Shown: in pieces, positions 1 to 55,292 of the stretch | Layout of the letters: each line of letters starts with the position of its first letter | How positions within the stretch are numbered: position 1 is the stretch's first letter | Source: a virus | Length of the DNA: 55,292 nt | Virus record (IMG/VR): IMGVR_UViG_3300022849_000036 | Span: 1-55,292 of that record | Strand: one strand, 5' to 3' | The notes under the pieces: model-generated | The model's input: the letters and a program-made list of their open reading frames with translations, nothing else | Databases searched by the model: none | Told to the model about the DNA's origin: nothing | Position numbers and translations under genes: made by a program

Positions 1-70
1 AAAAGGGTCGCACTGCTAATGCGATGGTCTCGGAAGAGCCACGTGGGGTCAGCACCCACTCTCTCCGCCA
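1..70 (+). tRNA. tRNA-Ser (GCT), 5' end cut by window
   Basis: The 3' part of a class II tRNA. The anticodon arm has stem CGCA/TGCG around the loop CTGCTAA, giving anticodon GCT (serine). A variable arm follows, then a T-stem GTGGG/CCCAC and an acceptor strand ending in GCCA, so the CCA is encoded. The T-loop (GTCAGCA) departs from the usual TTCGAAT, which could mean a divergent phage tRNA or partial decay. The 5' half lies outside the window. Confidence 0.75.
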
Positions 71-85
71 AGTTGGGAGGCGGCA

Positions 86-289
86 TTGTCTTGCTGGATT
101 GTGGAAACCAAGAAATGCAAGCTGTGCGGCAAGTTGAGCTACGCAGACCGCGACGATGCGGATTACGCAGCCCAGAGGATGCCGGTGCTCATGGCGTCTT
201 ACAAGTGCCTTTATGGCAATGGTTGGCATCTGACAACCGTGCGGAAGCGTGGGCGAGTGGTTTATGCCGGCGGTCCAGAAAACCGCTAG
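86..289 (+). CDS. Small zinc-binding-type phage protein (67 aa)
   Basis: Reads CKLCGK near residue 11 and later YKCLYGNGWHLT, the pattern of a common class of tiny phage proteins with one CxxC pair and a GWHLT ending. The start chosen is TTG at 86 because GGGAGG lies 5 bases upstream; GTG at 101 is an alternative. The gene fills the gap between two serine tRNAs and its last 47 bases overlap the second one. Function unknown; reality moderately sure from motif and ribosome site. Confidence 0.6.
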   Translation: MSCWIVETKKCKLCGKLSYADRDDADYAAQRMPVLMASYKCLYGNGWHLTTVRKRGRVVYAGGPENR

Positions 290-330
290 GCCGAAAGGCT
301 TCGTGGGTTCAAATCCTACCGCTTCCGCCA
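243..330 (+). tRNA. tRNA-Ser (AGA)
   Basis: Complete class II tRNA. Acceptor GGAAGCG pairs with CGCTTCC, discriminator G, encoded CCA. Anticodon stem GCGGT/ACCGC encloses CCAGAAA, so positions 34-36 read AGA. Position 33 is C instead of the near-universal U. A long variable arm and T-loop TTCAAAT follow. AGA is uncommon as a bacterial serine anticodon, so the anticodon deserves a check with a tRNA model. Confidence 0.85.
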
Positions 331-452
331 ATCTCTGTTTGAGGCGTGCGACAATTTAAGAAAAATATAATTCAATGTTTGCCTAACTGGAAGAAAGCGT
401 GCTTAACCCCAAGACATTGCTAAGTAAGAGAGGTACGAATAAAAAGGGGCCG

Positions 453-2258
453 ATGAAACTTTCAGACTATATCTTCCAGCAACTGCGCTCCTGGGGGGCT
501 AAGCATGTCTTCTTGGTGACCGGGGGCGGAGCTGTGCACTTGAATGATTCCTTGGGAACCAGTGGCCTGCATTATATTTGCACGCATCATGAGCAGGCGG
601 CGGCAATGGCTGCCGAAGGTTATGCCCGAATCACGCAAACGCCGGGAATCGTAAATGTGACGACCGGCCCCGGTGGTATTAATGCGCTGAATGGAGTATT
701 TGGCGCATGGACCGATTCGATTCCAATGTTGGTGATTTCCGGCCAAGTCAAGCGCGAGACATGCATGTCCACCTATGGCCTGACCAATCTTCGACAACTT
801 GGCGACCAGGAAGTGGATATCGTTCGTATGGCGAAGGGCGTCACTAAATATTCCGTGCTAGTCAGTGAGCCAGAAGAGATTGCCTATCACCTGGAGCGTG
901 CTTGGTATCTTTGTCAAAACGGCAGTCCCGGCCCTTGTTGGTTGGATATTCCTGGAGATGTGCAGTCCGCGCAAATCAATCCAAAAAACCTGCGGCATTA
1001 CGATTCTTCCGAGGATGCACTTGTCTTTGATCCTGAAGTTGTACATGCACAAGTAAAAGATATTCTGGATCGCATTAGCAAGGCACAGAGACCGGTCCTT
1101 ATGGCCGGCTATGGTATTCGGCAATCGCGAGCCGTCGAAGAATTTGAGCAGATGATGCGTCTCCTCAAAATTCCTGTGACCACTGCTTGGGCCCACGACC
1201 TGATGGCTAGCGACGATGAACTTTTTTGCGGTCGTGCTGGAACCTTTGGCGAACGAGCAGGAAACTTCACAGTGCAGAATGCGGATCTGTTACTTGTGCT
1301 TGGATCGCGGCTGAATATTCGCCAAACCAGTTATAACTACAAATCCTTTGCTCGTTTTGCGACCAGAATACAAGTTGATGCGGACCTTAATGAGTTGCGC
1401 AGACCTTTGATCAATCTAGATTTGGCCATTCATTGTGATATCAAAATCTTTTTGGCAGAAATGGTGCTGCAGTTGAAACATTATCCGGAGGTGTGCGGTG
1501 ATCATACGGCATGGCTCAGGCGCGCTTCGCAGTGGAAACAACAATATCCGGTTCTACAATCGAAACAGAAGGTACAAGGGCCACCCATGAACCCTTACCA
1601 TTTTATCGACGGCCTCTTTCATATGCTCGAACCTGACGATGCCGTGATTTGTGGCAATGGCAGCGCGTTTATCGTGCCTTTTCAAGTGGCGAAGTTGAAG
1701 ACAGGCCAACGACTCATTGCGAACTCTGGCTCGGCATCGATGGGCTATGATCTTCCGGCAGCAATTGGTGCAGCGGTGGCACGAGGGAAACGCATCATCT
1801 GTCTGGCCGGCGATGGCTCCTTGCAGATGAACTTGCAGGAGCTGCAAACCGTAGCAGGCTATCGACTCCCCATCAAAATTTTTGTGCTGAGCAACGGTGG
1901 TTATCTGTCCATCCGGCAGACACAGAATGGATTTTTTGCCGGTCGCCACATTGGCGAAGGTCCGGCAAGCGGTGTGACCTTTCCCGACATCGTGAAGGTG
2001 GCCTCAGCCTACGGCATTCCTGCCTTCCAGCTGAAGACTATGGCGGATCTCGAAAATGCCTCTGTTCAGTTGCGTGCCGACGGACCGGCACTCTTTGATG
2101 TCTGCCTGGATGCGCAACAGGGCTTTGAGCCGCGTCTGCGCTCACGCATTCTTCCCGACGGCAGGATTCAGACGTCAAATCTTGAGGATATGTATCCCTT
2201 CCTCGACCCAGAAGAACTGGATGCCAACATGTTGACGCAAACAAAGACCCCGCAATAA
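453..2258 (+). CDS. Thiamine-diphosphate enzyme, acetolactate-synthase-like
   Basis: A full-length (601 aa) member of the ThDP-dependent decarboxylase/carboligase family. The N-terminal pyrimidine-binding domain has LVTGGGA and the HHEQAA motif with the catalytic glutamate at 47. The C-terminal diphosphate domain has GDGS at 453 and the asparagine about 26 residues later (N481), the magnesium/ThDP motif. The closest subgroup by eye is acetolactate-synthase-like proteins, often found in surface-polysaccharide loci; substrate unknown. Start ATG 453 was chosen over GTG 399 because AAGGGG precedes it. It stands alone between tRNAs and a CRISPR mini-array, which looks like acquired cargo. All key residues appear intact. 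Confidence 0.85.
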   Translation: MKLSDYIFQQLRSWGAKHVFLVTGGGAVHLNDSLGTSGLHYICTHHEQAAAMAAEGYARITQTPGIVNVTTGPGGINALNGVFGAWTDSIPMLVISGQVKRETCMSTYGLTNLRQLGDQEVDIVRMAKGVTKYSVLVSEPEEIAYHLERAWYLCQNGSPGPCWLDIPGDVQSAQINPKNLRHYDSSEDALVFDPEVVHAQVKDILDRISKAQRPVLMAGYGIRQSRAVEEFEQMMRLLKIPVTTAWAHDLMASDDELFCGRAGTFGERAGNFTVQNADLLLVLGSRLNIRQTSYNYKSFARFATRIQVDADLNELRRPLINLDLAIHCDIKIFLAEMVLQLKHYPEVCGDHTAWLRRASQWKQQYPVLQSKQKVQGPPMNPYHFIDGLFHMLEPDDAVICGNGSAFIVPFQVAKLKTGQRLIANSGSASMGYDLPAAIGAAVARGKRIICLAGDGSLQMNLQELQTVAGYRLPIKIFVLSNGGYLSIRQTQNGFFAGRHIGEGPASGVTFPDIVKVASAYGIPAFQLKTMADLENASVQLRADGPALFDVCLDAQQGFEPRLRSRILPDGRIQTSNLEDMYPFLDPEELDANMLTQTKTPQ

Positions 2259-2316
2259 AAGAAACGCTTCCATTTTCGTGCTTACACAGTTTGTCCGTCA
2301 ATATCTGCAATAATAG

Positions 2317-2485
2317 GCAACAACGCAGTTTAAGTGCATCGGACAGATGCAACATGAAGATTCCCAGTTGCTACATAAGCGATGGACGTAACAAGGCAGT
2401 AGAAGTGCATCGCATAGATGCAACCTTGATGAGCGTTCTCTTTTGTTTGTTCCACCGAAGTTGAAGTGCATTGAAGAAATGCAAC
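2317..2485 (+). CRISPR. Degenerate CRISPR mini-array (3 repeats)
   Basis: Three 37-base units at 2317-2353, 2388-2424 and 2449-2485 match the repeat of the main array. Gaps are 34 and 24 bases. Each ends in the hairpin plus CAAC: stems TGCATC/GATGCA in the first two, TGCATT/AATGCA in the third. The 5' parts vary more than in the long arrays, so this looks like an old or minimal cluster. The third unit lies just upstream of the gene at 2524. No promoter was recognised. Confidence 0.75.
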
Positions 2486-2523
2486 ACCGAGGACGAAGCA
2501 ATCAGTACCGAGGAGAAGACTGG

Positions 2524-2733
2524 ATGCCGTTGGGACTTGGAAAGTATGATGCGAGCTGCACGAAGGTTCGCGAGGAGACAGGAGCAGAAGGCGTGTTCCT
2601 AGCCGTTTTTGATGGCGAAAAGGGAACTGGATTTTCTGTGCAGGCACCTCTTGAACTCGTGGAAAAATTGCCCGAGATTTTGCGCAAGACCGCGCGCCAG
2701 ATCGAAGAATCTTTTGAGTCAGGTCATCTTTAA
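2524..2733 (+). CDS. Conserved-type small phage protein (69 aa)
   Basis: Begins MPLGLGKYDA and contains a GVFLAVFDGEKGTGFSV stretch followed by a leucine-rich helix (LPEILRKTARQIEE). Phages often carry such proteins but I know no function. ATG 2524 is favoured over an upstream in-frame ATG (2443) because AGGAG precedes it and the upstream part is CRISPR-repeat sequence. The stop lies just before the tRNA-Met promoter. Confidence 0.65.
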   Translation: MPLGLGKYDASCTKVREETGAEGVFLAVFDGEKGTGFSVQAPLELVEKLPEILRKTARQIEESFESGHL

Positions 2734-2735
2734 GC

Positions 2736-2746
2736 TGTGCTATACT
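2736..2746 (+). promoter_or_regulatory. Extended -10 promoter before tRNA-Met
   Basis: TGTGCTATACT: a TG one base ahead of the hexamer TATACT, an extended -10. It lies about 6 bases before the tRNA acceptor stem. No convincing -35 at 17 bp. The same TGCTAnnnT core occurs at 5796, 12678, 18139 and ahead of vapBC. Confidence 0.55.
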
Positions 2747-2751
2747 TTCCG

Positions 2752-2827
2752 CGCGGGGCGGAACAGTCCGGTTGTGTTCGCTGGAGTCATAATCCAGAGA
2801 TCGCAGGTTCGAATCCTGCCCCCGCGA
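2752..2827 (+). tRNA. tRNA-Met (CAT)
   Basis: Acceptor CGCGGGG/CCCCGCG, D-arm, anticodon stem CTGGA/TCCAG around GTCATAA (anticodon CAT), T-arm GCAGG-TTCGAAT-CCTGC. CCA is not encoded. The first pair is C-G, so the C-A mismatch of bacterial initiators is absent; elongator Met or a lysidine-modified Ile tRNA are possible. Confidence 0.85.
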
Positions 2828-3110
2828 TTATGAAGTTTACAAGATCGAGCGGCTTGGGGTCCTCCAAGGGGAGATCGGGAAGTATCTCGTCAAGAGGCAC
2901 AGCGCTTTCGGGAGCTGTGCAGTACCGGTCAGAGAAGCCTTGGTCAGGCAGTTTGCAAGCGAGACGGAGTAGCCCCATCGATGAGGTCTCGCCGCCGCTC
3001 GACAAGTTCCCGGTGCTATGGTGCAGGGGGAGAGCCTCTGACGAAGCGACTGGACATGGCCCTTCAGTCCTCTTTCATGAAACACGCCGGGGGACCTTCT
3101 GGAGGCTTTG
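2828..3110 (+). other. Unresolved stretch, possible gene remnant
   Basis: Two frames look protein-like over part of this stretch. One runs from the tRNA end to a stop near 2972 but has no usable start codon. Another opens at ATG 2830 and stops at 3111, with low-complexity Ser/Arg content. The most likely reading is a small gene that lost its 5' end when the tRNA arrived, but no product can be supported. Confidence 0.25.
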
Positions 3111-3293
3111 ATGCCGGAGAAGATTGTGACCGAAGCGGATTTGGCCCATTTTATCGCCCAGCAAAACGAAAAATTCCAAAAAGAGATGCGCGGAATCCGT
3201 CGTAAGAACGGATGGCAATCTGCTGAAGACTTTTTGACCGAGCTGGAAGCATTGAAATTCGATTCCAGCAAAATGTATCCTTGGGAAAAGTAA
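3111..3293 (+). CDS. Small hypothetical protein (60 aa)
   Basis: Starts at ATG 3111 with GGAGG eight bases upstream. The product is charged and probably helical (LAHFIAQQNEKFQKEM). No domain recognised. It sits between tRNA-Met and tRNA-His, matching the pattern of tiny genes spaced among tRNAs. Confidence 0.6.
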   Translation: MPEKIVTEADLAHFIAQQNEKFQKEMRGIRRKNGWQSAEDFLTELEALKFDSSKMYPWEK

Positions 3294-3308
3294 GGTTCAA
3301 GAGTTTGA

Positions 3309-3383
3309 GTGCGGGTGGCCGAGTGGTTAGGCGCCAGCCTGTGGCACTGGTCTACGCGGGTTCAAACCCCGCCCTGCACCCCA
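3309..3383 (+). tRNA. tRNA-His (GTG)
   Basis: Acceptor GTGCGGG/CCTGCAC with discriminator C, a histidine identity element, and encoded CCA. The anticodon loop CTGTGGC gives GTG. The innermost anticodon-stem pair is C-A. The base before the acceptor is A, so the extra G-1 typical of bacterial tRNA-His is not encoded. Confidence 0.85.
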
Positions 3384-3398
3384 AATGTAGGAGACGCG

Positions 3399-3683
3399 AT
3401 GAGAGCCGTACCTGGTTGGATGTGCGCGATCGATTTTTCCTGCGAGCTGGGAGAAGCTCTAGGCGGAAACACAATTTACCCTTCTCTGGAAGACTTGCAG
3501 AAAAACCATGAATGCCTAGATCGCTGCGGGTATGAAGAAGTCGTCACGATGTCCAAAAAAGACTTCAACGAGCTGGTGACCAAAGCCGGCATCGATCCGA
3601 AGACGATCTACAGCAGCAATACTGGCCAGGTCTTCTGGACCAAAGAACTGGGACTCTTGCAAAAGACACAGGAGACGCGATGA
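3399..3683 (+). CDS. Hypothetical protein (94 aa)
   Basis: ATG 3399 follows TAGGAGA closely and begins 16 bases after the tRNA-His CCA. The sequence is mixed charged with no signal or membrane segment and no motif I recognise. It overlaps the next gene by four bases (ATGA), so the two are probably translated together. Confidence 0.6.
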   Translation: MRAVPGWMCAIDFSCELGEALGGNTIYPSLEDLQKNHECLDRCGYEEVVTMSKKDFNELVTKAGIDPKTIYSSNTGQVFWTKELGLLQKTQETR

Positions 3684-3892
3684 ATCGGGCAGAACGACGG
3701 TATCGGACGGAGAAGGTTGCACGGTGGCGCGCATCGCTTTATCCATCGCCGATGAACTTTGTCGGCCGGTTCCGCAAGTGGAACCTGACAGATCGATGCA
3801 GTGTGTGTTGCATGGAAAAGTATTACGATATTCAGACGCAGCGGGTGAAGGATGAACGCCGCAATCCGCTGACAGAAGAAGTGGGGCTGTAG
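3680..3892 (+). CDS. Small basic phage protein (70 aa)
   Basis: Begins MNRAERRYRTEKV, a basic opening common in small phage proteins, and has a CSVCC cluster in the middle. ATGA overlap with the upstream gene. The stop codon lies inside the acceptor stem of tRNA-Ala (10-base overlap). Function unknown. Confidence 0.6.
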   Translation: MNRAERRYRTEKVARWRASLYPSPMNFVGRFRKWNLTDRCSVCCMEKYYDIQTQRVKDERRNPLTEEVGL

Positions 3893-3959
3893 CTCAGTTG
3901 GGATGAGCGCCTGCTTTGCAAGCAGGAGGTCGGGAGTTCGATCCTCCCCAGCTCCACCA
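3883..3959 (+). tRNA. tRNA-Ala (TGC)
   Basis: Acceptor GGGGCTG pairs with CAGCTCC, discriminator A, CCA encoded. Anticodon loop TTTGCAA (TGC). Normal D- and T-arms (GGGAG-TTCGATC-CTCCC). Confidence 0.92.
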
Positions 3960-3976
3960 GACCATATTTCTTACGG

Positions 3977-3989
3977 TATAATTACGCGC
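3977..3989 (+). promoter_or_regulatory. TATAAT-N7-ATG promoter (leaderless start)
   Basis: TATAAT at 3977-3982 is followed by TACGCGC and then the ATG of the next gene. With normal spacing the transcript would start on or next to the A of ATG. Near-identical blocks occur at 5078 and 9961. Confidence 0.5.
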
Positions 3990-4505
3990 ATGGAATGGTT
4001 GATCGACTATGATGCTTGGTTCTTCCACCGTGTCGAAGGGCTGCTCAAGTGGCTCGACGAATGGCTTTCGATCAGCCAGAAATATGCCGAGCGAGGCATG
4101 ATCGCGCTCTATCTGGTTTTGACGTTGCCCCCTGCGAAATGGACGCTGAGCTTGGTCCTGGTCAAGATCATATGTGCGCTTTCCATTGGCACCTTGATGT
4201 GGATGTTGCACAAGCGTCCTGCCGTCGTCAGAAAATACACGCAAAGAAGTCGCTTCGAGGCTGTGAATCGGATTATTCTGCAGGGAGTTTTTGGCGTGAT
4301 GGCGGCGGCTGTTCTTTTTGCGTTACCGCATCAATGGACGGATGTTCCGACGGCCTTGGCGCAGGTGGTTTATGTCGTGTTTTTTTATGCCACAGACATT
4401 ACCTCCGATGGGGAGCGCGGCCGGCGACGGAAGGCAGCACTGGCCGAGTTGAAAAAGATGTTTGGTACAGAGTGGATACCGAAGCCACTGCTGGTGCCGC
4501 GATGA
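3990..4505 (+). CDS. Membrane protein, unknown function (171 aa)
   Basis: ATG 3990 fits the TATAAT-N7 spacing and leaves no room for a Shine-Dalgarno. The protein has hydrophobic segments around residues 45-75, 93-113 and 120-145 (for example IILQGVFGVMAAAVLFA), an aromatic N-terminus and a basic C-terminal tail. No family recognised. The stop overlaps the start of the YkgJ-like gene, so the two may be co-translated. Confidence 0.65.
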   Translation: MEWLIDYDAWFFHRVEGLLKWLDEWLSISQKYAERGMIALYLVLTLPPAKWTLSLVLVKIICALSIGTLMWMLHKRPAVVRKYTQRSRFEAVNRIILQGVFGVMAAAVLFALPHQWTDVPTALAQVVYVVFFYATDITSDGERGRRRKAALAELKKMFGTEWIPKPLLVPR

Positions 4506-4879
4506 TTACGGCCAATACATTGCCGTGTTCTTCCTGCACTGCCCTTTGCTGCGGCCCTGTGCCCCTTTCTCGCGACAGGTTGGAAAAGATCAAGGCCTAC
4601 GTCCAAACAATGCCCAAGGCCGAGCGGAAGCGCTTAGCGGCGCAGAAGCGGGGTCAAGTGGATTGCAGATTTCTGGACAAAGCGAACTATCGCTGCGCGA
4701 TTTATCCGGTGCGTCCCTGGCTCTGCGAAGCGTTTGGCCGAGTAGAGAGAATGCGATGCCCCAAGACCGTGGGACTCGTCGAAGCCATCCCGCCGTTTTT
4801 GGAAGACGCGGGCTTTACTGGGGAATATGGAAGCGAAACTGTAGGGAATTCTGGCCAATTCGATTGGTTGAAACTTTAA
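4502..4879 (+). CDS. YkgJ-family cysteine-cluster protein (125 aa)
   Basis: Shows the family layout: CSSCTALCC near the N-terminus, then CRFLDKANYRCAIYPVRPWLC, which is the CxxY..RPxxC signature. These cysteines are thought to bind zinc or an Fe-S cluster; the function of the family is not established. Start ATG 4502 overlaps the stop of the membrane-protein gene by four bases. Confidence 0.8.
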   Translation: MITANTLPCSSCTALCCGPVPLSRDRLEKIKAYVQTMPKAERKRLAAQKRGQVDCRFLDKANYRCAIYPVRPWLCEAFGRVERMRCPKTVGLVEAIPPFLEDAGFTGEYGSETVGNSGQFDWLKL

Positions 4880-5050
4880 AAAAGGGCGACAAAGAAAACC
4901 GGCTTTGCCGCCGTCCCTAGTGTGATGCTGCGTGGTGACAGTCAGTACAACTTACGCCGTTAAAACGACTTGGACGTTAAAACCCGTTAATGTGTCGCAT
5001 TATTGCACAAAAAATGAATGCAGGCAAAAAAGGCGACAAAGTAGATTCCC
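4880..5050 (+). repeat. Two copies of a GGCGACAAAG hairpin element
   Basis: An A-run followed by GGGCGACAAAG occurs near 4880 and A-run plus GGCGACAAAG near 5028. Each can fold back on a downstream CTTTG-containing strand. The stretch has no gene of its own. It may hold a terminator of the upstream gene and a duplicated regulatory hairpin; neither copy has a good U-tract. Confidence 0.35.
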
Positions 5051-5077
5051 TTTGCCAGCTTGTGGACAGAATCGGGG

Positions 5078-5090
5078 TATAATTGCGGGC
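5078..5090 (+). promoter_or_regulatory. TATAAT-N7-ATG promoter
   Basis: TATAAT at 5078-5083, then TGCGGGC, then ATG. Same spacing as at 3977 and 9961; no clear -35 at 17 bp. Confidence 0.5.
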
Positions 5091-5345
5091 ATGACGAACT
5101 TGCAGCTAGCCCTGAGCATCGGTATTCCTTCGTTGCTGGTCCTGGTGGGGATCTTCCTGAACAATGCGCGTTTCGGTGCGATCGACAATCGTTTCACCGC
5201 GACGGATGCCCGAATGGACAACCGTTTTACTGCAATTGATGGCCGTTTGGATCGAATGCAGGCCGATTTGTCGCAGTTCTATATGATTCTTGGGCGGCAC
5301 GAAGCGGACATCAACAACCTGAAAGAGCAACGACGCAGCGCTTAA
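5091..5345 (+). CDS. Membrane-anchored coiled-coil protein (84 aa)
   Basis: One N-terminal hydrophobic helix (LALSIGIPSLLVLVGIFL) is followed by repeated FTATDARMDNRFTAIDGR units and a MQADLSQFYMILGRHEADI region with heptad character. It is a type I recall from Acidobacteriota genomes with no known function. The start is set by the TATAAT-N7 block. Small membrane-plus-coil proteins can be holin or spanin parts, but nothing here proves that. Confidence 0.65.
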   Translation: MTNLQLALSIGIPSLLVLVGIFLNNARFGAIDNRFTATDARMDNRFTAIDGRLDRMQADLSQFYMILGRHEADINNLKEQRRSA

Positions 5346-5383
5346 CGCCGTAGAAATTGCGCCGTAGCTTATGTAGAATGGCA

Positions 5384-5533
5384 GTGCAGCGGCGGCGTGG
5401 AAAGCAGGCACGCCTAGTGTTGGAACTACGCCTATCAGACCGAAGGCTAGGTACTGGTAAGGCCATAGCCATAGGCTGAATGCCCGGGGCCGAGGGCAAG
5501 AGGAGCTGGAGTAGCGCCCGGCCCGCTGCACCA
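5384..5533 (+). ncRNA. Candidate structured RNA ending in CCA
   Basis: No gene is credible here, yet the sequence is rich in nested complementarity. GTGCAGCGG (5384-5392) pairs with CCGCTGCAC (5523-5531) and would close a ~150-base RNA. Inside are GGCGTG/CACGCC (5394-5414), GGCTA/TAGCC (5445-5470) and TGCCC/GGGCA around 5480-5497. It ends CCA, immediately before tRNA-Arg. It is not a recognisable tRNA, tmRNA, RNase P or 6S RNA. Found by eye only. Confidence 0.45.
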
Positions 5534-5538
5534 AGTTT

Positions 5539-5615
5539 GGCCCCGTAACTCAGTTGGATAGAGTAGCGGTTTCCTAAACCGTTAGTCGCTGGTTCGATTC
5601 CAGTCGGGGCTACCA
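5539..5615 (+). tRNA. tRNA-Arg (CCT)
   Basis: Acceptor GGCCCCG with CGGGGCT (one G-U), anticodon stem GCGGT/ACCGT around TTCCTAA (CCT), T-arm GCTGG-TTCGATT-CCAGT, discriminator A and encoded CCA. Reads the rare codon AGG. Confidence 0.9.
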
Positions 5616-5795
5616 AGATTGACGGGTGAGGATCACCTCTCCCTGAACGGCTGGCCTGGCAATCAGGGAACTGCTCGTTTCAAGCGCGACGCGTCTAGCC
5701 GAGCGCACGACGAGTTCAGGAATGTCGGTGGAACAGTGGGGTGATTGGCTGCCGGGAAAGACCGGCAATTTCTTCAACGTCTTGCAATAGATTTT

Positions 5796-5803
5796 GCTAG
5801 AAT
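5796..5803 (+). promoter_or_regulatory. Extended -10 (TGCTAGAAT)
   Basis: TGC immediately before TAGAAT, about 14 bases before the ATG of the sigma-like gene. Upstream (5616-5795) no gene is seen; a GCCGG-GAAAGA-CCGGC hairpin at about 5753-5768 may be a terminator. Confidence 0.4.
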
Positions 5804-5816
5804 AAATCGAAAACAT

Positions 5817-6362
5817 ATGAGCACCGACGAGGATATTTCAGCGGTTGTCGAAGGCATATTCCATGAATATGCTCATCCCCGGATGGTGTTCGATCATGAC
5901 ACTGGCCTTTCCCCAGACGACAACCTGTACCAGATCAACAACGATTCCACCCTGATTCGCGAAGCGGGATTGTCGGCCGAAAAGCACGAGGCCGAAGTGC
6001 TGGCATGGCTGTCTCAGCATGATCAAACAGAGAAAGTTCAGGAAGAAAAAGAAAGAACCGTGTTGAGGCGCAAATACGGCCCCTGGTGTGAAAAAGCGCA
6101 AAAGGATGAAGCGGCGCTTTGTGCTGCGGCCGTGAAACGGAGCGGTTCAAAGCTGTCTGCGGGGGCAAAGAAGAATCTCGAAACAGTGCTCTATCGCATC
6201 CCCCCACCGTACGGCATATATTTCGTTCTTAGACACATCAACGGCCTGAAGAATGCGCAGATCGCGGCATTGGAAGATGTGCCTATCAGCGTCGTACAGA
6301 AAAGGGTTAAAAAAGCGATTTTTTGGGTAGAAATGATCGTAGCCGAACTGACAGAAAGATGA
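5817..6362 (+). CDS. Sigma-70 region-4-like protein (181 aa)
   Basis: The last ~55 residues read IPPPYGIYFVLRHINGLKNA followed by a helix-turn-helix, like sigma region 4 (usually LPxxxRxVFxLRHxxGLSxxEIA). The first ~120 residues are acidic and do not show sigma region 2. It may be a phage sigma-like or anti-sigma adaptor that redirects host RNA polymerase; this is inference. ATG 5817 fits the promoter at 5796; an upstream start would cross it. Confidence 0.6.
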   Translation: MSTDEDISAVVEGIFHEYAHPRMVFDHDTGLSPDDNLYQINNDSTLIREAGLSAEKHEAEVLAWLSQHDQTEKVQEEKERTVLRRKYGPWCEKAQKDEAALCAAAVKRSGSKLSAGAKKNLETVLYRIPPPYGIYFVLRHINGLKNAQIAALEDVPISVVQKRVKKAIFWVEMIVAELTER

Positions 6363-6364
6363 GT

Positions 6365-6736
6365 TCAGGAACCCGATCTCTCTGTCTTGAAGTTTTCCCA
6401 TAGAAAATCCGGGCTAAGTTCTATTCCGGATTCTGCCCAGCGAGGATCGCTGAGCGCCAGTCGGCGAAGATACGCGCGCAGATCGTCGTCCAGAACGTTT
6501 TCTACTTTGATGCCGTCATAAGGCTGGATCTCCTGACAAAGCGCCAGGAACGCTTTGAAGTAGCCTTGTCGACGGAATCTGGGATCGACTGTAATGTTGG
6601 CAATATCGAGATAGTGATGCATCTTGCGATCTGTGCCAAGATGCAACCCCTTGCGCACATAGACTTTTATGTACTCACCCGTAAGCCAGGTGTTGCGTGT
6701 GTACGAAATGAAAAATCTGACCAGTATTTCTTCCAT
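6365..6736 (-). CDS. GNAT-type acetyltransferase (123 aa)
   Basis: Contains ITVDPRFRRQGYFKAFLALC, the acetyl-CoA-binding motif A of GNAT proteins (VxPxxRxxGxxxxL). Preceded by GGGAGGA on the minus strand, which sets the start at 6736. Convergent with the sigma-like gene, divergent from the gene at 6780. Substrate unknown. Shorter than most GNATs but the core fold could fit. Confidence 0.7.
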   Translation of the reverse strand: MEEILVRFFISYTRNTWLTGEYIKVYVRKGLHLGTDRKMHHYLDIANITVDPRFRRQGYFKAFLALCQEIQPYDGIKVENVLDDDLRAYLRRLALSDPRWAESGIELSPDFLWENFKTERSGS

Positions 6737-6779
6737 CGTTATTTCCTCCCGTTTAGAATACAACGTCAAGGAGGCCACA

Positions 6780-6953
6780 ATGAACGAAGAAAAGAAAGCC
6801 CAAAAAGCCGATTTGAAAAAGCGTATGTTGGAAGAGACGCTCCAGAAGAAGGAAGCCGAAGCTGAGCACAGACGCCAATTGCTGGCCAGCCTTAGCCCAA
6901 AAACCAGAGAGATGGCGCGGCGCGATTTTGCCAAGCTGGGACTCTACCAGTAA
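6780..6953 (+). CDS. Small charged helical protein (57 aa)
   Basis: ATG 6780 with AAGGAGG upstream. Almost all Lys, Glu, Arg and Leu; likely one long helix. A TAGAAT hexamer in the divergent gap at about 6754 may be its -10. No function known. Confidence 0.6.
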   Translation: MNEEKKAQKADLKKRMLEETLQKKEAEAEHRRQLLASLSPKTREMARRDFAKLGLYQ

Positions 6954-6965
6954 AAAGGAAATCGG

Positions 6966-7454
6966 ATGAATGTGCCTGAGGCGATCCCTGATGTGGTATC
7001 GAAGCGGAATCATTTTCGGCCTGCCGCCGAGCTGGCAGAAGATGCCCTGGAGTATCTGCCAGAGCAGTACAAGCATCCGGGATTCAAGAGTTGGCTGATC
7101 CGATATACGGAAACGGTGATTCGGGACGTGGCCTACTCCTTCAGCACGGCGGCAGAGCGGGGAATTCAACAGGCGGCCAGTCTACTTTGCGATCCGGAGT
7201 ATTACGCAACGCAGCGCAAGCGGCGCATGAACGAGCGCCAGAGGATGCAGGAAGAACATGCCAAGCAGGAATGGGACCGGCTGGAGCGGATGAACTGCCC
7301 GACCGCGGAGCAGGTTGGAGAGCAGATTCTGTTTTCTGAGCGCCAAGTTGAGTATCACCGGACCGAGCTGGCCAGGTATGAAGCGAGCCTGGAAAGGCTG
7401 CGTGCCATCGAGCCGAAAAACATTCGGCTGGTTCCTTCCAAAAAAATCCAGTAG
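6966..7454 (+). CDS. Hypothetical protein with coiled-coil C-terminus (162 aa)
   Basis: Follows the previous gene by 12 bases. Residues ~90-150 are strongly helical (MNERQRMQEEHAKQEWDRLE), while the N-terminal half is mixed. No domain recognised. It ends just before the AGTCCGG palindrome, which could terminate the two-gene unit. Confidence 0.65.
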   Translation: MNVPEAIPDVVSKRNHFRPAAELAEDALEYLPEQYKHPGFKSWLIRYTETVIRDVAYSFSTAAERGIQQAASLLCDPEYYATQRKRRMNERQRMQEEHAKQEWDRLERMNCPTAEQVGEQILFSERQVEYHRTELARYEASLERLRAIEPKNIRLVPSKKIQ

Positions 7455-7461
7455 CGCAAAA

Positions 7462-7486
7462 AGGCAGTCCGGAATCTGGACTGCCT
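7462..7486 (+). repeat. AGTCCGG palindrome, possible terminator
   Basis: AGGCAGTCC-GGAATCT-GGACTGCCT, a nine-pair hairpin between two convergent genes. The core recurs at 17905, 37234, 44061, 48520 and 49408. No long U-tract follows. Confidence 0.65.
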
Positions 7487-7508
7487 AAGAAATCTTTGGT
7501 CATTTGAA

Positions 7509-7835
7509 TCACTCAAAAATCGTAACAAGTTTTGCGAGGACTTCTTCCAAGATGGGCTTTGGCAAAGTGTCGATCTTGCGTGCATTACGAGCGCTAAGAT
7601 CAAGCACACGGGGCTGATCGCAGCGAACAATGCCCATTGTTTCAATCCCTGAAATCGGAACAGCAAATCCAAGGCGACGCGCGAAATCTCCGCCGCCTGT
7701 GATCGGACAGACTACGGGCAATTTGGTTGCTTGGTTGAATTCTGTTGCGGAAACGATGACGATTGGTCGACTTCCTTGCTGCTCACGGCCTAGCGTCGGA
7801 TCGAGCGAAACCAGATAAATGTCTCCACGCTTCAT
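7509..7835 (-). CDS. mazF: MazF-type mRNA interferase toxin
   Basis: 108 aa, the usual MazF/PemK size. Opens MKRGDIYLVSLDPTLGREQ and continues SRPIVIVSATEFN, both hallmark segments, with VVCPIT further on. Expected to cleave mRNA and to be neutralised by the product of the upstream gene. ATG 7835 overlaps the antitoxin stop by four bases. Confidence 0.9.
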   Translation of the reverse strand: MKRGDIYLVSLDPTLGREQQGSRPIVIVSATEFNQATKLPVVCPITGGGDFARRLGFAVPISGIETMGIVRCDQPRVLDLSARNARKIDTLPKPILEEVLAKLVTIFE

Positions 7836-8089
7836 AGCAGTTCGCCACCCACAGCGCGATTGTTGACCCATTCGCGATCTTCCTTTGTCTGCGGGCGCGA
7901 GTAGTCGGACATGGCCAGCAATTTCTTGAGCGTGTAATGTGACTGCGGCGTTGGTTTGACGACAAGGCGGCCATCCGCAATAGCCACGCCTACTGCAGTT
8001 CCTACCTGCATGTTTAATTGCTCAAGAAATGCGGGGGGAACAACCAGCATGATTGATCCGCCGACTTTGCGCAGATTTGTGGTGTACAT
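7832..8089 (-). CDS. mazE: MazE/AbrB-type antitoxin
   Basis: 85 aa with the SpoVT/AbrB swapped-hairpin sequence: LRKVGGSIMLVVPPAFLEQL followed by VGTAVGVAIADGRLVV. The C-terminal tail (SRPQTKEDREWVNN) would wrap the toxin. The pair probably represses its own promoter, lying in the 8090-8195 gap shared with the divergent gene at 8196. Confidence 0.88.
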   Translation of the reverse strand: MYTTNLRKVGGSIMLVVPPAFLEQLNMQVGTAVGVAIADGRLVVKPTPQSHYTLKKLLAMSDYSRPQTKEDREWVNNRAVGGELL

Positions 8090-8195
8090 AATGCGTCTCC
8101 AATAAAACAAATATATAACTTTTTGGGTGCAATGGCAATCCCTATTACGCTTGGGAATGTAGACTTCCGGCAGTTCCCGAGCGTATATTGCGTGC

Positions 8196-8738
8196 ATGGA
8201 TTGGCGCGAGATTTGCCGCAAAGTTCACGACGAAGGCATTCAAACACTCAGCAAAGGCGAATCCCTTCCTTTTATGGTGCGGGCCTACGACCACAATGGA
8301 TGTGCTGCGCAAAGAGATTTGATTCTTACGAATGGCATTGACGATGCTGGTCGTGCGGCTTTGAGAACCATGACTCGGGAGATATTTTCTGAAATTCATT
8401 TGCCGGCAGCTCTGGTACAGTCGGACGCAATGGCAGTCAATGGAAGCAAATTCGCCAAGTATTTTGGGCTTGCGGAAAAGATCCCCTTCAAAGAATACGA
8501 AAAGGAATACATTCGCATTCTTGCAGAAAGATTCGACGGAACTGTGGCAAATTTGCCACGGGAGCTATGGGTTGATGCATTGGTCACGAGCATCAAGGGT
8601 CCACAGATCATGCCTGCCAATTTCATGACCTTTTACGAGAAAAACGCAAAAGGAAAAATTGAATTTGCGCCGACCGAGGAACGACCTGCGGCTGCAGTCA
8701 ACTTTTTGCCGGACTGGTGGAAAAACACGATAAATTAG
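8196..8738 (+). CDS. Hypothetical protein (180 aa)
   Basis: ATG 8196 follows TATATT-GCGTGC, a near match to the leaderless-start block, and no Shine-Dalgarno is visible. The product is soluble and mixed, with no motif I recognise. It lies between mazEF and the DUF7873-like gene. Confidence 0.6.
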   Translation: MDWREICRKVHDEGIQTLSKGESLPFMVRAYDHNGCAAQRDLILTNGIDDAGRAALRTMTREIFSEIHLPAALVQSDAMAVNGSKFAKYFGLAEKIPFKEYEKEYIRILAERFDGTVANLPRELWVDALVTSIKGPQIMPANFMTFYEKNAKGKIEFAPTEERPAAAVNFLPDWWKNTIN

Positions 8739-8787
8739 TTGCGCGCATGGCCAGGGTGATGTATATTCCCATCGTCGGGAGGGGACC

Positions 8788-9555
8788 ATGTCAAAGCTGC
8801 ACGAACTGCTGGCCGTGCATGGAAGTTTAAGCGGTCAGGCATCGAAGGTGCGTCAGGATCTGATTGCCACCTTCGAGAAAAAACGCCATCTGTTCGAAGG
8901 GCGGATGAAGAGCTTCACGCCCAACGAAGAAGTTGAAAGAATCTCTGCAATCGAAGAGCAGCAGGACGTACAGTCCACGGTTGCTCAGCAGATTGAGTGG
9001 GTTTCAAAGCACCTGGCCAAGGCCGTCGACATCGCCTACCAAGTGGATGCGGCCAACACGCAGGCAAAGGCCGACGTGGTGACAGAGGATGGAGAGATCC
9101 TGGCCAAGGACGTACCGGCAACGACTCTTCTTCAGCTTGAAAAGCGCGTAGGCGAGTGGAAGGAACTGATTGTATCCATCCCCACCTTGGACCCGGCAAA
9201 GGGCTTCAAACCGGATGAATCGCGCGGCAAGGGATACTGGAAGGCTCGGGACGTAACCAAGTTTCGGACCCGGAAGGACAAGAAGCCGTTGGTGCTCTAT
9301 GACGCCACGGACAAGCATCCTGCGCAGACACAGGTGATGGATGTGGATACCGTGATTGGCACGATTCTTGAGCAGGAGTGGAGCGCATTGATCACGCCGT
9401 CGACAAAGGCAGATCTGCTCGATCGTGTGGAGACACTTTATCGCGCTGTGACCAAAGCTCGTTCGAAGGCAAACGAGCAGGACACAAGCGTGAGCGACAA
9501 AAAGATTGGCGCTGGCTTGTTGGATTACGTGTTCAAGCCGCTGTTCGACGCCTAA
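8788..9555 (+). CDS. Phage protein of unknown function, DUF7873-like (255 aa)
   Basis: Begins MSKLHELLAV, then a helical N-terminal region, a central LYDATDKHPAQTQVMDVDTVIG segment and a C-terminal FKPLFDA tail. This layout resembles a family of phage and bacterial proteins that I know as DUF7873, with no established role. GGGAGGGG lies a few bases before ATG 8788. Confidence 0.6.
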   Translation: MSKLHELLAVHGSLSGQASKVRQDLIATFEKKRHLFEGRMKSFTPNEEVERISAIEEQQDVQSTVAQQIEWVSKHLAKAVDIAYQVDAANTQAKADVVTEDGEILAKDVPATTLLQLEKRVGEWKELIVSIPTLDPAKGFKPDESRGKGYWKARDVTKFRTRKDKKPLVLYDATDKHPAQTQVMDVDTVIGTILEQEWSALITPSTKADLLDRVETLYRAVTKARSKANEQDTSVSDKKIGAGLLDYVFKPLFDA

Positions 9556-9557
9556 AC

Positions 9558-9698
9558 GGTTGGGTGGGGCAGAAATGCCCAATCCAGGCTCAGACTCAAA
9601 CTTATCTTCAGGTTCAACCCCGGTCACTGAAACCGGATCAGACTTTCACCCAAAGATTTATCGCAGCGAAACGATAGCGGAGTAGGCGAAACCACCCA
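9558..9698 (+). ncRNA. Possible folded leader upstream of the permuted tRNA
   Basis: TTGGGTGG (9560-9567) is complementary to CCACCCAA (9692-9699). Between them are GGGCA-GAAA-TGCCC, a GNRA-capped hairpin, and CCGGT-CACTGAA-ACCGG. This could be a structured leader that helps process the tRNA, or an intron-like RNA; group I core motifs were not found. Confidence 0.3.
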
Positions 9699-9780
9699 AA
9701 CGGAAGACGCGGGTTCGAACCCCGTAGGGGCCCCCAAAAAATATGGCCCTTTGGCTTAGCGGTAGAGCGTCCGGATTAGA
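9699..9780 (+). tRNA. Apparently permuted tRNA (Glu-like), 3' half before 5' half
   Basis: 9699-9736 is the 3' half of a tRNA: ...CGGA, T-arm GCGGG-TTCGAAC-CCCGT, acceptor strand AGGGGCC, then CCCA. After seven bases comes a 5' half from 9744: GGCCCTT, TG, D-arm GCTTAGCGGTAGAGC, then GTCCGG. The two acceptor strands pair over seven positions, and TCCG pairs with CGGA in the anticodon stem. No matching halves lie outside. It resembles tRNA-Glu by eye; the anticodon cannot be read. A broken pair of pseudogenes is the alternative. Confidence 0.5.
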
Positions 9781-9822
9781 CTGAGGGTTTTGGGCTATGA
9801 AGCAAGGCGCAGCTGCACAACT

Positions 9823-9895
9823 CATCGACTAGCTCAGTTGGTAGAGCTTCTGACTTGTAATCAGAATGTCGCTGGTTCAAATCCAGCGTCGATAC
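9823..9895 (+). tRNA. tRNA-Thr (TGT)
   Basis: Anticodon stem TCTGA/TCAGA encloses CTTGTAA, giving TGT. D-arm CTCAGTTGGTAGAG and T-arm GCTGG-TTCAAAT-CCAGC are normal. The acceptor CATCGAC/GTCGATA has a C-A mismatch at its first position. CCA is not encoded. Confidence 0.88.
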
Positions 9896-9900
9896 GATAA

Positions 9901-9936
9901 GGGCCGTCCGCGTGGTAGCGGGCGGCCCATTTAATT
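9901..9936 (+). terminator. Strong hairpin after tRNA-Thr
   Basis: GGGCCGTCCGC pairs with GCGGGCGGCCC around a six-base loop (11 pairs, one G-U), followed by ATTTAATTT. Probably ends the tRNA transcript and isolates it from the promoter at 9961. Confidence 0.65.
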
Positions 9937-9960
9937 TGCTCCACAACCGCTGTTTTTTTA

Positions 9961-9973
9961 TATAATTGCGCGC
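9961..9973 (+). promoter_or_regulatory. TATAAT-N7-ATG promoter upstream of the cas12 unit
   Basis: TATAAT at 9961-9966, TGCGCGC, then ATG 9974. It is the only promoter-like block ahead of the small genes and cas12, so it may drive the whole unit. Confidence 0.5.
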
Positions 9974-10009
9974 ATGACAAGCAGAGGAGAAAAGCCATGT
10001 CTGGCGTGA
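9974..10009 (+). CDS. Possible leaderless leader peptide (11 aa)
   Basis: The ATG at the expected transcript start opens an 11-codon frame, MTSRGEKPCLA, that overlaps the next gene's Shine-Dalgarno and start. Translation of it could modulate the next gene. Too short to be sure. Confidence 0.25.
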   Translation: MTSRGEKPCLA

Positions 10010-10086
10010 AGGTTGACCCAGGTACTTTTTGGCTTTTGCTCTTCTTTTTTCTGGCTGTGCTATCGAAAAAAAGGCGCGAAAAATGA
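9997..10086 (+). CDS. Tiny single-span membrane protein (29 aa)
   Basis: ATG 9997 with GAGGAG upstream. FWLLLFFFLAVL is a membrane helix followed by a basic KKRREK tail. The stop overlaps the next ATG by four bases, which supports translation. Function unknown. Confidence 0.5.
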   Translation: MSGVKVDPGTFWLLLFFFLAVLSKKRREK

Positions 10087-10277
10087 GGCTGGACATGGAG
10101 GGAAACGATGTCTACTTGGGCGATGGGCTTTACGCTTCTTTTGACGGCTACCAGATCGAGTTGTACGCATCGGATGGAATCCGCAAAACCAACCAAGTTT
10201 ACCTAGAACCCGCTGTCCTTGCTGCTTTTCTGCATTATGTCGAGTCTCTGAAAAAAGCAGCAGAGGAAGAAGTTTGA
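10083..10277 (+). CDS. Small conserved-type phage protein (64 aa)
   Basis: Reads GNDVYLGDGLYASFDGYQIE and later VYLEPAVLAAFLHYVE, a small-protein type often seen in phages near replication or early genes, role unknown. ATGA overlap with the upstream membrane peptide. Its stop codon (10275-10277) lies inside the isolated CRISPR-type repeat. Confidence 0.7.
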   Translation: MRLDMEGNDVYLGDGLYASFDGYQIELYASDGIRKTNQVYLEPAVLAAFLHYVESLKKAAEEEV

Positions 10278-10297
10278 GTGCATTGGGTAAATGCAAC
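10261..10297 (+). CRISPR. Isolated CRISPR repeat on the cas12 5' end
   Basis: The last ~27 bases match the array repeat: AGTTTGAGTGCATT, loop GGGTA, AATGCAAC. The stem is TGCATT/AATGCA. It covers the stop of the upstream gene. The following ~30 bases, where a spacer would be, contain the Shine-Dalgarno and start of cas12. Such single repeats upstream of cas genes are known to give self-regulating crRNA-like guides in other systems; here that is inference. Confidence 0.7.
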
Positions 10298-10320
10298 AGT
10301 TCACCGAAAGGATCAAAAGC

Positions 10321-12603
10321 ATGATCAAAGAATTGACCTACAAAGACGATTGCGTCTTTGTGCACGCCGCAGAAACGTCACTAAAGACCACCAAGGCTTT
10401 TACGCATGGCCGCATCGTGTTTGACGAGAGCACGCGCCTGGCAACGTTTGCACAGTTGCCGGCAGTGGCGATTCCCGCAGATCTTCATCTCAAGACAGAT
10501 ACACCAATGAATTTTCAACTGGTGGCACCTGACGGCGAACTGCGTCCGCAGAAACGATCTGGAGTGCTGCTGGTAGACGAAAAGCAGCCGACCATCTTCC
10601 ACATTGGCGGAATGTCAAAAACGCCGCGTCAGTTTTCGGCAGAAGATGGATGGTCAAATGCCATCTATAAATACCGTGCGTACTTTACCCATGAAGGCAC
10701 GAACACGAGCGGCGAAGTACCTGAGTGGCTCAAAGCATCGATCACGCGACAAAGGGACCTCTGGAACCGCCTGGCTTGGCTTTGCCGCGAAGCACGGCGC
10801 CAATGCTCTTCTGGTTCCCCCGAGGAGATTACCGATTTTGTCCAAACCGTTATTTTGCCAGCGATCGATGCTTTTAACGACGCGCTCGGTCGCTCCAAAG
10901 ACAAGATGAAGCACCCAGCGAAGCTGAAGGTCGAGATGCCCGGCCTAGATGGTTTGTGGCATTTTGTTGGTGATCTGCGGAAGCGCGTCGACAAAGATCG
11001 TCCCGTGCCAGAAGGTTTGCTGGAAAAGGTGATTACCTTTGCCCAGCAGCACAAGACGGACTACACCGCGCTCGACGAGTTTGTAAAGAATTTTGGACCG
11101 ATTGCCAACAAGGAAGCAAAGGATCTCAAGCTACGGAGCTTTGAAATTCGGCCGACAATCACCGCCTTCAAGGCAACACTCGATCGCCGCAGGACCAAAA
11201 AGCTGACTTGGTCCGAGGGCTGGCCACTCATCAAGTACAACGACAGCCCCAAGGCCGGCGATTGGGGTCTGCATTACTATTTCAACAAGGCTGGCGTCAG
11301 TTCCTCATTGCTGGAGTCCAAGGAAGGCGTACCGGGATTGTCGTTTGGAGCGCCACTCGATCCTGCCAATACGGGGCATGAGTTAATCCAGACGGTAGGC
11401 GGTGGCAAAACGCTTCGAGAAGCGGAGATTTCCATTCGTGGAGACGATAACCAGCAATGGCGTTTTCGTTTTGCGGTCATTCAGTGGCGACCGTTGCCCT
11501 CAAACTCCCACGTAAAAGAGTGGAAACTTCTATTGCAGGATGGCAAACTTTGGCTCTGCTTGGTGGTTGAGCTGCAACGTGACCTACCGACTTCCACTGC
11601 CCTTGCAGCCGGTTTGGATATTGGCTGGCGGCGTACAGAAGTGGGAATTCGGTTTGGCACACTGTATGAGCCAACGAGCTGGACAGTGCGCGAGCTTGTG
11701 ATGGACTTTGAGAAATCGCCCAAAGATCACAAAGATCGTGTGCCATTCCGCATCGATATGGGACCCACACGCTGGGAAAAACGCAATATCACGCGGCTAT
11801 TCCCTGATTGGAAGCCGGGAGATGGAATCCCCAACGCGTTGGAGATCAGAACCGCGTTGCAGACTCGCCGTGACTACTTCAAAGATACGGCCAAGATTGC
11901 GCTGCGCAAGCAACTTGGGGAAAACACGCCTGCATGGCTGGAGAAAGCCGGTCGTAGTGGATTGCTGCGGCTCAAGGAGGAATTCAAAGACGATGTTGAT
12001 GTGCAGAGCATCCTGAATGCGTGGGGAAAAAACGAGGAACAAATTGGGACTCTTGCGGCCGCATACAGCAAAAAAGTCAGCGCGCGTATTGAATACAACC
12101 AGCTGCAAGTCGCCCATGATGTTTGCAGCTACCTGAAGAAAAAGAGCATTACACGGTTGATCCTGGAAAAGAACTTTCTGGCCAAAATTGCGGTCCACCA
12201 GGAGAACACCGATCCCGTAAGCTTGAAGCGCTCGCAGAAATACCGGCAATTTGCTGCTGTTGGCCGCTTCATCTCTCTGCTCAAGTACACTGCCGTGAAA
12301 TACGGAATTGTGACTGAGCCGTATGAGGCAATGAACACAACGCGCATGTGCTCATATTGCAATCATCTGAATCCATCGACGGAAAAGGATCGCTTCCAGT
12401 GTGAAGCATGTGGAAGGCTGATTGACCAGGATTACAACGCTGCGGTAAATCTGTCGCGCTTTGCCTGCGATCCCAAGCTGGCAAAGCTGGCGCTGGGAAA
12501 TGAAGACGAATCTGAAGAAGACGCACAGACGCCGGGATTTGAAGACGAAGAAGAAGACACGCAGTCGCTGGAAGGTGACGAAAGCGGCACAGACGATCTT
12601 TGA
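10321..12603 (+). CDS. cas12: Cas12-like (type V) RNA-guided nuclease, 760 aa
   Basis: The C-terminal half is a split RuvC nuclease: RuvC-I GLDIGW (D433), RuvC-II LILEKN (E616) and RuvC-III DQDYNAAVNL (D704). Before RuvC-III is a zinc ribbon, CSYC and CEAC (C677, C680, C694, C697). The N-terminal part has a helical recognition-like region (QRDLWNRLAWLC near 145) and a beta-rich stretch ending RPLPSNSHVKEWK, reminiscent of the wedge domain in V-C and V-M effectors. The tail is very acidic. Length falls in the phage CasPhi/Cas-lambda range but I cannot assign a subtype. ATG 10321 is chosen for its AAAGGA; the earlier ATG 10291 lies in a CRISPR repeat. All three acidic residues are present, so DNA cleavage is expected. 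Confidence 0.85.
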   Translation: MIKELTYKDDCVFVHAAETSLKTTKAFTHGRIVFDESTRLATFAQLPAVAIPADLHLKTDTPMNFQLVAPDGELRPQKRSGVLLVDEKQPTIFHIGGMSKTPRQFSAEDGWSNAIYKYRAYFTHEGTNTSGEVPEWLKASITRQRDLWNRLAWLCREARRQCSSGSPEEITDFVQTVILPAIDAFNDALGRSKDKMKHPAKLKVEMPGLDGLWHFVGDLRKRVDKDRPVPEGLLEKVITFAQQHKTDYTALDEFVKNFGPIANKEAKDLKLRSFEIRPTITAFKATLDRRRTKKLTWSEGWPLIKYNDSPKAGDWGLHYYFNKAGVSSSLLESKEGVPGLSFGAPLDPANTGHELIQTVGGGKTLREAEISIRGDDNQQWRFRFAVIQWRPLPSNSHVKEWKLLLQDGKLWLCLVVELQRDLPTSTALAAGLDIGWRRTEVGIRFGTLYEPTSWTVRELVMDFEKSPKDHKDRVPFRIDMGPTRWEKRNITRLFPDWKPGDGIPNALEIRTALQTRRDYFKDTAKIALRKQLGENTPAWLEKAGRSGLLRLKEEFKDDVDVQSILNAWGKNEEQIGTLAAAYSKKVSARIEYNQLQVAHDVCSYLKKKSITRLILEKNFLAKIAVHQENTDPVSLKRSQKYRQFAAVGRFISLLKYTAVKYGIVTEPYEAMNTTRMCSYCNHLNPSTEKDRFQCEACGRLIDQDYNAAVNLSRFACDPKLAKLALGNEDESEEDAQTPGFEDEEEDTQSLEGDESGTDDL

Positions 12604-12623
12604 TGAAAACAAACAAGATCGAG

Positions 12624-12654
12624 GCAGGGGAGGGGCATTTTTGCCCCCCCTCCC
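12624..12654 (+). terminator. Hairpin after cas12
   Basis: GGGAGGGGCA pairs with a TGCCCC...CTCCC strand across a short T loop. It separates cas12 from the array promoter. T-runs follow only after ~12 bases. Confidence 0.5.
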
Positions 12655-12677
12655 AAAGCATTTTGCATTTTTTGGAT

Positions 12678-12685
12678 GCTATAAT
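12678..12685 (+). promoter_or_regulatory. Array promoter (TGCTATAAT)
   Basis: Perfect TATAAT with an extended TGC, 20 bases ahead of the first repeat. A small GTGC/GCAC hairpin (12696-12709) sits between the promoter and the array. Confidence 0.6.
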
Positions 12686-12705
12686 GTTTTTATAGTGCTG
12701 AAAAG

Positions 12706-13987
12706 GCACCAGCGTAGTCAAAGTGCATCGAGCAGATGCAACACAAACTCAGAGCCTGTAACGAGCTTAAGCGCAGGTAGCAACGTGGTTTTAGTGCATC
12801 GAGTAGATGCAACGCACTTGAAAAATACGGAACCAAGTAGCAACGCGGTTTAAGTGCACTGGATAAGTGCAACACCAATCTTCCGCACAAGTGTATGAAC
12901 TGTAGCAAGTAGCAACGCAGTTAAAGTGCGCTGGACAAGTGCAACGTTTCCTCCTACAGCTGCATCCATCTCGTCCAAAAGTAGTAACGCAGTTTGAGTG
13001 CACTGGACAAGTGCAACGCTTTATCGCAGTCTATGAATTTATGAATGATTCGTAGTAATGCGGTTTTAGTGCGCTGGACAAGTGCAACTTGCTTGGGTCG
13101 CCCTTATCTCTTGGCCGATAGTGTAGTAACGCGGTTTTAGTGCACTGGACAAGTGCAACGCCAGTGCCGTCGAAACGGCAAGCCGAGGGGCATTGTAGCA
13201 ACGCAGTTTGAGTGCACTGGACAAGTGCAACCTTCGGAATCGGCGCTTTATTGACGCTTTGTCACGCAGTAATGCAGTTTTAGTGCACTGGACAAGTGCA
13301 ACACGCTGAAGTAGTAACGCGGTTTCAGTGCACTGGACAAGTGCAACTATGACAATGTACGCTCCTCGAATGAAACTACGCGTAGCAACGCAGTTTTAGT
13401 GCACTGGATAAGTGCAACCCATCGAATTTTGCGATGAAGTGCAGGGTGTCTCGTAGCAACGTAGTTTCAGTGCACTGGACAAGTGCAACCGCCCACAGAT
13501 AACGTGCTCCTGCTGGACCCGGCGTAGCAACGTAGTTTTAGTGCACTGGACAAGTGCAACATCCAGATATGCGAGGTAAATTTCACGGCTTTACGCAGCA
13601 ACGAAGTTTTAGTGCATCGGATAGATGCAACCACATAAATGTTGTCTTTGCCCATCTCGGCACCTCGTAGCAACGAAGTTTTAGTGCACTGGACAGGTGC
13701 AACCCGTTCGTCCAGAGAGCATCATCGGAGACATTGGGCGTAGCAACGCAGTTTTAGTGCACTGGACAAGTGCAACCACTTAAGTTTGCCTTTTTTGTCA
13801 ACATGCACAGTAGCAACGAAGTTTTAGTGCACTGGACAAGTGCAACATAGTCGGGTTCCCACTCCATTGGGAGATTATTGTAGCAACGCAGTTTTAGTGC
13901 ATCGGATAGATGCAACTGTATACGTCTGACGAAGAAGTGGACATTCCACCGTAGCAATGCGGTTTTAGTGCATCGAATAGATGCAAC
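12706..13987 (+). CRISPR. Main CRISPR array, 19 repeats
   Basis: 37-base repeats, typical form starting GTAGCAACGCAGTTTTAG and ending with stem TGCACT, loop GGACA, stem AGTGCA, then AC. Spacers are mostly 33-36 bases, with exceptions of 23 (12814-12836) and 8 (13303-13310). The first two and last two repeats, plus the one at 13595, use the TGCATC/GATGCA stem of the distant arrays; two repeats have a G-U pair. The hairpin precedes the spacer, so the array is read on the plus strand, with cas12. The layout fits tracr-independent processing. Confidence 0.95.
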
Positions 13988-14043
13988 CCGGTAATCGCGA
14001 CAACCTCGCGCCTCATGAGCACGGCAGCAAAAAAAGGAATCGG

Positions 14044-14220
14044 TTACGCCACTTTCTTCTTGGGGCGTCCGCCAAAATAATGATCGCGTGGGTGGCTTTT
14101 TGCCGCCAGCTTAGAAAAGTATTCTGTACCCTTCTTGCGCACCAAATTGTTGCCGGCAATGGCGGCAATCTTTCTATAAAAATCTGGATCGGCTTTCGTC
14201 AACTTGGTTTTCTTTTCCAT
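14044..14220 (-). CDS. Small basic protein (58 aa)
   Basis: MEKKTKLTKADPDFYRKIAA, then KKGTEYFSKLAAKSHPRDHY and a GGRPKKK end. Upstream on the minus strand is TATGCT-GCGCGC-ATG, similar to the leaderless-start block. Possibly nucleic-acid binding by charge; no family recognised. It faces the CRISPR array. Confidence 0.5.
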   Translation of the reverse strand: MEKKTKLTKADPDFYRKIAAIAGNNLVRKKGTEYFSKLAAKSHPRDHYFGGRPKKKVA

Positions 14221-14401
14221 GCGCGCAGCATAAGGCAAACTCCGCTGCGCGTCTACTCTAATTTTTTACAGTAGACAAAAAATCGGATTCAGACTATCTC
14301 TCAAATTATCAGAGACGCATGCCCCCCGGTTGGCGGGAATAAGCAATGGCTCAAGCCTGGCAATGGCCTAGGCTATTGTCGTTTTTGGCCTTGAGGAGAT
14401 C

Positions 14402-14929
14402 ATGCACATGGCCGCTGCTGTTCAAGCAGTCCGCAACAGCCGAATTGACATTCCTGATGGAAAGCGCCGACCACAGGATTTCTGGAAATATGTTGACCGT
14501 ACTGGCAACTGTTGGAACTGGACAGGAACCGTAGTGGCGCGCTACGGACAAATTTGGTGGAACGGTAAGGTTTTCAAAGCAAATCGGTTGGCGTATCTGT
14601 TGTTTGTTGGTCCTATCCCTGACAGATTACTTGTGTGTCATAGCTGTGACAACACTCTTTGTGTTCGTCCAAGCCATCTGTTTTTAGGAACGGACCTAGA
14701 TAACCAAGCGGATGCTGCTGCAAAGAACCGTAAACCGTGGGGAGAAAACAATCCCCATGCAAAGCTGACGCTTGAACAAGTTGGAACGATCCGGAAAATG
14801 TACTCTTGCGGATCTGCCTCACAAAAACAAATTGGCAAGCAGTTCGGCGTCAGTCAGTTCTGCATTTGGACCATCGTGAAAGGAGTCACATGGAAAAGAG
14901 CCCTGTGCCCTCACTTGACAAAATCGTAA
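14402..14929 (+). CDS. HNH endonuclease (175 aa)
   Basis: NCWNWTG near the N-terminus, then LVCHSCDNTLCVRPSHLFLG: the HNH motif with paired cysteines for zinc. The C-terminus carries a helix-turn-helix-like QKQIGKQFGVSQFCIWTIV, as in homing endonucleases that recognise DNA with an extra domain. GAGG precedes ATG 14402. It overlaps the exonuclease gene by 40 bases, so it may be an inserted homing gene. Confidence 0.85.
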   Translation: MHMAAAVQAVRNSRIDIPDGKRRPQDFWKYVDRTGNCWNWTGTVVARYGQIWWNGKVFKANRLAYLLFVGPIPDRLLVCHSCDNTLCVRPSHLFLGTDLDNQADAAAKNRKPWGENNPHAKLTLEQVGTIRKMYSCGSASQKQIGKQFGVSQFCIWTIVKGVTWKRALCPHLTKS

Positions 14930-15942
14930 GCAAAGCTAGATTGCGTCGTCAAATTCACGTTTCTGCGCTGAATATGGCGGCAGATTGCGGCCAGCGCTTT
15001 CTTTTTCGCTACATCCTCGGCATCAAGTCGCCACCGAACGCATTTCTGCTGGTGGGCAAATCCACAGACGAATCGGTGACGCAGGATCTCGACCACAAGA
15101 TCGAGACAGGGGAGCTGTTGAAGCGCGACGACGTGCTCGCGATCTCGGCCGCCAAGTTCGAGCAGGAGCAGAAAAACGAACCCATCGAACTCGACCAGGA
15201 CGAGAAAAAGGACGGCAAAAGCCTGGACCAGGTATTGGGCGAGGCAAAGGACAAAGCGCTTTCTTTGTCCGGATTGCACCACGACGAGGCGGCACCGAAA
15301 ATTCAGCCAGTCCGCACACGCCGTAAATTCTCCGTGGACATGGACGCTTTTTTGCGCTCCCGGGCAAAAGAATTGCACGCTTCGGCAGAAGCGACGCCCG
15401 ACAAATACGCGGCCAATATCCTGCACGCACAGGCGCGGTCATTAAATGCCGCTGCCCGCACAGGCGTTGATTTCGTGGGTGAGCAGGACGTGCAGGAAAT
15501 TGTGCATGACGGAGATAAAGAATTGCTCGTCATCCGTGACACAAAGACATCCGCTAAATCGCCTACTCCGTCGTACATGGACGGGAACAATAAAGCGGGC
15601 ACGGCCGATGATTCCAACCAGTTGACTGCGTACGCGACTGCCAGCTACGTCGTGGACGGGAAATTGCCCGACAAAATGGTGTTGGATTTTCTGGTCCGCA
15701 CGAATGCCGCAAAGCCGACATTAAAATACGTGCCCACGGTCACAACACGCAGTATAGACGACGTGCAGGTATTTTTAAACCGCTTTGCCAATTTGATCCA
15801 CGCCATGAAAACCGGCGTCTTTGTACCGGCGAATCAAAGCTGGTGGGGATGCGATCGAAAATGGTGCGGATATTACCAAATCTGCGGCTATGTGAGACAT
15901 CCCGTGCTGGTACAGATCACAAAAGGAGAGGAAAATGCCTGA
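14890..15942 (+). CDS. PD-(D/E)XK nuclease, RecB/Cas4-like (350 aa)
   Basis: C33 in ADCGQRFLFRY, nuclease core with DTKT (D217, K219) and NQLTAYA (Q244), and C321, C326, C332 at the end (CDRKWCGYYQIC). The one-plus-three cysteine layout is that of Fe-S RecB-family nucleases such as Cas4, AddB and Dna2. Directly followed by RecT, so it most likely is the 5'-3' exonuclease partner in phage recombination. A role in CRISPR adaptation is possible but unsupported. AAAGGAG sets ATG 14890. Confidence 0.85.
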   Translation: MEKSPVPSLDKIVSKARLRRQIHVSALNMAADCGQRFLFRYILGIKSPPNAFLLVGKSTDESVTQDLDHKIETGELLKRDDVLAISAAKFEQEQKNEPIELDQDEKKDGKSLDQVLGEAKDKALSLSGLHHDEAAPKIQPVRTRRKFSVDMDAFLRSRAKELHASAEATPDKYAANILHAQARSLNAAARTGVDFVGEQDVQEIVHDGDKELLVIRDTKTSAKSPTPSYMDGNNKAGTADDSNQLTAYATASYVVDGKLPDKMVLDFLVRTNAAKPTLKYVPTVTTRSIDDVQVFLNRFANLIHAMKTGVFVPANQSWWGCDRKWCGYYQICGYVRHPVLVQITKGEENA

Positions 15943-17014
15943 AACTGGAATGATGGTCGCAAATACGCAGGGCATGACGGTCGTTAATCAGGACTGGGAG
16001 CGGCCAGAAAACCTTGAACTGATCAAGCAAACAGTGGCACCAGGGTTGTCTGACCCGGAATTCATGATGTTCTGCCATGTGGCGCGCGTGCGGCGACTCG
16101 ATCCGCTCCAAAAGCAAATCTATGCCATCAAGCGGCGCACATGGAATTCAGAGACTGGCCAATATGAAGAGCGGATGGTGCTCCAGGTGGGCATTGACGG
16201 CTTCCGGTCGGTCGCCAATCGCACCGGCCTGTACATGCCGTCTGACAAGCTGCCGCTGGTGGAAGGGCAGGGAACAGACAATCTTCGCGTGACAGTGTGG
16301 GTGCAAAAATGGCACGAACAGTCTTCGCAATGGAAAGAATTTGGCGCAACGGCGTACTATCGGGAATCTGTGCAAACCAAGAAAAACCGGGCAACAGGTA
16401 AGCTGGAGCCTGTCTCCCAATGGGAAAAAATGCCGCTCGGCCAGACCGAAAAGTGCGCTGAATCGAAGGCCATTCGCCGCGGTTGGCCGGAAGAGCTGGG
16501 GCAGTTTTATATCCCGGAGGAAGTGTCGTCGACGATTGAAGGAGATCCCGTGCCGCCAGTAAACCACAAGCTGGACAAAGTCCGGCGCGAGCTGGGCACG
16601 CTCAAGGTATCTTCGGAGCCCAATCGCGGCCATGGCCATGAAGGAACGCAGCGGGCACCAGACGCCGTAATCTGCGCGGAGTGCCGCACCTTGAATGGCC
16701 ACACGGCAGACTGCTCGCTGGGCAAGAAGGCGAGTCAGAAAAAGCCCAGCAAGCGGGAAGAATGGGAGACGCGGCCTGGCCATGACCCCAAGATCCATAT
16801 TTCTTTTGAAGATGCCGTGACGCTGTTCGATATTCAGCGCAAGCTGAACCTGACAGAAGATCAGATCAAGGCGTTTCTCGACAAGGAGTTTGAAGTTCAG
16901 CATCGGTACTTGATCCGGCAGGATCAGTTCCAGCAAGTGCTCGATGCCATTCAAGAACAGTTTGGCAAAAAGCAAGAAAAGGGCAGTGATCCTGCGGACA
17001 AGTTGTTCCTGTAA
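15935..17014 (+). CDS. bet: RecT/Bet single-strand annealing recombinase
   Basis: 359 aa. The N-terminal ~200 residues contain FCHVARVRRLDPLQKQIYAI and VLQVGIDGFRSVANRTGLY, both typical of the Bet/RecT family. The C-terminal ~150 residues are an extra region with a CAEC...C motif and a charged end. Anneals complementary single strands after resection by the partner nuclease. Starts eight bases inside the nuclease gene with AGGAGAGG upstream. Confidence 0.92.
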   Translation: MPETGMMVANTQGMTVVNQDWERPENLELIKQTVAPGLSDPEFMMFCHVARVRRLDPLQKQIYAIKRRTWNSETGQYEERMVLQVGIDGFRSVANRTGLYMPSDKLPLVEGQGTDNLRVTVWVQKWHEQSSQWKEFGATAYYRESVQTKKNRATGKLEPVSQWEKMPLGQTEKCAESKAIRRGWPEELGQFYIPEEVSSTIEGDPVPPVNHKLDKVRRELGTLKVSSEPNRGHGHEGTQRAPDAVICAECRTLNGHTADCSLGKKASQKKPSKREEWETRPGHDPKIHISFEDAVTLFDIQRKLNLTEDQIKAFLDKEFEVQHRYLIRQDQFQQVLDAIQEQFGKKQEKGSDPADKLFL

Positions 17015-17023
17015 GCCCATGCC

Positions 17024-17069
17024 GACCGTGGTAGAGAACGCAGATGTTTATTGTTCTTGGCCACGGTCG
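17024..17069 (+). terminator. Inverted repeat after recT
   Basis: CGACCGTGG pairs with CCACGGTCG and AGAAC with GTTCT inside. No U-tract. The 17070-17146 gap holds a second small hairpin, CGCAAA/TTTGCG, before the next gene. Confidence 0.5.
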
Positions 17070-17146
17070 CATAATAGGGGAGAAAAAGCGCAAAGAAAGC
17101 GTATGATTTTTGCGTAATAAAAATAGCCCCAAGGAGCTATGTCAAT

Positions 17147-17494
17147 ATGCCATTACGCATGATGGAACAAAGCAAGGCTTTCCCGAAAAAGTCGCATATC
17201 GATCTGTATAAGCCGTTGATTGATGCGGCGTTGAATGCATCGCTGGGAGAAGACGGTCTGCCGAAGGTCGCAATTGAAGACTTTGCCAACGCTATTTTGG
17301 CGGCAAAAGCAGCCAATGTGATCCGAACCTTCAGCAGTGCCAACAACCATAATCTGTGGGTTTCGTGCCCGCCAAATTCCAAAAGCGTTTATGTCTACAA
17401 ATCGAATAAGCCACGTCGGACGCGGACGAATAATCATGTTGCCCCTTCCACCGAGCCAGAAGCGCCGAAGGCACCTGAGGCCCCTACGGCTTGA
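17147..17494 (+). CDS. Hypothetical protein (115 aa)
   Basis: Helical N-terminus (IDLYKPLIDAALNASLGEDG), then a basic RRTRTNN stretch and a proline/glutamate-rich tail. AAGGAG lies 10 bases upstream of the ATG. No domain recognised; the basic centre may bind nucleic acid. Confidence 0.6.
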   Translation: MPLRMMEQSKAFPKKSHIDLYKPLIDAALNASLGEDGLPKVAIEDFANAILAAKAANVIRTFSSANNHNLWVSCPPNSKSVYVYKSNKPRRTRTNNHVAPSTEPEAPKAPEAPTA

Positions 17495-17594
17495 ACAACA
17501 CGCTCATTTGAAGGCATTGACAGTGGCGCTCACGAGGCATAAACCGAGCGCCACCGCGTAAGCCGAGGGAAAGATGCTCGGGGGAGGGAAGACC

Positions 17595-17888
17595 ATGATG
17601 CCTAGCCAGGAATTCACCAAAGCATTTGAAGCGCTTTTGAAGCAGCATGATATTCACTCTGCGGTTTTGTGCTGGGTTATGCAGGATAGCAACGACCCCG
17701 AGGTCGTGGAGGGGGATCACTTTCTGTTTGGCTGCCCGAAGTGCGCCGGGAGAATTCTGGCCCATACGGCGTTTCACCTGGATGATCCATGGAAAGAATC
17801 GTTTTCCAAAGAATTTTCAAACCAGGTTCTGGATCAGCTGGCCCTTTACGCGATGCCAACCCCAAGTGGCTCCCAAAAGCCGAATTGA
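17595..17888 (+). CDS. Small CxxC protein (97 aa)
   Basis: GGGAGGG precedes tandem ATG ATG at 17595. The FGCPKCAGRIL segment is a single zinc-ribbon-like CPxC. Otherwise helical and acidic. No function recognised. Confidence 0.55.
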   Translation: MMPSQEFTKAFEALLKQHDIHSAVLCWVMQDSNDPEVVEGDHFLFGCPKCAGRILAHTAFHLDDPWKESFSKEFSNQVLDQLALYAMPTPSGSQKPN

Positions 17889-17904
17889 TCCTGTGCGCGG
17901 TGGG

Positions 17905-17927
17905 GGCAGTCCGGATTCCGGACTGCC
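17905..17927 (+). repeat. AGTCCGG palindrome
   Basis: GGCAGTCCGGATTCCGGACTGCC, perfect over ten pairs except the central ATT, 17 bases after a stop codon and followed by an A-run. Second of six dispersed copies. A TTGACA at 17939 could be a -35. From 17928 to 18233 no gene is certain; a CAAAGGGC/GCCCTTTG hairpin lies near 18039-18073. Confidence 0.7.
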
Positions 17928-18117
17928 AAAAAACAGTCTTGACAGAAAATCGGAACGGAAGTTCAATGCAAACAGGCGGGTAGTTCTTGCCTGTGCTGGT
18001 GCCGCTTCTGAACTGGTGCTCTTCATAAGCGGTTATTTTGCAAAGGGCTGGTCTCTCCTCGGTGGCTGGCCCTTTGTTATGTGCCTCTTTGCACTCTAAA
18101 AATCTTTTTCACGTTAT

Positions 18118-18147
18118 TTTACATTTTTTGCTGCTTTATGCTACACT
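18118..18147 (+). promoter_or_regulatory. Promoter of the MerR/excisionase-like gene
   Basis: TTTACA, 18 bases, TACACT, with TGC just before the -10. The transcript would run 80 bases before the AAGGAG and ATG at 18234. Confidence 0.5.
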
Positions 18148-18233
18148 TCCGATGAATTCTGTTTCAAAAAGGGATAGTTAATGCAAATTGATTGAGAATG
18201 AACAGTTTGTAGAAGCATGAAGGAGTACAGCAA

Positions 18234-18494
18234 ATGGGTATCGCATCTGCAGAACCACCGCTTGAACCTCTGATCGATGCCAAAGAAGCGGCCAAATATC
18301 TCGGCTTTAGCGTGAACACGATTAAGCGCTGGGCGCATGAAGGCAAAATCCCTTGCATTGCTTTTGTGATTGGTTCCAATGGCAAGTGCACATACCGTTA
18401 CCGCGCCTCCGAATTAAAAGTATTTTTGCAGACGCTAGAACAACGTCCGCACTCTATGACTATACTTACGCTAGAGAACAGGGCATGCCTCTGA
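18234..18494 (+). CDS. MerR/excisionase-type helix-turn-helix protein (86 aa)
   Basis: IDAKEAAKYLGFSVNTIKRW followed by AHEGKIPCIAF is the HTH_17 pattern (select a helix, then a beta wing). Such small proteins act as excisionases or local regulators; its place just ahead of the integrase supports that. AAGGAG sits eight bases before ATG 18234. The gene ends in its own terminator. Confidence 0.8.
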   Translation: MGIASAEPPLEPLIDAKEAAKYLGFSVNTIKRWAHEGKIPCIAFVIGSNGKCTYRYRASELKVFLQTLEQRPHSMTILTLENRACL

Positions 18495-18539
18495 AAAGTA
18501 TGTCGGCGATCGCTCTCAGTGATCGCCGACATACTTTTT
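18494..18539 (+). terminator. Very strong bidirectional terminator
   Basis: AAAAGTATGTCGGCGATC pairs perfectly over 18 positions with its complement ending in TTTTT, loop nine bases. The A-run on the left makes it work on both strands. It insulates the regulator from the integrase. Confidence 0.85.
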
Positions 18540-18566
18540 GAAAGAAAATCCGATGCTGGGACATTT

Positions 18567-18844
18567 TTGGGGGCACTTCTTAAAAAGCAAGGAATAAGTC
18601 CTTTGTTTTGTTCGTTCTAAGTATTCCGTGGTAAAGTCCAACTCCATATATATAACCTAAACTTATCTCGACGTTTCTCCCCTGTTTTTACCCTTTTATC
18701 CCATTTAAAACAAAAGCTTTATCCTTTTTGCCTATCGGCTTTTTGGCTCATTAGCGTTTAGGAGAGTTGGGGACGATCATCTGTAAACGGCGCTTTTCTG
18801 GGGGCATTTTTTGGTACACTTTGACTCATGCGATGTGCCCCCAA
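18567..18844 (+). other. Integrase upstream region with repeats (possible att arms)
   Basis: TTGGGGGCAC (18567-18576) is repeated in inverted form as GTGCCCCCAA (18835-18844), with a related GGGGGCATTTTTTGG near 18800. ACTTATCTCGAC at 18661-18672 recurs downstream of the integrase at 20243. This is what integrase arm sites look like, but no core attachment site can be proved. A TACACT at 18815 may be the -10 for the integrase. Confidence 0.4.
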
Positions 18845-18877
18845 TACGCCATCGGAGAGAAGGAACAGGCAGAAATC

Positions 18878-20155
18878 ATGAAAATAGTGGGTGAACTTTC
18901 AAACTTGCAGTGTGAAAAGGCAGCGGTTAGGCCGAAGCCCTACAAGATTTTTGACCATGGCGGTCTTCATTTGCTCATCGCACCGACTGGCGGAAAGCTG
19001 TGGCGCTGGAAGTACCGCTATGAAGGCAAGCAGAAGCAAATGGCTTTTGGTGGATTTCCCGTCGTGTCTTTGGCCCAGGCACGGCTTCTCCACGCCGAGG
19101 CGCGGGCAAAGCTGGCCGCTGGCACTGATCCTATGGCGGAGCGCCAGGAAGCCAAGCATGAACTGCGAGAAGCGCTGGCTGCGAAGAAAAAAAAGACAAC
19201 GACCGAACCGAACTTTGAAAATCTGGCGCGCCAATGGTTCGCTTGGTGGAAAAACGACAAAAACCAAAAGTATATTGATAGAGTTCAAAGTCGGCTGGAA
19301 GGCGATACAATTCCGCGACTCGGTAAAATGCGTCCAGAAGACATCCAACGCATGGATATTGTGAATGCAATTAAGGCAACAGATAATCGCGGTTCGCATG
19401 ATAGTGCTCGACGCAACTTGCAGACGATCCGGCAAATTTTTACTTGGGGACAGAATAACGGAGTGCTGGACGGGAACAGCTTGAATCCTGCCACGAGTAT
19501 CCGTTCAGAAGACATTCTTTCCAGAACTGTGAAAGGGCATTTTGCGCGTATTTCGCTCTCCGAATTGCCTGCCCTGATTCAGAAGATGGATCAAAATACT
19601 GGATACCCCGTGACGCGTCTTGCCATGGAATTGATGAGCCTGACCTTCTTGCGTACTACAGAATTGCTTTCTGGACGCTGGAAGGAAATCGATTGGGACC
19701 AAAAGCAGTGGATCATCCCTGCGGAACGGATGAAGGGCAGGAGACAGGAAAAGAGAGCGCACTTGGTTCCACTTTCGCGGCAGAGTCTTGATGCGTTCAA
19801 GCGACTGTACGAACTTTCTGGTTCTGGAGAATATATGTTCCCGAGTATTGGTGGCCACGCATCAAAGACGATCTGCAGCAACATCATACTGCATACGCTG
19901 AAACGCCTTGGCTATCATCGGACGATGACAGGGCATGGATGGCGAGGTCTTGCATCGACCTATCTGCACGAGAAAGGTTTCAATCATCTTCACATTGAAA
20001 CGCAACTTTCCCATGTTTCTGGAGCTGGCGATACGGTTTCACAGGCTTACAACTATGCGCAATATCTTGAACCGCGTCGACAAATGATGCAAGCCTGGGC
20101 AGATTTTTTGGACGAGTGCCGCAATAAAGCAACGCGAGAAATTCCCGCCGCCTAA
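18878..20155 (+). CDS. int: Tyrosine integrase, P4/DUF4102 type (425 aa)
   Basis: The N-terminal DUF4102 arm-binding domain reads KPYKIFDHGGLHLLIAPTGG. The catalytic domain has FLRTTELL (R259), HGWRGLAST (H353, R356), QLSH (H379) and the AYNYAQYL tyrosine (Y391). All active-site residues are present. Catalyses site-specific integration and excision with the help of the nearby regulators. ATG 18878 matches where the family normally starts; ATG 18833 is possible. GAAGGAA is 13 bases upstream. Confidence 0.92.
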   Translation: MKIVGELSNLQCEKAAVRPKPYKIFDHGGLHLLIAPTGGKLWRWKYRYEGKQKQMAFGGFPVVSLAQARLLHAEARAKLAAGTDPMAERQEAKHELREALAAKKKKTTTEPNFENLARQWFAWWKNDKNQKYIDRVQSRLEGDTIPRLGKMRPEDIQRMDIVNAIKATDNRGSHDSARRNLQTIRQIFTWGQNNGVLDGNSLNPATSIRSEDILSRTVKGHFARISLSELPALIQKMDQNTGYPVTRLAMELMSLTFLRTTELLSGRWKEIDWDQKQWIIPAERMKGRRQEKRAHLVPLSRQSLDAFKRLYELSGSGEYMFPSIGGHASKTICSNIILHTLKRLGYHRTMTGHGWRGLASTYLHEKGFNHLHIETQLSHVSGAGDTVSQAYNYAQYLEPRRQMMQAWADFLDECRNKATREIPAA

Positions 20156-20176
20156 CAACAAAATTTAAAAAAACGA

Positions 20177-20217
20177 GCCGGCCGCGAGGGGAAAATACCC
20201 CGTGCGCCGGCCTTTTT
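20177..20217 (+). terminator. Intrinsic terminator after integrase
   Basis: GCCGGC and GGGG on the left pair with CCCC and GCCGGC on the right, six-base AAAATA loop, then CTTTTT. Confidence 0.85.
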
Positions 20218-20259
20218 ACCTCGACGTTTTAGCTCATTCTCGACTTATCTCGACTTATA
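20218..20259 (+). repeat. CTCGAC direct repeats beside the integrase
   Basis: CTCGAC occurs three times in about 40 bases, including TCTCGACTTA twice in tandem. A 12-base form is shared exactly with 18661-18672 on the other side of the integrase. Likely integrase or AlpA binding sites. Confidence 0.45.
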
Positions 20260-20337
20260 GCATTAGTTTTAAAAATTCCGCTTGCAAAGCAAAAAAAAAC
20301 GCGAATAATCACGGTAGTTTCGCTTGAGGATATTGAG

Positions 20338-20550
20338 ATGAAGAAACCTACCGAGGTACCAGGATCGCCAGCGATTCTGCGTAAGAAGCAAGTGGTAGCG
20401 ATGGTCGGACTGAGCGCTAGCACGATCTATTCACTCCAAAAGTCGGGTTCTTTCCCCGCTCCGGTAAAGCTCAGCATGCGTGCCATGGGTTGGCTGTCTG
20501 CCGACATTGATCACTGGCTGGCCGAGCGTGCTGCCGAGAGAGCTGCGTAA
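20338..20550 (+). CDS. AlpA-family regulator (70 aa)
   Basis: LRKKQVVAMVGLSASTIYSL followed by a KSGSFPAPVKLSMRAMGWL wing is the AlpA pattern. The family activates prophage integrase/excision in P4-like elements. It sits just after the integrase and the CTCGAC repeats, which could be its targets. Confidence 0.85.
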   Translation: MKKPTEVPGSPAILRKKQVVAMVGLSASTIYSLQKSGSFPAPVKLSMRAMGWLSADIDHWLAERAAERAA

Positions 20551-20653
20551 CTCCCACACCTAAAAATTGCATTGAATCGATGCGACTTTGCCACTCTGCT
20601 TTCTTGAGCGGTCGGGGATTCTTTGCGCATTTTTTTGAGGAGCGCAGGAACAG

Positions 20654-22045
20654 ATGATGCAGATCGGCGCTTACTACAACGAGATCGATCCTTTCAAGTC
20701 TGAAGTCTTGCGGGAAGCCATCCAAGCAGGCGCAATTGCACCGGGGGATGTAGATGAACGGAGCATCGTCGATGTTGAACCAGCCGACCTTATGGGATAT
20801 GCCCAATGCCACTTCTTCGCAGGTGGCGGATTCTGGAGCGTTGCCCTGCGTCAAGCTGGATGGTCCGACGAGTGGCCCGTCTGGACAGGCTCCTGCCCCT
20901 GCCCCAGCTTCAGCGCGGCAGGCAAAGGTCAAGGGTTTGATGATCCTCGTCACCTCTGGCCTGCTTGGGCACGACTCATCCGCGAGTGCCACCCTTCAAC
21001 AATCTTTGGAGAGCAAGTTAGTGCCGCGATTGGACACGGCTGGCTCGACCTTGTTCAGACTGATCTGGAAGCACAAAACTACGCCGTTGGGAAGATCGTA
21101 CTTGGAGCGGCAAGCGTTGGCGCGCCACACATCCGGCAACGACTTTACTTCGTGGCGCAGTCCCAATGCCCGGCTGAACGGCGGCGGGGACTACTCGGAC
21201 CCGGAGAAGGCGGCGAAGCGCTTGGAGCAGGGGCATCAGCTCAATCTTTCGGAAGAAGTGCTGATTTCAGCTTGGCCAACACCGCAGACGCACGACGACA
21301 AGCTGCGGGGCAACACGGAAGCGGACAACCACTATTTCCCGCACGACCTGAGCAACGCGGCGACTCTCTCGTCATGGTCGACGCCGAAGGCAGAGGACTC
21401 GGAATGTGCGGGAGCGCATCGGGGCAAGCCGGATACACTGCACAGCCAAGCGAATCTGGCGACTTGGGCAACTCCTGCGAACAGCGATTATCGAACGGCC
21501 AACTTGAAGAGTTTTGCGGAACGCGGCGGGGGCAAAAAGGGCGAGCAACTGCGAAACCAAGTGAAACAGTTGGCGGGTTGGGCATCTCCGAAAGTGAACG
21601 ACGACAATCTGGACCGGCGCGGAATGAAGTCGACGGAGAAGGAATGGAATCGACCGAACGCAAGCAGATCGAGCCTGCCGCTGGAAGCAAAAATGCTGGC
21701 AGCATGGCCGAGCCCCTGCACGCCGAACGGTGGCCGTTCGATGTCGACGGACAAGATGGACGTGACGGGGAAGACGCTCGACGGCAGGAAGCACACGACG
21801 ACTTTGGAACATGCAGTGAAGTTCGCGGGGCCAGTCCGCTTAACGGCTTCTGGCGAGATGCTGACTGGATTGGATGCCGGGATGGAAAGTTCCGGCCAGT
21901 TGAATCCGGCTCATTCCCGCTGGCTCATGGGAGTGCCGCCCGTGTGGGACGACTTCGCCTCTACGGCGATGCAATCTGCATCCCTGCGGCACAAGCATTC
22001 ATTGAAGCGTACCTCGAAGCAAAAAGCGCAAAGAAACAAGGATAA
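20654..22045 (+). CDS. C5-cytosine DNA methyltransferase, phage type (463 aa)
   Basis: FAGGGF (55-60) binds AdoMet, SCPCPSFS carries the catalytic Cys83 after Pro, GEQV (119-122) replaces ENV, and IRQRLYFVA is motif VIII. The long middle (about 170-400) is low in complexity, and the C-terminus, DADWIGCRDGKFRPVE then VGRLRLYGDAI, returns to family sequence. Probably protects phage DNA from restriction. GAGGAGCG precedes the ATG pair. Another long gene lies in a different frame over the same DNA. Confidence 0.88.
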   Translation: MMQIGAYYNEIDPFKSEVLREAIQAGAIAPGDVDERSIVDVEPADLMGYAQCHFFAGGGFWSVALRQAGWSDEWPVWTGSCPCPSFSAAGKGQGFDDPRHLWPAWARLIRECHPSTIFGEQVSAAIGHGWLDLVQTDLEAQNYAVGKIVLGAASVGAPHIRQRLYFVAQSQCPAERRRGLLGPGEGGEALGAGASAQSFGRSADFSLANTADARRQAAGQHGSGQPLFPARPEQRGDSLVMVDAEGRGLGMCGSASGQAGYTAQPSESGDLGNSCEQRLSNGQLEEFCGTRRGQKGRATAKPSETVGGLGISESERRQSGPARNEVDGEGMESTERKQIEPAAGSKNAGSMAEPLHAERWPFDVDGQDGRDGEDARRQEAHDDFGTCSEVRGASPLNGFWRDADWIGCRDGKFRPVESGSFPLAHGSAARVGRLRLYGDAICIPAAQAFIEAYLEAKSAKKQG

Positions 22046-22049
22046 GTGA
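20754..22049 (+). CDS. Second gene in another frame over the methyltransferase (431 aa)
   Basis: Open for 431 codons entirely across the methyltransferase gene, stopping four bases after it. The product has repeated tryptophan motifs (AWPTPQ, SWSTPK, TWATPA, GWASPK, AWPSPC) and a C-terminal GQLNPAHSRWLMGVPPVWDD. I recall this repeat and ending from annotated phage proteins found with methyltransferases, so both frames are probably translated. Function unknown. The start at ATG 20754 has only a weak G-rich site. Confidence 0.65.
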   Translation: MNGASSMLNQPTLWDMPNATSSQVADSGALPCVKLDGPTSGPSGQAPAPAPASARQAKVKGLMILVTSGLLGHDSSASATLQQSLESKLVPRLDTAGSTLFRLIWKHKTTPLGRSYLERQALARHTSGNDFTSWRSPNARLNGGGDYSDPEKAAKRLEQGHQLNLSEEVLISAWPTPQTHDDKLRGNTEADNHYFPHDLSNAATLSSWSTPKAEDSECAGAHRGKPDTLHSQANLATWATPANSDYRTANLKSFAERGGGKKGEQLRNQVKQLAGWASPKVNDDNLDRRGMKSTEKEWNRPNASRSSLPLEAKMLAAWPSPCTPNGGRSMSTDKMDVTGKTLDGRKHTTTLEHAVKFAGPVRLTASGEMLTGLDAGMESSGQLNPAHSRWLMGVPPVWDDFASTAMQSASLRHKHSLKRTSKQKAQRNKDK

Positions 22050-22933
22050 TGGGTCGTATACGCAGTATCAAACCGGAGTTCAACGCGAACGAAGGACTCT
22101 CGTCTTTGTCGGCGCAAGCGCATCTTCTTGCTGAAGCGCTGCTCTGCTACGCCGATGACGAGGGCTACTTCAACGCAAATCCGGTGCTTGTGCGTGCCGG
22201 AACGTGCCCATTACGCAAAGATTTTAAAAATATTTCGAAATATTTGAAAGAACTTGCATCGATCGGTTATTTACGCTTCGGCAGCTACAACGGTAAGCGC
22301 TACGGACAAGTCATCCATTTCAAAAACCATCAGAAGATTAGTCACCCTACAAAAAGTAAGTTCAATGTTTCACTCATCTTATGGGAAGGAACTCCGGAAG
22401 TTTCCGGAGAGTCTCCAGAGTTACTCGTGAAAGATCCAGAGAGCCTCGGGGAAGTTACGGAGCCGCTCCGCCCTGATCAGGGAACAGGGAACAGGGAACA
22501 GGGAACAGGGAACAGGGGGGCAGATTCCGGAGAAACTCTGGAATCCGCCGATGCCCCCGGCGATTCTCTTTCCCCGAGAGACCGATGGAAAAAACGAACT
22601 ATGCAGCAACGGGTGAACGAGCCGTTGAGCGACGAAGCGCAGATGATCGCAACGGCTGTGATTGAAGCCATCGGCATGACAACCGAATGGGCTCGAAACC
22701 AGATTGCCAGACAGGCCGAGCAGGAACTCAAGACCTATCCCGGCGACTTGGACGGCATTCGCGACGGGATGGTGGCGGCCTGGAAGGAATACTGCCGCTT
22801 GGATACGGCCGGCAAACTCAGCAAGGTGGCGTGTGGCCCTGAAAAGTTTTATGGCGAAGGCCGGTGGCGAACTTCGAAGCGTTGGGGATTGAAGCCGGGT
22901 GTGCGCGCCTACGAAGTGCTAAGCGTGGCGTAA
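22049..22933 (+). CDS. Replication-initiator-like phage protein (294 aa)
   Basis: MGRIRSIKPEFNANEGLSSL followed by LAEALLCYADDEGYF is the N-terminal winged-helix type often found next to phage primases or helicases. The middle (143-160) is encoded by five copies of GGAACAG, which is not a multiple of three. C-terminal residues ~190-290 are a separate helical and basic part. AAGGA precedes the ATG. It leads the primase-helicase gene. Confidence 0.6.
   Translation: MGRIRSIKPEFNANEGLSSLSAQAHLLAEALLCYADDEGYFNANPVLVRAGTCPLRKDFKNISKYLKELASIGYLRFGSYNGKRYGQVIHFKNHQKISHPTKSKFNVSLILWEGTPEVSGESPELLVKDPESLGEVTEPLRPDQGTGNREQGTGNRGADSGETLESADAPGDSLSPRDRWKKRTMQQRVNEPLSDEAQMIATAVIEAIGMTTEWARNQIARQAEQELKTYPGDLDGIRDGMVAAWKEYCRLDTAGKLSKVACGPEKFYGEGRWRTSKRWGLKPGVRAYEVLSVA
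22481..22515 (+). repeat. GGAACAG x5 tandem repeat inside a gene
   Basis: Five perfect tandem 7-base units followed by a G-run. Gain or loss of a unit would shift the reading frame of the gene at 22049. On the protein it gives an alternating GTGNREQ pattern. Confidence 0.9.
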
Positions 22934-23002
22934 CTCTCCCACGGCCGAAGACCTGGCCGTGGGGCTTCACAAGGCACAACGGGAACTGGAGAGGAAAACG
23001 CA

Positions 23003-24712
23003 ATGCAACTGAGCTTCGACCAAATTCGGCACTACTTCGAACACCGCCACCCAGGGCAGCACATTCCGGCGCGTGAGAAGGCTGCCGTGCGTTGCGCCTT
23101 CCACGACGAAGCGAATCCATCCTGCACGCTCTTCCTGGACGGCAACGGCGGCTTCAACTGCCACGCCTGCGGCGCCAAGGGCAACGTCTTCCAGTTCGAA
23201 GCGCGGTTCTCTCACTGCTCGCTGGAGCAAGCCGAAACCAACGTGGCTGAAATTACCGGAGCCGCGCCGGTGGCGCGCCGTGAGGGTGAGATGCAGCTCG
23301 GGCCCCCCGTGGCGATCTACGACTATCGCGACGAGAACGGATTGGCACTGTTCCAGAAGCGGCGTTACCAGCCAGAGATTGGCGAAAAGACCTTCCGCGT
23401 TTTCCGGTTGGTGGATGGTGCATGGAAGCCGGGCATCGACGCCAAGGAAGGCGAACGGACGCGGCGCGTGCTCTACAACCTGCCGCATCTGGTGAAATCT
23501 AACATCGCCATGGTTTGCGAAGGCGAAAAAGATGCCGACAACCTGCTGGAAGCCAATCTCTTTGCCAAGTACGCCTTTTCAATTGCCACGACGACGACCT
23601 ACGACGGCGCATGGCAGAAGGGGCATTCGCCGAAGTGGCTGGACTCTTACGCGCCGTATTTCACCGGCAAGCAGGTGATGATCTTCGCCGACCACGACGA
23701 GCCTGGCCAGATCTACGCAGAGACGGTTGCGGCTTCCGTTGCTCCCTTTGCCTATGCCGTGCGCGTGATCTCCTTCCCGGAGATGCCGGAGAAAAGCGAC
23801 GTCAGCGACTTTCTGAAAGAACACACCGTGGCCGAGCTGGAGAAGCGAATTGTGGAATCGCCGCTCTGGGTGGGGACGGATGCCAAGAGAGAGAACTGGC
23901 TGGTGGACGCTGTGGAATGGTCCATGACCGCCGATGCGGAAATTGAGTGGCTGGTGGATGGCGTAATCCAGGTAGGCGGCAACGGCATGATTGCGGCCGA
24001 GCCGAAGACTGGAAAATCCCTGGCATCGCTTGATCTGCTGCTTTCATTGGCCACAGGCAAGCCGTGGCTGGGGTGCAAGATTCCCCGGCGCATCCGCACG
24101 GCCTACATCAGCCGCGAGGATTCTCCGATGCTGACCAAGGTGCGCATGCAGGCTTTGCTGCGTGGAAAAGGCATTGACCCTGGGGAAGACCCGACAGGCT
24201 GGTTGTGGGTGAACACGCGCGAACAGCTTGGCGACTTTGACGTGGACAACGACGACCAGCTAACGCACATGGCCGAAGACCTGAAAGAGCGTGGCGTGGA
24301 GTTTGCCATCTTCGACGTGCTGAACCGGCTGCACAACCGCGACGAGAACAACAACACAGAGATGGCGCAGGTGGTGAAAAAGATTGGCCAGATGGGCCAG
24401 CAAGCCGGTTGTGCCATCGGCGTGATTCACCACGTGAGCAAGGAAGCAGGCAATGGTCGCTTCTTCACGCGCATTCGCGGAGCAACTTCGATTCACGGCT
24501 GGACGGAATGGTCGATCGGTTTCTCGATTGAAGACGCTGGAGAGAAAAAGATGATCCGTCGCGCCGAGTTTGAAACCAAGGCGGCTGAATCTCGTGAGCC
24601 GATCTCCTTCACCATTCAGCACGGCGGCGGGAACTTGGCTTTGGTGCCGCTGGAGAGGGGACCAATTCCGTTTGATCCCAATGTTCATGCATCGATTGAG
24701 AGGTATGACTAA
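23003..24712 (+). CDS. Primase-helicase fusion (569 aa)
   Basis: CHC2-type zinc finger with C31, H34, C53 and C56; a TOPRIM domain with CEGEKD (E173) and FADHDEPG (D230, D232); and a RepA-type ATPase with Walker A AAEPKTGKS (331-339) and IFDVLNRLH as Walker B. This is the primase plus replicative-helicase layout of phage and satellite replication. It probably acts at the phage fork. Gene end overlaps the next start by one base. Confidence 0.9.
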   Translation: MQLSFDQIRHYFEHRHPGQHIPAREKAAVRCAFHDEANPSCTLFLDGNGGFNCHACGAKGNVFQFEARFSHCSLEQAETNVAEITGAAPVARREGEMQLGPPVAIYDYRDENGLALFQKRRYQPEIGEKTFRVFRLVDGAWKPGIDAKEGERTRRVLYNLPHLVKSNIAMVCEGEKDADNLLEANLFAKYAFSIATTTTYDGAWQKGHSPKWLDSYAPYFTGKQVMIFADHDEPGQIYAETVAASVAPFAYAVRVISFPEMPEKSDVSDFLKEHTVAELEKRIVESPLWVGTDAKRENWLVDAVEWSMTADAEIEWLVDGVIQVGGNGMIAAEPKTGKSLASLDLLLSLATGKPWLGCKIPRRIRTAYISREDSPMLTKVRMQALLRGKGIDPGEDPTGWLWVNTREQLGDFDVDNDDQLTHMAEDLKERGVEFAIFDVLNRLHNRDENNNTEMAQVVKKIGQMGQQAGCAIGVIHHVSKEAGNGRFFTRIRGATSIHGWTEWSIGFSIEDAGEKKMIRRAEFETKAAESREPISFTIQHGGGNLALVPLERGPIPFDPNVHASIERYD

Positions 24713-24924
24713 TGGCTAAAACCGATGTAACCGTGACGATGAATCCGTTTGAGTTAGTACTTTTTCGGCGGGCATTGGCCAGAGCTGCCGACGAGCATCT
24801 GCTGGATCGCACTTGGGCGCTGCAGCGGATTTGCGCGCTTGACGTTCTGCGCTGGAATGCAGAGGAAAAAACGAAGAAAGCTGTTTACCGGTCTGTGGTG
24901 GTGCGCAGACGGAAAGTGGCTTGA
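24712..24924 (+). CDS. Small hypothetical protein (70 aa)
   Basis: One-base stop/start overlap (TAATG) with the primase-helicase. Hydrophobic-helical NPFELVLFRRALARAADEHL, then a basic end. Role unknown; likely co-translated with the replication gene. Confidence 0.6.
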   Translation: MAKTDVTVTMNPFELVLFRRALARAADEHLLDRTWALQRICALDVLRWNAEEKTKKAVYRSVVVRRRKVA

Positions 24925-24931
24925 GGCTGCC

Positions 24932-25120
24932 ATGAATATGCGCAAGTTGAAATACGTGCATCGGTTTGGGCTGTCAACCAAGCAGGCGGATAAGTTGCCA
25001 CCTCTTTTGGACCAGCTCGACCGATGCGCCGACGATGCATCGCGGCGCTTGCTGTTGGGAATTTCGAAACAGCAAAAAATCCATCCAAAGTTGAAGAATA
25101 CGCAACGAGCGGCAGCATAA
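24932..25120 (+). CDS. Small hypothetical protein (62 aa)
   Basis: ATG 24932, seven bases after the previous gene, with TTGAGG upstream. Basic and helical (MNMRKLKYVHRFGLSTKQAD). No family recognised. Confidence 0.55.
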   Translation: MNMRKLKYVHRFGLSTKQADKLPPLLDQLDRCADDASRRLLLGISKQQKIHPKLKNTQRAAA

Positions 25121-25141
25121 ACAGAGAACTGCGAGGCGAGC

Positions 25142-26482
25142 GTGTATCGAATCTTGGAAGGTGACGTGACGGAAGTGCTCCGCACTTTGGCGACAGAGAG
25201 TGTGCAGTGTGTCGTCACGTCGCCACCTTACTGGGGACTGCGGGATTACGGCACTGCGACATGGGATGGCGGCGATCCTGACTGCAAGCATGTTGCTCAT
25301 ACCATTCGTACTGGCTTGGGGCTGGCGGCGTTGGGTGAGCGGTTCCGTGGCGGCGGCCATAAGCAAGGCGAAGTAACCGAGATTCAGTATCGCGATGTAT
25401 GCGCGCAGTGTGGTGCGGTGCGTGTGGATCAACAGATTGGTTTGGAAAAGACACCTGAAGAATATGTCGACAAGATGGTGGCGGTGTTTGGCGAAGTACG
25501 ACGTGTGTTGCGCAAGGACGGAACGTGCTGGATGAATATGGGTGATTGCTACGCTTCGGGGGCAATCGGCGGTTCAAAAATTGGGATTAAAAATACTTTG
25601 CAAACGTGCTCACCTTCGGGTTACCACACTCTTCCCAAAACAGAGAATTTGGTTGCAGTACCACGTTCTGTTCCATGCGGAATGAAGCCCAAAGATCTTG
25701 TAGGCATGCCGTGGATGCTGGCATTTGCATTGCGTGCCGATGGTTGGTATTTGCGTCAGGACATTATCTGGGAAAAGCCAAATCCAATGCCGGAAAGTGT
25801 GCATGATCGTTGCACAAAGTCGCATGAGTATCTTTTTTTGCTGACGAAGTCGCCGCGATACTTCTTTGATCAGGCCGCAATCAGCGAGCCTGTTACTGGC
25901 AATGCGCATTCGCGTGGTACTGGCGTGAATCCAAAAGCAAAATGGAAGACACCAGATGGATGGGATACCAGCACAGGAAATGGTGGCCACGGATCTTTTC
26001 ACAAGGAAGGCCGTGAAGATGGGTTCGTTGGATACCAGCCGAAACTGCGGCCATTGGGTGAAAAAGGATCGCAAGCAGACCCCGACGAAGTTCGCAGTGC
26101 GCGCGGTGCAGCATTTGGTCGCGGCGCTGGCTGGCGCGAAGCAGGCCACATCAAGCAGAACGAGAGTTTTAGCGCTGCCGTGAAAGATCTTGTGGAAACA
26201 CGCAACAAGCGCAGCGTGTGGACGATTGCCACACAGGCGTTTCCCGAAGCACACTTTGCGACTTATCCGGAAAAGCTGGTGGAACCTTGCGTTCTGGCCG
26301 GAAGCAAAGAAGGCGATACCGTGCTGGACCCGTTTGCAGGCTCGGGAACTACGGGCGTGGTGGCACTGCGCTATGGCCGCAATTTTATCGGTATTGAGCT
26401 GAACGCGGAATATGCAGAGATGGCACGACGGCGCATTGAAGGTGACGCACCGTTGTTCAACAAACAGGAGAAAGCGGGATGA
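25142..26482 (+). CDS. DNA methyltransferase, beta class (446 aa)
   Basis: TSPPYWGLRDYG (motif IV) comes first and LDPFAGSGTTGVVALRYGRN (motif I) is near the C-terminus, the order of the beta class that methylates N4-cytosine or N6-adenine. A middle insertion carries YLFLLTKSPRYFFD, typical of the group. Start is GTG 25142; no in-frame ATG fits the first motif. Probably alters phage DNA to evade restriction. ATGA overlap with the next gene. Confidence 0.9.
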   Translation: MYRILEGDVTEVLRTLATESVQCVVTSPPYWGLRDYGTATWDGGDPDCKHVAHTIRTGLGLAALGERFRGGGHKQGEVTEIQYRDVCAQCGAVRVDQQIGLEKTPEEYVDKMVAVFGEVRRVLRKDGTCWMNMGDCYASGAIGGSKIGIKNTLQTCSPSGYHTLPKTENLVAVPRSVPCGMKPKDLVGMPWMLAFALRADGWYLRQDIIWEKPNPMPESVHDRCTKSHEYLFLLTKSPRYFFDQAAISEPVTGNAHSRGTGVNPKAKWKTPDGWDTSTGNGGHGSFHKEGREDGFVGYQPKLRPLGEKGSQADPDEVRSARGAAFGRGAGWREAGHIKQNESFSAAVKDLVETRNKRSVWTIATQAFPEAHFATYPEKLVEPCVLAGSKEGDTVLDPFAGSGTTGVVALRYGRNFIGIELNAEYAEMARRRIEGDAPLFNKQEKAG

Positions 26483-26691
26483 CAACTTTTCCGGAAACAC
26501 CTGCGGCCATTGCCGCTCGCCTGATTGAAGAAGACACGCAGATTGCTAAGTTGCTGGTGCTGGTGGTGCGCAAGGATGGGACGAGTTTTTCTTGCGACAA
26601 CGGCTTGACGATCGATGAGGCCAAGACGTTGACCGTTCACTTTAACACCTGGCTCGACAAGTATTCGGGTCAGGAAGAAAACACGGATTGA
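26479..26691 (+). CDS. Small acidic protein (70 aa)
   Basis: ATGA overlap with the methyltransferase. Contains LVVRKDGTSFSCDNGLTIDE; no family recognised. Likely translated with its neighbour. Confidence 0.6.
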   Translation: MTTFPETPAAIAARLIEEDTQIAKLLVLVVRKDGTSFSCDNGLTIDEAKTLTVHFNTWLDKYSGQEENTD

Positions 26692-26702
26692 GGAGAATCG
26701 GC

Positions 26703-27500
26703 ATGGGTACAGAAGCGTTTCAAGCGAACGAGCACGCTCTGATGCTCGTGAACACAGGTGGGATTGCTCCGGCGAAAAGTCTTGATGAACGGCTGCACGA
26801 GAGTGATCGAGCAATTACCGAATCGTGGGTGGCGCTGAACAAGCGGTCAATGCTGATTGGCTGGGAGGGCTACTTCATCAAGCGCTACAACGGCTGGGAA
26901 CGGTTGGGTTATCCCGACGAAAAGAGCTACCGCGCCAGCAAAGGCATTGGCCGCTCAACCTGGTACATGATGGTGGGTTTGGCGGAGCAGTTGCAGATGC
27001 TCAGCAAAGAGCAATTTCTTTCAATGACGATTGAAAACGCCGAGGAATTGGCCAAGGCCCCTTCTGCGATGCGTGCTGACCCTGCCTTGCTGAATGCAGC
27101 CGCCACCATGCAGGCGCGAGAGTTCCAAAGCGAAGTGGGGAAGTATGCGGCATTGGCCGAGAATACGTCGCCCAAAGACAGAAGCACCTCGGTGAAATGG
27201 AGCGTTAGACAGTCGCAACGCGAGTTCATCGAGAGCGGCCTTGAGGAATGGCAACACGAGCACGGCATTGACGACCCCGGCTATGCGCTGGAGCTGCTGC
27301 TTGCCGAATACCACGACAAGCCAACGCTGGTGGGCTTTATGGCCGAGTCGATTCCACGGTTGACGCGCGCAGTCACAGAAGCACACAGCGTGGAAGAGCT
27401 GGAAGCGCTGCGCACGTTATTCGCGGCGCACATCCAAGAAATGGGCGAGATTTTAAAGGTTTGCTGCGGCGAAAGCAGCGCGAGCGAGGAAGCGGCATGA
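26703..27500 (+). CDS. Helical DNA-binding-like protein (265 aa)
   Basis: Residues ~40-90 include a helix-turn-helix-like passage (KSYRASKGIGRSTWYMMVGL) as in phage proteins that start with a short host-recognition helix. The C-terminal half is helical and acidic. No family can be named. GGAG lies before ATG 26703. Ends in an ATGA overlap with the protease-like gene. Confidence 0.55.
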   Translation: MGTEAFQANEHALMLVNTGGIAPAKSLDERLHESDRAITESWVALNKRSMLIGWEGYFIKRYNGWERLGYPDEKSYRASKGIGRSTWYMMVGLAEQLQMLSKEQFLSMTIENAEELAKAPSAMRADPALLNAAATMQAREFQSEVGKYAALAENTSPKDRSTSVKWSVRQSQREFIESGLEEWQHEHGIDDPGYALELLLAEYHDKPTLVGFMAESIPRLTRAVTEAHSVEELEALRTLFAAHIQEMGEILKVCCGESSASEEAA

Positions 27501-28252
27501 GACAGCATGAGTTGTTTGGAAAACGGCTTGGGCGCAAGGCGATCAAAACAGATACGCGCACGCTGAAGTTTGCCAAGTATCTGACTCCAGCGTTGCCCAC
27601 ACCGCCCGCAAGCGCGGACTGGACCAAGGGCACTGCGCAATGGGGCATGATGCTCAACGACACGTTGGGTGATTGCACGATTGCCGGCTGTGGCCATGCC
27701 GTGCAGGTGTGGTCTGCCAACACCACCAGCATGATCACGATTGCCGATTCGGTGATTGAAAGCGCCTACGAAAGTTGGGACGGCTATGTGCCGGGAGACT
27801 CCACAACGGACAATGGCGGCGTGGAACTGGATGTGCTGACCAAGTGGCGCAAGTACGGCTTGGGTGGCCATGCCCTGGGTGCCTTTGCCTCTGCCGACTT
27901 CCAAAACCTGACCGAGATTCAGCAAGCCATTTTTTTGTTTGGCGGCGTGTACATCGGATTGAACCTGCCGGTGACGGCGCAGAACCAGACGGTATGGGAT
28001 GTGACCAGCCAAACGGGCGAAAATGCCGAACCGGGAAGTTGGGGTGGCCACTGCGTCTTTGTGCCAAAGTACGATGCCGGGAGTTTCACCTGCATTACCT
28101 GGGGAGGCCCGCTGCAGATGACCAAGGCATTTTGGGATAAGTATTGCGACGAGACGTACGCGCTGATCGGCGCCGATTGGCTGACGACCGGCAAAGCTCC
28201 TTCTGGGTTTGATGCGGCAGCGTTGAACGCAGATTTGGATGCGATTCGCTAA
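27497..28252 (+). CDS. Papain-like cysteine-protease-fold protein (251 aa)
   Basis: TLGDCTIAGCGHAVQVW looks like a catalytic-cysteine helix, GGHCVFVPKYD like the histidine region, and TWGGP follows. The arrangement fits papain-fold proteins of unknown substrate in phages. Active-site assignment is by pattern only. Overlaps the previous stop by four bases. Confidence 0.6.
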   Translation: MRQHELFGKRLGRKAIKTDTRTLKFAKYLTPALPTPPASADWTKGTAQWGMMLNDTLGDCTIAGCGHAVQVWSANTTSMITIADSVIESAYESWDGYVPGDSTTDNGGVELDVLTKWRKYGLGGHALGAFASADFQNLTEIQQAIFLFGGVYIGLNLPVTAQNQTVWDVTSQTGENAEPGSWGGHCVFVPKYDAGSFTCITWGGPLQMTKAFWDKYCDETYALIGADWLTTGKAPSGFDAAALNADLDAIR

Positions 28253-28338
28253 AGCCGTCGCACGAGTTGGCCGTTCTGCATCTCCCGCTGCCGAAGGGAA
28301 CGGATTGCAGTTTGATCCGCAGGGACGGCTTTGAGGGG

Positions 28339-28374
28339 GGGGAGATTGCTTCTATACAGCAATCTCCCCACTTT
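28339..28374 (+). terminator. Intrinsic terminator
   Basis: GGGGAGATTGCT pairs with AGCAATCTCCCC (12 pairs), loop TCTATAC, then ACTTTT. Ends the replication/methyltransferase unit. Confidence 0.85.
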
Positions 28375-28399
28375 TCCAATCTCTGGATGGAGGTGATAC

Positions 28400-29242
28400 G
28401 TGGGCACAACCTTAAGCTTGTTTTCTGACGCACGCAATGCGCAAATTCCGCCGCAGGTTCCAGTGAGAATGAGTAGCCGCGAGATTGCGGCGCTGACTGG
28501 GAAAGAACACAGGAATGTGCTGCGCGATATTCGTGCGATGTTGTGCGACCTTTATCCCCGGCCAGGAATCGATCCTTCGACCTTGAGCTTTGAAGAAAAG
28601 GGTGCTGCAAACTCTTTAGATTCAATAGCTCAAAAACGAGCTATTGAGAACAAAGGGGTTAACGTCTACGTGGATAACCTGGGTTCTATCGCTGAAATCC
28701 AGTTGCCGAAGCGAGAGACGCTGGTGTTGATCTCTGGCTACCGGGTGGATTTGCGCGCCAGGATCATTGACCGGTGGCAGGAGTTGGAAACACAGTTGGC
28801 CGGTCCGGCGTTGGTTGACTTGACCGATCCGGGCACTGCGGCTTTGGCGCTGGCAGAGCGCTATCGGCAGTACGCGGCCGAGTACCAGCTGCGGCAACAG
28901 CGCGAGCGGGAGATTGAAGCGCTTGAAAAGCAAAAGGCGATCATGGCTCCCAAAGCGCAAATTGCAGACCGGATTGCCACAGCCGATGGTTTGCACACCA
29001 TGCTGGAAGCCGCCAAGATTTTGCAGACGGGACGCACCCGGCTGTTTGTCCTTTTGCGGTTAAAACAAATTTTCATTACTGATAACCTGCCGTACCAGCG
29101 CTACATCGAGTTGGGCTATTTTGTGGTAAAGGAAAAGACTTATTTTGAGGGTGGATTTGAACACTTGTATTCGCAGGTGCTAGTTACAGGAAAAGGGCTT
29201 AATTGGCTGGCTAGATTGATTGACAACGATGTAATGAGTTAG
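28400..29242 (+). CDS. Phage antirepressor, Rha + KilAC type (280 aa)
   Basis: The N-terminal Rha-like domain (SSREIAALTGKEHRNVLRDI) is split by a short insertion and ends ETLVLISGYR. The C-terminal ANT/KilAC domain reads TADGLHTMLEAAKILQTGRT and later YQRYIELGYFVVKE. Such proteins inactivate repressors and set lysis-lysogeny. Start is GTG 28400 after GGAGG. The stop codon TAG is provided by the MITE-like insertion. Confidence 0.85.
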   Translation: MGTTLSLFSDARNAQIPPQVPVRMSSREIAALTGKEHRNVLRDIRAMLCDLYPRPGIDPSTLSFEEKGAANSLDSIAQKRAIENKGVNVYVDNLGSIAEIQLPKRETLVLISGYRVDLRARIIDRWQELETQLAGPALVDLTDPGTAALALAERYRQYAAEYQLRQQREREIEALEKQKAIMAPKAQIADRIATADGLHTMLEAAKILQTGRTRLFVLLRLKQIFITDNLPYQRYIELGYFVVKEKTYFEGGFEHLYSQVLVTGKGLNWLARLIDNDVMS

Positions 29243-29355
29243 AGCATTTTTCCAATACACGTGCAGTGTTGAGTGGCGTGCAAGGTGGCTTTTTCTTAAG
29301 GAAAAATCCACTCGGCATCCTGCTTTCGCTCTACACCAATTGGAAAAATGCTCTA
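29240..29355 (+). mobile_element. MITE-like insertion with TA target duplication
   Basis: Perfect 15-base inverted repeats GAGCATTTTTCCAAT (29242-29256) and ATTGGAAAAATGCTC (29339-29353) bound 112 bases with no gene. TA flanks both ends, the target duplication of IS630/Tc1-type elements. It ends the antirepressor gene. A large stem-loop attenuator is the alternative. Confidence 0.6.
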
Positions 29356-29373
29356 GTGGGAAGTTAGGTGGGA

Positions 29374-29451
29374 ATGGGATTGGAATTATTGCTGTTGGTG
29401 GTAACTCTTGTTTTGGCTCGTGCGCTGCTTGTTCCACCTAAGAGGAAGTAA
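29374..29451 (+). CDS. Tiny membrane protein (25 aa)
   Basis: MGLELLLLVVTLVLARALLV plus a PPKRK tail: one membrane span with a basic cytoplasmic end. AGGTGGG precedes the ATG and the next gene follows after three bases. Confidence 0.45.
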   Translation: MGLELLLLVVTLVLARALLVPPKRK

Positions 29452-29454
29452 CGG

Positions 29455-29691
29455 ATGACGCTCAAAAAAGTTTACGCGTGCAGCTGCTGTGGGGTTGAGC
29501 ACAAGGACGCCAACCATTGGTTTGTTCTTGTGTCGACGCACGTCGGCTTCCACTTGCAAACGTGGGAAAGGGCGGTGCAGGAGCACCGGCTCGACGAAGA
29601 CGAAACCGAGCATGTGTGTGGGCAGGCTTGCGCGCACAAACTCTTGGATCGATTTATGGCTGGTGCCAAACCAGAAGTATTGGCACCTTAG
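29455..29691 (+). CDS. Zinc-finger-type small protein (78 aa)
   Basis: Two cysteine pairs: CSCC near residue 9 and CGQAC near 55, with HKLLDRF after. A frequent type of small phage protein, probably zinc-binding. GAGGAAG precedes ATG 29455. Confidence 0.65.
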   Translation: MTLKKVYACSCCGVEHKDANHWFVLVSTHVGFHLQTWERAVQEHRLDEDETEHVCGQACAHKLLDRFMAGAKPEVLAP

Positions 29692-29729
29692 TAACGCACA
29701 GGAAACCAAATTCCATCGAGGAGAAGATA

Positions 29730-30665
29730 ATGCCAAATTTTGCGACTGTATTTTCAGGAGCACGTCAGCGCACCATCGATCGGTTGACGGGCCATTCTAG
29801 TGCATCGACAGACATCATGGTTGCGCCGACGGAAGAAGAAGCCTATCGGCTGACTGGCGTTCGATCCCTGCCATCCCTGCCGACCCTGCAGACAGAGCTT
29901 GCAGCGCTGCGGCAGAACAATGCGATCTACGCCCCGGCAATTCCGGCTCAGTGGCCATGGAATACGGACCTTTCACGCAGTGGCCAAGGAACCGGTGCGT
30001 CGGTAAGCTATGCGGGACTCCAGCGTGCGTACAGCTACTGGTATAGCAATAGCAGCGGTTCTTATACCCCGGTTGGCCAAGGCATATACGGTTTCAATGG
30101 GGGTGATACGGCAAATGCTATGACTCCGGCGCTTGAAGTGGTGGATGAGCCGAGCCGGGATATGTTGCAGCGGGTACCGGTGGAAGTCCAGGATCTGGAC
30201 TTGACCGATCCACGGCAAAAGCTGGCGAGTGAAGCGGAAGCGCTGTTGGGCTACACCCCGCTGCGCCAGGAGCTGCGTACGCCTGGCACGCTGAAGCGGG
30301 TGCTGGCCAAGCTGGAAATTCAAGTGCTCGAAGAAAAGGGCGTTTCTGCGTACAAGAAGCAGATGGCTCAGCACTACAGCACCTCTGGCAAGATGTTCGA
30401 CCCGACATGGCGGATTACGCCTTTGAAGGACTATCGCCAGCCGGTGCCGGAGTTTGCGCTGCAAAAGGCTATCGAGATCAAGCGCGAGCTGCCGGAAGCC
30501 ATGTTTTACGTGGAACAGCTGGCAATTGATCCCTTTTTGATCGTGACGCTGACTCCGCTGCAAGACTTTATGACTTTTTCGCGCACCCTGACGCGTGAAC
30601 TGGACCCGGAAACCGCCGCGTACGTTGAGGCGTGGTCCGAGCCGAAGTTTGAAGCGACGATGTGA
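29730..30665 (+). CDS. Hypothetical protein (311 aa)
   Basis: ATG 29730 with GAGGAGA upstream; the open frame runs further 5' but only out of the zinc-finger gene. Soluble, with an aromatic serine-rich stretch near 100-130 and a helical C-terminal half. No domain recognised. It could be a structural or early protein; nothing here decides. Confidence 0.6.
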   Translation: MPNFATVFSGARQRTIDRLTGHSSASTDIMVAPTEEEAYRLTGVRSLPSLPTLQTELAALRQNNAIYAPAIPAQWPWNTDLSRSGQGTGASVSYAGLQRAYSYWYSNSSGSYTPVGQGIYGFNGGDTANAMTPALEVVDEPSRDMLQRVPVEVQDLDLTDPRQKLASEAEALLGYTPLRQELRTPGTLKRVLAKLEIQVLEEKGVSAYKKQMAQHYSTSGKMFDPTWRITPLKDYRQPVPEFALQKAIEIKRELPEAMFYVEQLAIDPFLIVTLTPLQDFMTFSRTLTRELDPETAAYVEAWSEPKFEATM

Positions 30666-30681
30666 GCACGCCCGCAGTGAG

Positions 30682-30721
30682 CAGTAAGTAGCTGACAGTT
30701 GAAACTGTTGGCCGCTTACTG
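30682..30721 (+). terminator. Nested hairpin
   Basis: CAGTAAG/CTTACTG outside, CAGTT/AACTG inside. No U-tract. It is the main structure in the 175-base gap before 30841. Confidence 0.4.
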
Positions 30722-30840
30722 TTTACTGAAAGGATGCGCGTAGGCTTTTGTTGGACAAAGGGGGCTCTTTATCATAGAGTGTCTTCGACAACCCTTTTTG
30801 GACTGTGCAGTAATGACCTGTAATGCCCTGGAGGAAACGA

Positions 30841-32067
30841 ATGAGAAATCCATTGATGCGTGACAAGTTGGCAGCCGTTCTAGTATCCCCGAGCGATCAA
30901 CTCCACCGAAAGACAGAGGTATTGATTGCATCTGCGATAAAGTCTGCTAGACGATCTCCAAAGAAGAAACCTATTTCCACTGTTTTCAAGAATCCATATC
31001 AGGCGATTGCCGGTACGCCTTTCACAAAAGAGCCTTCCGCGCCTCGGTATGTGACGCCGCCCAGTAGAAAAAATGCATTTTCTGTTCATGTGTACCCTGT
31101 TTCGCCGGAATTGGTAGAAAAGTCTGAACCTCCTTTGCCAGAACCCAAGGTGGAAGAACCAAAGATTGAAGAGCCAAAGGCCGAAGAAGTAAAGATTGAA
31201 GAGCCAAAAGTTGAAGAAACGAAGGTTGAAACCCCTGTTGCTGTTGCGCCGGAAGCGCCGCCACAACAGGCCCCGGCACCTGAACCTGTAGCCGAAATTC
31301 CTATTATTCCTGAGATCGAGGCACCTGCTGAAGTAGATGCACCTAAACTCAGCTTGGTTGCCACGGTGACACCGATTCGGCCGCCAGAAACTCCAGAGGT
31401 TTTGGTTTTAGATCCCAATGAAAAGGTGGTGGAAGAGCACCCCGGCCAAGAAGAGACGCCACAATCTGTTGCTGCGTTACCTCAGAGCCTCAAATGGTTG
31501 GAGCAATCGACGCCTTTCGATGGTCATTTACGTTCGATGGTGGACCAATTGCGCACGGCAAAGACGAGCGTCGTTTTTACGTTGGACCAATCTACCGCCC
31601 GACAAACTGATTTGAGAGCCCAGCTCGCCGTCCTTCAAGACAAACTGGACAAAGAAGAGTTTTTAGGTGAGCAGCAGCGCGAATATTTGCACCAGTTGGA
31701 TGAAGTGATTGCAGCCTGTGCGCTGGTGGCGGAACAAAGCTCAAGTGTTGAATCCATCTTGCGGGCCCCTGCGCACACTGCGCATAAGCATCATGAGGGG
31801 GAAGAGAAGCGCCAATATCACAGGTCTTCCCTCAACTCTCCAACAGCGTGCCATCGCGAGGATGTGCTGAAGGTGATTAAAGAAAACCCTGGCCGCAAGT
31901 GGAGCAATGCCGAGGTTGTCCAAGCGCTGCCAGCAGCAAAACGTGCAAATGCCAAACAATATGTGTACGCGCTGTTGTCGACTTTGAATAGAGATGGCGT
32001 GATTCAACGGATCGCCCCCGGAATCTATGTTTGCCAAGAGCATAAGGATGCGGTAGAGGAGGCATGA
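30841..32067 (+). CDS. Modular protein: Pro/Glu-rich linker and winged helix (408 aa)
   Basis: Basic N-terminus (~1-85), then a repetitive PKVEEPKIEEPKAEE linker (~95-200), a coiled-coil part (~225-290) and a C-terminal winged-helix-like domain (WSNAEVVQALPAAKRANAKQ, then GVIQRIAPGIYV). It probably binds DNA and bridges something else. GGAGG precedes ATG 30841. I know no family with this whole layout. Confidence 0.6.
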   Translation: MRNPLMRDKLAAVLVSPSDQLHRKTEVLIASAIKSARRSPKKKPISTVFKNPYQAIAGTPFTKEPSAPRYVTPPSRKNAFSVHVYPVSPELVEKSEPPLPEPKVEEPKIEEPKAEEVKIEEPKVEETKVETPVAVAPEAPPQQAPAPEPVAEIPIIPEIEAPAEVDAPKLSLVATVTPIRPPETPEVLVLDPNEKVVEEHPGQEETPQSVAALPQSLKWLEQSTPFDGHLRSMVDQLRTAKTSVVFTLDQSTARQTDLRAQLAVLQDKLDKEEFLGEQQREYLHQLDEVIAACALVAEQSSSVESILRAPAHTAHKHHEGEEKRQYHRSSLNSPTACHREDVLKVIKENPGRKWSNAEVVQALPAAKRANAKQYVYALLSTLNRDGVIQRIAPGIYVCQEHKDAVEEA

Positions 32068-32456
32068 TGGGTACTGAGGACGAATCTGAACATCCGTGGA
32101 TTGGCTCGTATGTTTTGAACGACGAAGGCAATCCGGTGCCCGAGCACGATGTGCTGAAATGGGCCGAATGGCTCGAAGCCCATGATCGCCATTTGGCAAC
32201 CACCAACTTCAGTTGGGGGAAAGTCTCAACTATCTTCCTCGGTTTGGACGAAAGGTTCCTCTCATTTTGTCTGCAAGATCCGCTCCTTCACGAGCCGGTG
32301 CTTTGGGAAACGATGGTGTTTGGTGGTCCTCTCAACGGAGAACAGCGGCGGTATACCTCGAAGGAAGAAGCGTTAGAAGGCCATCGCCATCTGGTTGAAG
32401 AATGCAAGGAGGCAGAAAAGCATTGCGCCAGTCGCTTTAATCCAGCCCTAAACTGA
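32064..32456 (+). CDS. Conserved-type phage protein (130 aa)
   Basis: ATGA overlap with the winged-helix gene. VSTIFLGLDERFL followed by PVLWETMVFGG and RRYTSKEEALEGH is a pattern frequent in phage proteins of unknown role. Its end overlaps the converging resolvase-like gene by nine bases. Confidence 0.7.
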   Translation: MMGTEDESEHPWIGSYVLNDEGNPVPEHDVLKWAEWLEAHDRHLATTNFSWGKVSTIFLGLDERFLSFCLQDPLLHEPVLWETMVFGGPLNGEQRRYTSKEEALEGHRHLVEECKEAEKHCASRFNPALN

Positions 32457-33065
32457 GTGTTCCCTCGCTTCTTTAAAGTACCTGGAAATCGTTGCCTTTG
32501 AAACGCCGCAAACGGTGGCTATGGTGGTATACGACTTCCCTTTTGCGCGAAGCTCCTGAGCCCTTTCTTGGTCAAAGACGGCCGGAGGCCTGCCGGGGCC
32601 GAATCGTCCGTTGGGGCCTGGTGTATGCATCTGCTGTTGTTTCTCAATGCCAATGCGCGTTTTTTCTCCGATGTAAACGCTGTTTTGCTCAACCAGTAGG
32701 GCGATAATCGCGAACACTGTCTCCCTTGAGGTGTGGCAGGAATCCAGGTGCCGCTCTGTATAAGAACAGAATCCGACATTCCAACAAGAGAGTTTGTGCA
32801 GAAGCAATATGGTATTGTTGGCATTTTGACGAGTGAGCTGGTTGAGCGTCCAGAAGATGAGCGCATCAAAATGATGCTGTTTCGCGTCCAGCAGCATCTT
32901 CTTGTAAGCATCGCGATCCGCGCCCGGGGAGGTCACAAGATCGCGGTAGATGTGTGTCGTTCTCCAGCCATAGCGCAGTACCATCTCTTCCATGCGCTGA
33001 ATCTGGTTTTCGGCGATGTGTGGATCATCCTTTATGGGGGTGCAACTGTAAATTGCAACACGCAT
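32448..33065 (-). CDS. Serine-recombinase-like protein lacking the catalytic serine (205 aa)
   Basis: The fold is that of small resolvases: an N-terminal MRVAIYSCTPIKDD, a long E-helix and a C-terminal helix-turn-helix (YTTIATVCGVSKATISRYF). But where active members read YxRxST, this one reads YSCTPI, so the nucleophile is Pro10 and the arginine Cys8; DR of the DRLxR motif is NQ. It probably binds DNA without recombining it. TTGTACC and a GGAG-rich stretch precede the start. Confidence 0.75.
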   Translation of the reverse strand: MRVAIYSCTPIKDDPHIAENQIQRMEEMVLRYGWRTTHIYRDLVTSPGADRDAYKKMLLDAKQHHFDALIFWTLNQLTRQNANNTILLLHKLSCWNVGFCSYTERHLDSCHTSRETVFAIIALLVEQNSVYIGEKTRIGIEKQQQMHTPGPNGRFGPGRPPAVFDQERAQELRAKGKSYTTIATVCGVSKATISRYFKEAREHSV

Positions 33066-33159
33066 CTGTATCCTCCTTGTGGGGACATTGTACCTGATAT
33101 TTAGGCCAAACGTTCCTGAATGGTTGGCAAAAAAATGCTCAATTGGGTAAAGTGATGAA

Positions 33160-33354
33160 ATGATTACCAATGGCGATATTTTGGTGTGTGATGTTTGCGG
33201 GGCGAAGGAAGTGTATGACAAGGCAAAGCCTTTGCCTGAGCGATGCTGGAATCGCAAATGCAGAAGTTGGCGTTGGAATTCTGGGGGAGAAGATCGGCGG
33301 ACGTGGCCACGTGTAAAACCGGAACAGACACAAGTGAAACCTCCGAAAAGTTAA
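33160..33354 (+). CDS. Zinc-ribbon-like small protein (64 aa)
   Basis: CDVCG near residue 10, then CWNRKC near 29, and a basic proline-rich end. ATG 33160 follows a GTGATGAA context without a strong Shine-Dalgarno. Divergent from the resolvase-like gene. Confidence 0.5.
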   Translation: MITNGDILVCDVCGAKEVYDKAKPLPERCWNRKCRSWRWNSGGEDRRTWPRVKPEQTQVKPPKS

Positions 33355-33507
33355 AATGTTCTGTCGCTTTTAATTTGCGCCCATAATGCGGGAAAATCCT
33401 ATGTTCTATGATTTTTGTGGTTTTTTCGGTTCAAAATGGGTATTGTGGAAAGCGATTAAAATTTGGGAGCATCGAAATCGCTCAAAAATTGCGGACCGAG
33501 GACAGAG

Positions 33508-33726
33508 ATGGAAGAAGAGGTAGTTCTGCGAGTGGATTTGCGCGCGTTGCGCAACGAAGCTGGTCTTTCGGCGGATCAAGTCGCAAAGCAGTCGGGGATT
33601 GCTGTATCCGTGGTGAAACGACTAGAGCTGAATGGTGCTGTAAGCTTGTCTACCGCGTTGAAATTGGCTCGTTTTTTGCATCTTTCCGTGGAGGATATTT
33701 GGGAGATCAAGAACAAGGAGAACTGA
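33508..33726 (+). CDS. Cro/C1-type transcriptional regulator (72 aa)
   Basis: A single XRE helix-turn-helix, LRALRNEAGLSADQVAKQSG, with a normal length for a phage regulator. GAGGA precedes the ATG. It would bind its own or nearby promoters. The 33355-33507 gap is AT-rich and probably holds promoter and operators; no clear pair was identified. Confidence 0.85.
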   Translation: MEEEVVLRVDLRALRNEAGLSADQVAKQSGIAVSVVKRLELNGAVSLSTALKLARFLHLSVEDIWEIKNKEN

Positions 33727-33730
33727 AGCC

Positions 33731-33856
33731 ATGGGGGACGTTTGGGCGCTTTTTGGAGCTACCGTGGTGAGTTGCTGCTTGGCTCTGGGCGCTTGGCACT
33801 TTGCGGATCGCTTCGCGCGCTGGCTTGAAGAAAAAGTGAGAGCCCGGAGCAAGTGA
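33731..33856 (+). CDS. Small membrane protein (41 aa)
   Basis: One hydrophobic segment (LFGATVVSCCLALGAWHFAD) and a basic C-terminus, starting four bases after the regulator. AAGGAG is 13 bases upstream. Confidence 0.5.
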   Translation: MGDVWALFGATVVSCCLALGAWHFADRFARWLEEKVRARSK

Positions 33857-33865
33857 GGTGGCGTT

Positions 33866-34210
33866 GTGAAAACCATTATTGCTGGCAGCCGAACGATGAC
33901 CGATATACAGCTGCTTTATGATGCGATTCGCGAATCTGGATTCAAGATCACCGAAGTGGTATGCGGCGAAGCGCGCGGAGCTGACCGGCTCGGCAACTGG
34001 TGGGCACAACGTCGCGGAATTCCGGTTGTCAGTTTCCCTGCCAATTGGGAACGGAACGGCGGTCAGGCCGGATACCTGCGCAATGTGCAAATGGCAGAAT
34101 ACGGCGAAGCGCTGATCGCGCTGTGGGACGGCAAAAGCCGCGGTACCGAGCACATGATCAAGACGGCTCGGGCGAAGGGTCTGGAGGTTTACGTCCACTT
34201 GGTAAGATAG
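33866..34210 (+). CDS. SLOG-superfamily protein, DUF2493-like (114 aa)
   Basis: Begins MKTIIAGSRTMTD and continues EVVCGEARGADRLGNWWAQ, the nucleotide-binding pattern of the YspA/DUF2493 group of SLOG proteins, which may bind NAD- or ADP-ribose-type ligands. Starts GTG 33866 with GAGGTGG upstream. Often met in phages; role not established. Confidence 0.8.
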   Translation: MKTIIAGSRTMTDIQLLYDAIRESGFKITEVVCGEARGADRLGNWWAQRRGIPVVSFPANWERNGGQAGYLRNVQMAEYGEALIALWDGKSRGTEHMIKTARAKGLEVYVHLVR

Positions 34211-34218
34211 GCAAAGTG

Positions 34219-34944
34219 ATGACAAAACAACTTTTTGGGAATCGAAAACCTAGCTGGCGGTCGGTTACGTTTCCCTCGGAAAGCGTCAATAAAATCAAGC
34301 GTGGCTTGATCACGCAAATGGCTAGGCCTATCTATCCCCAACCGCCGGGAGAAACCTTAATTCAAGATTTCGCGACTTCGTTGCACTGGTACAGCGCCGA
34401 TGAAGAGAGGTGGCGTTGCCCGTACGGAGCCCCTGGTGATCTGCTTTGGGTTCGGCAGGTGTGGGCGCGTGTGGAACCGCATCCGCAAGTGCTGGAAAAG
34501 TACAGAATGCCGGTTTCATGGAAGGTAGAAAAAGACCCCGTGTTGTTGGATTACTGGCGCAAGCGCGTCATCTTCTTGTCTGACCACCCCAGCAAAAAAC
34601 CGGAAGAATGCGGGTGCGGAGCATCGGACAACGTATGGCGCAGCTCTGTTGCAATGCCCCGTTGGGCATCGCAGCTTTCGCTCGAAGTGACAGAGGTGCA
34701 TGCGCAGCGCATGCGTGAGATCAAGTCCAACGATGCGATGGACGAAAGTGCGGGGATAACCCCGGAGACCTGGGTGTGGCGCGTGGTTTTTCGGAGGTTG
34801 GAGAGCGAGAATAAGCCGAGCTTGGCCAAGGTTTTTACCGCTCTTGATGCGGCTCAACTTCCCAAAGACTTTATGGACGAAGCAGACCGAGATCGTCGAC
34901 CAGCCGAGGAGCGTCCGGCGCTCAAGCGACTTTTTGAAAGCTGA
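34219..34944 (+). CDS. Phage protein with ASCH-like features (241 aa)
   Basis: APGDLLWVRQVWAR followed by SVAMPRWASQLSLEVTEV and MREIKSNDAMDESAG match a type often labelled morphogenetic or ASCH-like phage protein. It may bind RNA or modified nucleotides; the label is uncertain. Starts ATG 34219 just after the SLOG gene and continues toward a macro-like protein, so the three may act on nucleotides together. Confidence 0.65.
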   Translation: MTKQLFGNRKPSWRSVTFPSESVNKIKRGLITQMARPIYPQPPGETLIQDFATSLHWYSADEERWRCPYGAPGDLLWVRQVWARVEPHPQVLEKYRMPVSWKVEKDPVLLDYWRKRVIFLSDHPSKKPEECGCGASDNVWRSSVAMPRWASQLSLEVTEVHAQRMREIKSNDAMDESAGITPETWVWRVVFRRLESENKPSLAKVFTALDAAQLPKDFMDEADRDRRPAEERPALKRLFES

Positions 34945-34953
34945 GAAGGCACC

Positions 34954-35328
34954 ATGGATAAAATCTTTTGTTTTGGATCGAATCAGCGTGGAATACATGG
35001 CGCAGGCACGGCGAAGATTGCCGCGCGGGAATATGGCGCGAAGTTTGGTGTGGGCGAAGGCCGCACGGGCAATGCCTATGCGATTCCGACAAAGATCACT
35101 CCGTACAAAGTGCGGCGACTGATCGACATTCAAGCCAGTGTTGACATGTTTCTGGAGTATGCGCGGGCGCACACGGATTTGGAGTTCCACGTGGTGCGGA
35201 TTGGTTGTGGCTTAGCCGGGTTCTCCGATGAGCAGATCGCGCCGCTTTTTGAAGGTGCACCGGCGAATTGCCGCTTTGACCCCAAGTGGGAAAAATATGG
35301 TTTGTCGCCGTGGGCAGATGAGCCATAA
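34954..35328 (+). CDS. Macro-domain-like phage protein (124 aa)
   Basis: CFGSNQRGIHGAGTAKIAAR followed by GVGEGRTGNAYAIPTK and VVRIGCGLAGFSDEQIAPLF is the pattern of phage proteins distantly related to macro domains, which bind ADP-ribose. GAGAAGG precedes ATG 34954. Placed directly after the ASCH-like and SLOG genes. Confidence 0.75.
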   Translation: MDKIFCFGSNQRGIHGAGTAKIAAREYGAKFGVGEGRTGNAYAIPTKITPYKVRRLIDIQASVDMFLEYARAHTDLEFHVVRIGCGLAGFSDEQIAPLFEGAPANCRFDPKWEKYGLSPWADEP

Positions 35329-35420
35329 CGAGCGGTAAAAACGTCTGTTGATTGTCTGTGTACGGAATAACGCAAAAACGGTGTATTTTTCTAACGAATT
35401 TTGTTCCACGAGGATATAGG

Positions 35421-35960
35421 ATGGAAGCGCATCAAGATACACCTCTTGAAGAAGATGGAGAGATCGCGCCTCACCTGGGCGCGCGGATTGAAACAAACGA
35501 ACAAGCGGAAGCATCGATTATCGATACCGAGGAGATGACAATGACAAGTCCAATCGCCAAACCAGATCCGGCAACATTGAAGTGCCCAGAATGCGGGATG
35601 ACTGGATTCAAAGACACACGTGGCTATGGAATACATCGCTTCGCGAAGCATGGTGTCCATGGTTCATCGCCTGCTACTTTGTCCTCTCTTAAGCGAAAGC
35701 AAGAAGGGAAGAAGAACACCGTCGCAGCGTCGAAGAGAAGTTACCATAAGAAGCCGATTCCTGTGGTGGCGCCGCAAGGCGAGATCGCGGTCGTGGTGAA
35801 GAAGCAGCTGGAAATTGCGCCGATTCCTCCCGCGATGGTGGGCTATGCGATGGGCAAACTGGAAAGCCTGGCTGCCCAGATCGCTCGGGAAAACGAGCTG
35901 CCGGAGCAGGAGTTTGTCCGGCTTGTGGCGGCCAATCTTGCCGAGTTGACCAAGCGGTAA
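35421..35960 (+). CDS. C2H2-finger protein (179 aa)
   Basis: Acidic N-terminus, then a finger-like CPECGMTGFKDTRGYGIHRF with AKH after it (~57-78), then a basic linker and a helical C-terminus. Looks like a small DNA-binding regulator. GAGGA precedes ATG 35421. It ends just before the hairpin and second array. Confidence 0.6.
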   Translation: MEAHQDTPLEEDGEIAPHLGARIETNEQAEASIIDTEEMTMTSPIAKPDPATLKCPECGMTGFKDTRGYGIHRFAKHGVHGSSPATLSSLKRKQEGKKNTVAASKRSYHKKPIPVVAPQGEIAVVVKKQLEIAPIPPAMVGYAMGKLESLAAQIARENELPEQEFVRLVAANLAELTKR

Positions 35961-35967
35961 ACAAAGT

Positions 35968-35994
35968 GGGAGTGTACCCCTCGGGTGCACTCCC
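35968..35994 (+). terminator. Hairpin directly before array 2
   Basis: GGGAGTGTACCC pairs with GGGTGCACTCCC (12 pairs, one G-U), three-base loop, no U-tract. Its right arm overlaps the degenerate 5' end of the first repeat. It may terminate the upstream gene or act as array leader. Confidence 0.55.
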
Positions 35995-36729
35995 AGTAGT
36001 TGAAGTGCATCGAGCAGATGCAACCATGGCAAAGCGATTCATGCGGTCGAAATACTGGTCGCAATGTAGTTTGAGTGCATCGCGTAGATGCAACTTCAAC
36101 GACTCGCCAGTGATGAACCTGTCTCGCTGGTCGCAAGGTAGTTTCAGTGCATCGAGTAGATGCAACGTACTTAGCATGAGTTGCTTGACCTTCGGTCAAT
36201 GTCGCAAGGTAGTTGAAGTGCATCGAACAGATGCAACGTTTTAAAGCTGCATTCACAAATTCCAGCATTTGGTCGCAAGGCAGTTTGAGTGCATCGCGTA
36301 GATGCAACCATTAAGATACCCAGCGAATAGCACATCCGCTTCGTAGCAAAGCAGTTGAAGTGCATCGAGTAGATGCAACTGTTCGAACTGTCACGCATGC
36401 GTGTACTGCCAGGTAACAAAGCAGTCAAAGTGCATCGCATAGATGCAACGCCCCAGATGCGATAACGGTAATCTGCAAACGTGTAGCAAGATAGTCTTAG
36501 TGCATCGGATAGATGCAACAACGGCAACCGCTTCAAAGCAACGTGGGCGTGGGGTAGCAAGGTAGTTTAAGTGCATCGAACAGATGCAACAACTAGATCA
36601 GGGTGGGCAACACCGTAGTCTCCGGTCGCAAGGTAGTTTGAGTGCATCGCGTAGATGCAACCAACAATGGGAAACTGGCTAGGATGGACATCGTAGCAAT
36701 GCAGTTGCAGTGCATCGGATAGATGCAAC
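35988..36729 (+). CRISPR. CRISPR array 2, 11 repeats
   Basis: Repeats end at 36024, 36094, 36166, 36237, 36308, 36379, 36449, 36519, 36590, 36661 and 36729. All use stem TGCATC/GATGCA with loops such as GAGCA, GCGTA, GAACA and GGATA. The 5' part is GTCGCAAGGTAG or GTAGCAAAGCAG, differing from the main array. Spacers are 31-35 bases. No cas gene lies nearby; it must rely on the effector at 10321, 25 kb away. No promoter seen. Confidence 0.95.
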
Positions 36730-36760
36730 AGATACAAGAAGCCGTAAATCTAGAGGAACA

Positions 36761-37009
36761 ATGGAAAACGATTCGACAGCCAAGCCGCACTCTGAAATTT
36801 CCCAGTGGGTGATCTATGACCATCCGCGCGATTATCCTGACCACTTTGTGATGCGGCGCTGGGGCATTACGGCCGGCGACTTTTTCCCGACCGACGATGT
36901 GGCTTTGGCCGATACGCTCCCCGAGATTCGGAAGCACGTTCCGCCTGGACTCTTTTGCTTGGAACGCTACGAGAATGACGACCCTTGCATCGTAGAGGTT
37001 TGGATATGA
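36761..37009 (+). CDS. Hypothetical protein (82 aa)
   Basis: ATG 36761 after AGAGGA. Contains SQWVIYDHPRDYPDHFVMRR and an acidic end, a type I associate with phage accessory proteins; role unknown. ATGA overlap with the next gene. Confidence 0.6.
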   Translation: MENDSTAKPHSEISQWVIYDHPRDYPDHFVMRRWGITAGDFFPTDDVALADTLPEIRKHVPPGLFCLERYENDDPCIVEVWI

Positions 37010-37230
37010 ACAAAGCTTGTGTCGACCACTTTGAATCGACCATGGACATGAAGAAGAACCTGACCTACGAGAGCGTCAAAGCCCGCGTACTGGAGATTGG
37101 ACGGTATTCCGTGTTTGAGGCCACAGCCAGCGATACGCGTGCGGGGATCTTTAACAGTCTGTGCCACGACCCCGAACTTGTTTGCACGCCGGTCGGGTAT
37201 CCTTGGGTGAAGGTAGAAAAAGCCCGCTGA
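37006..37230 (+). CDS. Hypothetical protein (74 aa)
   Basis: ATGA overlap with the previous gene. Charged, with RVLEIGRYSVFEATASDTRA in the middle. Nothing recognised. The AGTCCGG-type palindrome follows its stop. Confidence 0.55.
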   Translation: MNKACVDHFESTMDMKKNLTYESVKARVLEIGRYSVFEATASDTRAGIFNSLCHDPELVCTPVGYPWVKVEKAR

Positions 37231-37233
37231 ACC

Positions 37234-37252
37234 GCAGTCCAGATTCCGGACC
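37234..37252 (+). repeat. AGTCCGG palindrome, imperfect copy
   Basis: GCAGTCCAGATTCCGGACC: one arm has CCAGATT for CCGGATT. Between the stop at 37230 and the gene at 37270. Confidence 0.55.
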
Positions 37253-37269
37253 ACAGAAAGAGAAGACCC

Positions 37270-37689
37270 ATGATCAAAGAGATCAGAAATCGGACGGAAG
37301 CCGCTTGGGAATGTCTGCCATTCCTTTGGCGGTCGGTGCTTTTTGCCGTCTACGACTTGACTGTTAGCGTGTGGCTCGTGTCGGTGGGAGCATGTATTTA
37401 CTCTGACTATTTGCACAAAAAGCCGATGCTCTGGCCACTTGCGCTAGTAGCATCGGCTTTATGCGTTTGCCTTACCTTTAGAAATCTTGCGTGGTTTCGT
37501 GTTGTCAAGCTGCAGAAAGACTGCATAGCGACACTGACAAGTAACAACAAGAAACTGTTGGGTTTTTTGTTTCGTTCTGTGAACTCAAAAGGCATGAATA
37601 TGGCAGATGCGGCGGTTGAACCGCAACACGTCGTATGCAAGGTGAAGGTCGCATTTCAGGAGCCTGACGACCTTTCTAAAATGAACTAA
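37270..37689 (+). CDS. Membrane protein (139 aa)
   Basis: Two to three hydrophobic segments, including LFAVYDLTVSVWLVSVGACI and LWPLALVASALCVCLTF, then a soluble helical C-terminus. GAGAAGA precedes the ATG. Function unknown. Confidence 0.6.
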   Translation: MIKEIRNRTEAAWECLPFLWRSVLFAVYDLTVSVWLVSVGACIYSDYLHKKPMLWPLALVASALCVCLTFRNLAWFRVVKLQKDCIATLTSNNKKLLGFLFRSVNSKGMNMADAAVEPQHVVCKVKVAFQEPDDLSKMN

Positions 37690-37695
37690 ATCCCC

Positions 37696-37717
37696 GGCCG
37701 CGTATGCCTACGCGGCC
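37696..37717 (+). terminator. Convergent-gene hairpin
   Basis: GGCCGCGTA-TGCC-TACGCGGCC, nine perfect pairs, shared by the ends of the membrane protein and higA. Confidence 0.7.
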
Positions 37718-37992
37718 TTGCTGAAGAGAGGAATCTTTGGGATTTTCTTTTTCCTCGCTTGAGCAAAATCGTAGTCGGTTTGCATCTCAAACCACAGGCT
37801 CGGGTGCGTCCCTAGCGCAGCAGAAAGCCGGATGGACATTTCCGCCGTGATGCCCCCACGACAGTTGAGCACCTTGGAAAGCGTCACGCGGGATACGCCG
37901 ATGTGCTTTGCAAAATGCGTGATATTCACACCTTCCAAGTAGTCGCGCAGCACACGGCCAGGATGAGCCGGGTTGTACATTTCAGTAGGCAT
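37708..37992 (-). CDS. higA: HigA-type antitoxin
   Basis: 94 aa. HPGRVLRDYLEGVNITHFAK, then IGVSRVTLSKVLNCRGGITA is the HigA/VapI XRE pattern, ending in a PSLWFEMQ tail. Binds the toxin and represses the operon. The toxin gene lies upstream, the reversed order typical of higBA. Confidence 0.92.
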   Translation of the reverse strand: MPTEMYNPAHPGRVLRDYLEGVNITHFAKHIGVSRVTLSKVLNCRGGITAEMSIRLSAALGTHPSLWFEMQTDYDFAQARKKKIPKIPLFSKAA

Positions 37993-38001
37993 TTTCTCCC
38001 C

Positions 38002-38280
38002 TTAGTGGTAATCCTTATAGTCCAAGAGAATTACATCCTCGCCATCGAAGGTAAAGGTCAACCGCCAGTTTCCGTTTACCCGTATTGACCAGTGTTTCTC
38101 TTTGCCATGCAACTGATGCAATCCCCACGACACAGGCTTTGCCAAATCGTCGGGACTCCTTGCGCGGTTGAGAAGAGATAGCTGCTCTTCCAACTTTGCA
38201 GCATGATGTGGCTGAATCCCGGCCTTGCTGCCGGTCTTGAAAAACTTTTCCAGCCCGGCATGCCGGAACGACTTAATCAT
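38002..38280 (-). CDS. higB: HigB-type mRNA interferase toxin
   Basis: 92 aa: MIKSFRHAGLEKFF, HAAKLEEQLSLLNRA, WSIRVNGNWRLTFTFDG and VILLDYKDYH match the RelE-like HigB fold, which cleaves mRNA on the ribosome. Start at 38280; the intervening nine bases before higA suggest translational coupling. The putative promoter is near a TATAGT upstream of it. Confidence 0.92.
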   Translation of the reverse strand: MIKSFRHAGLEKFFKTGSKAGIQPHHAAKLEEQLSLLNRARSPDDLAKPVSWGLHQLHGKEKHWSIRVNGNWRLTFTFDGEDVILLDYKDYH

Positions 38281-38467
38281 ATAGGAACTGTATCGCTATA
38301 GTTTACAGATGTCAACGCGGCTACTCTGCCAACGCTTCCTTTTTTTCGATCCAAATAGAACCTTTCTCGCCTTTCTTCGACCTCGAAGAGTTTTACAAAC
38401 ATGCCTGTTTATAATCCGCTCCAGCACTGCGCATACACTGCGCATCGTGCACCGAGGAGCGAGCGGC

Positions 38468-38746
38468 ATGGGCAAGCGCGGAAGAAAAACCTATGAAGAA
38501 TTTGCAAATGGAGTAATGCCTGTCCGCGTGATTGCGGAGCGGATGGGTGTGTCTGAACGCACTGTCACCACAGACCTGAAGAATGCGCAACGAAAGCTGA
38601 AAAACACTCCAGAGGCGTTTCCTATCTTGCTGGATTGCCTTTACGCGGTGGCTGCTTCAGAGAAAGAGCTTTTGCAGTGCGGCTCCGTTGAGTGTGATCG
38701 CGAATACATCGAAAAATATGGATGGGACCAAGGAAGCAAGGGATAG
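38468..38746 (+). CDS. Helix-turn-helix protein (92 aa)
   Basis: MPVRVIAERMGVSERTVTTD is a sigma-region-4 or LuxR-like helix-turn-helix; the rest is helical. GAGGAG precedes ATG 38468, and a TATAAT at 38410 may be its -10. Possibly a phage regulator that works with the deformylase and lysis genes that follow. Confidence 0.65.
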   Translation: MGKRGRKTYEEFANGVMPVRVIAERMGVSERTVTTDLKNAQRKLKNTPEAFPILLDCLYAVAASEKELLQCGSVECDREYIEKYGWDQGSKG

Positions 38747-38749
38747 CCT

Positions 38750-39289
38750 ATGCCGCGCTTGGGAAAGTTGTCGCTGAATTTTTACCACAGAGAACTCGCA
38801 GGCAGGGCCTGTCGACGCGTACAAAAGTCGGACAATGTGCGCGTGTTGATCCGCCAGATGTTGCGCCTGATGCAACAACACGACGGCACCGGACTGTCTG
38901 CCCCGCAGGTAGGCGTCTTTCTGCAACTGGCGGTGGTGAAGTTGCCCCCGTCGAACGAAATTCAGGTGTTGATTAATCCAGAGATTGTGAACTGGGCAGG
39001 AAAGGATTTTCTGGCGACGGAAAGCTGCCTGAGTTTGCCGCCGACCGAGCGGGCCAAGGCCAGAATATGGCGTAGCGAGATTGTGCATGTGCGCAATGGC
39101 ACCCTCGAAGAGCCTGACGCTGAAAATCTCACCATTTATCGGGGCGCGGCCGCACGGATTGTGCAACATGAAATCGATCATCTTGACGGCGTATTCTTCA
39201 TCGACCGCTGCCAGCCTGTGGGCAAGGCGCACGTCTTGCGGGCGTACGAAAGCTTTTTGCTGGGGCAGGGAGAGCTGGTGCATGGCTGA
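38750..39289 (+). CDS. def: Peptide deformylase (179 aa)
   Basis: All three deformylase motifs are present: GTGLSAPQVG (47-56), ESCLS with metal ligand Cys93, and HEIDHLDG with His140, Glu141 and His144. Removes the formyl group from new proteins. Phage-encoded deformylases are known in other large phages and probably speed maturation of phage proteins. It lacks any extension and looks functional. Overlaps the endolysin start by eight bases. Confidence 0.95.
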   Translation: MPRLGKLSLNFYHRELAGRACRRVQKSDNVRVLIRQMLRLMQQHDGTGLSAPQVGVFLQLAVVKLPPSNEIQVLINPEIVNWAGKDFLATESCLSLPPTERAKARIWRSEIVHVRNGTLEEPDAENLTIYRGAAARIVQHEIDHLDGVFFIDRCQPVGKAHVLRAYESFLLGQGELVHG

Positions 39290-39827
39290 TTTCAATGTGG
39301 CGATCAAGGTGGTGCTGGCGCATGAGGGGGGCGTGGGAACCCTGAAGGGTGACCCTGGCGGCAAGACCAAGTTCGGATGGTCAGCGGCCACGTGCAAGCT
39401 TCTTAAGATTGCCCAGCCAAAGACGGCCGAGGAAGCGACCGCGCTTTATCTGAAGTATTTTTGGAATCCGCTCTACAGCCAGATCGTGAACCAGGACGTG
39501 GCCACCAAGCTGCTTGACGATGGGGTAAACCAGGGCACAGAGACCGGTATTGAGCATTTGCAGGCCGCGCTGATCCATGCGGGCCACACTGTGGAGGTGG
39601 ATGGCCTTTTTGGACCGGGCACGCTGGCGGCTGTGAATCAAGCGATCAGCACGCTGGTGCTGGAATGGATGCGGCTGATCCAGTACCAGAGTTATGATCG
39701 ATGGATCAAAGCGGATGCGGTGCGGGAAGCGCAGCGAGAAGGGTTGGCGCGCCGTGCGGCATGGCCCAACCAAAACGACGTGATCGCCAAGCAATTGATG
39801 GCCGGCACGTATCAACCGACGATTTGA
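39282..39827 (+). CDS. Endolysin, GH108 N-acetylmuramidase (181 aa)
   Basis: FNVAIKVVLAHEGGVGTL followed by GDPGGKTKFGW is the GH108 glutamate motif; the C-terminus has a peptidoglycan-binding-like DGLFGPGTLAAVNQA. It cuts cell-wall glycan at lysis. No holin with certainty next to it. Start is inside the deformylase gene. Confidence 0.92.
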   Translation: MADFNVAIKVVLAHEGGVGTLKGDPGGKTKFGWSAATCKLLKIAQPKTAEEATALYLKYFWNPLYSQIVNQDVATKLLDDGVNQGTETGIEHLQAALIHAGHTVEVDGLFGPGTLAAVNQAISTLVLEWMRLIQYQSYDRWIKADAVREAQREGLARRAAWPNQNDVIAKQLMAGTYQPTI

Positions 39828-39909
39828 GCTGGTTTTCCGCGAACCCTAAGCGGCCGGAAAAAGGCGGGAGGTTCGCGCAAGGCGTAAGAAAATGATTTTG
39901 AAGGAGATA

Positions 39910-40026
39910 ATGAGGGCATTGTATCGAGCATCCCAACTAGAAGAGCGCAGATTTGCGAGGTTCGCGAAAAACGTCCTTGATCTTCTTCAATCGCAAAGCG
40001 TTATAATGAGCGCAGCCGCAATGTAG
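39910..40026 (+). CDS. Possible small protein before array 3 (38 aa)
   Basis: AAGGAG lies three bases before ATG 39910; the product is MRALYRASQLEERRFARFAK and so on. The gene contains the array promoter and ends inside the first repeat, so it may be a coincidence. Otherwise the 39828-40014 gap holds only the promoter. Confidence 0.3.
   Translation: MRALYRASQLEERRFARFAKNVLDLLQSQSVIMSAAAM
39977..40007 (+). promoter_or_regulatory. Array 3 promoter
   Basis: TTGATC, 19 bases, TATAAT. The -10 ends eight bases before the first repeat, so transcription would begin in or just before it. Confidence 0.6.
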
Positions 40027-41390
40027 TTTCAGTGCATCGAACAGATGCAACTTCTGGTCTTCTTGTTTCTTCCGAAGGTGGCGAGTCACAATGTAGTTTC
40101 AGTGCATCGAACAGATGCAACTGGAGGTCGAGCTTGTCCTGCATGGTGATGTTTAGGTCGCAATGTAGTTTCAGTGCATCGAACAGATGCAACATCCATC
40201 ACCTGGTAAAAGAGTCCCGCAATTTCGTGTCGCAAGGTAGTTAAAGTGCATCGAACAGATGCAACGCGTATCGCACCTTGTATTGCTCAACTGCTCGATC
40301 ATGCCGCAAGATAGTTTCAGTGCATTGAACAGATGCAACCTTGATGACCTGCTAACACTTTCCAAGGGCTCACCAAGCCGCAATGTAGTTTCAGTGCATC
40401 GAACAGATGCAACTTGCATCAAGAGTACACGCTTTGGGAGTACATGCGTCGCAAGGCAGTTTCAGTGCATCGAACAGATGCAACGGTTGTGGACGCTAGT
40501 GTCTGGACAAATTATAGGGTCGCAAGATAGTTTAAGTGCATCGAACAGATGCAACACTCGCGGTCATGTCTCTCTTGGCTGAAGTCGAACGTCGCAAGAT
40601 AGTTTTAGTGCATCGAGCAGATGCAACTATTACGGTCCCGGTGGACAGGTTTTCCAGGTTTCGTCGCAAGGTAGTTTCAGTGCATCGAGCAGATGCAACA
40701 TGGTATCGGAATCATTTCTCGATTTTTTCTGCTGTCGCAATGTAGTTTCAGTGCATCGAACAGATGCAACGGTCGTAGTGTGTGAGTTCAAAAGCATAAA
40801 CAGTCGTCGCAAGGTAGTTAAAGTGCATCGAACAGATGCAACATTCATAGCAGCAGCAAGACGGCTTCCGTAGCCGTGTCGCAATGTAGTTTGAGTGCAT
40901 CGAGCAGATGCAACGTTGGTACTGGAGAAAGCGTATCAGGGAGTGGAAGTCGCAAGGTAGTTAAAGTGCATCGAGCAGATGCAACTGGGAAAATGATCCT
41001 GCAAAGGCTTATTAGTGGGATAGCAAAGCAGTCAAAGTGCATCGCATAGATGCAACAGGCTTATTGCTTCTTGATTCAACTCCGTGTCGCAAAATAGTCT
41101 CAGTGCATCGCATAGATGCAACTACTGGAAAAATGGAAATGTGCCAAAAGATAGCAAGCATCAAAGCAGTTTGAGTGCATCGCGTAGATGCAACGAGGTC
41201 ACGTTACCCGAAGTCGAGCAGTTGATCGAGTCGCAATGTAGTTTGAGTGCATCGAACAGATGCAACTTACAAGGACCCACCAGCGTAGTAATGCAGTTGA
41301 AGTGCACTGGATAAGTGCAACGCGAAATCCGTAGCGACAGCGCTACCTCATCGGTAGCAATGCAGTTGAAGTGCATCGCATAGATGCAAC
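40015..41390 (+). CRISPR. CRISPR array 3, 20 repeats
   Basis: Repeats mostly start GTCGCAAGGTAGTTTCAG or GTCGCAATGTAG and end with stem TGCATC/GATGCA and CAAC. The 19th (41285-41321) has the TGCACT/AGTGCA stem of the main array. Spacers are 31-37 bases except one of 18 (41267-41284) and one of 29. It has its own promoter and lies between the endolysin and a serine recombinase, far from cas12. Confidence 0.95.
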
Positions 41391-41453
41391 TCTTGATATA
41401 GCTCAACTACCTTTTTGCTTTCAAATACCCTAATTCCGATGAAAACGCGTAAT

Positions 41454-42134
41454 TCACGCGCAAGCGCTGTGAAATTTCTCACGAGCAAGGATCTTTGCCA
41501 CCGTCCCGGCCTTCCAGGTGCCCCCCATGCGCGTGGGAATGGCGGTGGCGTTCAAGGCGCCGGCAATGGCCCGGGTCGTCTCTCCTTGGGCCTTTAACGC
41601 ACGAATCTGTGCGAGGACTATGGCTTCTCCAGGTTTTTCTCCAAAGGCGTGCCGGCCGTCTCCACGTTCTCCTCTAGCCTTCTTGCGCTGGCGCGCACCG
41701 CGTAGCTTAAGTACGATTACGCAGCGATCAAACTCGGCGACGGCCGCTAGAATCTGACGAATTAGTTTAGCCGTGGGGTTGGAATCGTCTCCCTCGGTTA
41801 GATCGATACCGCCAGACGCAGAAATGACGCGAACTCCAATCTTTTGAAACTCGCGTACAACAACTTCTGCCACGATCATGTCGCGGGCCAATCTGTCGCT
41901 GGACTCAACCAAAACAAGCTTGATTCCCTTTTCACGGATGAATTGTATGCAGGCTGAAAGACCGGCACGTCCTTCCAACTCCATCTTGCCTGTTACGCCT
42001 TCATCCCGGAATTCATCGACAATTGCAATTTCATTGGCGGCGGCATATTTAACGATAACTGCGCGCTGACGTTCCCACGTATCGCCGAGAACTTGGCTTT
42101 CGCCAGAACACCGCATATATGAAACAGCTTCCAT
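41454..42134 (-). CDS. Serine recombinase (226 aa)
   Basis: Catalytic domain with YMRCSGESQ (Arg8, Ser10), VESSDRLARD and the resolvase E-helix, then a short recombinase domain, QGETTRAIAGALNATAIPTR. All catalytic residues present, so an active resolvase/invertase of a mobile unit. Divergent orientation to array 3. Transcribed with the gene at 42142. Confidence 0.9.
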   Translation of the reverse strand: MEAVSYMRCSGESQVLGDTWERQRAVIVKYAAANEIAIVDEFRDEGVTGKMELEGRAGLSACIQFIREKGIKLVLVESSDRLARDMIVAEVVVREFQKIGVRVISASGGIDLTEGDDSNPTAKLIRQILAAVAEFDRCVIVLKLRGARQRKKARGERGDGRHAFGEKPGEAIVLAQIRALKAQGETTRAIAGALNATAIPTRMGGTWKAGTVAKILAREKFHSACA

Positions 42135-42141
42135 TTTTCTC

Positions 42142-42849
42142 CTATCGATGATTGCGCAAGATACGATCAATGCCTGATCCCCACCAGCATTTTCCACGGG
42201 GTGACATAATTTTCATAGAATTCAGCACGTCTGCAATATCTCTGGTAGTTTTGCCCAAAGAGTGCAGCGATAAGATTTTCTGCAAAATGTCAGCATGTTC
42301 AGGCTTGTCAATGAAAAATGAACGGGGGCGTTGATTGTTTGCCTGCTCTTTCCATGTAGCCCATCGGCAATTTGTCGGTTCATAATCGCCGTCTTTATCC
42401 GGAAAGCGGTCAAGTGTCATTCCCGGTTTTGGCTTACCCATATCCGCCAGGAAGTTTTCAAACTTTTCCCATCGTTTGCAGACTTTGATTCCACGTCCGC
42501 CGTAGTACGAAAAGCATTTGCATTTTGGTGAAGAACAACGCCGTTTCATCCCACACCATATCGTATAGACAGCAGTCCTTTTTCCTAACCGTGTGCGAGC
42601 GCAGCCATGCGTAAGAGCAGATTCTGGAGAATAGAACTTGATGTGATTTTGAATTTCTTTTCTGCGGCAACCACAGGAAACAACGCCGCCCCTCGTAAGA
42701 TTGCTTTGGCGAACTTGAGTCGTATTTCCGCAGACGCAAAGGCAGTTCCAAACCGATGACTTTCCGGCTTGATGCGAGTATCCCGTTACAGTAAGCCGAC
42801 CAAAGACTTTGCCTGTCAGATCCTTGCGAAAGTGTACTTTTTCCGTCAT
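42142..42849 (-). CDS. Chimera: zinc/AP2-like homing domain plus recombinase tail (235 aa)
   Basis: LTGKVFGRLTVTGYSHQAG, then a CGNTTQVRQSNLTRGGVVSC motif and YYGGRGIKVCKRWEKF are typical of phage homing-type HNH/AP2 proteins. The C-terminal ~60 residues (GKTTRDIADVLNSMKIMSPR) resemble the recombinase domain of the next gene. It ends eight bases before that gene. It may guide or bind DNA for it. Confidence 0.7.
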   Translation of the reverse strand: MTEKVHFRKDLTGKVFGRLTVTGYSHQAGKSSVWNCLCVCGNTTQVRQSNLTRGGVVSCGCRRKEIQNHIKFYSPESALTHGCARTRLGKRTAVYTIWCGMKRRCSSPKCKCFSYYGGRGIKVCKRWEKFENFLADMGKPKPGMTLDRFPDKDGDYEPTNCRWATWKEQANNQRPRSFFIDKPEHADILQKILSLHSLGKTTRDIADVLNSMKIMSPRGKCWWGSGIDRILRNHR

Positions 42850-42877
42850 TTGACCTCCCATTGTGCCATCATTTTGC

Positions 42878-43093
42878 TCAGTCGTCGGGGAACCTTTCTT
42901 TGTCGGCAAGCCACGTTTGCATGTCGACGGGTTTGGTAGGGCCATCGGGGCCGGGCAGATCGATGTGGTATTCAAAGTTTGGATTAATGCGCGCGGCTTC
43001 CAGGTAAAACCGTTCGCGTGAGCTTTTGCAGACTTTCAGCATCTTTCCAAAGTCGTCGCTGTCGAGTTGCCGCAAGATGATCTGCATGTTCAT
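42878..43093 (-). CDS. Small hypothetical protein (71 aa)
   Basis: MNMQIILRQLDSDDFGKMLK, then helical segments and an acidic end. ATGA overlap with the zinc protein gene upstream. No family recognised. Confidence 0.6.
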   Translation of the reverse strand: MNMQIILRQLDSDDFGKMLKVCKSSRERFYLEAARINPNFEYHIDLPGPDGPTKPVDMQTWLADKERFPDD

Positions 43094-43695
43094 TCCGGGT
43101 TCCTCACTCTCTTGGGTTTGGGCAGCGCAATGGCTGCAGCGGGTTTCTTGGCGCGCTTCTTGCGGCACAGTGCGCAGGTGCAGCCAGGTGCATGAGCGGC
43201 AGGCACAATCTTTCGCTCTTTTGGCTTGAGCCGCGGCGAAGCCGATTTCGTGCAGTGTACGCAGACCGATTCGCCTGCCTCATCCGTGGCCCATTCCGTG
43301 CCGCCGCATACGGTGCACTGTTGGACACGCACCCAGATGGATTTCTGGCTGAGCAGTCGGCGGTCGACGCCGTTCCAGCTTGTACGATTGCACCAGTGGC
43401 AACGAGCGGGAATCGCCTCATTCTTCGAGTACCAGGGCTTGCCCTGCCCCGGGCAATCGTCGTGCTCGCATACGCATTTGTTGACGATTTTTACAACGTC
43501 TTGGATGTACTGTTGCCGCACCTTGTTACGCTCTTCAAGAGAAAGATCGATGCCCCACCACTTGATGCGCTTGCACCAGTGGCAACGGTCGGGAAGCTCT
43601 CCCCCCTTGAAGTACCAGGGTTTGCCCTTGCCAGGGCAATCCGGCCGTTCGCAAACGCATTTGCTGAAAATCTTTTCGACTTTTTCAACGCTCAT
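43090..43695 (-). CDS. Protein with duplicated cysteine module (201 aa)
   Basis: A ~40-residue unit appears twice: CVCERPDCPGKGKPWYFKG then CHWCKRIKWWG, and again CVCEHDDCPGQGKPWYSK then CHWCNRTSWNG. Two more CxxC pairs follow and the tail is basic. At least four zinc sites are likely. I know no family for the unit. Probably nucleic-acid binding. Confidence 0.65.
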   Translation of the reverse strand: MSVEKVEKIFSKCVCERPDCPGKGKPWYFKGGELPDRCHWCKRIKWWGIDLSLEERNKVRQQYIQDVVKIVNKCVCEHDDCPGQGKPWYSKNEAIPARCHWCNRTSWNGVDRRLLSQKSIWVRVQQCTVCGGTEWATDEAGESVCVHCTKSASPRLKPKERKIVPAAHAPGCTCALCRKKRAKKPAAAIALPKPKRVRNPE

Positions 43696-43710
43696 TGAGT
43701 CTCGCTTTCG

Positions 43711-43926
43711 TTAATCGATCATGATGCCAAGACGCATAAGGTCCACGGCGGTTACCGTTTTGATCTTGTCGGCAGGAATATGGGAGATAATCCTTGTCGC
43801 CTCTGTCAGATCAGAAAGACGGCTGTAGTTGCGATTGCCAAGCAGTGCCTTTTCGGCCACATCGCGATGTGCATCTGTGGGCCACTTGACTTCAGTCAAA
43901 TTGAGCATGTCAGGAAACAAATACAT
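43711..43926 (-). CDS. Small hypothetical protein (71 aa)
   Basis: MYLFPDMLNLTEVKWPTDAH and so on; helical, no motif. Preceded at 43974 by the TTTGATAG leader box. Confidence 0.55.
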   Translation of the reverse strand: MYLFPDMLNLTEVKWPTDAHRDVAEKALLGNRNYSRLSDLTEATRIISHIPADKIKTVTAVDLMRLGIMID

Positions 43927-43973
43927 TCTTTCGCCTCGGTTCTTTGAATTGCCGGAGTATTCAAAAAAACTTG

Positions 43974-43986
43974 GTCCCCTATCAAA
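43974..43986 (-). promoter_or_regulatory. TTTGATAG leader box, copy 1
   Basis: On the minus strand TTTGATAGGGGAC, about 50 bases before the start at 43926. First of nine copies in 43.9-49.4 kb. Confidence 0.55.
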
Positions 43987-44057
43987 TAGGGCCTATCCAA
44001 TACTTTGCGCCTGTCGTATCAATGCGTCAACTTGTATTCGCACCGCCGAGCGATTTG

Positions 44058-44639
44058 CTAGAGTCCGGAATCCGGACTGCGCGCCTGCAACGTAACAGCG
44101 GCGGTGATGGCGTTCAGGATCATGAGAATTGCCAGCCCGGCCAAACTCAGCCAGAGGATGCTGCAGAACGTCATGGTGCCTTCAAGCAGCACGACAAAGC
44201 CGAGTGCCTTGAGCTGGTAATGAAAGGCCTCGACGGCCCAGGTGTAGACGCTGATCGCGGAGTAAGCAAGCGCCCCGGCCACGAGAAACCAGAGCTGCGG
44301 GTGGTGACCCACTTCAAAGTGAATTTCCATGTAGCTGGCCAGGGGCACGAATGCCCCTAGACCAAAGCCCAGCAAAGCGCGGGCACGTTGGCCCAGCGCA
44401 AAGTAAACGTGTGGTGGCGCTGGTGGTGGAGTGGGCTGGGGTTCTTCGACTTCCACGGCAGGCGGCGGGGGTTCTACGGCAACGTGCGCGGCTTGGCGCT
44501 GTTCGCGCCGTGCTTTGTTCCGTGCAAGTCGCCGCTCTTCGCGCTCTTCATCTGTGAGGGCTGGTCGGCCTCTGTGGCGTTCTGGTTCCGGTGCGCTGAT
44601 CGGCGTGGGAGGAGTAGGAACGGTAGCCAAAAGAGGCAT
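44058..44639 (-). CDS. Proline-rich membrane protein (193 aa)
   Basis: The N-terminal ~90 residues are charged and proline-rich; then four hydrophobic segments (for example LLGFGLGAFVPLASYM and WFLVAGALAYSAISVYTWAV). The last residues are encoded by the AGTCCGG palindrome. Unknown function. Confidence 0.6.
   Translation of the reverse strand: MPLLATVPTPPTPISAPEPERHRGRPALTDEEREERRLARNKARREQRQAAHVAVEPPPPAVEVEEPQPTPPPAPPHVYFALGQRARALLGFGLGAFVPLASYMEIHFEVGHHPQLWFLVAGALAYSAISVYTWAVEAFHYQLKALGFVVLLEGTMTFCSILWLSLAGLAILMILNAITAAVTLQARSPDSGL
44061..44080 (-). repeat. AGTCCGG palindrome in a gene's 3' end
   Basis: GAGTCCGGAATCCGGACTGC. Encodes the final amino acids of the membrane protein. Confidence 0.65.
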
Positions 44640-44656
44640 AAGGCAAAAGCCTTTCT

Positions 44657-44713
44657 GGGGCTGAGCCCCCGTTAAAATGCGTTTCTGTCGTTGAAAAAGT
44701 GTCCCCTATCAAA
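44657..44713 (-). promoter_or_regulatory. Leader module (box + hairpin), copy 2
   Basis: TTTGATAGGGGAC at 44701-44713, then a GGGGC-TCA-GCCCC hairpin (44657-44669), then the start at 44639. Confidence 0.6.
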
Positions 44714-44718
44714 ACGTG

Positions 44719-45270
44719 CTATGAGGGTTGCTTGAAGTCCGGGACTGGTTCAGCGTCGATTTCGTCGATGATGGTTTGAAAGCGTGCCTGTCCATGACCG
44801 GCAAGGAGACTCTTTATTTCAGATTGCGCCTGTTGGTGGTAATCCGCCGTCTGTTCGACTGCGCGGTTTGGAAAACCGGCGCGTGGTCTTCCCGCTCCTT
44901 TGAATTTGCCGAGAGTACCGGCTCCGCCGATGTTGTGACCCTTGTAAATGATCCGGTAGCCTTGTGCGTCGGCTTCAATGGAAAAGTCTTTTTCCTTCAG
45001 CGCCGGAAGCGGGAGCAGAATCGGTGCGGTAATTGGCGAGGCAGTCGCGAACCTGCGAGCGCGCCAGGACGGCCCTTCCTGATAGAGTTCCCAGCCATCG
45101 GGACACGCGGCCTCGCACTCTTCGCGGGTTGGACTGGGAGAAACGGCGCTGTGAGGATGCTCGACATCGGCGGCCACAAAAGACAGGTTACCGTCTCCAG
45201 GCGCGTATGAGTGAATGACGGCGATGCGGTCTCCGTCTTCGTTGCGTCGGGATACTTCAGGCTTGCTCAT
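44719..45270 (-). CDS. Hypothetical protein (183 aa)
   Basis: Starts MSKPEVSRRN with AAGGAG close upstream. Mixed, with a middle AACPDGWELYQEGPSWRARR and a charged end. No family recognised. Confidence 0.6.
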   Translation of the reverse strand: MSKPEVSRRNEDGDRIAVIHSYAPGDGNLSFVAADVEHPHSAVSPSPTREECEAACPDGWELYQEGPSWRARRFATASPITAPILLPLPALKEKDFSIEADAQGYRIIYKGHNIGGAGTLGKFKGAGRPRAGFPNRAVEQTADYHQQAQSEIKSLLAGHGQARFQTIIDEIDAEPVPDFKQPS

Positions 45271-45290
45271 GGTGTTGGCTCCTTGGGGTG

Positions 45291-45662
45291 TTAGAGAGTA
45301 GCGCGAATGTTCAGAGATTCAGCGACATTGCCCAGTTTGCGATCAAGAGTCCAAAGCAGAGTTCCCGGAATTGCCAAACAAGATGCAATTAAATGCGCAT
45401 CCGTTAAGCCGATTCCCTTTGAAGCAAATCCCCGTGCCTCGATCATGTACCGAATGTCCTCCAATTGCACGGGAGGAATAGAAATTAGCTGGTCAAGATA
45501 CGCCAGTGTCTTTTTGCGTTCTGGCAATGTGCCGAGTGCTAGCTCCGCAATCAAAAAAGGGTGCGTGCAGAGTTGATCATTGGCAATCAATGTGTGCAGC
45601 TCTGCACTGTAAGCGCCAGTTCGAAACATGGCTATCCAGATTGAAGTGTCTGCGAGAATCAC
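45291..45662 (-). CDS. vapC: VapC-type PIN-domain toxin
   Basis: 123 aa. MILADTSIWIAMFR has the first PIN aspartate, LIAELALG the glutamate, and GLTDAHLIASC plus WTLDRKL the later acidic residues. An RNase that usually cuts tRNA or rRNA. ATGA overlap with the antitoxin. Confidence 0.92.
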   Translation of the reverse strand: MILADTSIWIAMFRTGAYSAELHTLIANDQLCTHPFLIAELALGTLPERKKTLAYLDQLISIPPVQLEDIRYMIEARGFASKGIGLTDAHLIASCLAIPGTLLWTLDRKLGNVAESLNIRATL

Positions 45663-45856
45663 TGTTCAGCTACTCGCAATCTCCGCACGTCCTCAATGTC
45701 CGGGGCGGTTCCGGCCAAAGCCAAAAGTCTACGACCGGCTTCTCTCGCAATCAGTGACTTTAATGCGGCGCGAATCAATGCTGCCCTTTCTGTCAAGCCG
45801 CTGTACTCTTCTGCTGTTCGTAACAGATTGTCGTCAAGGGATACGGTTGCTCTCAT
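45659..45856 (-). CDS. vapB: VapB-type antitoxin
   Basis: 65 aa, ribbon-helix-helix: MRATVSLDDNLLRTAEEYSG and ERAALIRAALKSLIAREAGR. GGAGGAAA precedes the start at 45856, and a TGCTATAGT extended -10 lies a little upstream. Confidence 0.88.
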   Translation of the reverse strand: MRATVSLDDNLLRTAEEYSGLTERAALIRAALKSLIAREAGRRLLALAGTAPDIEDVRRLRVAEQ

Positions 45857-45922
45857 GCCTTGTTTCCTCCGTGAACCAACTATAGCACCCATTTGAGCAT
45901 AAATTTGGTTATACGTTTGGGC

Positions 45923-45981
45923 TAGGGCTGGGTCCTAGTTAAAAACGCGTCTATGCGTGAAAAAAGTGTCCCCTATCAAAA
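45923..45981 (-). promoter_or_regulatory. Leader module, copy 3
   Basis: TTTGATAGGGGAC at 45969-45981 and a CTAGG/CCTAG hairpin at 45923-45939. It lies 70 bases before vapB, which also has its own promoter. Confidence 0.5.
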
Positions 45982-45988
45982 TGGGGTG

Positions 45989-46225
45989 TTAATCCTGTTC
46001 AGAGAGGCGCGGGTCGCCTGCGCCGCCGCTGAGCGTTGCATTGTAATAGGCTTGGCATTCCATCGGCTCGATACCAGCCGCCTCGCACCGTTTGAGGTAT
46101 GGCCAGAAGATTCTTTCCAGCCAGGAGTGAGCGGGCCAGAACCCGGAGCCGGTGGACATCAAAACCGGCTGCCGAGTTCCCTTGCGGTGGGTGCGTTGCC
46201 ATTTCATCGCCTGCGCGTAGCCCAT
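45989..46225 (-). CDS. Small hypothetical protein (78 aa)
   Basis: Start at 46225 with AGGAGACT upstream; the protein overlaps no other gene but ends close to the leader of vapB. Contains KWQRTHRKGTRQPVLMSTGS. No family recognised. Confidence 0.5.
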   Translation of the reverse strand: MGYAQAMKWQRTHRKGTRQPVLMSTGSGFWPAHSWLERIFWPYLKRCEAAGIEPMECQAYYNATLSGGAGDPRLSEQD

Positions 46226-46232
46226 GAGTCTC

Positions 46233-47228
46233 CTATCGCTCAACGACTAAAAGCCGCGTGCTGACGCCTGTACCGCTGGCCTTGAAAGATCCTTCGGGCA
46301 GGTTTTCCCACGTGGCGCTTACCTCATCCAGCCACGCGCGAAAATCGGTGCTCTTGCGGTCTGAGCGGAATTCAAAACTTGGACTCAAGACAGAGACCAG
46401 GATACCGCGCGGGGCGAGCAGATTGTAGGCGCGGCGGATGTGGTCGAGGTCTTGCTGCCGCTCAAAAGGCGGGTTCATAACAATGCGGTCATACTGGCCC
46501 AGCTCGGAGCGTGAAAGCTGCATCAGGTCCTCGCCTACCAGCTTGTAGCCCTTCAGCTCCAGCAGCTCGCGGAGCTTGAAAACCGGCTCGATCACTTCCA
46601 AAATGACGCCAGGGACCGCCGCGCTCACGCCATCGGCAATGTCTCCGCTACCGGCTTCCGGCTCTAATACCCTCATGCCGGGCTGAATGTGCGCACGGCG
46701 CAGCATGATTTCAATCACGGGTTTCTGCGTGGGGAAATAGCCAGGGTAGCTACTGAGCTTGATTTCGGCCGCGAGCGCGTCAATCTTGCGCAGCCGTTCG
46801 CGTTCGGTGCGCTCGGCGGAATTGCCCTCGATCATGCCTTGCAGGAGCCGCGCCGCTGGCGAAGTCTCGGCGTAGTCGTCCGATTCCATCACGGAATAAT
46901 AGCCGCCCCTGCCGCAATCGATTCCCTTATGCACCATGTGTTCAATTTCAGCTTTCTTGGTAAGCGCGGCCAGCTCGGGCGGAACCGTTCCGGCTTCGAG
47001 CGCATCGGCCAGGGCGCGCAGTGCCCGCTGTGTGCGCTCCAGGTTGCGGCAATCGTGCATCCGGCCCTGATATTCCCGTTGACGCTTCGGCGTCGGGTTC
47101 TGCGTCATCGGTCGGCCTGCGTGCTCGATCTTCGGCTGCAGGGCATCGGCCCAGGTGCGGAAACGGATAACGAGTTTGCTGGTGGGGGTGGTGGCGGTGC
47201 GGACGGCGGGCATGGTCATGGTTGCCAT
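46233..47228 (-). CDS. DNA N6-adenine methyltransferase-like (331 aa)
   Basis: RVLEPEAGSGDIADG (motif I) followed by DRIVMNPPFERQQD (motif IV, NPPF) is the order of gamma-type adenine methyltransferases. The N-terminal ~120 residues are an extra region typical of phage and plasmid members that carry no restriction partner. Start set at the ATG after GGAAGA at 47228; ATG 47243 is possible. Confidence 0.85.
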   Translation of the reverse strand: MATMTMPAVRTATTPTSKLVIRFRTWADALQPKIEHAGRPMTQNPTPKRQREYQGRMHDCRNLERTQRALRALADALEAGTVPPELAALTKKAEIEHMVHKGIDCGRGGYYSVMESDDYAETSPAARLLQGMIEGNSAERTERERLRKIDALAAEIKLSSYPGYFPTQKPVIEIMLRRAHIQPGMRVLEPEAGSGDIADGVSAAVPGVILEVIEPVFKLRELLELKGYKLVGEDLMQLSRSELGQYDRIVMNPPFERQQDLDHIRRAYNLLAPRGILVSVLSPSFEFRSDRKSTDFRAWLDEVSATWENLPEGSFKASGTGVSTRLLVVER

Positions 47229-47247
47229 GGTGTTTTCTTCCATTCTT

Positions 47248-47305
47248 GGGGCTGAGCCCCTGCTAAAAAATCGTGATTGTCATGAAAAAAGTGTCCCCTA
47301 TCAAA
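47248..47305 (-). promoter_or_regulatory. Leader module, copy 4
   Basis: TTTGATAGGGGAC at 47293-47305, a T-run, then GGGGC-TCA-GCCCC (47248-47260) and the adenine-methylase gene. TTGATA is 17 bases from GACAAT here, a possible -35/-10 pair. Confidence 0.6.
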
Positions 47306-47314
47306 TGGGGTGCG

Positions 47315-47479
47315 CTAGCTGTCTTCGTCGTCGTCGCTGTCTTCGTCCTCTTCTTCGTAGGCGTCGGGCGTAATGCCGGCGTCGAGTGAAAATGCGTCGA
47401 CTGCATCCTTCCAGGCGTCGTCCGGGTTGTCGCCTTTGCCTTTCAGAGTCACAGAAAAAACATAGGTTTTCGTTTTCAT
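47315..47479 (-). CDS. Small acidic protein (54 aa)
   Basis: MKTKTYVFSVTLKGKGDNPD and so on, ending in a long Asp/Glu run. GAGG precedes the ATG. Too short for most gene callers; the leader box at 47527 and the ribosome site argue for it. A DNA-mimic role is possible from charge alone. Confidence 0.5.
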   Translation of the reverse strand: MKTKTYVFSVTLKGKGDNPDDAWKDAVDAFSLDAGITPDAYEEEDEDSDDDEDS

Positions 47480-47495
47480 TGTGTTACCTCATGCC

Positions 47496-47539
47496 TCCGG
47501 AAATTCCGGATAGTTGGAAAAAGTTGGTCGCCTATCAAA
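47496..47539 (-). promoter_or_regulatory. Leader module, copy 5
   Basis: TTTGATAGGCGAC at 47527-47539 and a TCCGG/CCGGA hairpin at 47496-47510. The hairpin is itself a shortened AGTCCGG palindrome. Confidence 0.5.
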
Positions 47540-47548
47540 AGGGCAAGT

Positions 47549-47947
47549 TTACGCGTTCAGATCCACACAAAGCGCGTCAATGTCATCGGTGCTAAGCGGC
47601 TCGATAGTGCTGCCGTCGGCGGCCGTGAAGTGATCCGGGAACGCATCATAGATGTGCTTTGCGGCGTAGCCGTCATAGGTGCGTTGGAACAGGCGCAAGG
47701 CAGCTAGAACGGTGGCCAGGTTGCTTGGATCTTCGAGCGGATTAGACGCGGGCGCGTGCTTGACTATCTCCCACTTGCCCACAATGTTTCCGTTCACGTC
47801 GCGGATAGGCGCATTGTCGCCGACTTCGGGCAGCTCGTCGGAGCGCCACTCCTTGAGATACTTGGCCACGTCCTTTACGGCCGCGCGAATGTCGTCAGCC
47901 GTCTGCATGGCGTCATTGCCTAATTCGATTTTCAATTGAAATTCCAT
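47549..47947 (-). CDS. Hypothetical protein (132 aa)
   Basis: Starts MEFQLKIELGND with GAGGGG upstream. Acidic C-terminal end (TDDIDALCVDLNA). No family recognised. Confidence 0.6.
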   Translation of the reverse strand: MEFQLKIELGNDAMQTADDIRAAVKDVAKYLKEWRSDELPEVGDNAPIRDVNGNIVGKWEIVKHAPASNPLEDPSNLATVLAALRLFQRTYDGYAAKHIYDAFPDHFTAADGSTIEPLSTDDIDALCVDLNA

Positions 47948-47965
47948 GGTGCCCCTCGATTCTGC

Positions 47966-48010
47966 CGGGAAAAAACCCGACTGTTACGCGTGAATTGGTC
48001 GCCTATCAAA
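47966..48010 (-). promoter_or_regulatory. Leader module, copy 6
   Basis: TTTGATAGGCGAC at 47998-48010, a CGGG-TTTTTT-CCCG hairpin (47966-47979). TTGATA is 17 bases from TAACAG. Confidence 0.5.
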
Positions 48011-48017
48011 CAGGTGC

Positions 48018-48467
48018 TTAGTCTTCGTCTGGCAGCATGACGGTAATCACAGGCTCGGCATTGTCGCCGGGACCGCAAACGGCCTTGAGTTGCACGGTTT
48101 CCTGTTTGGTGCGCGCGGTGCGCTTGCCGTCGACGTATACCCAATTCCACACGCACACGGAAAAGAAAAGCGTGCTCTCGTTTCCGCCGTTCTTTATGGC
48201 AAATTTGAGCATGGTCAGCACGTCCCATAGTCGCCCGCTTAGGTCTTGGGCAGGGGGTAGGGGCTCGCCAAGCTCTTGCACTGTGCGAGCAAAAGAGGTC
48301 TGCGTCATGGCGAGAGGAAATTTGATACCGGCCTCTTTGAGAATGTTCAGGCCACGGCGAAAGGTGAAAGACGGGTCCGACAGATCCACCAAAACGCCGT
48401 CGTCAATCGCCTGCGCGCGCGTGTAGCTGTAAATGACCTTGCCAAAAAACTCATCCTGTTCAGGCAT
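48018..48467 (-). CDS. DUF6573-like phage/plasmid protein (149 aa)
   Basis: VIYSYTRAQAIDDGVLVDLS near the N-terminus and KFPLAMTQ, then VYVDGKRTARTKQETVQLKA match a small protein family I know as DUF6573, common on phages and plasmids. Role unknown. GGAGAA precedes the start. Confidence 0.7.
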   Translation of the reverse strand: MPEQDEFFGKVIYSYTRAQAIDDGVLVDLSDPSFTFRRGLNILKEAGIKFPLAMTQTSFARTVQELGEPLPPAQDLSGRLWDVLTMLKFAIKNGGNESTLFFSVCVWNWVYVDGKRTARTKQETVQLKAVCGPGDNAEPVITVMLPDED

Positions 48468-48482
48468 ACTCTGTTTCTCCTT

Positions 48483-48536
48483 GCGGCTGTGCCGCCGTTA
48501 AAAATCTGTTGCCTATCAAAGTCCGGAATCTGGACT
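48483..48536 (-). promoter_or_regulatory. Leader module, copy 7, joined to an AGTCCGG palindrome
   Basis: GCGGC-ACA-GCCGC (48483-48495), TTTGATAGGCAAC at 48508-48520, and AGTCCGGAATCTGGACT at 48520-48536. The palindrome shares its outer base with the box. Confidence 0.6.
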
Positions 48537-48544
48537 CTGTTAGA

Positions 48545-48724
48545 TTACGCTTTTTCGCTTTCTTCAAACTGCTTTTTCAGGTCGTCCAAGTTACTTTCCA
48601 ATCGCTCAAGCCGATAAAGAATTTCCCGCGTGGCGTGGTTCCTCTGTATGTCCGCCCGAAACGACCAGAAAGCGGTGATGGTCAAAACTACACAAAAAAT
48701 GTCGATGATCATTTGTGCGTTCAC
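48545..48724 (-). CDS. Membrane-anchored coiled-coil protein (59 aa)
   Basis: Start GTG 48724 with GGGAGG upstream. IIDIFCVVLTITAFWSF is a membrane span and the C-terminus is a heptad-like ILYRLERLESNLDDLKKQF. Overlaps none; pairs with the next small protein, which has the same design. Confidence 0.55.
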   Translation of the reverse strand: MNAQMIIDIFCVVLTITAFWSFRADIQRNHATREILYRLERLESNLDDLKKQFEESEKA

Positions 48725-48731
48725 TGGCTTC

Positions 48732-48869
48732 TTACCTCCCGATTTTCTTTTCCAGCTCTTCAAAGCGTTCAGCGTTACGGCGCTCTACCCTGTCGATGCG
48801 GTCTTCAATTCGCAAGAATGCAAGGGCGATGAGAAACCAACCAATGCAAAAAACCGTAGTTAAAACCAT
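48732..48869 (-). CDS. Membrane-anchored coiled-coil protein (45 aa)
   Basis: MVLTTVFCIGWFLIALAFLR is a span, followed by a charged helix (IDRVERRNAERFEELEKKI). AAGGA precedes it. It is arranged like its neighbour at 48545, so the two may pair, for instance as a small spanin or toxin-like set; this is a guess. Confidence 0.5.
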   Translation of the reverse strand: MVLTTVFCIGWFLIALAFLRIEDRIDRVERRNAERFEELEKKIGR

Positions 48870-48880
48870 CGCCGTTCCTT

Positions 48881-48902
48881 GCCCGCGTACAGGCCCACGG
48901 GC
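48881..48902 (-). promoter_or_regulatory. Second leader hairpin type, copy 1
   Basis: GCCCG/CGGGC stem with a loop containing GTACAGGCCCA on the plus strand, directly before AAGGA of the 45-aa gene. Confidence 0.5.
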
Positions 48903-48912
48903 GGGCACGGTG

Positions 48913-49008
48913 CTAGTGCTGAAGGAAATGCCGGACTAGAGCATAGCCCAATGCGTACAGCGCAAGAGAGATGGGCAAGGCAAAGCGCACGGCGCGATTA
49001 AATCGCAT
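48913..49008 (-). CDS. Tiny membrane protein (31 aa)
   Basis: MRFNRAVRFALPISLALYAL, one span with a basic N-terminus. GAGGAAA precedes it. Overlaps the end of the gene at 48998, a sign of coupling. Confidence 0.45.
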   Translation of the reverse strand: MRFNRAVRFALPISLALYALGYALVRHFLQH

Positions 49009-49321
49009 TCTGCTTTTTCCTCTTTTCCGCGTAGAAAGCGAGTGCCTCGGCTTTCAGCGCATCGATAGCTGCAGGCGTGAAAACGCTGGAGTGTTGCGTG
49101 TTCAAATTCTTTTGAGTGGCACGGGCAAGGGTGCGCAAAAGAACCTTGCGAAAATCGCCAAACACTTCGAACGTGAGCATTCCATCTTTCACAAAATGGA
49201 TGTGAGCGGCGGAAACAAGGCGGCCGTCGTCATACTTTTCGGTGCTGATTTCCATCTGTGCCGCGCATTCTGCGATGTCAAGTTCCGGGATTGAAATAAT
49301 CTGTTTCGGTTCCTGTGCCAC
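48998..49321 (-). CDS. Hypothetical protein (107 aa)
   Basis: MAQEPKQIISIPELDIAECA and so on, soluble, with KALKAEALAFYAEKRKK at the end. No family recognised. Confidence 0.55.
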   Translation of the reverse strand: MAQEPKQIISIPELDIAECAAQMEISTEKYDDGRLVSAAHIHFVKDGMLTFEVFGDFRKVLLRTLARATQKNLNTQHSSVFTPAAIDALKAEALAFYAEKRKKQNAI

Positions 49322-49339
49322 GGTGAAAGCTCCATTCTT

Positions 49340-49424
49340 GGCGCTGTGCGCCTGTTAAAGGTGAAAAGTTTGGACGCCTATCAAAAAAGTGTCCGCTATC
49401 AAATGCGAGTCCGGATTCCGGACT
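49340..49424 (-). promoter_or_regulatory. Leader module, copies 8 and 9, plus palindrome
   Basis: GGCGC-ACA-GCGCC hairpin (49340-49352), two TTTGATAG boxes (49373-49385 and 49391-49403) 18 bases apart, then AGTCCGGATTCCGGACT (49408-49424). Confidence 0.6.
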
Positions 49425-49430
49425 ATGCGC

Positions 49431-49877
49431 CTAGTCTTCGCTCCCCCGCGTCACCTGTTCGAAGTCGAATCCATCCGGACAGCTCGGACCGCTCGCATCG
49501 CAGACAGACCACTGCGCGCCGCTCGGGTGGTGTTCAATCCACCATTGGCCATGCTCGAAAAAGGTTGAAAGGTTGCGCCGCTTGAGTGCCTTATGGGCCG
49601 CTTTGAGAATGCGTACGTCCATGGCTGGCGTGTTGGTTTCAGTGTTCAGCATTCGCGTAAAGGATGATAGACAATTAAATCCCTGTCCTATTCCGGTGCC
49701 GGTACTGCGATAGGCTGCAGGCCAATTGCGGACAGACTTTACTAGATACGTCGCACAGTCAATTTCTGTTTTTCCGGTAAAGACGGGTTGACCGTCCAAA
49801 GACACAATATGTTTGCCGGGAATGCTGCACACTTGAATTAGTTTTGGTGATAGTTGCTGGATCTTTGCGAGTGTCAT
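49431..49877 (-). CDS. Hypothetical protein (148 aa)
   Basis: Starts MTLAKIQQLSPKLIQV at 49877. The C-terminal part has WWIEHHPSGAQWSVCDASGP, a pattern seen in phage proteins of unknown role. AAGGAA is about 15 bases upstream after the second hairpin type. Confidence 0.6.
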   Translation of the reverse strand: MTLAKIQQLSPKLIQVCSIPGKHIVSLDGQPVFTGKTEIDCATYLVKSVRNWPAAYRSTGTGIGQGFNCLSSFTRMLNTETNTPAMDVRILKAAHKALKRRNLSTFFEHGQWWIEHHPSGAQWSVCDASGPSCPDGFDFEQVTRGSED

Positions 49878-49897
49878 CGGTAGTCTCTCGTTTCCTT

Positions 49898-49920
49898 GCC
49901 CGCGTATCATGCCCACGGGC
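49898..49920 (-). promoter_or_regulatory. Second leader hairpin type, copy 2
   Basis: GCCCG/CGGGC stem, loop with GTATCATGCCCA on the plus strand, next to AAGGAA. Confidence 0.5.
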
Positions 49921-49930
49921 AGGCGAAAGG

Positions 49931-50368
49931 TTAGTGGTAAGTGGCGGGCGCATCGGGCAAAGCATGCCCTGCCAGCTCTTCGAACTTTGCAATGGTCATG
50001 CAGCCGGTAAAACTCTCACGTTGCGCATAAATTGCGCGTGGAATTAGTTTACCTTTTTCGCCGGTGGCGCTGCTAAAAATGGCGTGAACCATATCATTTC
50101 CAGCGTTCAGGCCAGCGGAAAGGACAAACTCGCCTGCCGCGATTGCCGCCGCGCGCTCCGCCAGTTCAGCGGCAAATTGCAGATGCCTTTTTTCGCATCC
50201 TTGCGCACGGTGAGCGGCTCGCCCGAAGTGTTCCGCGTGCGCCTTGTGGCAAGCGGGGCAGGCCGCGACGGGTTGGCACCATTCAAACGGGCAACGATAC
50301 TTTCTCGCGCCCTCTGCGCCGCAATAGTCGCACAACAAACGACCGCTTTGACTGTAGCAGTAACCCAT
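49931..50368 (-). CDS. Zinc-ribbon protein (145 aa)
   Basis: CDYCGAEG, CPFEWC and CPACHKAH are three cysteine-pair groups at the N-terminus; the rest is helical and alanine-rich, with a FEELAGHALPDAPATYH tail. Probably binds zinc. One base separates it from the next gene. Confidence 0.6.
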   Translation of the reverse strand: MGYCYSQSGRLLCDYCGAEGARKYRCPFEWCQPVAACPACHKAHAEHFGRAAHRAQGCEKRHLQFAAELAERAAAIAAGEFVLSAGLNAGNDMVHAIFSSATGEKGKLIPRAIYAQRESFTGCMTIAKFEELAGHALPDAPATYH

Positions 50369-50605
50369 CTAGAGCCCCTTTCCGGCCAGAATTGCCGTGC
50401 GTGCGCGTTTCTTGAATCCTGCTGTGAACCATTCCGGATTATCCCAGCCAATTTGCCCTGTGCCGTAGTCGATTGGATAATCGGTGCGATAGCCGTCTTT
50501 TGTAGCAGCAACATACTCCCGTTTGCCGTTGATTGTTGCCGTTACCAGTGCCTCACCATTCGCCGCAACGTATACGGTGCGCTCATCTTCAAAAGTCGTG
50601 TACAT
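50369..50605 (-). CDS. Small hypothetical protein (78 aa)
   Basis: MYTTFEDERTVYVAANGEAL, then TATINGKREYVAATKDGYRT; beta-rich, no motif. Abuts neighbours on both sides. Confidence 0.55.
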   Translation of the reverse strand: MYTTFEDERTVYVAANGEALVTATINGKREYVAATKDGYRTDYPIDYGTGQIGWDNPEWFTAGFKKRARTAILAGKGL

Positions 50606-50610
50606 AGCCG

Positions 50611-51417
50611 TTACTCTCCGATCAAACGAAAGATGCGAAAATCGGCCTTCTGATAAACGCTGTTATGTGCGCGCACGTCATTTTCGCTGAAAAACCAAAC
50701 GAGCGCCGCGCGCTTTTCTCCCGAGTCATACATCCGGGAAAGCTGAACGGGCTCGCCGAGACTGCCGCTATAGGAAATAGCGCCGCCAAGGTAAAAACCC
50801 TGATTCTCTTCCGCTGTGTACATGGTGGGTTGGATTGTGTCCTTCGAGCAAAGCGCAATGCGGAATTGTCCCTTGGGAGTGTCCAGCCAATCGCCAACGC
50901 GCGGCCCTTGAATCGCGTCATAGTCGCGCATGCGCTCGGCGAGAATAATCGCGTTTTTGATGCTGGCAGAGACGGCAGAGTTAAACCATGGCTCGACCTG
51001 AAAGCGGTTTAACTCCATGCTTCTATCAAAGTAGATAGGGCTCGGAATCGGGCGCATAGGCTCGGGGTCGCCCCAGTCGGCAAGGCCATATTTTTTGACT
51101 TTCAGCGCGTAATCGGCCATATAATCGGCGCGCATGCGGTACAGCTCGCCCACGAATAGCGAATACGTTCCCATGCTCCATCTGTACGGGAAAGGCTCGC
51201 TCAAACCGTGAACTGCGCGAATCACAGCGCCACCTTGACGGCTCAAAATGTTGCGCTCGAATGCCGTCGCGTCGCCGTTATGATTAAACGTGGTGCGCAT
51301 GTAATCGAGCGTATGCTGTGGGGCGGAGTAGGTTTCAATCTGCCTCACTGTGTCGTGACCAAAAACGTCGTAACACACTTGATCCTGATAACTCACATGG
51401 AATTGAATCCTGAACAT
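50611..51417 (-). CDS. Hypothetical protein (268 aa)
   Basis: Start at 51417 with AAAGGA upstream. Contains FRIQFHVSYQDQVCYDVFGH and ALCSKDTIQPTMYTAEENQG. No domain recognised. Preceded by the DUF932-like gene and probably cotranscribed. Confidence 0.55.
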   Translation of the reverse strand: MFRIQFHVSYQDQVCYDVFGHDTVRQIETYSAPQHTLDYMRTTFNHNGDATAFERNILSRQGGAVIRAVHGLSEPFPYRWSMGTYSLFVGELYRMRADYMADYALKVKKYGLADWGDPEPMRPIPSPIYFDRSMELNRFQVEPWFNSAVSASIKNAIILAERMRDYDAIQGPRVGDWLDTPKGQFRIALCSKDTIQPTMYTAEENQGFYLGGAISYSGSLGEPVQLSRMYDSGEKRAALVWFFSENDVRAHNSVYQKADFRIFRLIGE

Positions 51418-51494
51418 AGGGGCGCATCCTTTGAATGTTGTGGCTGTACGGTGAAGAAAATGGGCAGACATTGCGCCTGCCCTGTACGTGCGAG

Positions 51495-52442
51495 CTAGGC
51501 AGCTACGGCCGCGCCTTTCAGCTCTGCCATGCGTTCCGCCAGTTGCCACAAAGCTCTGTTCAGGCGTACATCTTGATCGATGCCGCGAACCTCGCGCGTC
51601 GTAACGCGGCGCATGGTGCGGCGGCCGGTCTGCGGGTCTGTGCCGTGCTGCATGCCATGCAGGCCGCCGCGCACAACGTTTTCCTGTACGACGTTCAGAG
51701 TGTGCCAGAGGTCCGGTTTCGGCGCGGTAGGGGTGCGCCAGTTGATCAGGCCGGTAGCATCTGCCTCACGACGCGGGCGAAGAAGTTGCTCGGCGGTAAT
51801 CGGCGATGTAATTTTGCCCTCTACATCGGCAAAGCGAAGCTGGCGCGCCGCATCGGCGAATGCGCCTTGCTCGCCTGCCGTGAGTTGCAACTGATTCCAC
51901 TCATCGGCGCGTGCGAGCGCTTTTTCGCTCTGGCCGACAATCTGAAAAGATCCTTCAATCACATCGCGAACAATGTCGCCCTTATGCTGGATGGAGAGCA
52001 TTTCAACCGTGGAATCTGAAACCATAAGGCCATTCGAGCAAACGAGACGGAAAAGACCGGCGCTCAATTTATACGCGCTCGTGCCGTCGTGGCTGTTCAC
52101 AAGCACGACTTCGGGAACGGAATCGCCGACTTTCTGAATTGCGGAGAAAGAATCGGGGTGACGGAAGCGAATCATATGCTTTGTGTATTCGGCCTTGCCC
52201 GCGACACGCGAGCGGCCTTGCGTAGCCTTGAAGGGCTGGAAACCTTCGTGCATAAGGCCGTCGATAACGTCCGAAGTGGGGATATAGGTATATCGCGCAG
52301 AGCGGGATTCGTGCGCGGACGTGGCGAACGCGCTAGGCGCGTAATGGCGCAATTCATCCATGGAAAGCGGATTCTGCAGGCGAAGAGCTACGCTAGGATT
52401 GATTGCCGCGCCGATAGAAAAATTGTGTGCAAAAGTGTTCAT
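51495..52442 (-). CDS. DUF932-family protein (315 aa)
   Basis: VVLVNSHDGTSAYKLSAGLF followed by RLVCSNGLMVSD is the DUF932 core found on phages and plasmids; the flanks are helical and alanine-rich. Role not known; some are next to DNA-transfer or anti-defence genes. CAAGGGGG precedes the start. Confidence 0.85.
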   Translation of the reverse strand: MNTFAHNFSIGAAINPSVALRLQNPLSMDELRHYAPSAFATSAHESRSARYTYIPTSDVIDGLMHEGFQPFKATQGRSRVAGKAEYTKHMIRFRHPDSFSAIQKVGDSVPEVVLVNSHDGTSAYKLSAGLFRLVCSNGLMVSDSTVEMLSIQHKGDIVRDVIEGSFQIVGQSEKALARADEWNQLQLTAGEQGAFADAARQLRFADVEGKITSPITAEQLLRPRREADATGLINWRTPTAPKPDLWHTLNVVQENVVRGGLHGMQHGTDPQTGRRTMRRVTTREVRGIDQDVRLNRALWQLAERMAELKGAAVAA

Positions 52443-52553
52443 TCTGCCCCCCTTGAGGCTCGGAACTAAGTTCCCGTTTCGCGCTTAAAGTCTCTGACTT
52501 GCGCTCGTTCAGCACGTGGACCGATTACCACGTAGACGGGAAAAACTCCCGCG

Positions 52554-52754
52554 TTAGAACGTCGCCGTATGAATCACGTCTGAGCCGTCTTCGCGCTCGC
52601 AAAGATTCACAGAGATTAAATACTGCTTTCTGGCAGGTACTTGCAATTGCGCGGCCACAAGCTTCTGTGCTGCAAGCATCGATTCGGCGTAGACTTCCAC
52701 GCGCTTTCCCTGATAAAAACAAACGTAACCGCATAAACCTTTTTCCATGCTCAT
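52554..52754 (-). CDS. Small widespread phage/plasmid protein (66 aa)
   Basis: CGYVCFYQGKRVEVYAESML, then KLVAAQLQVPARKQYLISVN is a widely found small protein of unknown role. GGAGAGAGAGGAA precedes the start. Expression is probably set by the palindromes at 52789. Confidence 0.7.
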   Translation of the reverse strand: MSMEKGLCGYVCFYQGKRVEVYAESMLAAQKLVAAQLQVPARKQYLISVNLCEREDGSDVIHTATF

Positions 52755-52788
52755 TGTGTGTTCCTCTCTCTCCTGAACTGATATAACC

Positions 52789-52836
52789 CTATCATGATAG
52801 TTACGGCATTGCAACTATAAATCGTAATGCCGTAAC
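52789..52836 (-). promoter_or_regulatory. Promoter with two palindromes
   Basis: CTATCATGATAG (52789-52800) and an eleven-base inverted repeat GTTACGGCATT/AATGCCGTAAC (52800-52836). On the minus strand TTGCAA, 17 bases, TAGGGT can be a -35/-10 lying across both. Typical of a repressor-controlled promoter. Confidence 0.55.
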
Positions 52837-52842
52837 AGATTG

Positions 52843-53484
52843 TTATTTATAGATTGCACCGATAGTGCCGTTACCGCCTGCCTGTGCAATGGCATTGCCT
52901 ACGCGCAGGCCGTCTTCTTTGCCGCGCTCGTGCGCCAGAACATAAAGCGCGTCTGAGCCGTCCAAGTCGTAAACCGCGCGCACAGAGTACCCTTCGCGAT
53001 TGATAAAAATGCCGATGTGATTGCAAAGGACATTTTCCTTGTCCGCGACTTTCGTCAATTGAGTAAAGTTTTCCTCATTCCGCACCTTGGCGATAATGGC
53101 CTCATCGGACATACCGGCAGCCGTGCCGTAATCGGTGCAGGAATAAACGCATCCATGCGCCAAAAGATATTCGTTGTACGTCTGTCCTCTATCTTGCCGG
53201 TAAACGCGAAAATCAAATGCACTCCACCATTCGGCGGGCATGGTATCGCAATTCGTTTCCGGAACCTGTCCAGCGCCATTACAGCTCGTGCAGGTTTCCG
53301 TTAGCGTATGGCTGTAAACCTTGCGCATGCCGTTACACTTGCGGCAGCCGTTTTCACCGCCACGTGGGCCGCGTCCGGTTCCTTCGCAGTTGGGGCAGAT
53401 TACCAGCGCTGCAGCGGTTCCCGTTCCGTGGCACCACGTGCAAGGCGTCATTTCCAGCGTAACTTTTTTCCCGTCGCGTTTCAT
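52843..53484 (-). CDS. DnaJ-type zinc-finger protein (213 aa)
   Basis: Four CxxCxG-type motifs in the first 75 residues: CTWCHGTG, CPNCEGTG, CRKCNGMR and CTSCNGAG, the central zinc domain of DnaJ, but without a J domain. The rest is unfamiliar. Could chaperone or bind phage proteins. The start follows a GGGGC-ACA-GCCCC leader hairpin. Confidence 0.8.
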   Translation of the reverse strand: MKRDGKKVTLEMTPCTWCHGTGTAAALVICPNCEGTGRGPRGGENGCRKCNGMRKVYSHTLTETCTSCNGAGQVPETNCDTMPAEWWSAFDFRVYRQDRGQTYNEYLLAHGCVYSCTDYGTAAGMSDEAIIAKVRNEENFTQLTKVADKENVLCNHIGIFINREGYSVRAVYDLDGSDALYVLAHERGKEDGLRVGNAIAQAGGNGTIGAIYK

Positions 53485-53501
53485 GATCGTTTCGCTTTCT
53501 T

Positions 53502-53514
53502 GGGGCTGTGCCCC
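53502..53514 (-). promoter_or_regulatory. Leader hairpin GGGGC/GCCCC
   Basis: Same place relative to the start as at 44657 and 47248, but no TTTGATAG box upstream; instead TTTCACGCATTACTAG. Confidence 0.5.
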
Positions 53515-53535
53515 TGCTAGTAATGCGTGAAAGTC

Positions 53536-53781
53536 TTATTTCTTGATTCTCCAGTATGCGCAAGCATTCGGCGAGTTTTCGCGTAAGGCGTGATCGAATT
53601 CAATCAAGTTGTTTTTGCGCAGATACTCAAAAGCGGCGTTCGAAAGAACGTAGGTGTTAAAGCCGAATGCCTGCATGATGCGCGGCGGGAAATTGTGCAT
53701 TCCATCCGCGCATAGAATCACGACACTGTTATCTTTTTCGATAACAGCTAAAGATTGTTTAATGTTCAGTTTGCTATACAT
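53536..53781 (-). CDS. Small hypothetical protein (81 aa)
   Basis: AAAGGA six bases before the start at 53781. Contains NSVVILCADGMHNFPPRIMQ and AYWRIKK at the end. No family recognised. Confidence 0.6.
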   Translation of the reverse strand: MYSKLNIKQSLAVIEKDNSVVILCADGMHNFPPRIMQAFGFNTYVLSNAAFEYLRKNNLIEFDHALRENSPNACAYWRIKK

Positions 53782-53795
53782 GGGCAATCCTTTTT

Positions 53796-54161
53796 CTAGA
53801 GCGCTGTGTGGTAATCGGCACGATGCGCAATGTAGCTTTCCGCCGTCTCTTCCGGCACGGCATGCGCGATGAAAAACAGCCCCAGCTCATAGTCTGTTGA
53901 GCGCGTATCGTTCGCCAAGATGGACTCCATCCACTTCACGCGGGCAGGATCTACCGGCGCGGGCGCGTCAACCGGCAAACGAAACGACAAAAGCCACGAC
54001 GGCCCAAACGCGTTTCGTAGTTGCTGCAAAAGCGGCGCGCCGTCGAAACCCTGATAGTCTCCGCTCGCCCATGCCGCGCGCAATGCCGCTTTCCACGTGC
54101 GCCCGTGCTGCTTTGCCCATGCCTGTACCGCTGCAAGTTGCTCTGCCGTTTCGTATGCCAT
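53796..54161 (-). CDS. Hypothetical protein (121 aa)
   Basis: N-terminal helix-rich MAYETAEQLAAVQAWAKQHG with GRTWKAALRAAWASGDYQG, a pattern found in small phage and plasmid proteins. Ends AESYIAHRADYHTAL. CAAGGACACAAGG precedes it. Confidence 0.65.
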   Translation of the reverse strand: MAYETAEQLAAVQAWAKQHGRTWKAALRAAWASGDYQGFDGAPLLQQLRNAFGPSWLLSFRLPVDAPAPVDPARVKWMESILANDTRSTDYELGLFFIAHAVPEETAESYIAHRADYHTAL

Positions 54162-54175
54162 TGCCTTGTGTCCTT

Positions 54176-54215
54176 GAGGCTTTGCCTCTGTTAGTCGTGC
54201 GTGATAGTTTGCGCC
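54176..54215 (-). promoter_or_regulatory. Leader hairpin GAGGC/GCCTC
   Basis: GAGGC-AAA-GCCTC (54176-54188), the covarying form of the leader hairpin, preceded on the minus strand by CGCAAACTATCACGCA. The latter recurs near 54476. Confidence 0.5.
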
Positions 54216-54230
54216 GTGTGCGTTATGCAG

Positions 54231-54452
54231 CTAGGCGTAAACGTCTGAGCAAACGTCAATCCCGTGCGCGTCACGCTGTGCCTTGACGAAAGCCTTGGCG
54301 CTCTTTGCCGTCGAAAACTTGCACTCGCCCGCACGTTGCACAAAGGTGGTAGGCGCGGCAATCGGTGTTTTTTTTCCGTCCATGCTCATTACAACTAGAT
54401 GCCCCACTTCCGTCTCCACGTCCCGATTCAACCGTACAAAATACTTTGCCAT
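54231..54452 (-). CDS. Small hypothetical protein (73 aa)
   Basis: MAKYFVRLNRDVETEVGHLV, then KFSTAKSAKAFVKAQRDAHG; a common small phage/plasmid type. AAAAGGAAAAG precedes it. Confidence 0.6.
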   Translation of the reverse strand: MAKYFVRLNRDVETEVGHLVVMSMDGKKTPIAAPTTFVQRAGECKFSTAKSAKAFVKAQRDAHGIDVCSDVYA

Positions 54453-54515
54453 TGCGCTTTTCCTTTTCTGTTATCTTGCGTGATAGTTTGCGCTGTGTGC
54501 GAGCGGGCGCGTTGA

Positions 54516-55040
54516 TTACAGCAGCCGCGTTACAAGCTTCGAGCGGTACGGGACAATCCCAACCATGCCCCAAACTGCCGTATACTCGCCGTCTCCCGAC
54601 AACACAAAGAACGCATCATAGTTTTTCGCGTCCGGTACAGATTCCTTGATCGGCGCTGTATCTTGGCTGTCAGACACAAAGCTGTACTCCGGCCCAAACT
54701 GCGCAACGATTTTTACCTTGCGCTCTTCCGTGTTTGCGCTCTGTTCCTTCCGTTCAAGAATGACGACCGGAAACCGTTTAGTGTCGCGCAGTTTGGTTTT
54801 CATGTACTCGACCCATTCCGCCGCAAGCGGTCCCGAAGCATTGCAGGACGTTGCGTCTAACCAAACATACGCGAACGCCTTAAACAAACATTCCTTGTCA
54901 CAGCCGCAACCCGCGCCATTCTCCAGCCGATAGTTAAAATCGGAAGCAAACGCCTCAACACGGCACGGAAACGCATAGGCGACAATGCGCCCTTTGCTGT
55001 TAATCAACGTCAGTTTGGTATCAGGTTCAGGTGTAAGCAT
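54516..55040 (-). CDS. Hypothetical protein (174 aa)
   Basis: MLTPEPDTKLTLINSKGRIV, with GCGCDKEC in the middle and a beta-rich C-terminal part. GGGAGAGAG precedes the start. No family recognised. Confidence 0.55.
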   Translation of the reverse strand: MLTPEPDTKLTLINSKGRIVAYAFPCRVEAFASDFNYRLENGAGCGCDKECLFKAFAYVWLDATSCNASGPLAAEWVEYMKTKLRDTKRFPVVILERKEQSANTEERKVKIVAQFGPEYSFVSDSQDTAPIKESVPDAKNYDAFFVLSGDGEYTAVWGMVGIVPYRSKLVTRLL

Positions 55041-55073
55041 TGTGTCTCTCTCCCGTGTGCCTTGTAGATTCTT

Positions 55074-55096
55074 GCTCGCGTACCATGCCCACGAGC
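55074..55096 (-). promoter_or_regulatory. Second leader hairpin type, copy 3
   Basis: GCTCG/CGAGC stem, a compensatory change from GCCCG/CGGGC, with the same GTACCATGCCCA loop on the plus strand and AAGAA following. Confidence 0.5.
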
Positions 55097-55107
55097 GGGC
55101 GCATTGG

Positions 55108-55254
55108 TTAAAGGTTTCCGCGAGTAACGCCGCTCACAATGCGGATAGCGTCATACAACGCCTGATCACGCGACGTGCGGTTGGTGAGGATGCGAACCTC
55201 TTTCTTCAGGTATTCCAAGATTCGTACGTTCTGCATGATTCCCTGTGCCGTCAT
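55108..55254 (-). CDS. Small protein at window end (48 aa)
   Basis: MTAQGIMQNVRILEYLKKEV, then NRTSRDQALYDAIRIVSGVT; helical, no motif. GGGAG precedes the start at 55254. Confidence 0.5.
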   Translation of the reverse strand: MTAQGIMQNVRILEYLKKEVRILTNRTSRDQALYDAIRIVSGVTRGNL

Positions 55255-55292
55255 TGTGTGTCGTCTCCCGTGCTGTTATTACTATGCCCGAA

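Follow-up and report, generated by a model that had tools for sequence, protein, structure and literature searches.

The window analysed here is a linear viral record of 55,292 bases (IMG/VR record IMGVR_UViG_3300022849_000036), possibly a fragment, and the phage it represents is temperate, with a host probably among soil Acidobacteria. An open reading frame at 10291–12603 (770 aa) was given its start at the ATG at 10321 by alignment with relatives, which leaves a protein of 760 residues. The features of the window are as follows.

2317..2485, plus strand: array A, 3 repeats of the same repeat family
10261..10297, plus strand: single degenerate repeat, 23 nt upstream of the effector start
10321..12603, plus strand: Cas12-type effector gene, 760 aa, with RuvC residues D433/E616/D704 and zinc ribbon C677/C680/C694/C697
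10321..10599, plus strand: N-terminal beta-rich domain, about residues 1–93, preceding the part that resembles the Cas12m start
12680..12685, plus strand: TATAAT hexamer, within a leader that by eye resembles that of phage L003
12706..13987, plus strand: array C, 19 units of 37 nt, no two alike, 3' hairpin paired in all
35988..36729, plus strand: array D, 11 repeats of the same repeat family
40015..41390, plus strand: array E, 20 repeats of the same repeat family; its eighth spacer matches record G415

One effector with a RuvC domain and a zinc ribbon adjoins a CRISPR array, the arrangement of a type V system. The original prediction had described an intact D433, E616 and D704, a four-cysteine ribbon, and a 19-repeat array with a 3' hairpin; all were borne out, the residues with ATG 10321 as the start. 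Outside array C we found 35 further repeats (3 + 1 + 11 + 20), which brings the window to 54 repeats at five places, all on the plus strand. Weak repeat hits at 33023 (plus strand) and 31686 (minus strand) were dropped as unrelated, and three weak hits in L019 before position 8290 were set aside as noise. The claim that the array has its own promoter held in part: the TATAAT hexamer lies in an L003-like leader, but a consensus promoter scan upstream of arrays C and E found none. In L001, a 7-repeat array lies upstream of the effector.

For residues 1–124 of the protein, AF2 gave a mean pLDDT of 80, with blocks of 86–92 across residues 1–90, and the top PDB match of the N-terminal domain had an E-value of 0.2. 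The motif YKYRAYF, which resembles by eye the start of Cas12m, begins at residue 116. The full-length predicted structure was poor (pLDDT 53), and its Foldseek ranking is therefore used with caution below.

The effector belongs to a family of eight members of 726–763 aa, found in six phages and two Acidobacteriota contigs, which carries this additional N-terminal beta domain. Arrays adjoin the effector in all six phage kinds, and mini-arrays adjoin both Acidobacteriota copies. A literature search by titles and abstract openings returned nothing recognisable on this effector family, and a search of 199 Acidobacteriota genomes with the PADLOC Cas12u1 profile gave 0 matches and was uninformative, its controls being silent as well. 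The original prediction had also stated that adaptation genes are absent. This holds for the 55,292-base record, in which no Cas1 was found, but not for the family, since two of the six effector-bearing phage kinds, the sister phages L003 and L020, have cas4-cas1-cas2 of the type I-C kind behind the effector. Arrays beside cas1 in these two phages are uniform or nearly so, with 11 identical repeats in L003, whereas the remaining effector phages have eroded repeats in which one hairpin is retained. Scattered arrays of at least 5 units in the effector-bearing records are heterogeneous, with mean differences of 5.5 to 10 of 37, and the arrays of these phages, taken together, offer 297 distinct natural repeats.

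Alignment of the eight RuvC triads showed D-E-D in five members, E-E-D in two (L003 and L017, where Glu stands at the D433 position) and D-E-N in one (L004, where Asn stands at the D704 position). The effector could be an ordinary RNA-guided DNA nuclease, whose intact D-E-D triad cuts phage DNA and whose substituted members are decayed copies. The five intact triads fit such an enzyme, as does the frameshift that the D-E-N member also carries. Both E-E-D members, however, have open frames, and L003, with its cas4-cas1-cas2 genes and identical repeats, does not look like a decayed locus. Moreover, Cas12m proteins with a D-E-D triad bind double-stranded DNA without cutting it, according to the available text of PMC11013384. 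Because the triad of the window effector is intact, as in five of the eight members, cutting keeps some probability, although we find it doubtful. By analogy with Cas12m, silencing by RNA-guided DNA binding would be more likely.

What is conserved in the repeats is a 21-nt handle consisting of AG, a six-pair hairpin with a 5-nt loop, and AC. All 54 window repeats are fully paired, with six stem types, while the 5' part of the repeat varies more than the hairpin; when the 3' arms were dealt anew, a mean of 32.5 repeats were paired, with a maximum of 42 in 2000 redeals. Among the repeats in the six effector-bearing records, AG was present in 219 of 221, the AC ending in 218 of 221 and full pairing in 214 of 221, counts that come from a repeat finder that demands at least four of five pairs and favours pairing. 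Two array-end units with broken hairpins, in L017 at 5914 and in L020 at 11422, were missed by the later repeat finder. The pairing preserved in the window, compared with the redealt arms, suggests that these arrays have been kept for function, and it supports the predicted spacer-adjoining hairpin handle.

Of 295 spacers, two have matches in other phages that bear such arrays, with 4 and 6 mismatches (the best of 590 shuffled spacers had 8), and both protospacers are preceded by 5'-CTTC. One of the two spacers belongs to the window. The match from the window is that of the eighth spacer of array E to G415 (29/35). In a BLAST search, 297 spacers gave two matches over 34 bits and 2970 altered spacers gave none; the match of a G405 spacer to G410 was retained, and a 21-nt match to L043 was discarded, since this record had been brought in on account of the match itself. 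The first BLAST search, with 98 spacers, reached at most 32.2 bits, against 30.2 for shuffled spacers, and none at 34 or above. Pattern matches of the G405 spacer, 34 nt long in the comparison, to L147, L148 and L149 had 8, 14 and 12 mismatches and were put down to chance. No protospacers were found for array C. Its three hits in 396 Acidobacteriota genomes (E 0.002 to 0.009 per genome) were not retained, one being the repeat array of L004 itself and two being of chance size over 396 genomes. The L001 array gave no hit at E 1e-4 in the 396 Acidobacteriota genomes, in a search run without a positive control; two arrays searched against 50,697 phage records gave no match; and for L020 and L001 the first 20 nt of the leader-side spacers matched nothing but the phage's own record and, in the case of L001, a near-copy.

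These data bear on the possibility that the scattered arrays are relics and that the sole working array is the cas-adjacent one. The heterogeneity of the scattered arrays would agree with this, as would array D, which is identical in the window and in G404. Three observations speak against it: the hairpin has stayed paired throughout the window while the 5' part of the repeat has varied, the window's single protospacer match stems from scattered array E, and one spacer of array E differs in place between strains. We consider relic arrays unlikely. Four spacers of array C recur in G404.

The subtype had been left uncertain in the original prediction. We ranked PADLOC 2.0.0 profiles for the effector, using Cas12m-like and TnpB proteins as yardsticks. 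The top profiles for the effectors scored were PDLC00930 and PDLC01692, which PADLOC calls Cas12u1 and Cas12f, respectively, with E-values of 6.6e-23 and 5.9e-23 for the window effector and of 1e-23 to 2e-31 for those of L019, L020 and L009. The same two profiles came first for five Cas12m-like plasmid proteins (four at 2e-92 or better, L036 at about 1e-76), and different ones for the TnpB yardstick. The five proteins cover the profile nearly end to end, whereas these effectors match it over the C-terminal half only (about residues 384–723 in the window effector), so that similarity to the Cas12m profile does not extend to the whole protein. A Cas12m-type profile nevertheless outranks the other Cas12 and TnpB profiles, in agreement with Foldseek and hhalign. 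The top Foldseek matches were Cas12m structures 8pm4 (4e-8) and 8hhl (3e-7), with TM-scores of about 0.2 from a poor query model; VIA-align, on the same poor model, also put Cas12m on top (Z 8.9 to 8.0), with RNA polymerase next at 7.7; and hhalign gave 96% over 353 columns with the Pelobacter Cas12m-like protein. MmCas12m2, GoCas12m and MsCas12m are alike to the family in top profile and fold matches. By eye, the likeness extends to the wedge motif HRxLP/HRxIP, which upholds the predicted V-M-like wedge, and to x-x-G-W at RuvC-I. The best sequence-profile match in the PDB was UnCas12m4a (23vu; E-value 4e-11, with 108 residues aligned in the RuvC and ribbon part), a 614-aa protein for which no paper was found and which was not included in the tree.

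The handle has the frame of Cas12m, G-stem-loop-stem-AC: a six-pair helix, a 3' A-C, and a G opposite an A that would make a G:A contact. The Cas12m2 handle is given as AG-6bp-loop-6bp-AC in the available text of PMC10442227, and its loop has 8 nt against 5 in the family. The frame was legible by eye in just four of eight Cas12m-like loci; a different repeat was found in L037 and L038, and none in L034 and L039. The repeat neighbouring the A. silvanus Cas12m-like gene and a common window repeat have identical first 10 nt, a likeness noticed post hoc.

Other features set the family apart from Cas12m. The family proteins are longer than the sampled Cas12m-like proteins (525–664 aa), of which those of Pelobacter and Manganitrophus have N-terminal extensions of their own. 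In trees, the family forms its own deep clade (100/100), and the eight Cas12m-like proteins of our sample lie outside it in a group of their own (93/93). This placement is valid for the sample only, as PMC10442227 names four Cas12m clades that it does not cover one by one. A sister grouping of the family with Cas12m received no more than 56/21 in one tree, in which the TnpB row T011 was a wrong ORF; the other, unrooted, has three groups, with five TnpB-like rows on a separate side (100/99), and leaves out TnpB rows T010 and T011. L029–L032 were dropped as relatives since they look like TnpB proteins. Two of the phages have cas4-cas1-cas2, and arrays are scattered through the genome, again unlike Cas12m. 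A point in common is the kind of carrier, since V-M is described from plasmids and some prophages in the part of PMC11656645 available to us. Profile search, phylogeny and structure prediction, all anticipated in the original prediction, thus yielded V-M-type profiles as best, a deep clade that supports the suggested new branch, and a poor model. Together, the PADLOC ranking, Foldseek on that model, profile alignment and the handle frame point to a Cas12-type effector on a branch related to subtype V-M, which narrows the earlier uncertainty.

A relative of CasPhi or Cas-lambda, both described as phage-encoded compact Cas12 enzymes in the portion of PMC12607003 available, had been suggested by the length of about 760 aa and the phage setting, and we consider it very improbable: neither was among the matches listed by PDB profile search, Foldseek or VIA-align, which Cas12m leads, although absence from such lists excludes nothing. 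A TnpB that happens to have repeats alongside is a next to negligible reading, for although TnpB models do hit the RuvC and ribbon region of the effector, at scores under their cut-offs, the family is separate from the five TnpB-like proteins, and the arrays retained beside its members contradict a TnpB without guide RNA.

We thus favour, as the probable reading, a V-M-related phage CRISPR system with scattered arrays and a TTC-like PAM that serves phage–phage competition by binding rather than cutting. A single effector would be served by arrays scattered through the phage genome, whose transcripts, if expressed, would be cut upstream of the 21-nt handle; the crRNA would then lead the effector to DNA adjoining a 5' TTC-like PAM, during the prophage state or in mixed infection. 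Since the observed targets are other array-bearing phages, the system would act in competition between phages, a reading that draws on as few as two protospacers. Virus-borne mini-CRISPR arrays in inter-virus conflict are likewise aimed at related viruses, as far as the available text of PMC11656645 describes them; unlike those, the present carriers are bacteriophages, with 54 repeats in 55 kb and an effector of their own.

More tentatively, the family may constitute a type V subtype in its own right, confined to temperate phages. Its single effector would read scattered guides, and once cas4-cas1-cas2 had been lost, recombination at the repeats would exchange these guides among phages in place of acquisition. 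Selection would then act on the 21-nt handle only, and some phages may carry arrays alone, using the effector of another phage.

The comparison of arrays amounts to a natural experiment, with uniform or almost uniform repeats beside cas1 and, elsewhere, mostly erosion that spares the presumed crRNA handle, and the contrast separates the bases required by the effector from those needed by spacer acquisition alone. Our results widen the V-M-like part of type V so that it takes in phages that have adaptation genes, and they make guide-based conflict among soil phages testable.

The window effector has the intact D433/E616/D704 triad and the four cysteines described in the original prediction. Its only Pfam match above cut-off was the Cas12f1-like TNB domain (3.1e-13). 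Within the window, a linear virus record of 55,292 bases, the effector gene lies among five repeat groups, every one on the + strand:

Features of the window
243-9895, + strand: six tRNA genes (ARAGORN; five also by Rfam)
399-2258: acetolactate-synthase-like thiamine-pyrophosphate enzyme, 619 aa, near the record end (best NCBIfam match below cut-off)
2317-2485, + strand: array A, 3 repeats
10261-10297, + strand: single repeat
10321-12603, + strand: effector gene
12706-13987, + strand: array C, 19 repeats
14851-17014: PD-(D/E)XK nuclease and RecT, directly behind array C
18767-20155: tyrosine-type integrase (PHROGs; class named by eye)
35988-36729, + strand: array D, 11 repeats
40015-41390, + strand: array E, 20 repeats
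41454-42197: serine recombinase, directly after array E (PHROGs; class named by eye)

PHROGs matches among the 10 window proteins submitted included an integrase, antirepressor, primase/helicase, endolysin, DNA methyltransferase and serine recombinase; together with the PD-(D/E)XK nuclease and RecT, these gene assignments indicate that the window is likely a temperate phage. The gene for the 619-aa enzyme may belong to the host or be a metabolic gene carried by the phage.

Scans of viral contigs yielded five further kinds of effector phage (L001, with near-copy L021; L003; L017, with near-copy L018; L019; L020), and the effector also occurs on two Acidobacteriota genome contigs, L004 and L009, the latter encoding 726 aa. 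These relatives share 55 to 63% identity with the window effector. In the search that yielded L009, 6 of 396 Acidobacteriota genomes had an effector match, four of them to the RuvC tail only; the repeat pattern occurred in L004's genome alone among the 396. Because of the copies on L004 and L009, we infer that the hosts are Acidobacteria. The L004 gene (PLGM01000217.1, 155-2733, Acidobacteriaceae) is frameshifted near its start, has its third Asp replaced by Asn, and is probably a decayed copy; it has three eroded repeats, and the genes that follow look efflux-type by eye. A tRNA-like sequence was seen by eye ahead of the L003 effector. A search of 50,697 phage records gave no effector match. 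Of the 11 matching records among 72,556 plasmids, one held a Cas12m-like protein and the others held transposon-type proteins.

The top PADLOC models for the effector family were V-U1, now V-M according to an excerpt of PMC11013384, and a near-twin that PADLOC names Cas12f, both over the C-terminal half only. Five Cas12m-like plasmid proteins had the same two models at the top, matched along almost the full protein length, and for a TnpB other models came first. One of the five, from Allomeiothermus (Meiothermus) silvanus, the source species of MsCas12m, is presumably MsCas12m itself. Searched against the PDB, the family profile matched UnCas12m4a best, and its hhalign alignment with the Pelobacter Cas12m-like protein covers both wedge motif and RuvC half. 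With a poor effector model, Foldseek ranked Cas12m first and second, followed by a Cas12f, and VIA-align ranked Cas12m first to fourth with a slight margin over unrelated rows. In the tree the family formed a single clade (100/100) whose stem is long, at 1.82 changes per column; the eight Cas12m-like proteins (93/93) and the five TnpB-like proteins (100/99) fall outside it. Taken together, these comparisons suggest that the family is probably kin to Cas12m and probably works like it, as a clade outside the sampled Cas12m-like proteins.

The repeat unit is 37 nt long, with a median spacer of 34 nt. Its conservation lies in the 3'-terminal 21 nt, made up of A-G, six pairs round a 5-nt loop, and A-C. 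According to an excerpt of PMC10442227, the handle of Cas12m2 consists of A(-24), G(-23), -22 to -17 paired with -8 to -3, A(-2) and C(-1), which is the frame of the family repeat with a loop three bases longer. RNAfold predicted the hairpin in all five family repeats folded, with one extra pair in L020; folding energy was little informative (z -0.12 to -2.44). Despite six stem types, all 54 window repeats were fully paired, compared with a mean of 32.5 and a maximum of 42 when their 3' arms were dealt anew in 2000 shuffles. Array C alone was paired in 19/19, but some shuffles (mean 11.9) likewise reached 19. The repeat finder accepts units with four or more of five pairs and is thereby biased toward paired ones; inside the window arrays, unit spacings of 45 to 74 nt show that none was skipped. 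Of the 297 distinct repeats in the whole set of records, 282 were paired, against means of 180 (maximum 198) in 1000 shuffles and 240 (maximum 253) in within-record shuffles. Three repeats adjoining the L009 effector copy (~1180-1360, - strand) have, by eye, a different stem (GGCTC/GAGTC) in the same AGT-hairpin-AAC frame.

Scattered arrays recur in other effector-bearing records, in two to five places each (G002, 26 repeats; G003, 32; G399, 50; G401, 26; G402, 33). A single repeat pattern matched 22 viral contigs, with the effector present in three (G002, G399, G400); 18 of the 22, when searched, showed neither effector nor Cas1. Several of the contigs are plainly fragments, so the phages they come from may still carry an effector. 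The window shares spacers with contigs G404, G411 and G412, and G419 shares spacers with G404 and G412. The G404 contig ends within array C, right where the effector would be expected next; four of its eight visible array C spacers are common to the window, all on the trailer side. Array D is identical in both, and array E differs by one spacer swapped in place, one lost unit and a few single-base changes. Because the array E change sits inside the array, this comparison suggests that arrays change by recombination rather than by leader-end gain. The nuclease and RecT pair is a possible partner in repeat exchange, and we would guess that RecT takes part. Similar ORFs follow the L001 and L017 arrays.

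Behind the effector, L003 and L020 carry cas4, cas1 and cas2, with Cas1 scoring 473 and 466 bits, respectively (NCBIfam type I-C cut-off, 385). The cas1-adjacent array is uniform in L003 (11/11 repeats identical) and nearly so in L020 (8/14 identical, mean 2.3 differences), whereas their remaining measured arrays average 8.3 to 9.8 differences over 37 positions. Cas-adjacent arrays of effector-bearing records without cas1 show 2.9 to 7.7. Exceptions to this association of uniformity with cas1 are G408 (22 identical repeats, 25274-26812, at a contig end) and G405 (7 units, mean 1.9), in whose available sequence cas1 was not found; the G408 contig may stop just short of its effector and adaptation genes.

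When 295 spacers were compared over their full length with 2.24 million positions of fetched, mostly phage sequence (both strands, arrays masked), two outliers emerged. Spacer 4 of the G405 array matched G410 with 4 mismatches of 34 and a perfect first 10 nt, and spacer 8 of window array E matched G415 with 6 of 35, and four of these mismatches share a codon phase. Among 590 shuffled spacers, the closest match had 8 mismatches. An 8-mismatch match to L147 was left out, since its own seed had fetched that record. CTTC lies immediately 5' of both protospacers, at most a candidate PAM at n=2. In G410 the protospacer begins 82 nt inside a gene for 260 aa that belongs to an unknown-function PHROG, in a stretch that also holds portal and tape-measure genes; in G415 it extends over the start of a gene for 174 aa, primase-like by eye. 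Both spacers are antisense to the target gene.

The intact triad of the window effector is compatible with cutting of its target DNA. The excerpt of PMC11013384, however, describes Cas12m proteins with the same D-E-D triad that bind dsDNA and do not cut it, and in L003, whose adaptation module looks complete, Glu stands at the position of D433. On these two grounds, we favour RNA-guided DNA binding rather than cutting as the probable activity of the effector.

Follow-up and report, generated by a model that had tools for sequence, protein, structure and literature searches.

The recognition sequence of the methyltransferase M.EcoHK31I is YGGCCR, and the coding region of its small subunit reportedly lies inside that of the large one in a different frame, as Lee, Kam and Shaw are said to have described in 1995. 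This C5 cytosine methyltransferase consists of two polypeptides, with motifs I-VIII and X located in the large subunit and motif IX in the smaller one, and its TRD has been predicted in the large subunit (PMC3404938). In M.AquI, another C5 methyltransferase naturally split into two chains, the second chain holds motif IX along with some of the variable region (PMC3404938).

The locus considered here is found in the window, that is, the whole analyzed stretch of viral DNA (55,292 nucleotides, IMG/VR record IMGVR_UViG_3300022849_000036), and very probably specifies a C5 cytosine DNA methyltransferase split between two nested frames of the same strand. By the described motif layout it resembles M.EcoHK31I, with motifs I-VIII and X in the product of the first frame (alpha, or MTase) and motif IX in the product of the +1 frame (beta, or P2). 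A difference is that the module array belongs to P2, the small-frame product, while the predicted TRD of M.EcoHK31I is assigned to the large subunit. Moreover, M.EcoHK31I is known from a restriction-modification system, whereas the nested pair comes from phages and prophages. M.AquI is similar in having two chains with motif IX in the second one, but there motif X is in the second chain as well, and in this respect M.AquI is closer to gp77/gp76 of mycobacteriophage Peaches. Wachhund gp69 and its relatives have motifs I-VIII, (L/W)PTP modules, IX and X in the same order as here, but gp69 is one chain encoded in one frame, whereas in the nested pair the modules and motif IX are in the +1 frame, and motif X is again encoded in the first frame. 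No descriptions of the MTase/P2 overlap in phages were found in the open-access literature searched. Long dual coding on the same strand is usually regarded as rare, and gene callers suppress such overlaps.

Structure of the locus and the start of P2

All features of the locus are on the plus strand. The alpha frame (20654..22045, 463 aa, starting with ATG at 20654 or 20657) matches PF00145 over residues 78-170 (E=8.6e-15) and phrog_363 (E=1.8e-71). Motifs I-VIII of alpha lie in region R1 (20810..21160), overlapping in the +1 frame with the N-terminal part of P2, and are represented by FFAGGGF, SCPCPSFS, FGEQV and GAPHIRQR. The catalytic motifs are present, with the PC of motif IV in SCPCPSFS and motif VIII in GAPHIRQR, both nearly invariant in the homologue alignment A2. 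In region R2 (21158..21844) the low-complexity linker of alpha overlaps with the module array of P2.

As stated in the initial annotation, the MTase and a 431-codon frame are both open throughout and have stop codons 4 nt apart. The longest form of this second ORF, in the +1 frame, indeed starts with the first ATG at 20754 and ends at 22049 (431 aa), but the start of P2 is more likely the ATG at 20772, giving a putative protein of 425 aa (20772..22049). The latter codon is preceded, at a distance of 8 nt, by the Shine-Dalgarno-like GGAG (20760..20763). The stop codon of P2 and the ATG with which the following gene (22049-22933) begins overlap in TGATG at 22047..22051.

Of 183 loci, 182 have an in-frame ATG ahead of motif I and no stop codon in between, against an expectation of 100.5. 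At the ATG homologous to 20772, 88 of 130 loci have a Shine-Dalgarno-like site, compared with 16.8 expected, while at the ATG position 20754 there is little excess (24 of 85 vs 17.0 expected). The enrichment is seen at one ATG position, 20772, with little or no excess at the others. Comparison of these sites favours independent initiation of P2 at 20772, likely with GGAG at 20760-20763.

P2 matches phrog_31772 and phrog_1008, as do all 140 P2 proteins scanned. Both families are labelled "DNA methyltransferase", exactly as phrog_363 matched by alpha, and the identical label hides different reading frames of the same DNA; databases give both frames one name. P2 has no match in Pfam or NCBIfam, its profile has none among PDB sequences, and the Rfam scan around the MTase and P2 genes also yielded no match. 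The AlphaFold2 model of P2 has a mean pLDDT of 55.6, and the only confidently modelled N-terminal part is residues 76-123 (20979..21122; block pLDDT up to 93), predicted to form a helix and a beta-hairpin. A fold search with this model retrieved nothing at E<=0.001; the best match, cyanase, is meaningless at such model confidence.

Conservation of the two reading frames

Loci were gathered from viral contigs, bacterial genomes and phage records. In total, 219 loci were distinct by sequence. A single ORF contained both MTase ends in 210 of them, and the stop-codon tests were run on the 187 that satisfied every motif filter. These 187 homologues are a sample, the true total being at least 187, as the viral loci among them come from the matches listed, and the MTase search patterns favour the close subfamily. 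P2 played no part in the choice of the genome loci and of half of the viral loci, as the query used to retrieve them was the MTase. The median length of the dual-coding stretch in this set is 981 nt, the maximum being 1485 nt. Dual coding of about 1 kb occurs in nearly every homologue examined, in phages and in genomes of many bacterial groups.

In the stop-codon test, the MTase codons of each locus were redrawn synonymously, with codon frequencies taken from nearby ORFs and the MTase protein left unchanged. Among the 187 homologues, 4 stop codons were observed in the P2 frame vs 857.5 expected, and, rather than being closed in most homologues, which the initial annotation had named as refuting dual coding, the second frame was open in 183 of them vs 3.2 expected. 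The remaining (+2) frame, used as a control, had 2385 stops vs 2246 expected. At the bacterial-genome loci, retrieved with the MTase query, the P2 frame had no stops (297.4 expected) and was open in 66 of 66 cases vs 1.1 expected. Within R1, 2 stops were seen vs 376 expected. The P2 frame of seven loci with GC<0.46 had none vs 47.7 expected; opening by chance due to the GC content is ruled out by this test. In the window alone about 4.1 stops were expected in P2 and none observed, with the probability of an open frame about 0-0.5%, so that the opening is already unusual there, but it is the homologue set that is decisive.

In the reverse test, codons of the R2 linker were redrawn with the P2 protein kept. 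The MTase frame had no stops in R2 vs 986 expected, and was open in 179 of 179 loci vs 2.2 expected. The third frame, being the control, had 997 stops vs 686 expected, hence the redraw null is imperfect and the expectations may err by tens of percent, which is far smaller than the effects observed.

Substitutions differ between regions of the overlap. As the compared pairs share ancestry, the pairwise counts are effect sizes rather than exact tests: position 1 of MTase codons, which is the wobble position of P2, accounts for 55% of differences in R2 among related pairs and 68% among close pairs, and the MTase wobble position for 15-20%. The pairwise pN/pS in R2, calculated for both frames, is 0.13-0.18 in P2 vs 1.7-2.0 in the MTase frame, the latter values being forced by the constraint on P2. 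The observation in the initial annotation that the MTase pays for the overlap with a low-complexity middle holds, as 74% of the R2 composition in this frame is G/S/R/Q/E/P/A/K/D, and substitutions fall on the P2 wobble; the middle of alpha appears not to be conserved as a protein. The four-fold synonymous change of the MTase is 0.515 upstream of P2 and 0.279 in R1 (bootstrap ratio 0.50-0.59), decreases to 0.122 in R3, and is back up to 0.321 past motif IX. The lowered change in R1 indicates that alpha and P2 are both constrained there, and the regional pattern suggests that alpha dominates R1 and the stretch after motif IX, while P2 dominates R2 and R3.

Purifying selection is observed on both frames, as estimated from codon changes. 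Comparison shows the MTase/P2 overlap to be real and not due to chance, both frames being coding and under selection; across hundreds of phages and prophages selection keeps this two-frame arrangement, usually annotated as one gene. At the same time, the first approximately 60 residues of P2 are broken in some relatives, namely N15 and the intein-bearing EBPR siphovirus 2 (L018), which shows that not all of P2 is needed. In the latter, motif IV of the MTase contains an apparent intein, and the +1 frame has stops throughout the intein-like insert, being open again for more than 300 codons beyond it; this phage therefore either does without the first part of P2 or has a replacement for it.

Methyltransferase motifs in P2 and layouts in other phages

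The initial annotation listed six spaced W-(P/S/A)-(T/S)-P motifs in the second product. Six are indeed found, namely WRSP, WPTP, WSTP, WATP, WASP and WPSP at residues 134, 174, 208, 238, 276 and 318, although the first one, having Arg in the second position, deviates from that pattern and W-x-(T/S)-P is more accurate. The corresponding modules span 21153..21716, starting at 21153, 21273, 21375, 21465, 21579 and 21705. In single-chain actinophage MTases, matching modules are located in frame between motifs VIII and IX, and hhalign places the P2 modules on them with probability 89-93% (E 2e-6 to 4e-7). By their position, the modules of P2 are presumed to be the target recognition region.

The GQLNPAHSRWLMG ending of P2, pointed out in the initial annotation, is present and nearly invariant in relatives; the most conserved end of the protein has the consensus LNPxxSRWLMGxPxxW. 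We identify it as motif IX of C5 methyltransferases (GQLNPAHSRWLMGVPPVW, 21894..21947, P2 frame), partly by reference to the motif of M.HhaI. Aligned by hhalign to the C-terminus of single-chain MTases, this end falls on their motif IX with probability 93.7% (E 1.8e-7) vs 0.4% in the column-shuffled control. In the MTase frame, even a loose motif IX pattern is absent from all 187 homologues. The C-terminus of alpha (VGRLRLYGDAICIPAAQAFIEAYL, 21944..22015) is aligned with residues immediately following the single-chain motif IX (E 1.5e-4, probability 52%), and alpha carries motif X, though the match is weaker than for motif IX. The comparison thus places motifs I-VIII and X in alpha and motif IX in P2; MTase and P2 are probably two halves of one enzyme, which had escaped the initial annotation.

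A single chain of Mycobacterium phage Wachhund and its relatives combines motifs I-VIII with LPTP modules, FPEWMMGWPAGW and motif X. The model of a single-chain relative resembles M.HhaI in fold along the entire chain (TM ~0.5), the modules having low confidence. The single-chain layout is found in Wachhund gp69 and actinophage loci L270/L271. In Peaches, the genes gp77 and gp76 are adjacent, the P2-homologous part together with motif X forming the neighbouring gene annotated as DNA methyltransferase. In Vorrps, gp6 and gp5 overlap partially, and gp5, carrying the modules, IX and X, has its own ATG inside gp6. The actinophage layouts (single chain, adjacent genes, partial overlap) may represent intermediates, and one chain, adjacent genes, partial overlap and nested genes would be a natural series for testing the origin of overlapping genes. 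Wachhund also has a P2-like stretch in the +1 frame, and may equally derive from a nested ancestor.

The nested layout is observed in the window, epsilon15, N15 (with the first part of P2 broken), K1ind3, PhiXhv-5, Paenibacillus phage Diva, Lacticaseibacillus phage R23.9, Mycobacterium phage Hades and others, thus recurring in low-GC phages of Paenibacillus and Lacticaseibacillus. The +1 frame of eight distant phages is open over a stretch of 197-265 codons, with the probability of being open 0-0.4% by codon redraw, a somewhat generous estimate since the stretch was chosen as the longest one. P2 homologues have been annotated over the MTase in K1ind3 (ORF29, "Mte8-like"), PhiXhv-5 (a second "DNA methyltransferase") and Diva (DIVA_50, "g49 internal gene"); none of the three records names a function, tests selection or makes a connection with motif IX.

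Several loci deviate from these layouts. In Pseudomonas phage PMG1 (L013, 1201-2107) the MTase frame is broken by a frame change near its start, possibly a sequencing error, and P2 is intact and annotated as the gene. The annotated MTase covers part of the nested pair in Erythrobacter phage R6L (L265) and Pseudomonas phage PACT201 (L269); the two frames of the latter look scrambled, with frame changes occurring repeatedly, perhaps owing to sequencing errors. In locus L007 (766-2896) an ORF resembling an HNH endonuclease is inserted into the MTase beyond motif VIII, interrupting it, and the downstream P2 has a changed N-terminus, not located over the MTase motifs. A clear non-overlapping P2 of the nested type was not found as a stand-alone gene; phrog_27243, considered as a stand-alone relative, gave nothing in the one record examined.

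Alternative explanations and other features of the window

The openness of both frames over nearly the full length means that a programmed +1 frameshift of alpha anywhere in R1-R2 would yield a fusion of motifs I-VIII with the modules and motif IX, that is, the order seen in one frame in single-chain relatives. We consider this origin of P2 very unlikely, given the internal ATG conserved in 182 of 183 loci, the Shine-Dalgarno-like enrichment at a single position, the constraint on P2 in R1, upstream of where the shift would help, and gp5 of Vorrps with its own start codon. P2 might also be a separate overprinted protein unrelated to methylation, e.g. a regulator or a host-takeover protein. Its N-terminal part of approximately 130 residues, lying over the catalytic motifs of alpha, had no counterpart outside the nested arrangement among the searches, and the lack of Pfam and NCBIfam matches agrees with such a role; still, it seems quite improbable, as motif IX and the modules match methyltransferase parts missing from alpha, and in Peaches the homologous part is joined with motif X in the neighbouring "DNA methyltransferase" gene. 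Finally, P2 could be an untranslated frame left open as a by-product of GC-rich codon usage and of the conservation of the MTase, since conserved motifs of alpha force some residues of P2, and chance stops are fewer in GC-rich sequences. This is scarcely credible: such a by-product is ruled out by the redraw tests keeping the MTase protein, including the loci with GC<0.46, and by the P2-dominated substitutions at P2 wobble positions in R2, where alpha is unconstrained.

In the favoured explanation, a methyltransferase split between two chains, alpha would supply motifs I-VIII and X, its middle being a flexible linker. Beta, starting at its own ribosome-binding site inside alpha, would supply the helix-hairpin, the array of W-x-(T/S)-P modules (the presumed target recognition part) and motif IX. 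Alpha and beta probably assemble into one enzyme, for which both chains would be needed, and this enzyme would methylate phage DNA, perhaps evading host restriction. If so, many single-frame clones of phage "cytosine methyltransferases" lack motif IX and the recognition region, and could look inactive.

A single chain may have turned into the nested layout through a pair of frame changes compensating each other, located upstream of the modules and between motifs IX and X. The R2 linker of alpha and the N-terminal part of P2 would then both be new sequence that overprints an older frame, and the codon pattern fits this route. A more tentative proposal, which we hold with less than even confidence, is that this two-frame gene is very widespread and its beta frame carries an interchangeable array of recognition modules, through whose gain, loss or swap phages change the methylation specificity, the alpha sequence beneath being only a tether. 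The overprinting would then be two-directional, with the modules and motif IX ancestral in beta and the alpha linker overprinted on them, and the N-terminus of beta overprinted on the catalytic motifs.

Other features were noted in the window. A second DNA methyltransferase, of the N6/N4 type (25142-26482, plus strand; PF01555, E=1.2e-49), is encoded 3 kb downstream of MTase/P2. The left end (1-10000) contains six tRNA genes and, judged by eye, a thiamine-pyrophosphate-enzyme-like ORF (399-2258), and may be either bacterial DNA flanking a prophage or cargo of the phage. A 770-aa protein (10291-12603, plus strand) has a Cas12f-like TNB domain (PF07282, E=3.1e-13) and distant PDB matches over the C-terminal part (Cas12m, E=1e-7), and is predicted to be a compact Cas12/TnpB-like protein. 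Nine direct repeats of approximately 40 nt, spaced by 70-72 nt and resembling a CRISPR array, are located at 35985-36590, about 23 kb from the Cas12-like gene; their 3' end is well conserved (GTGCATC...GATGCAAC), and the 5' end is divergent.
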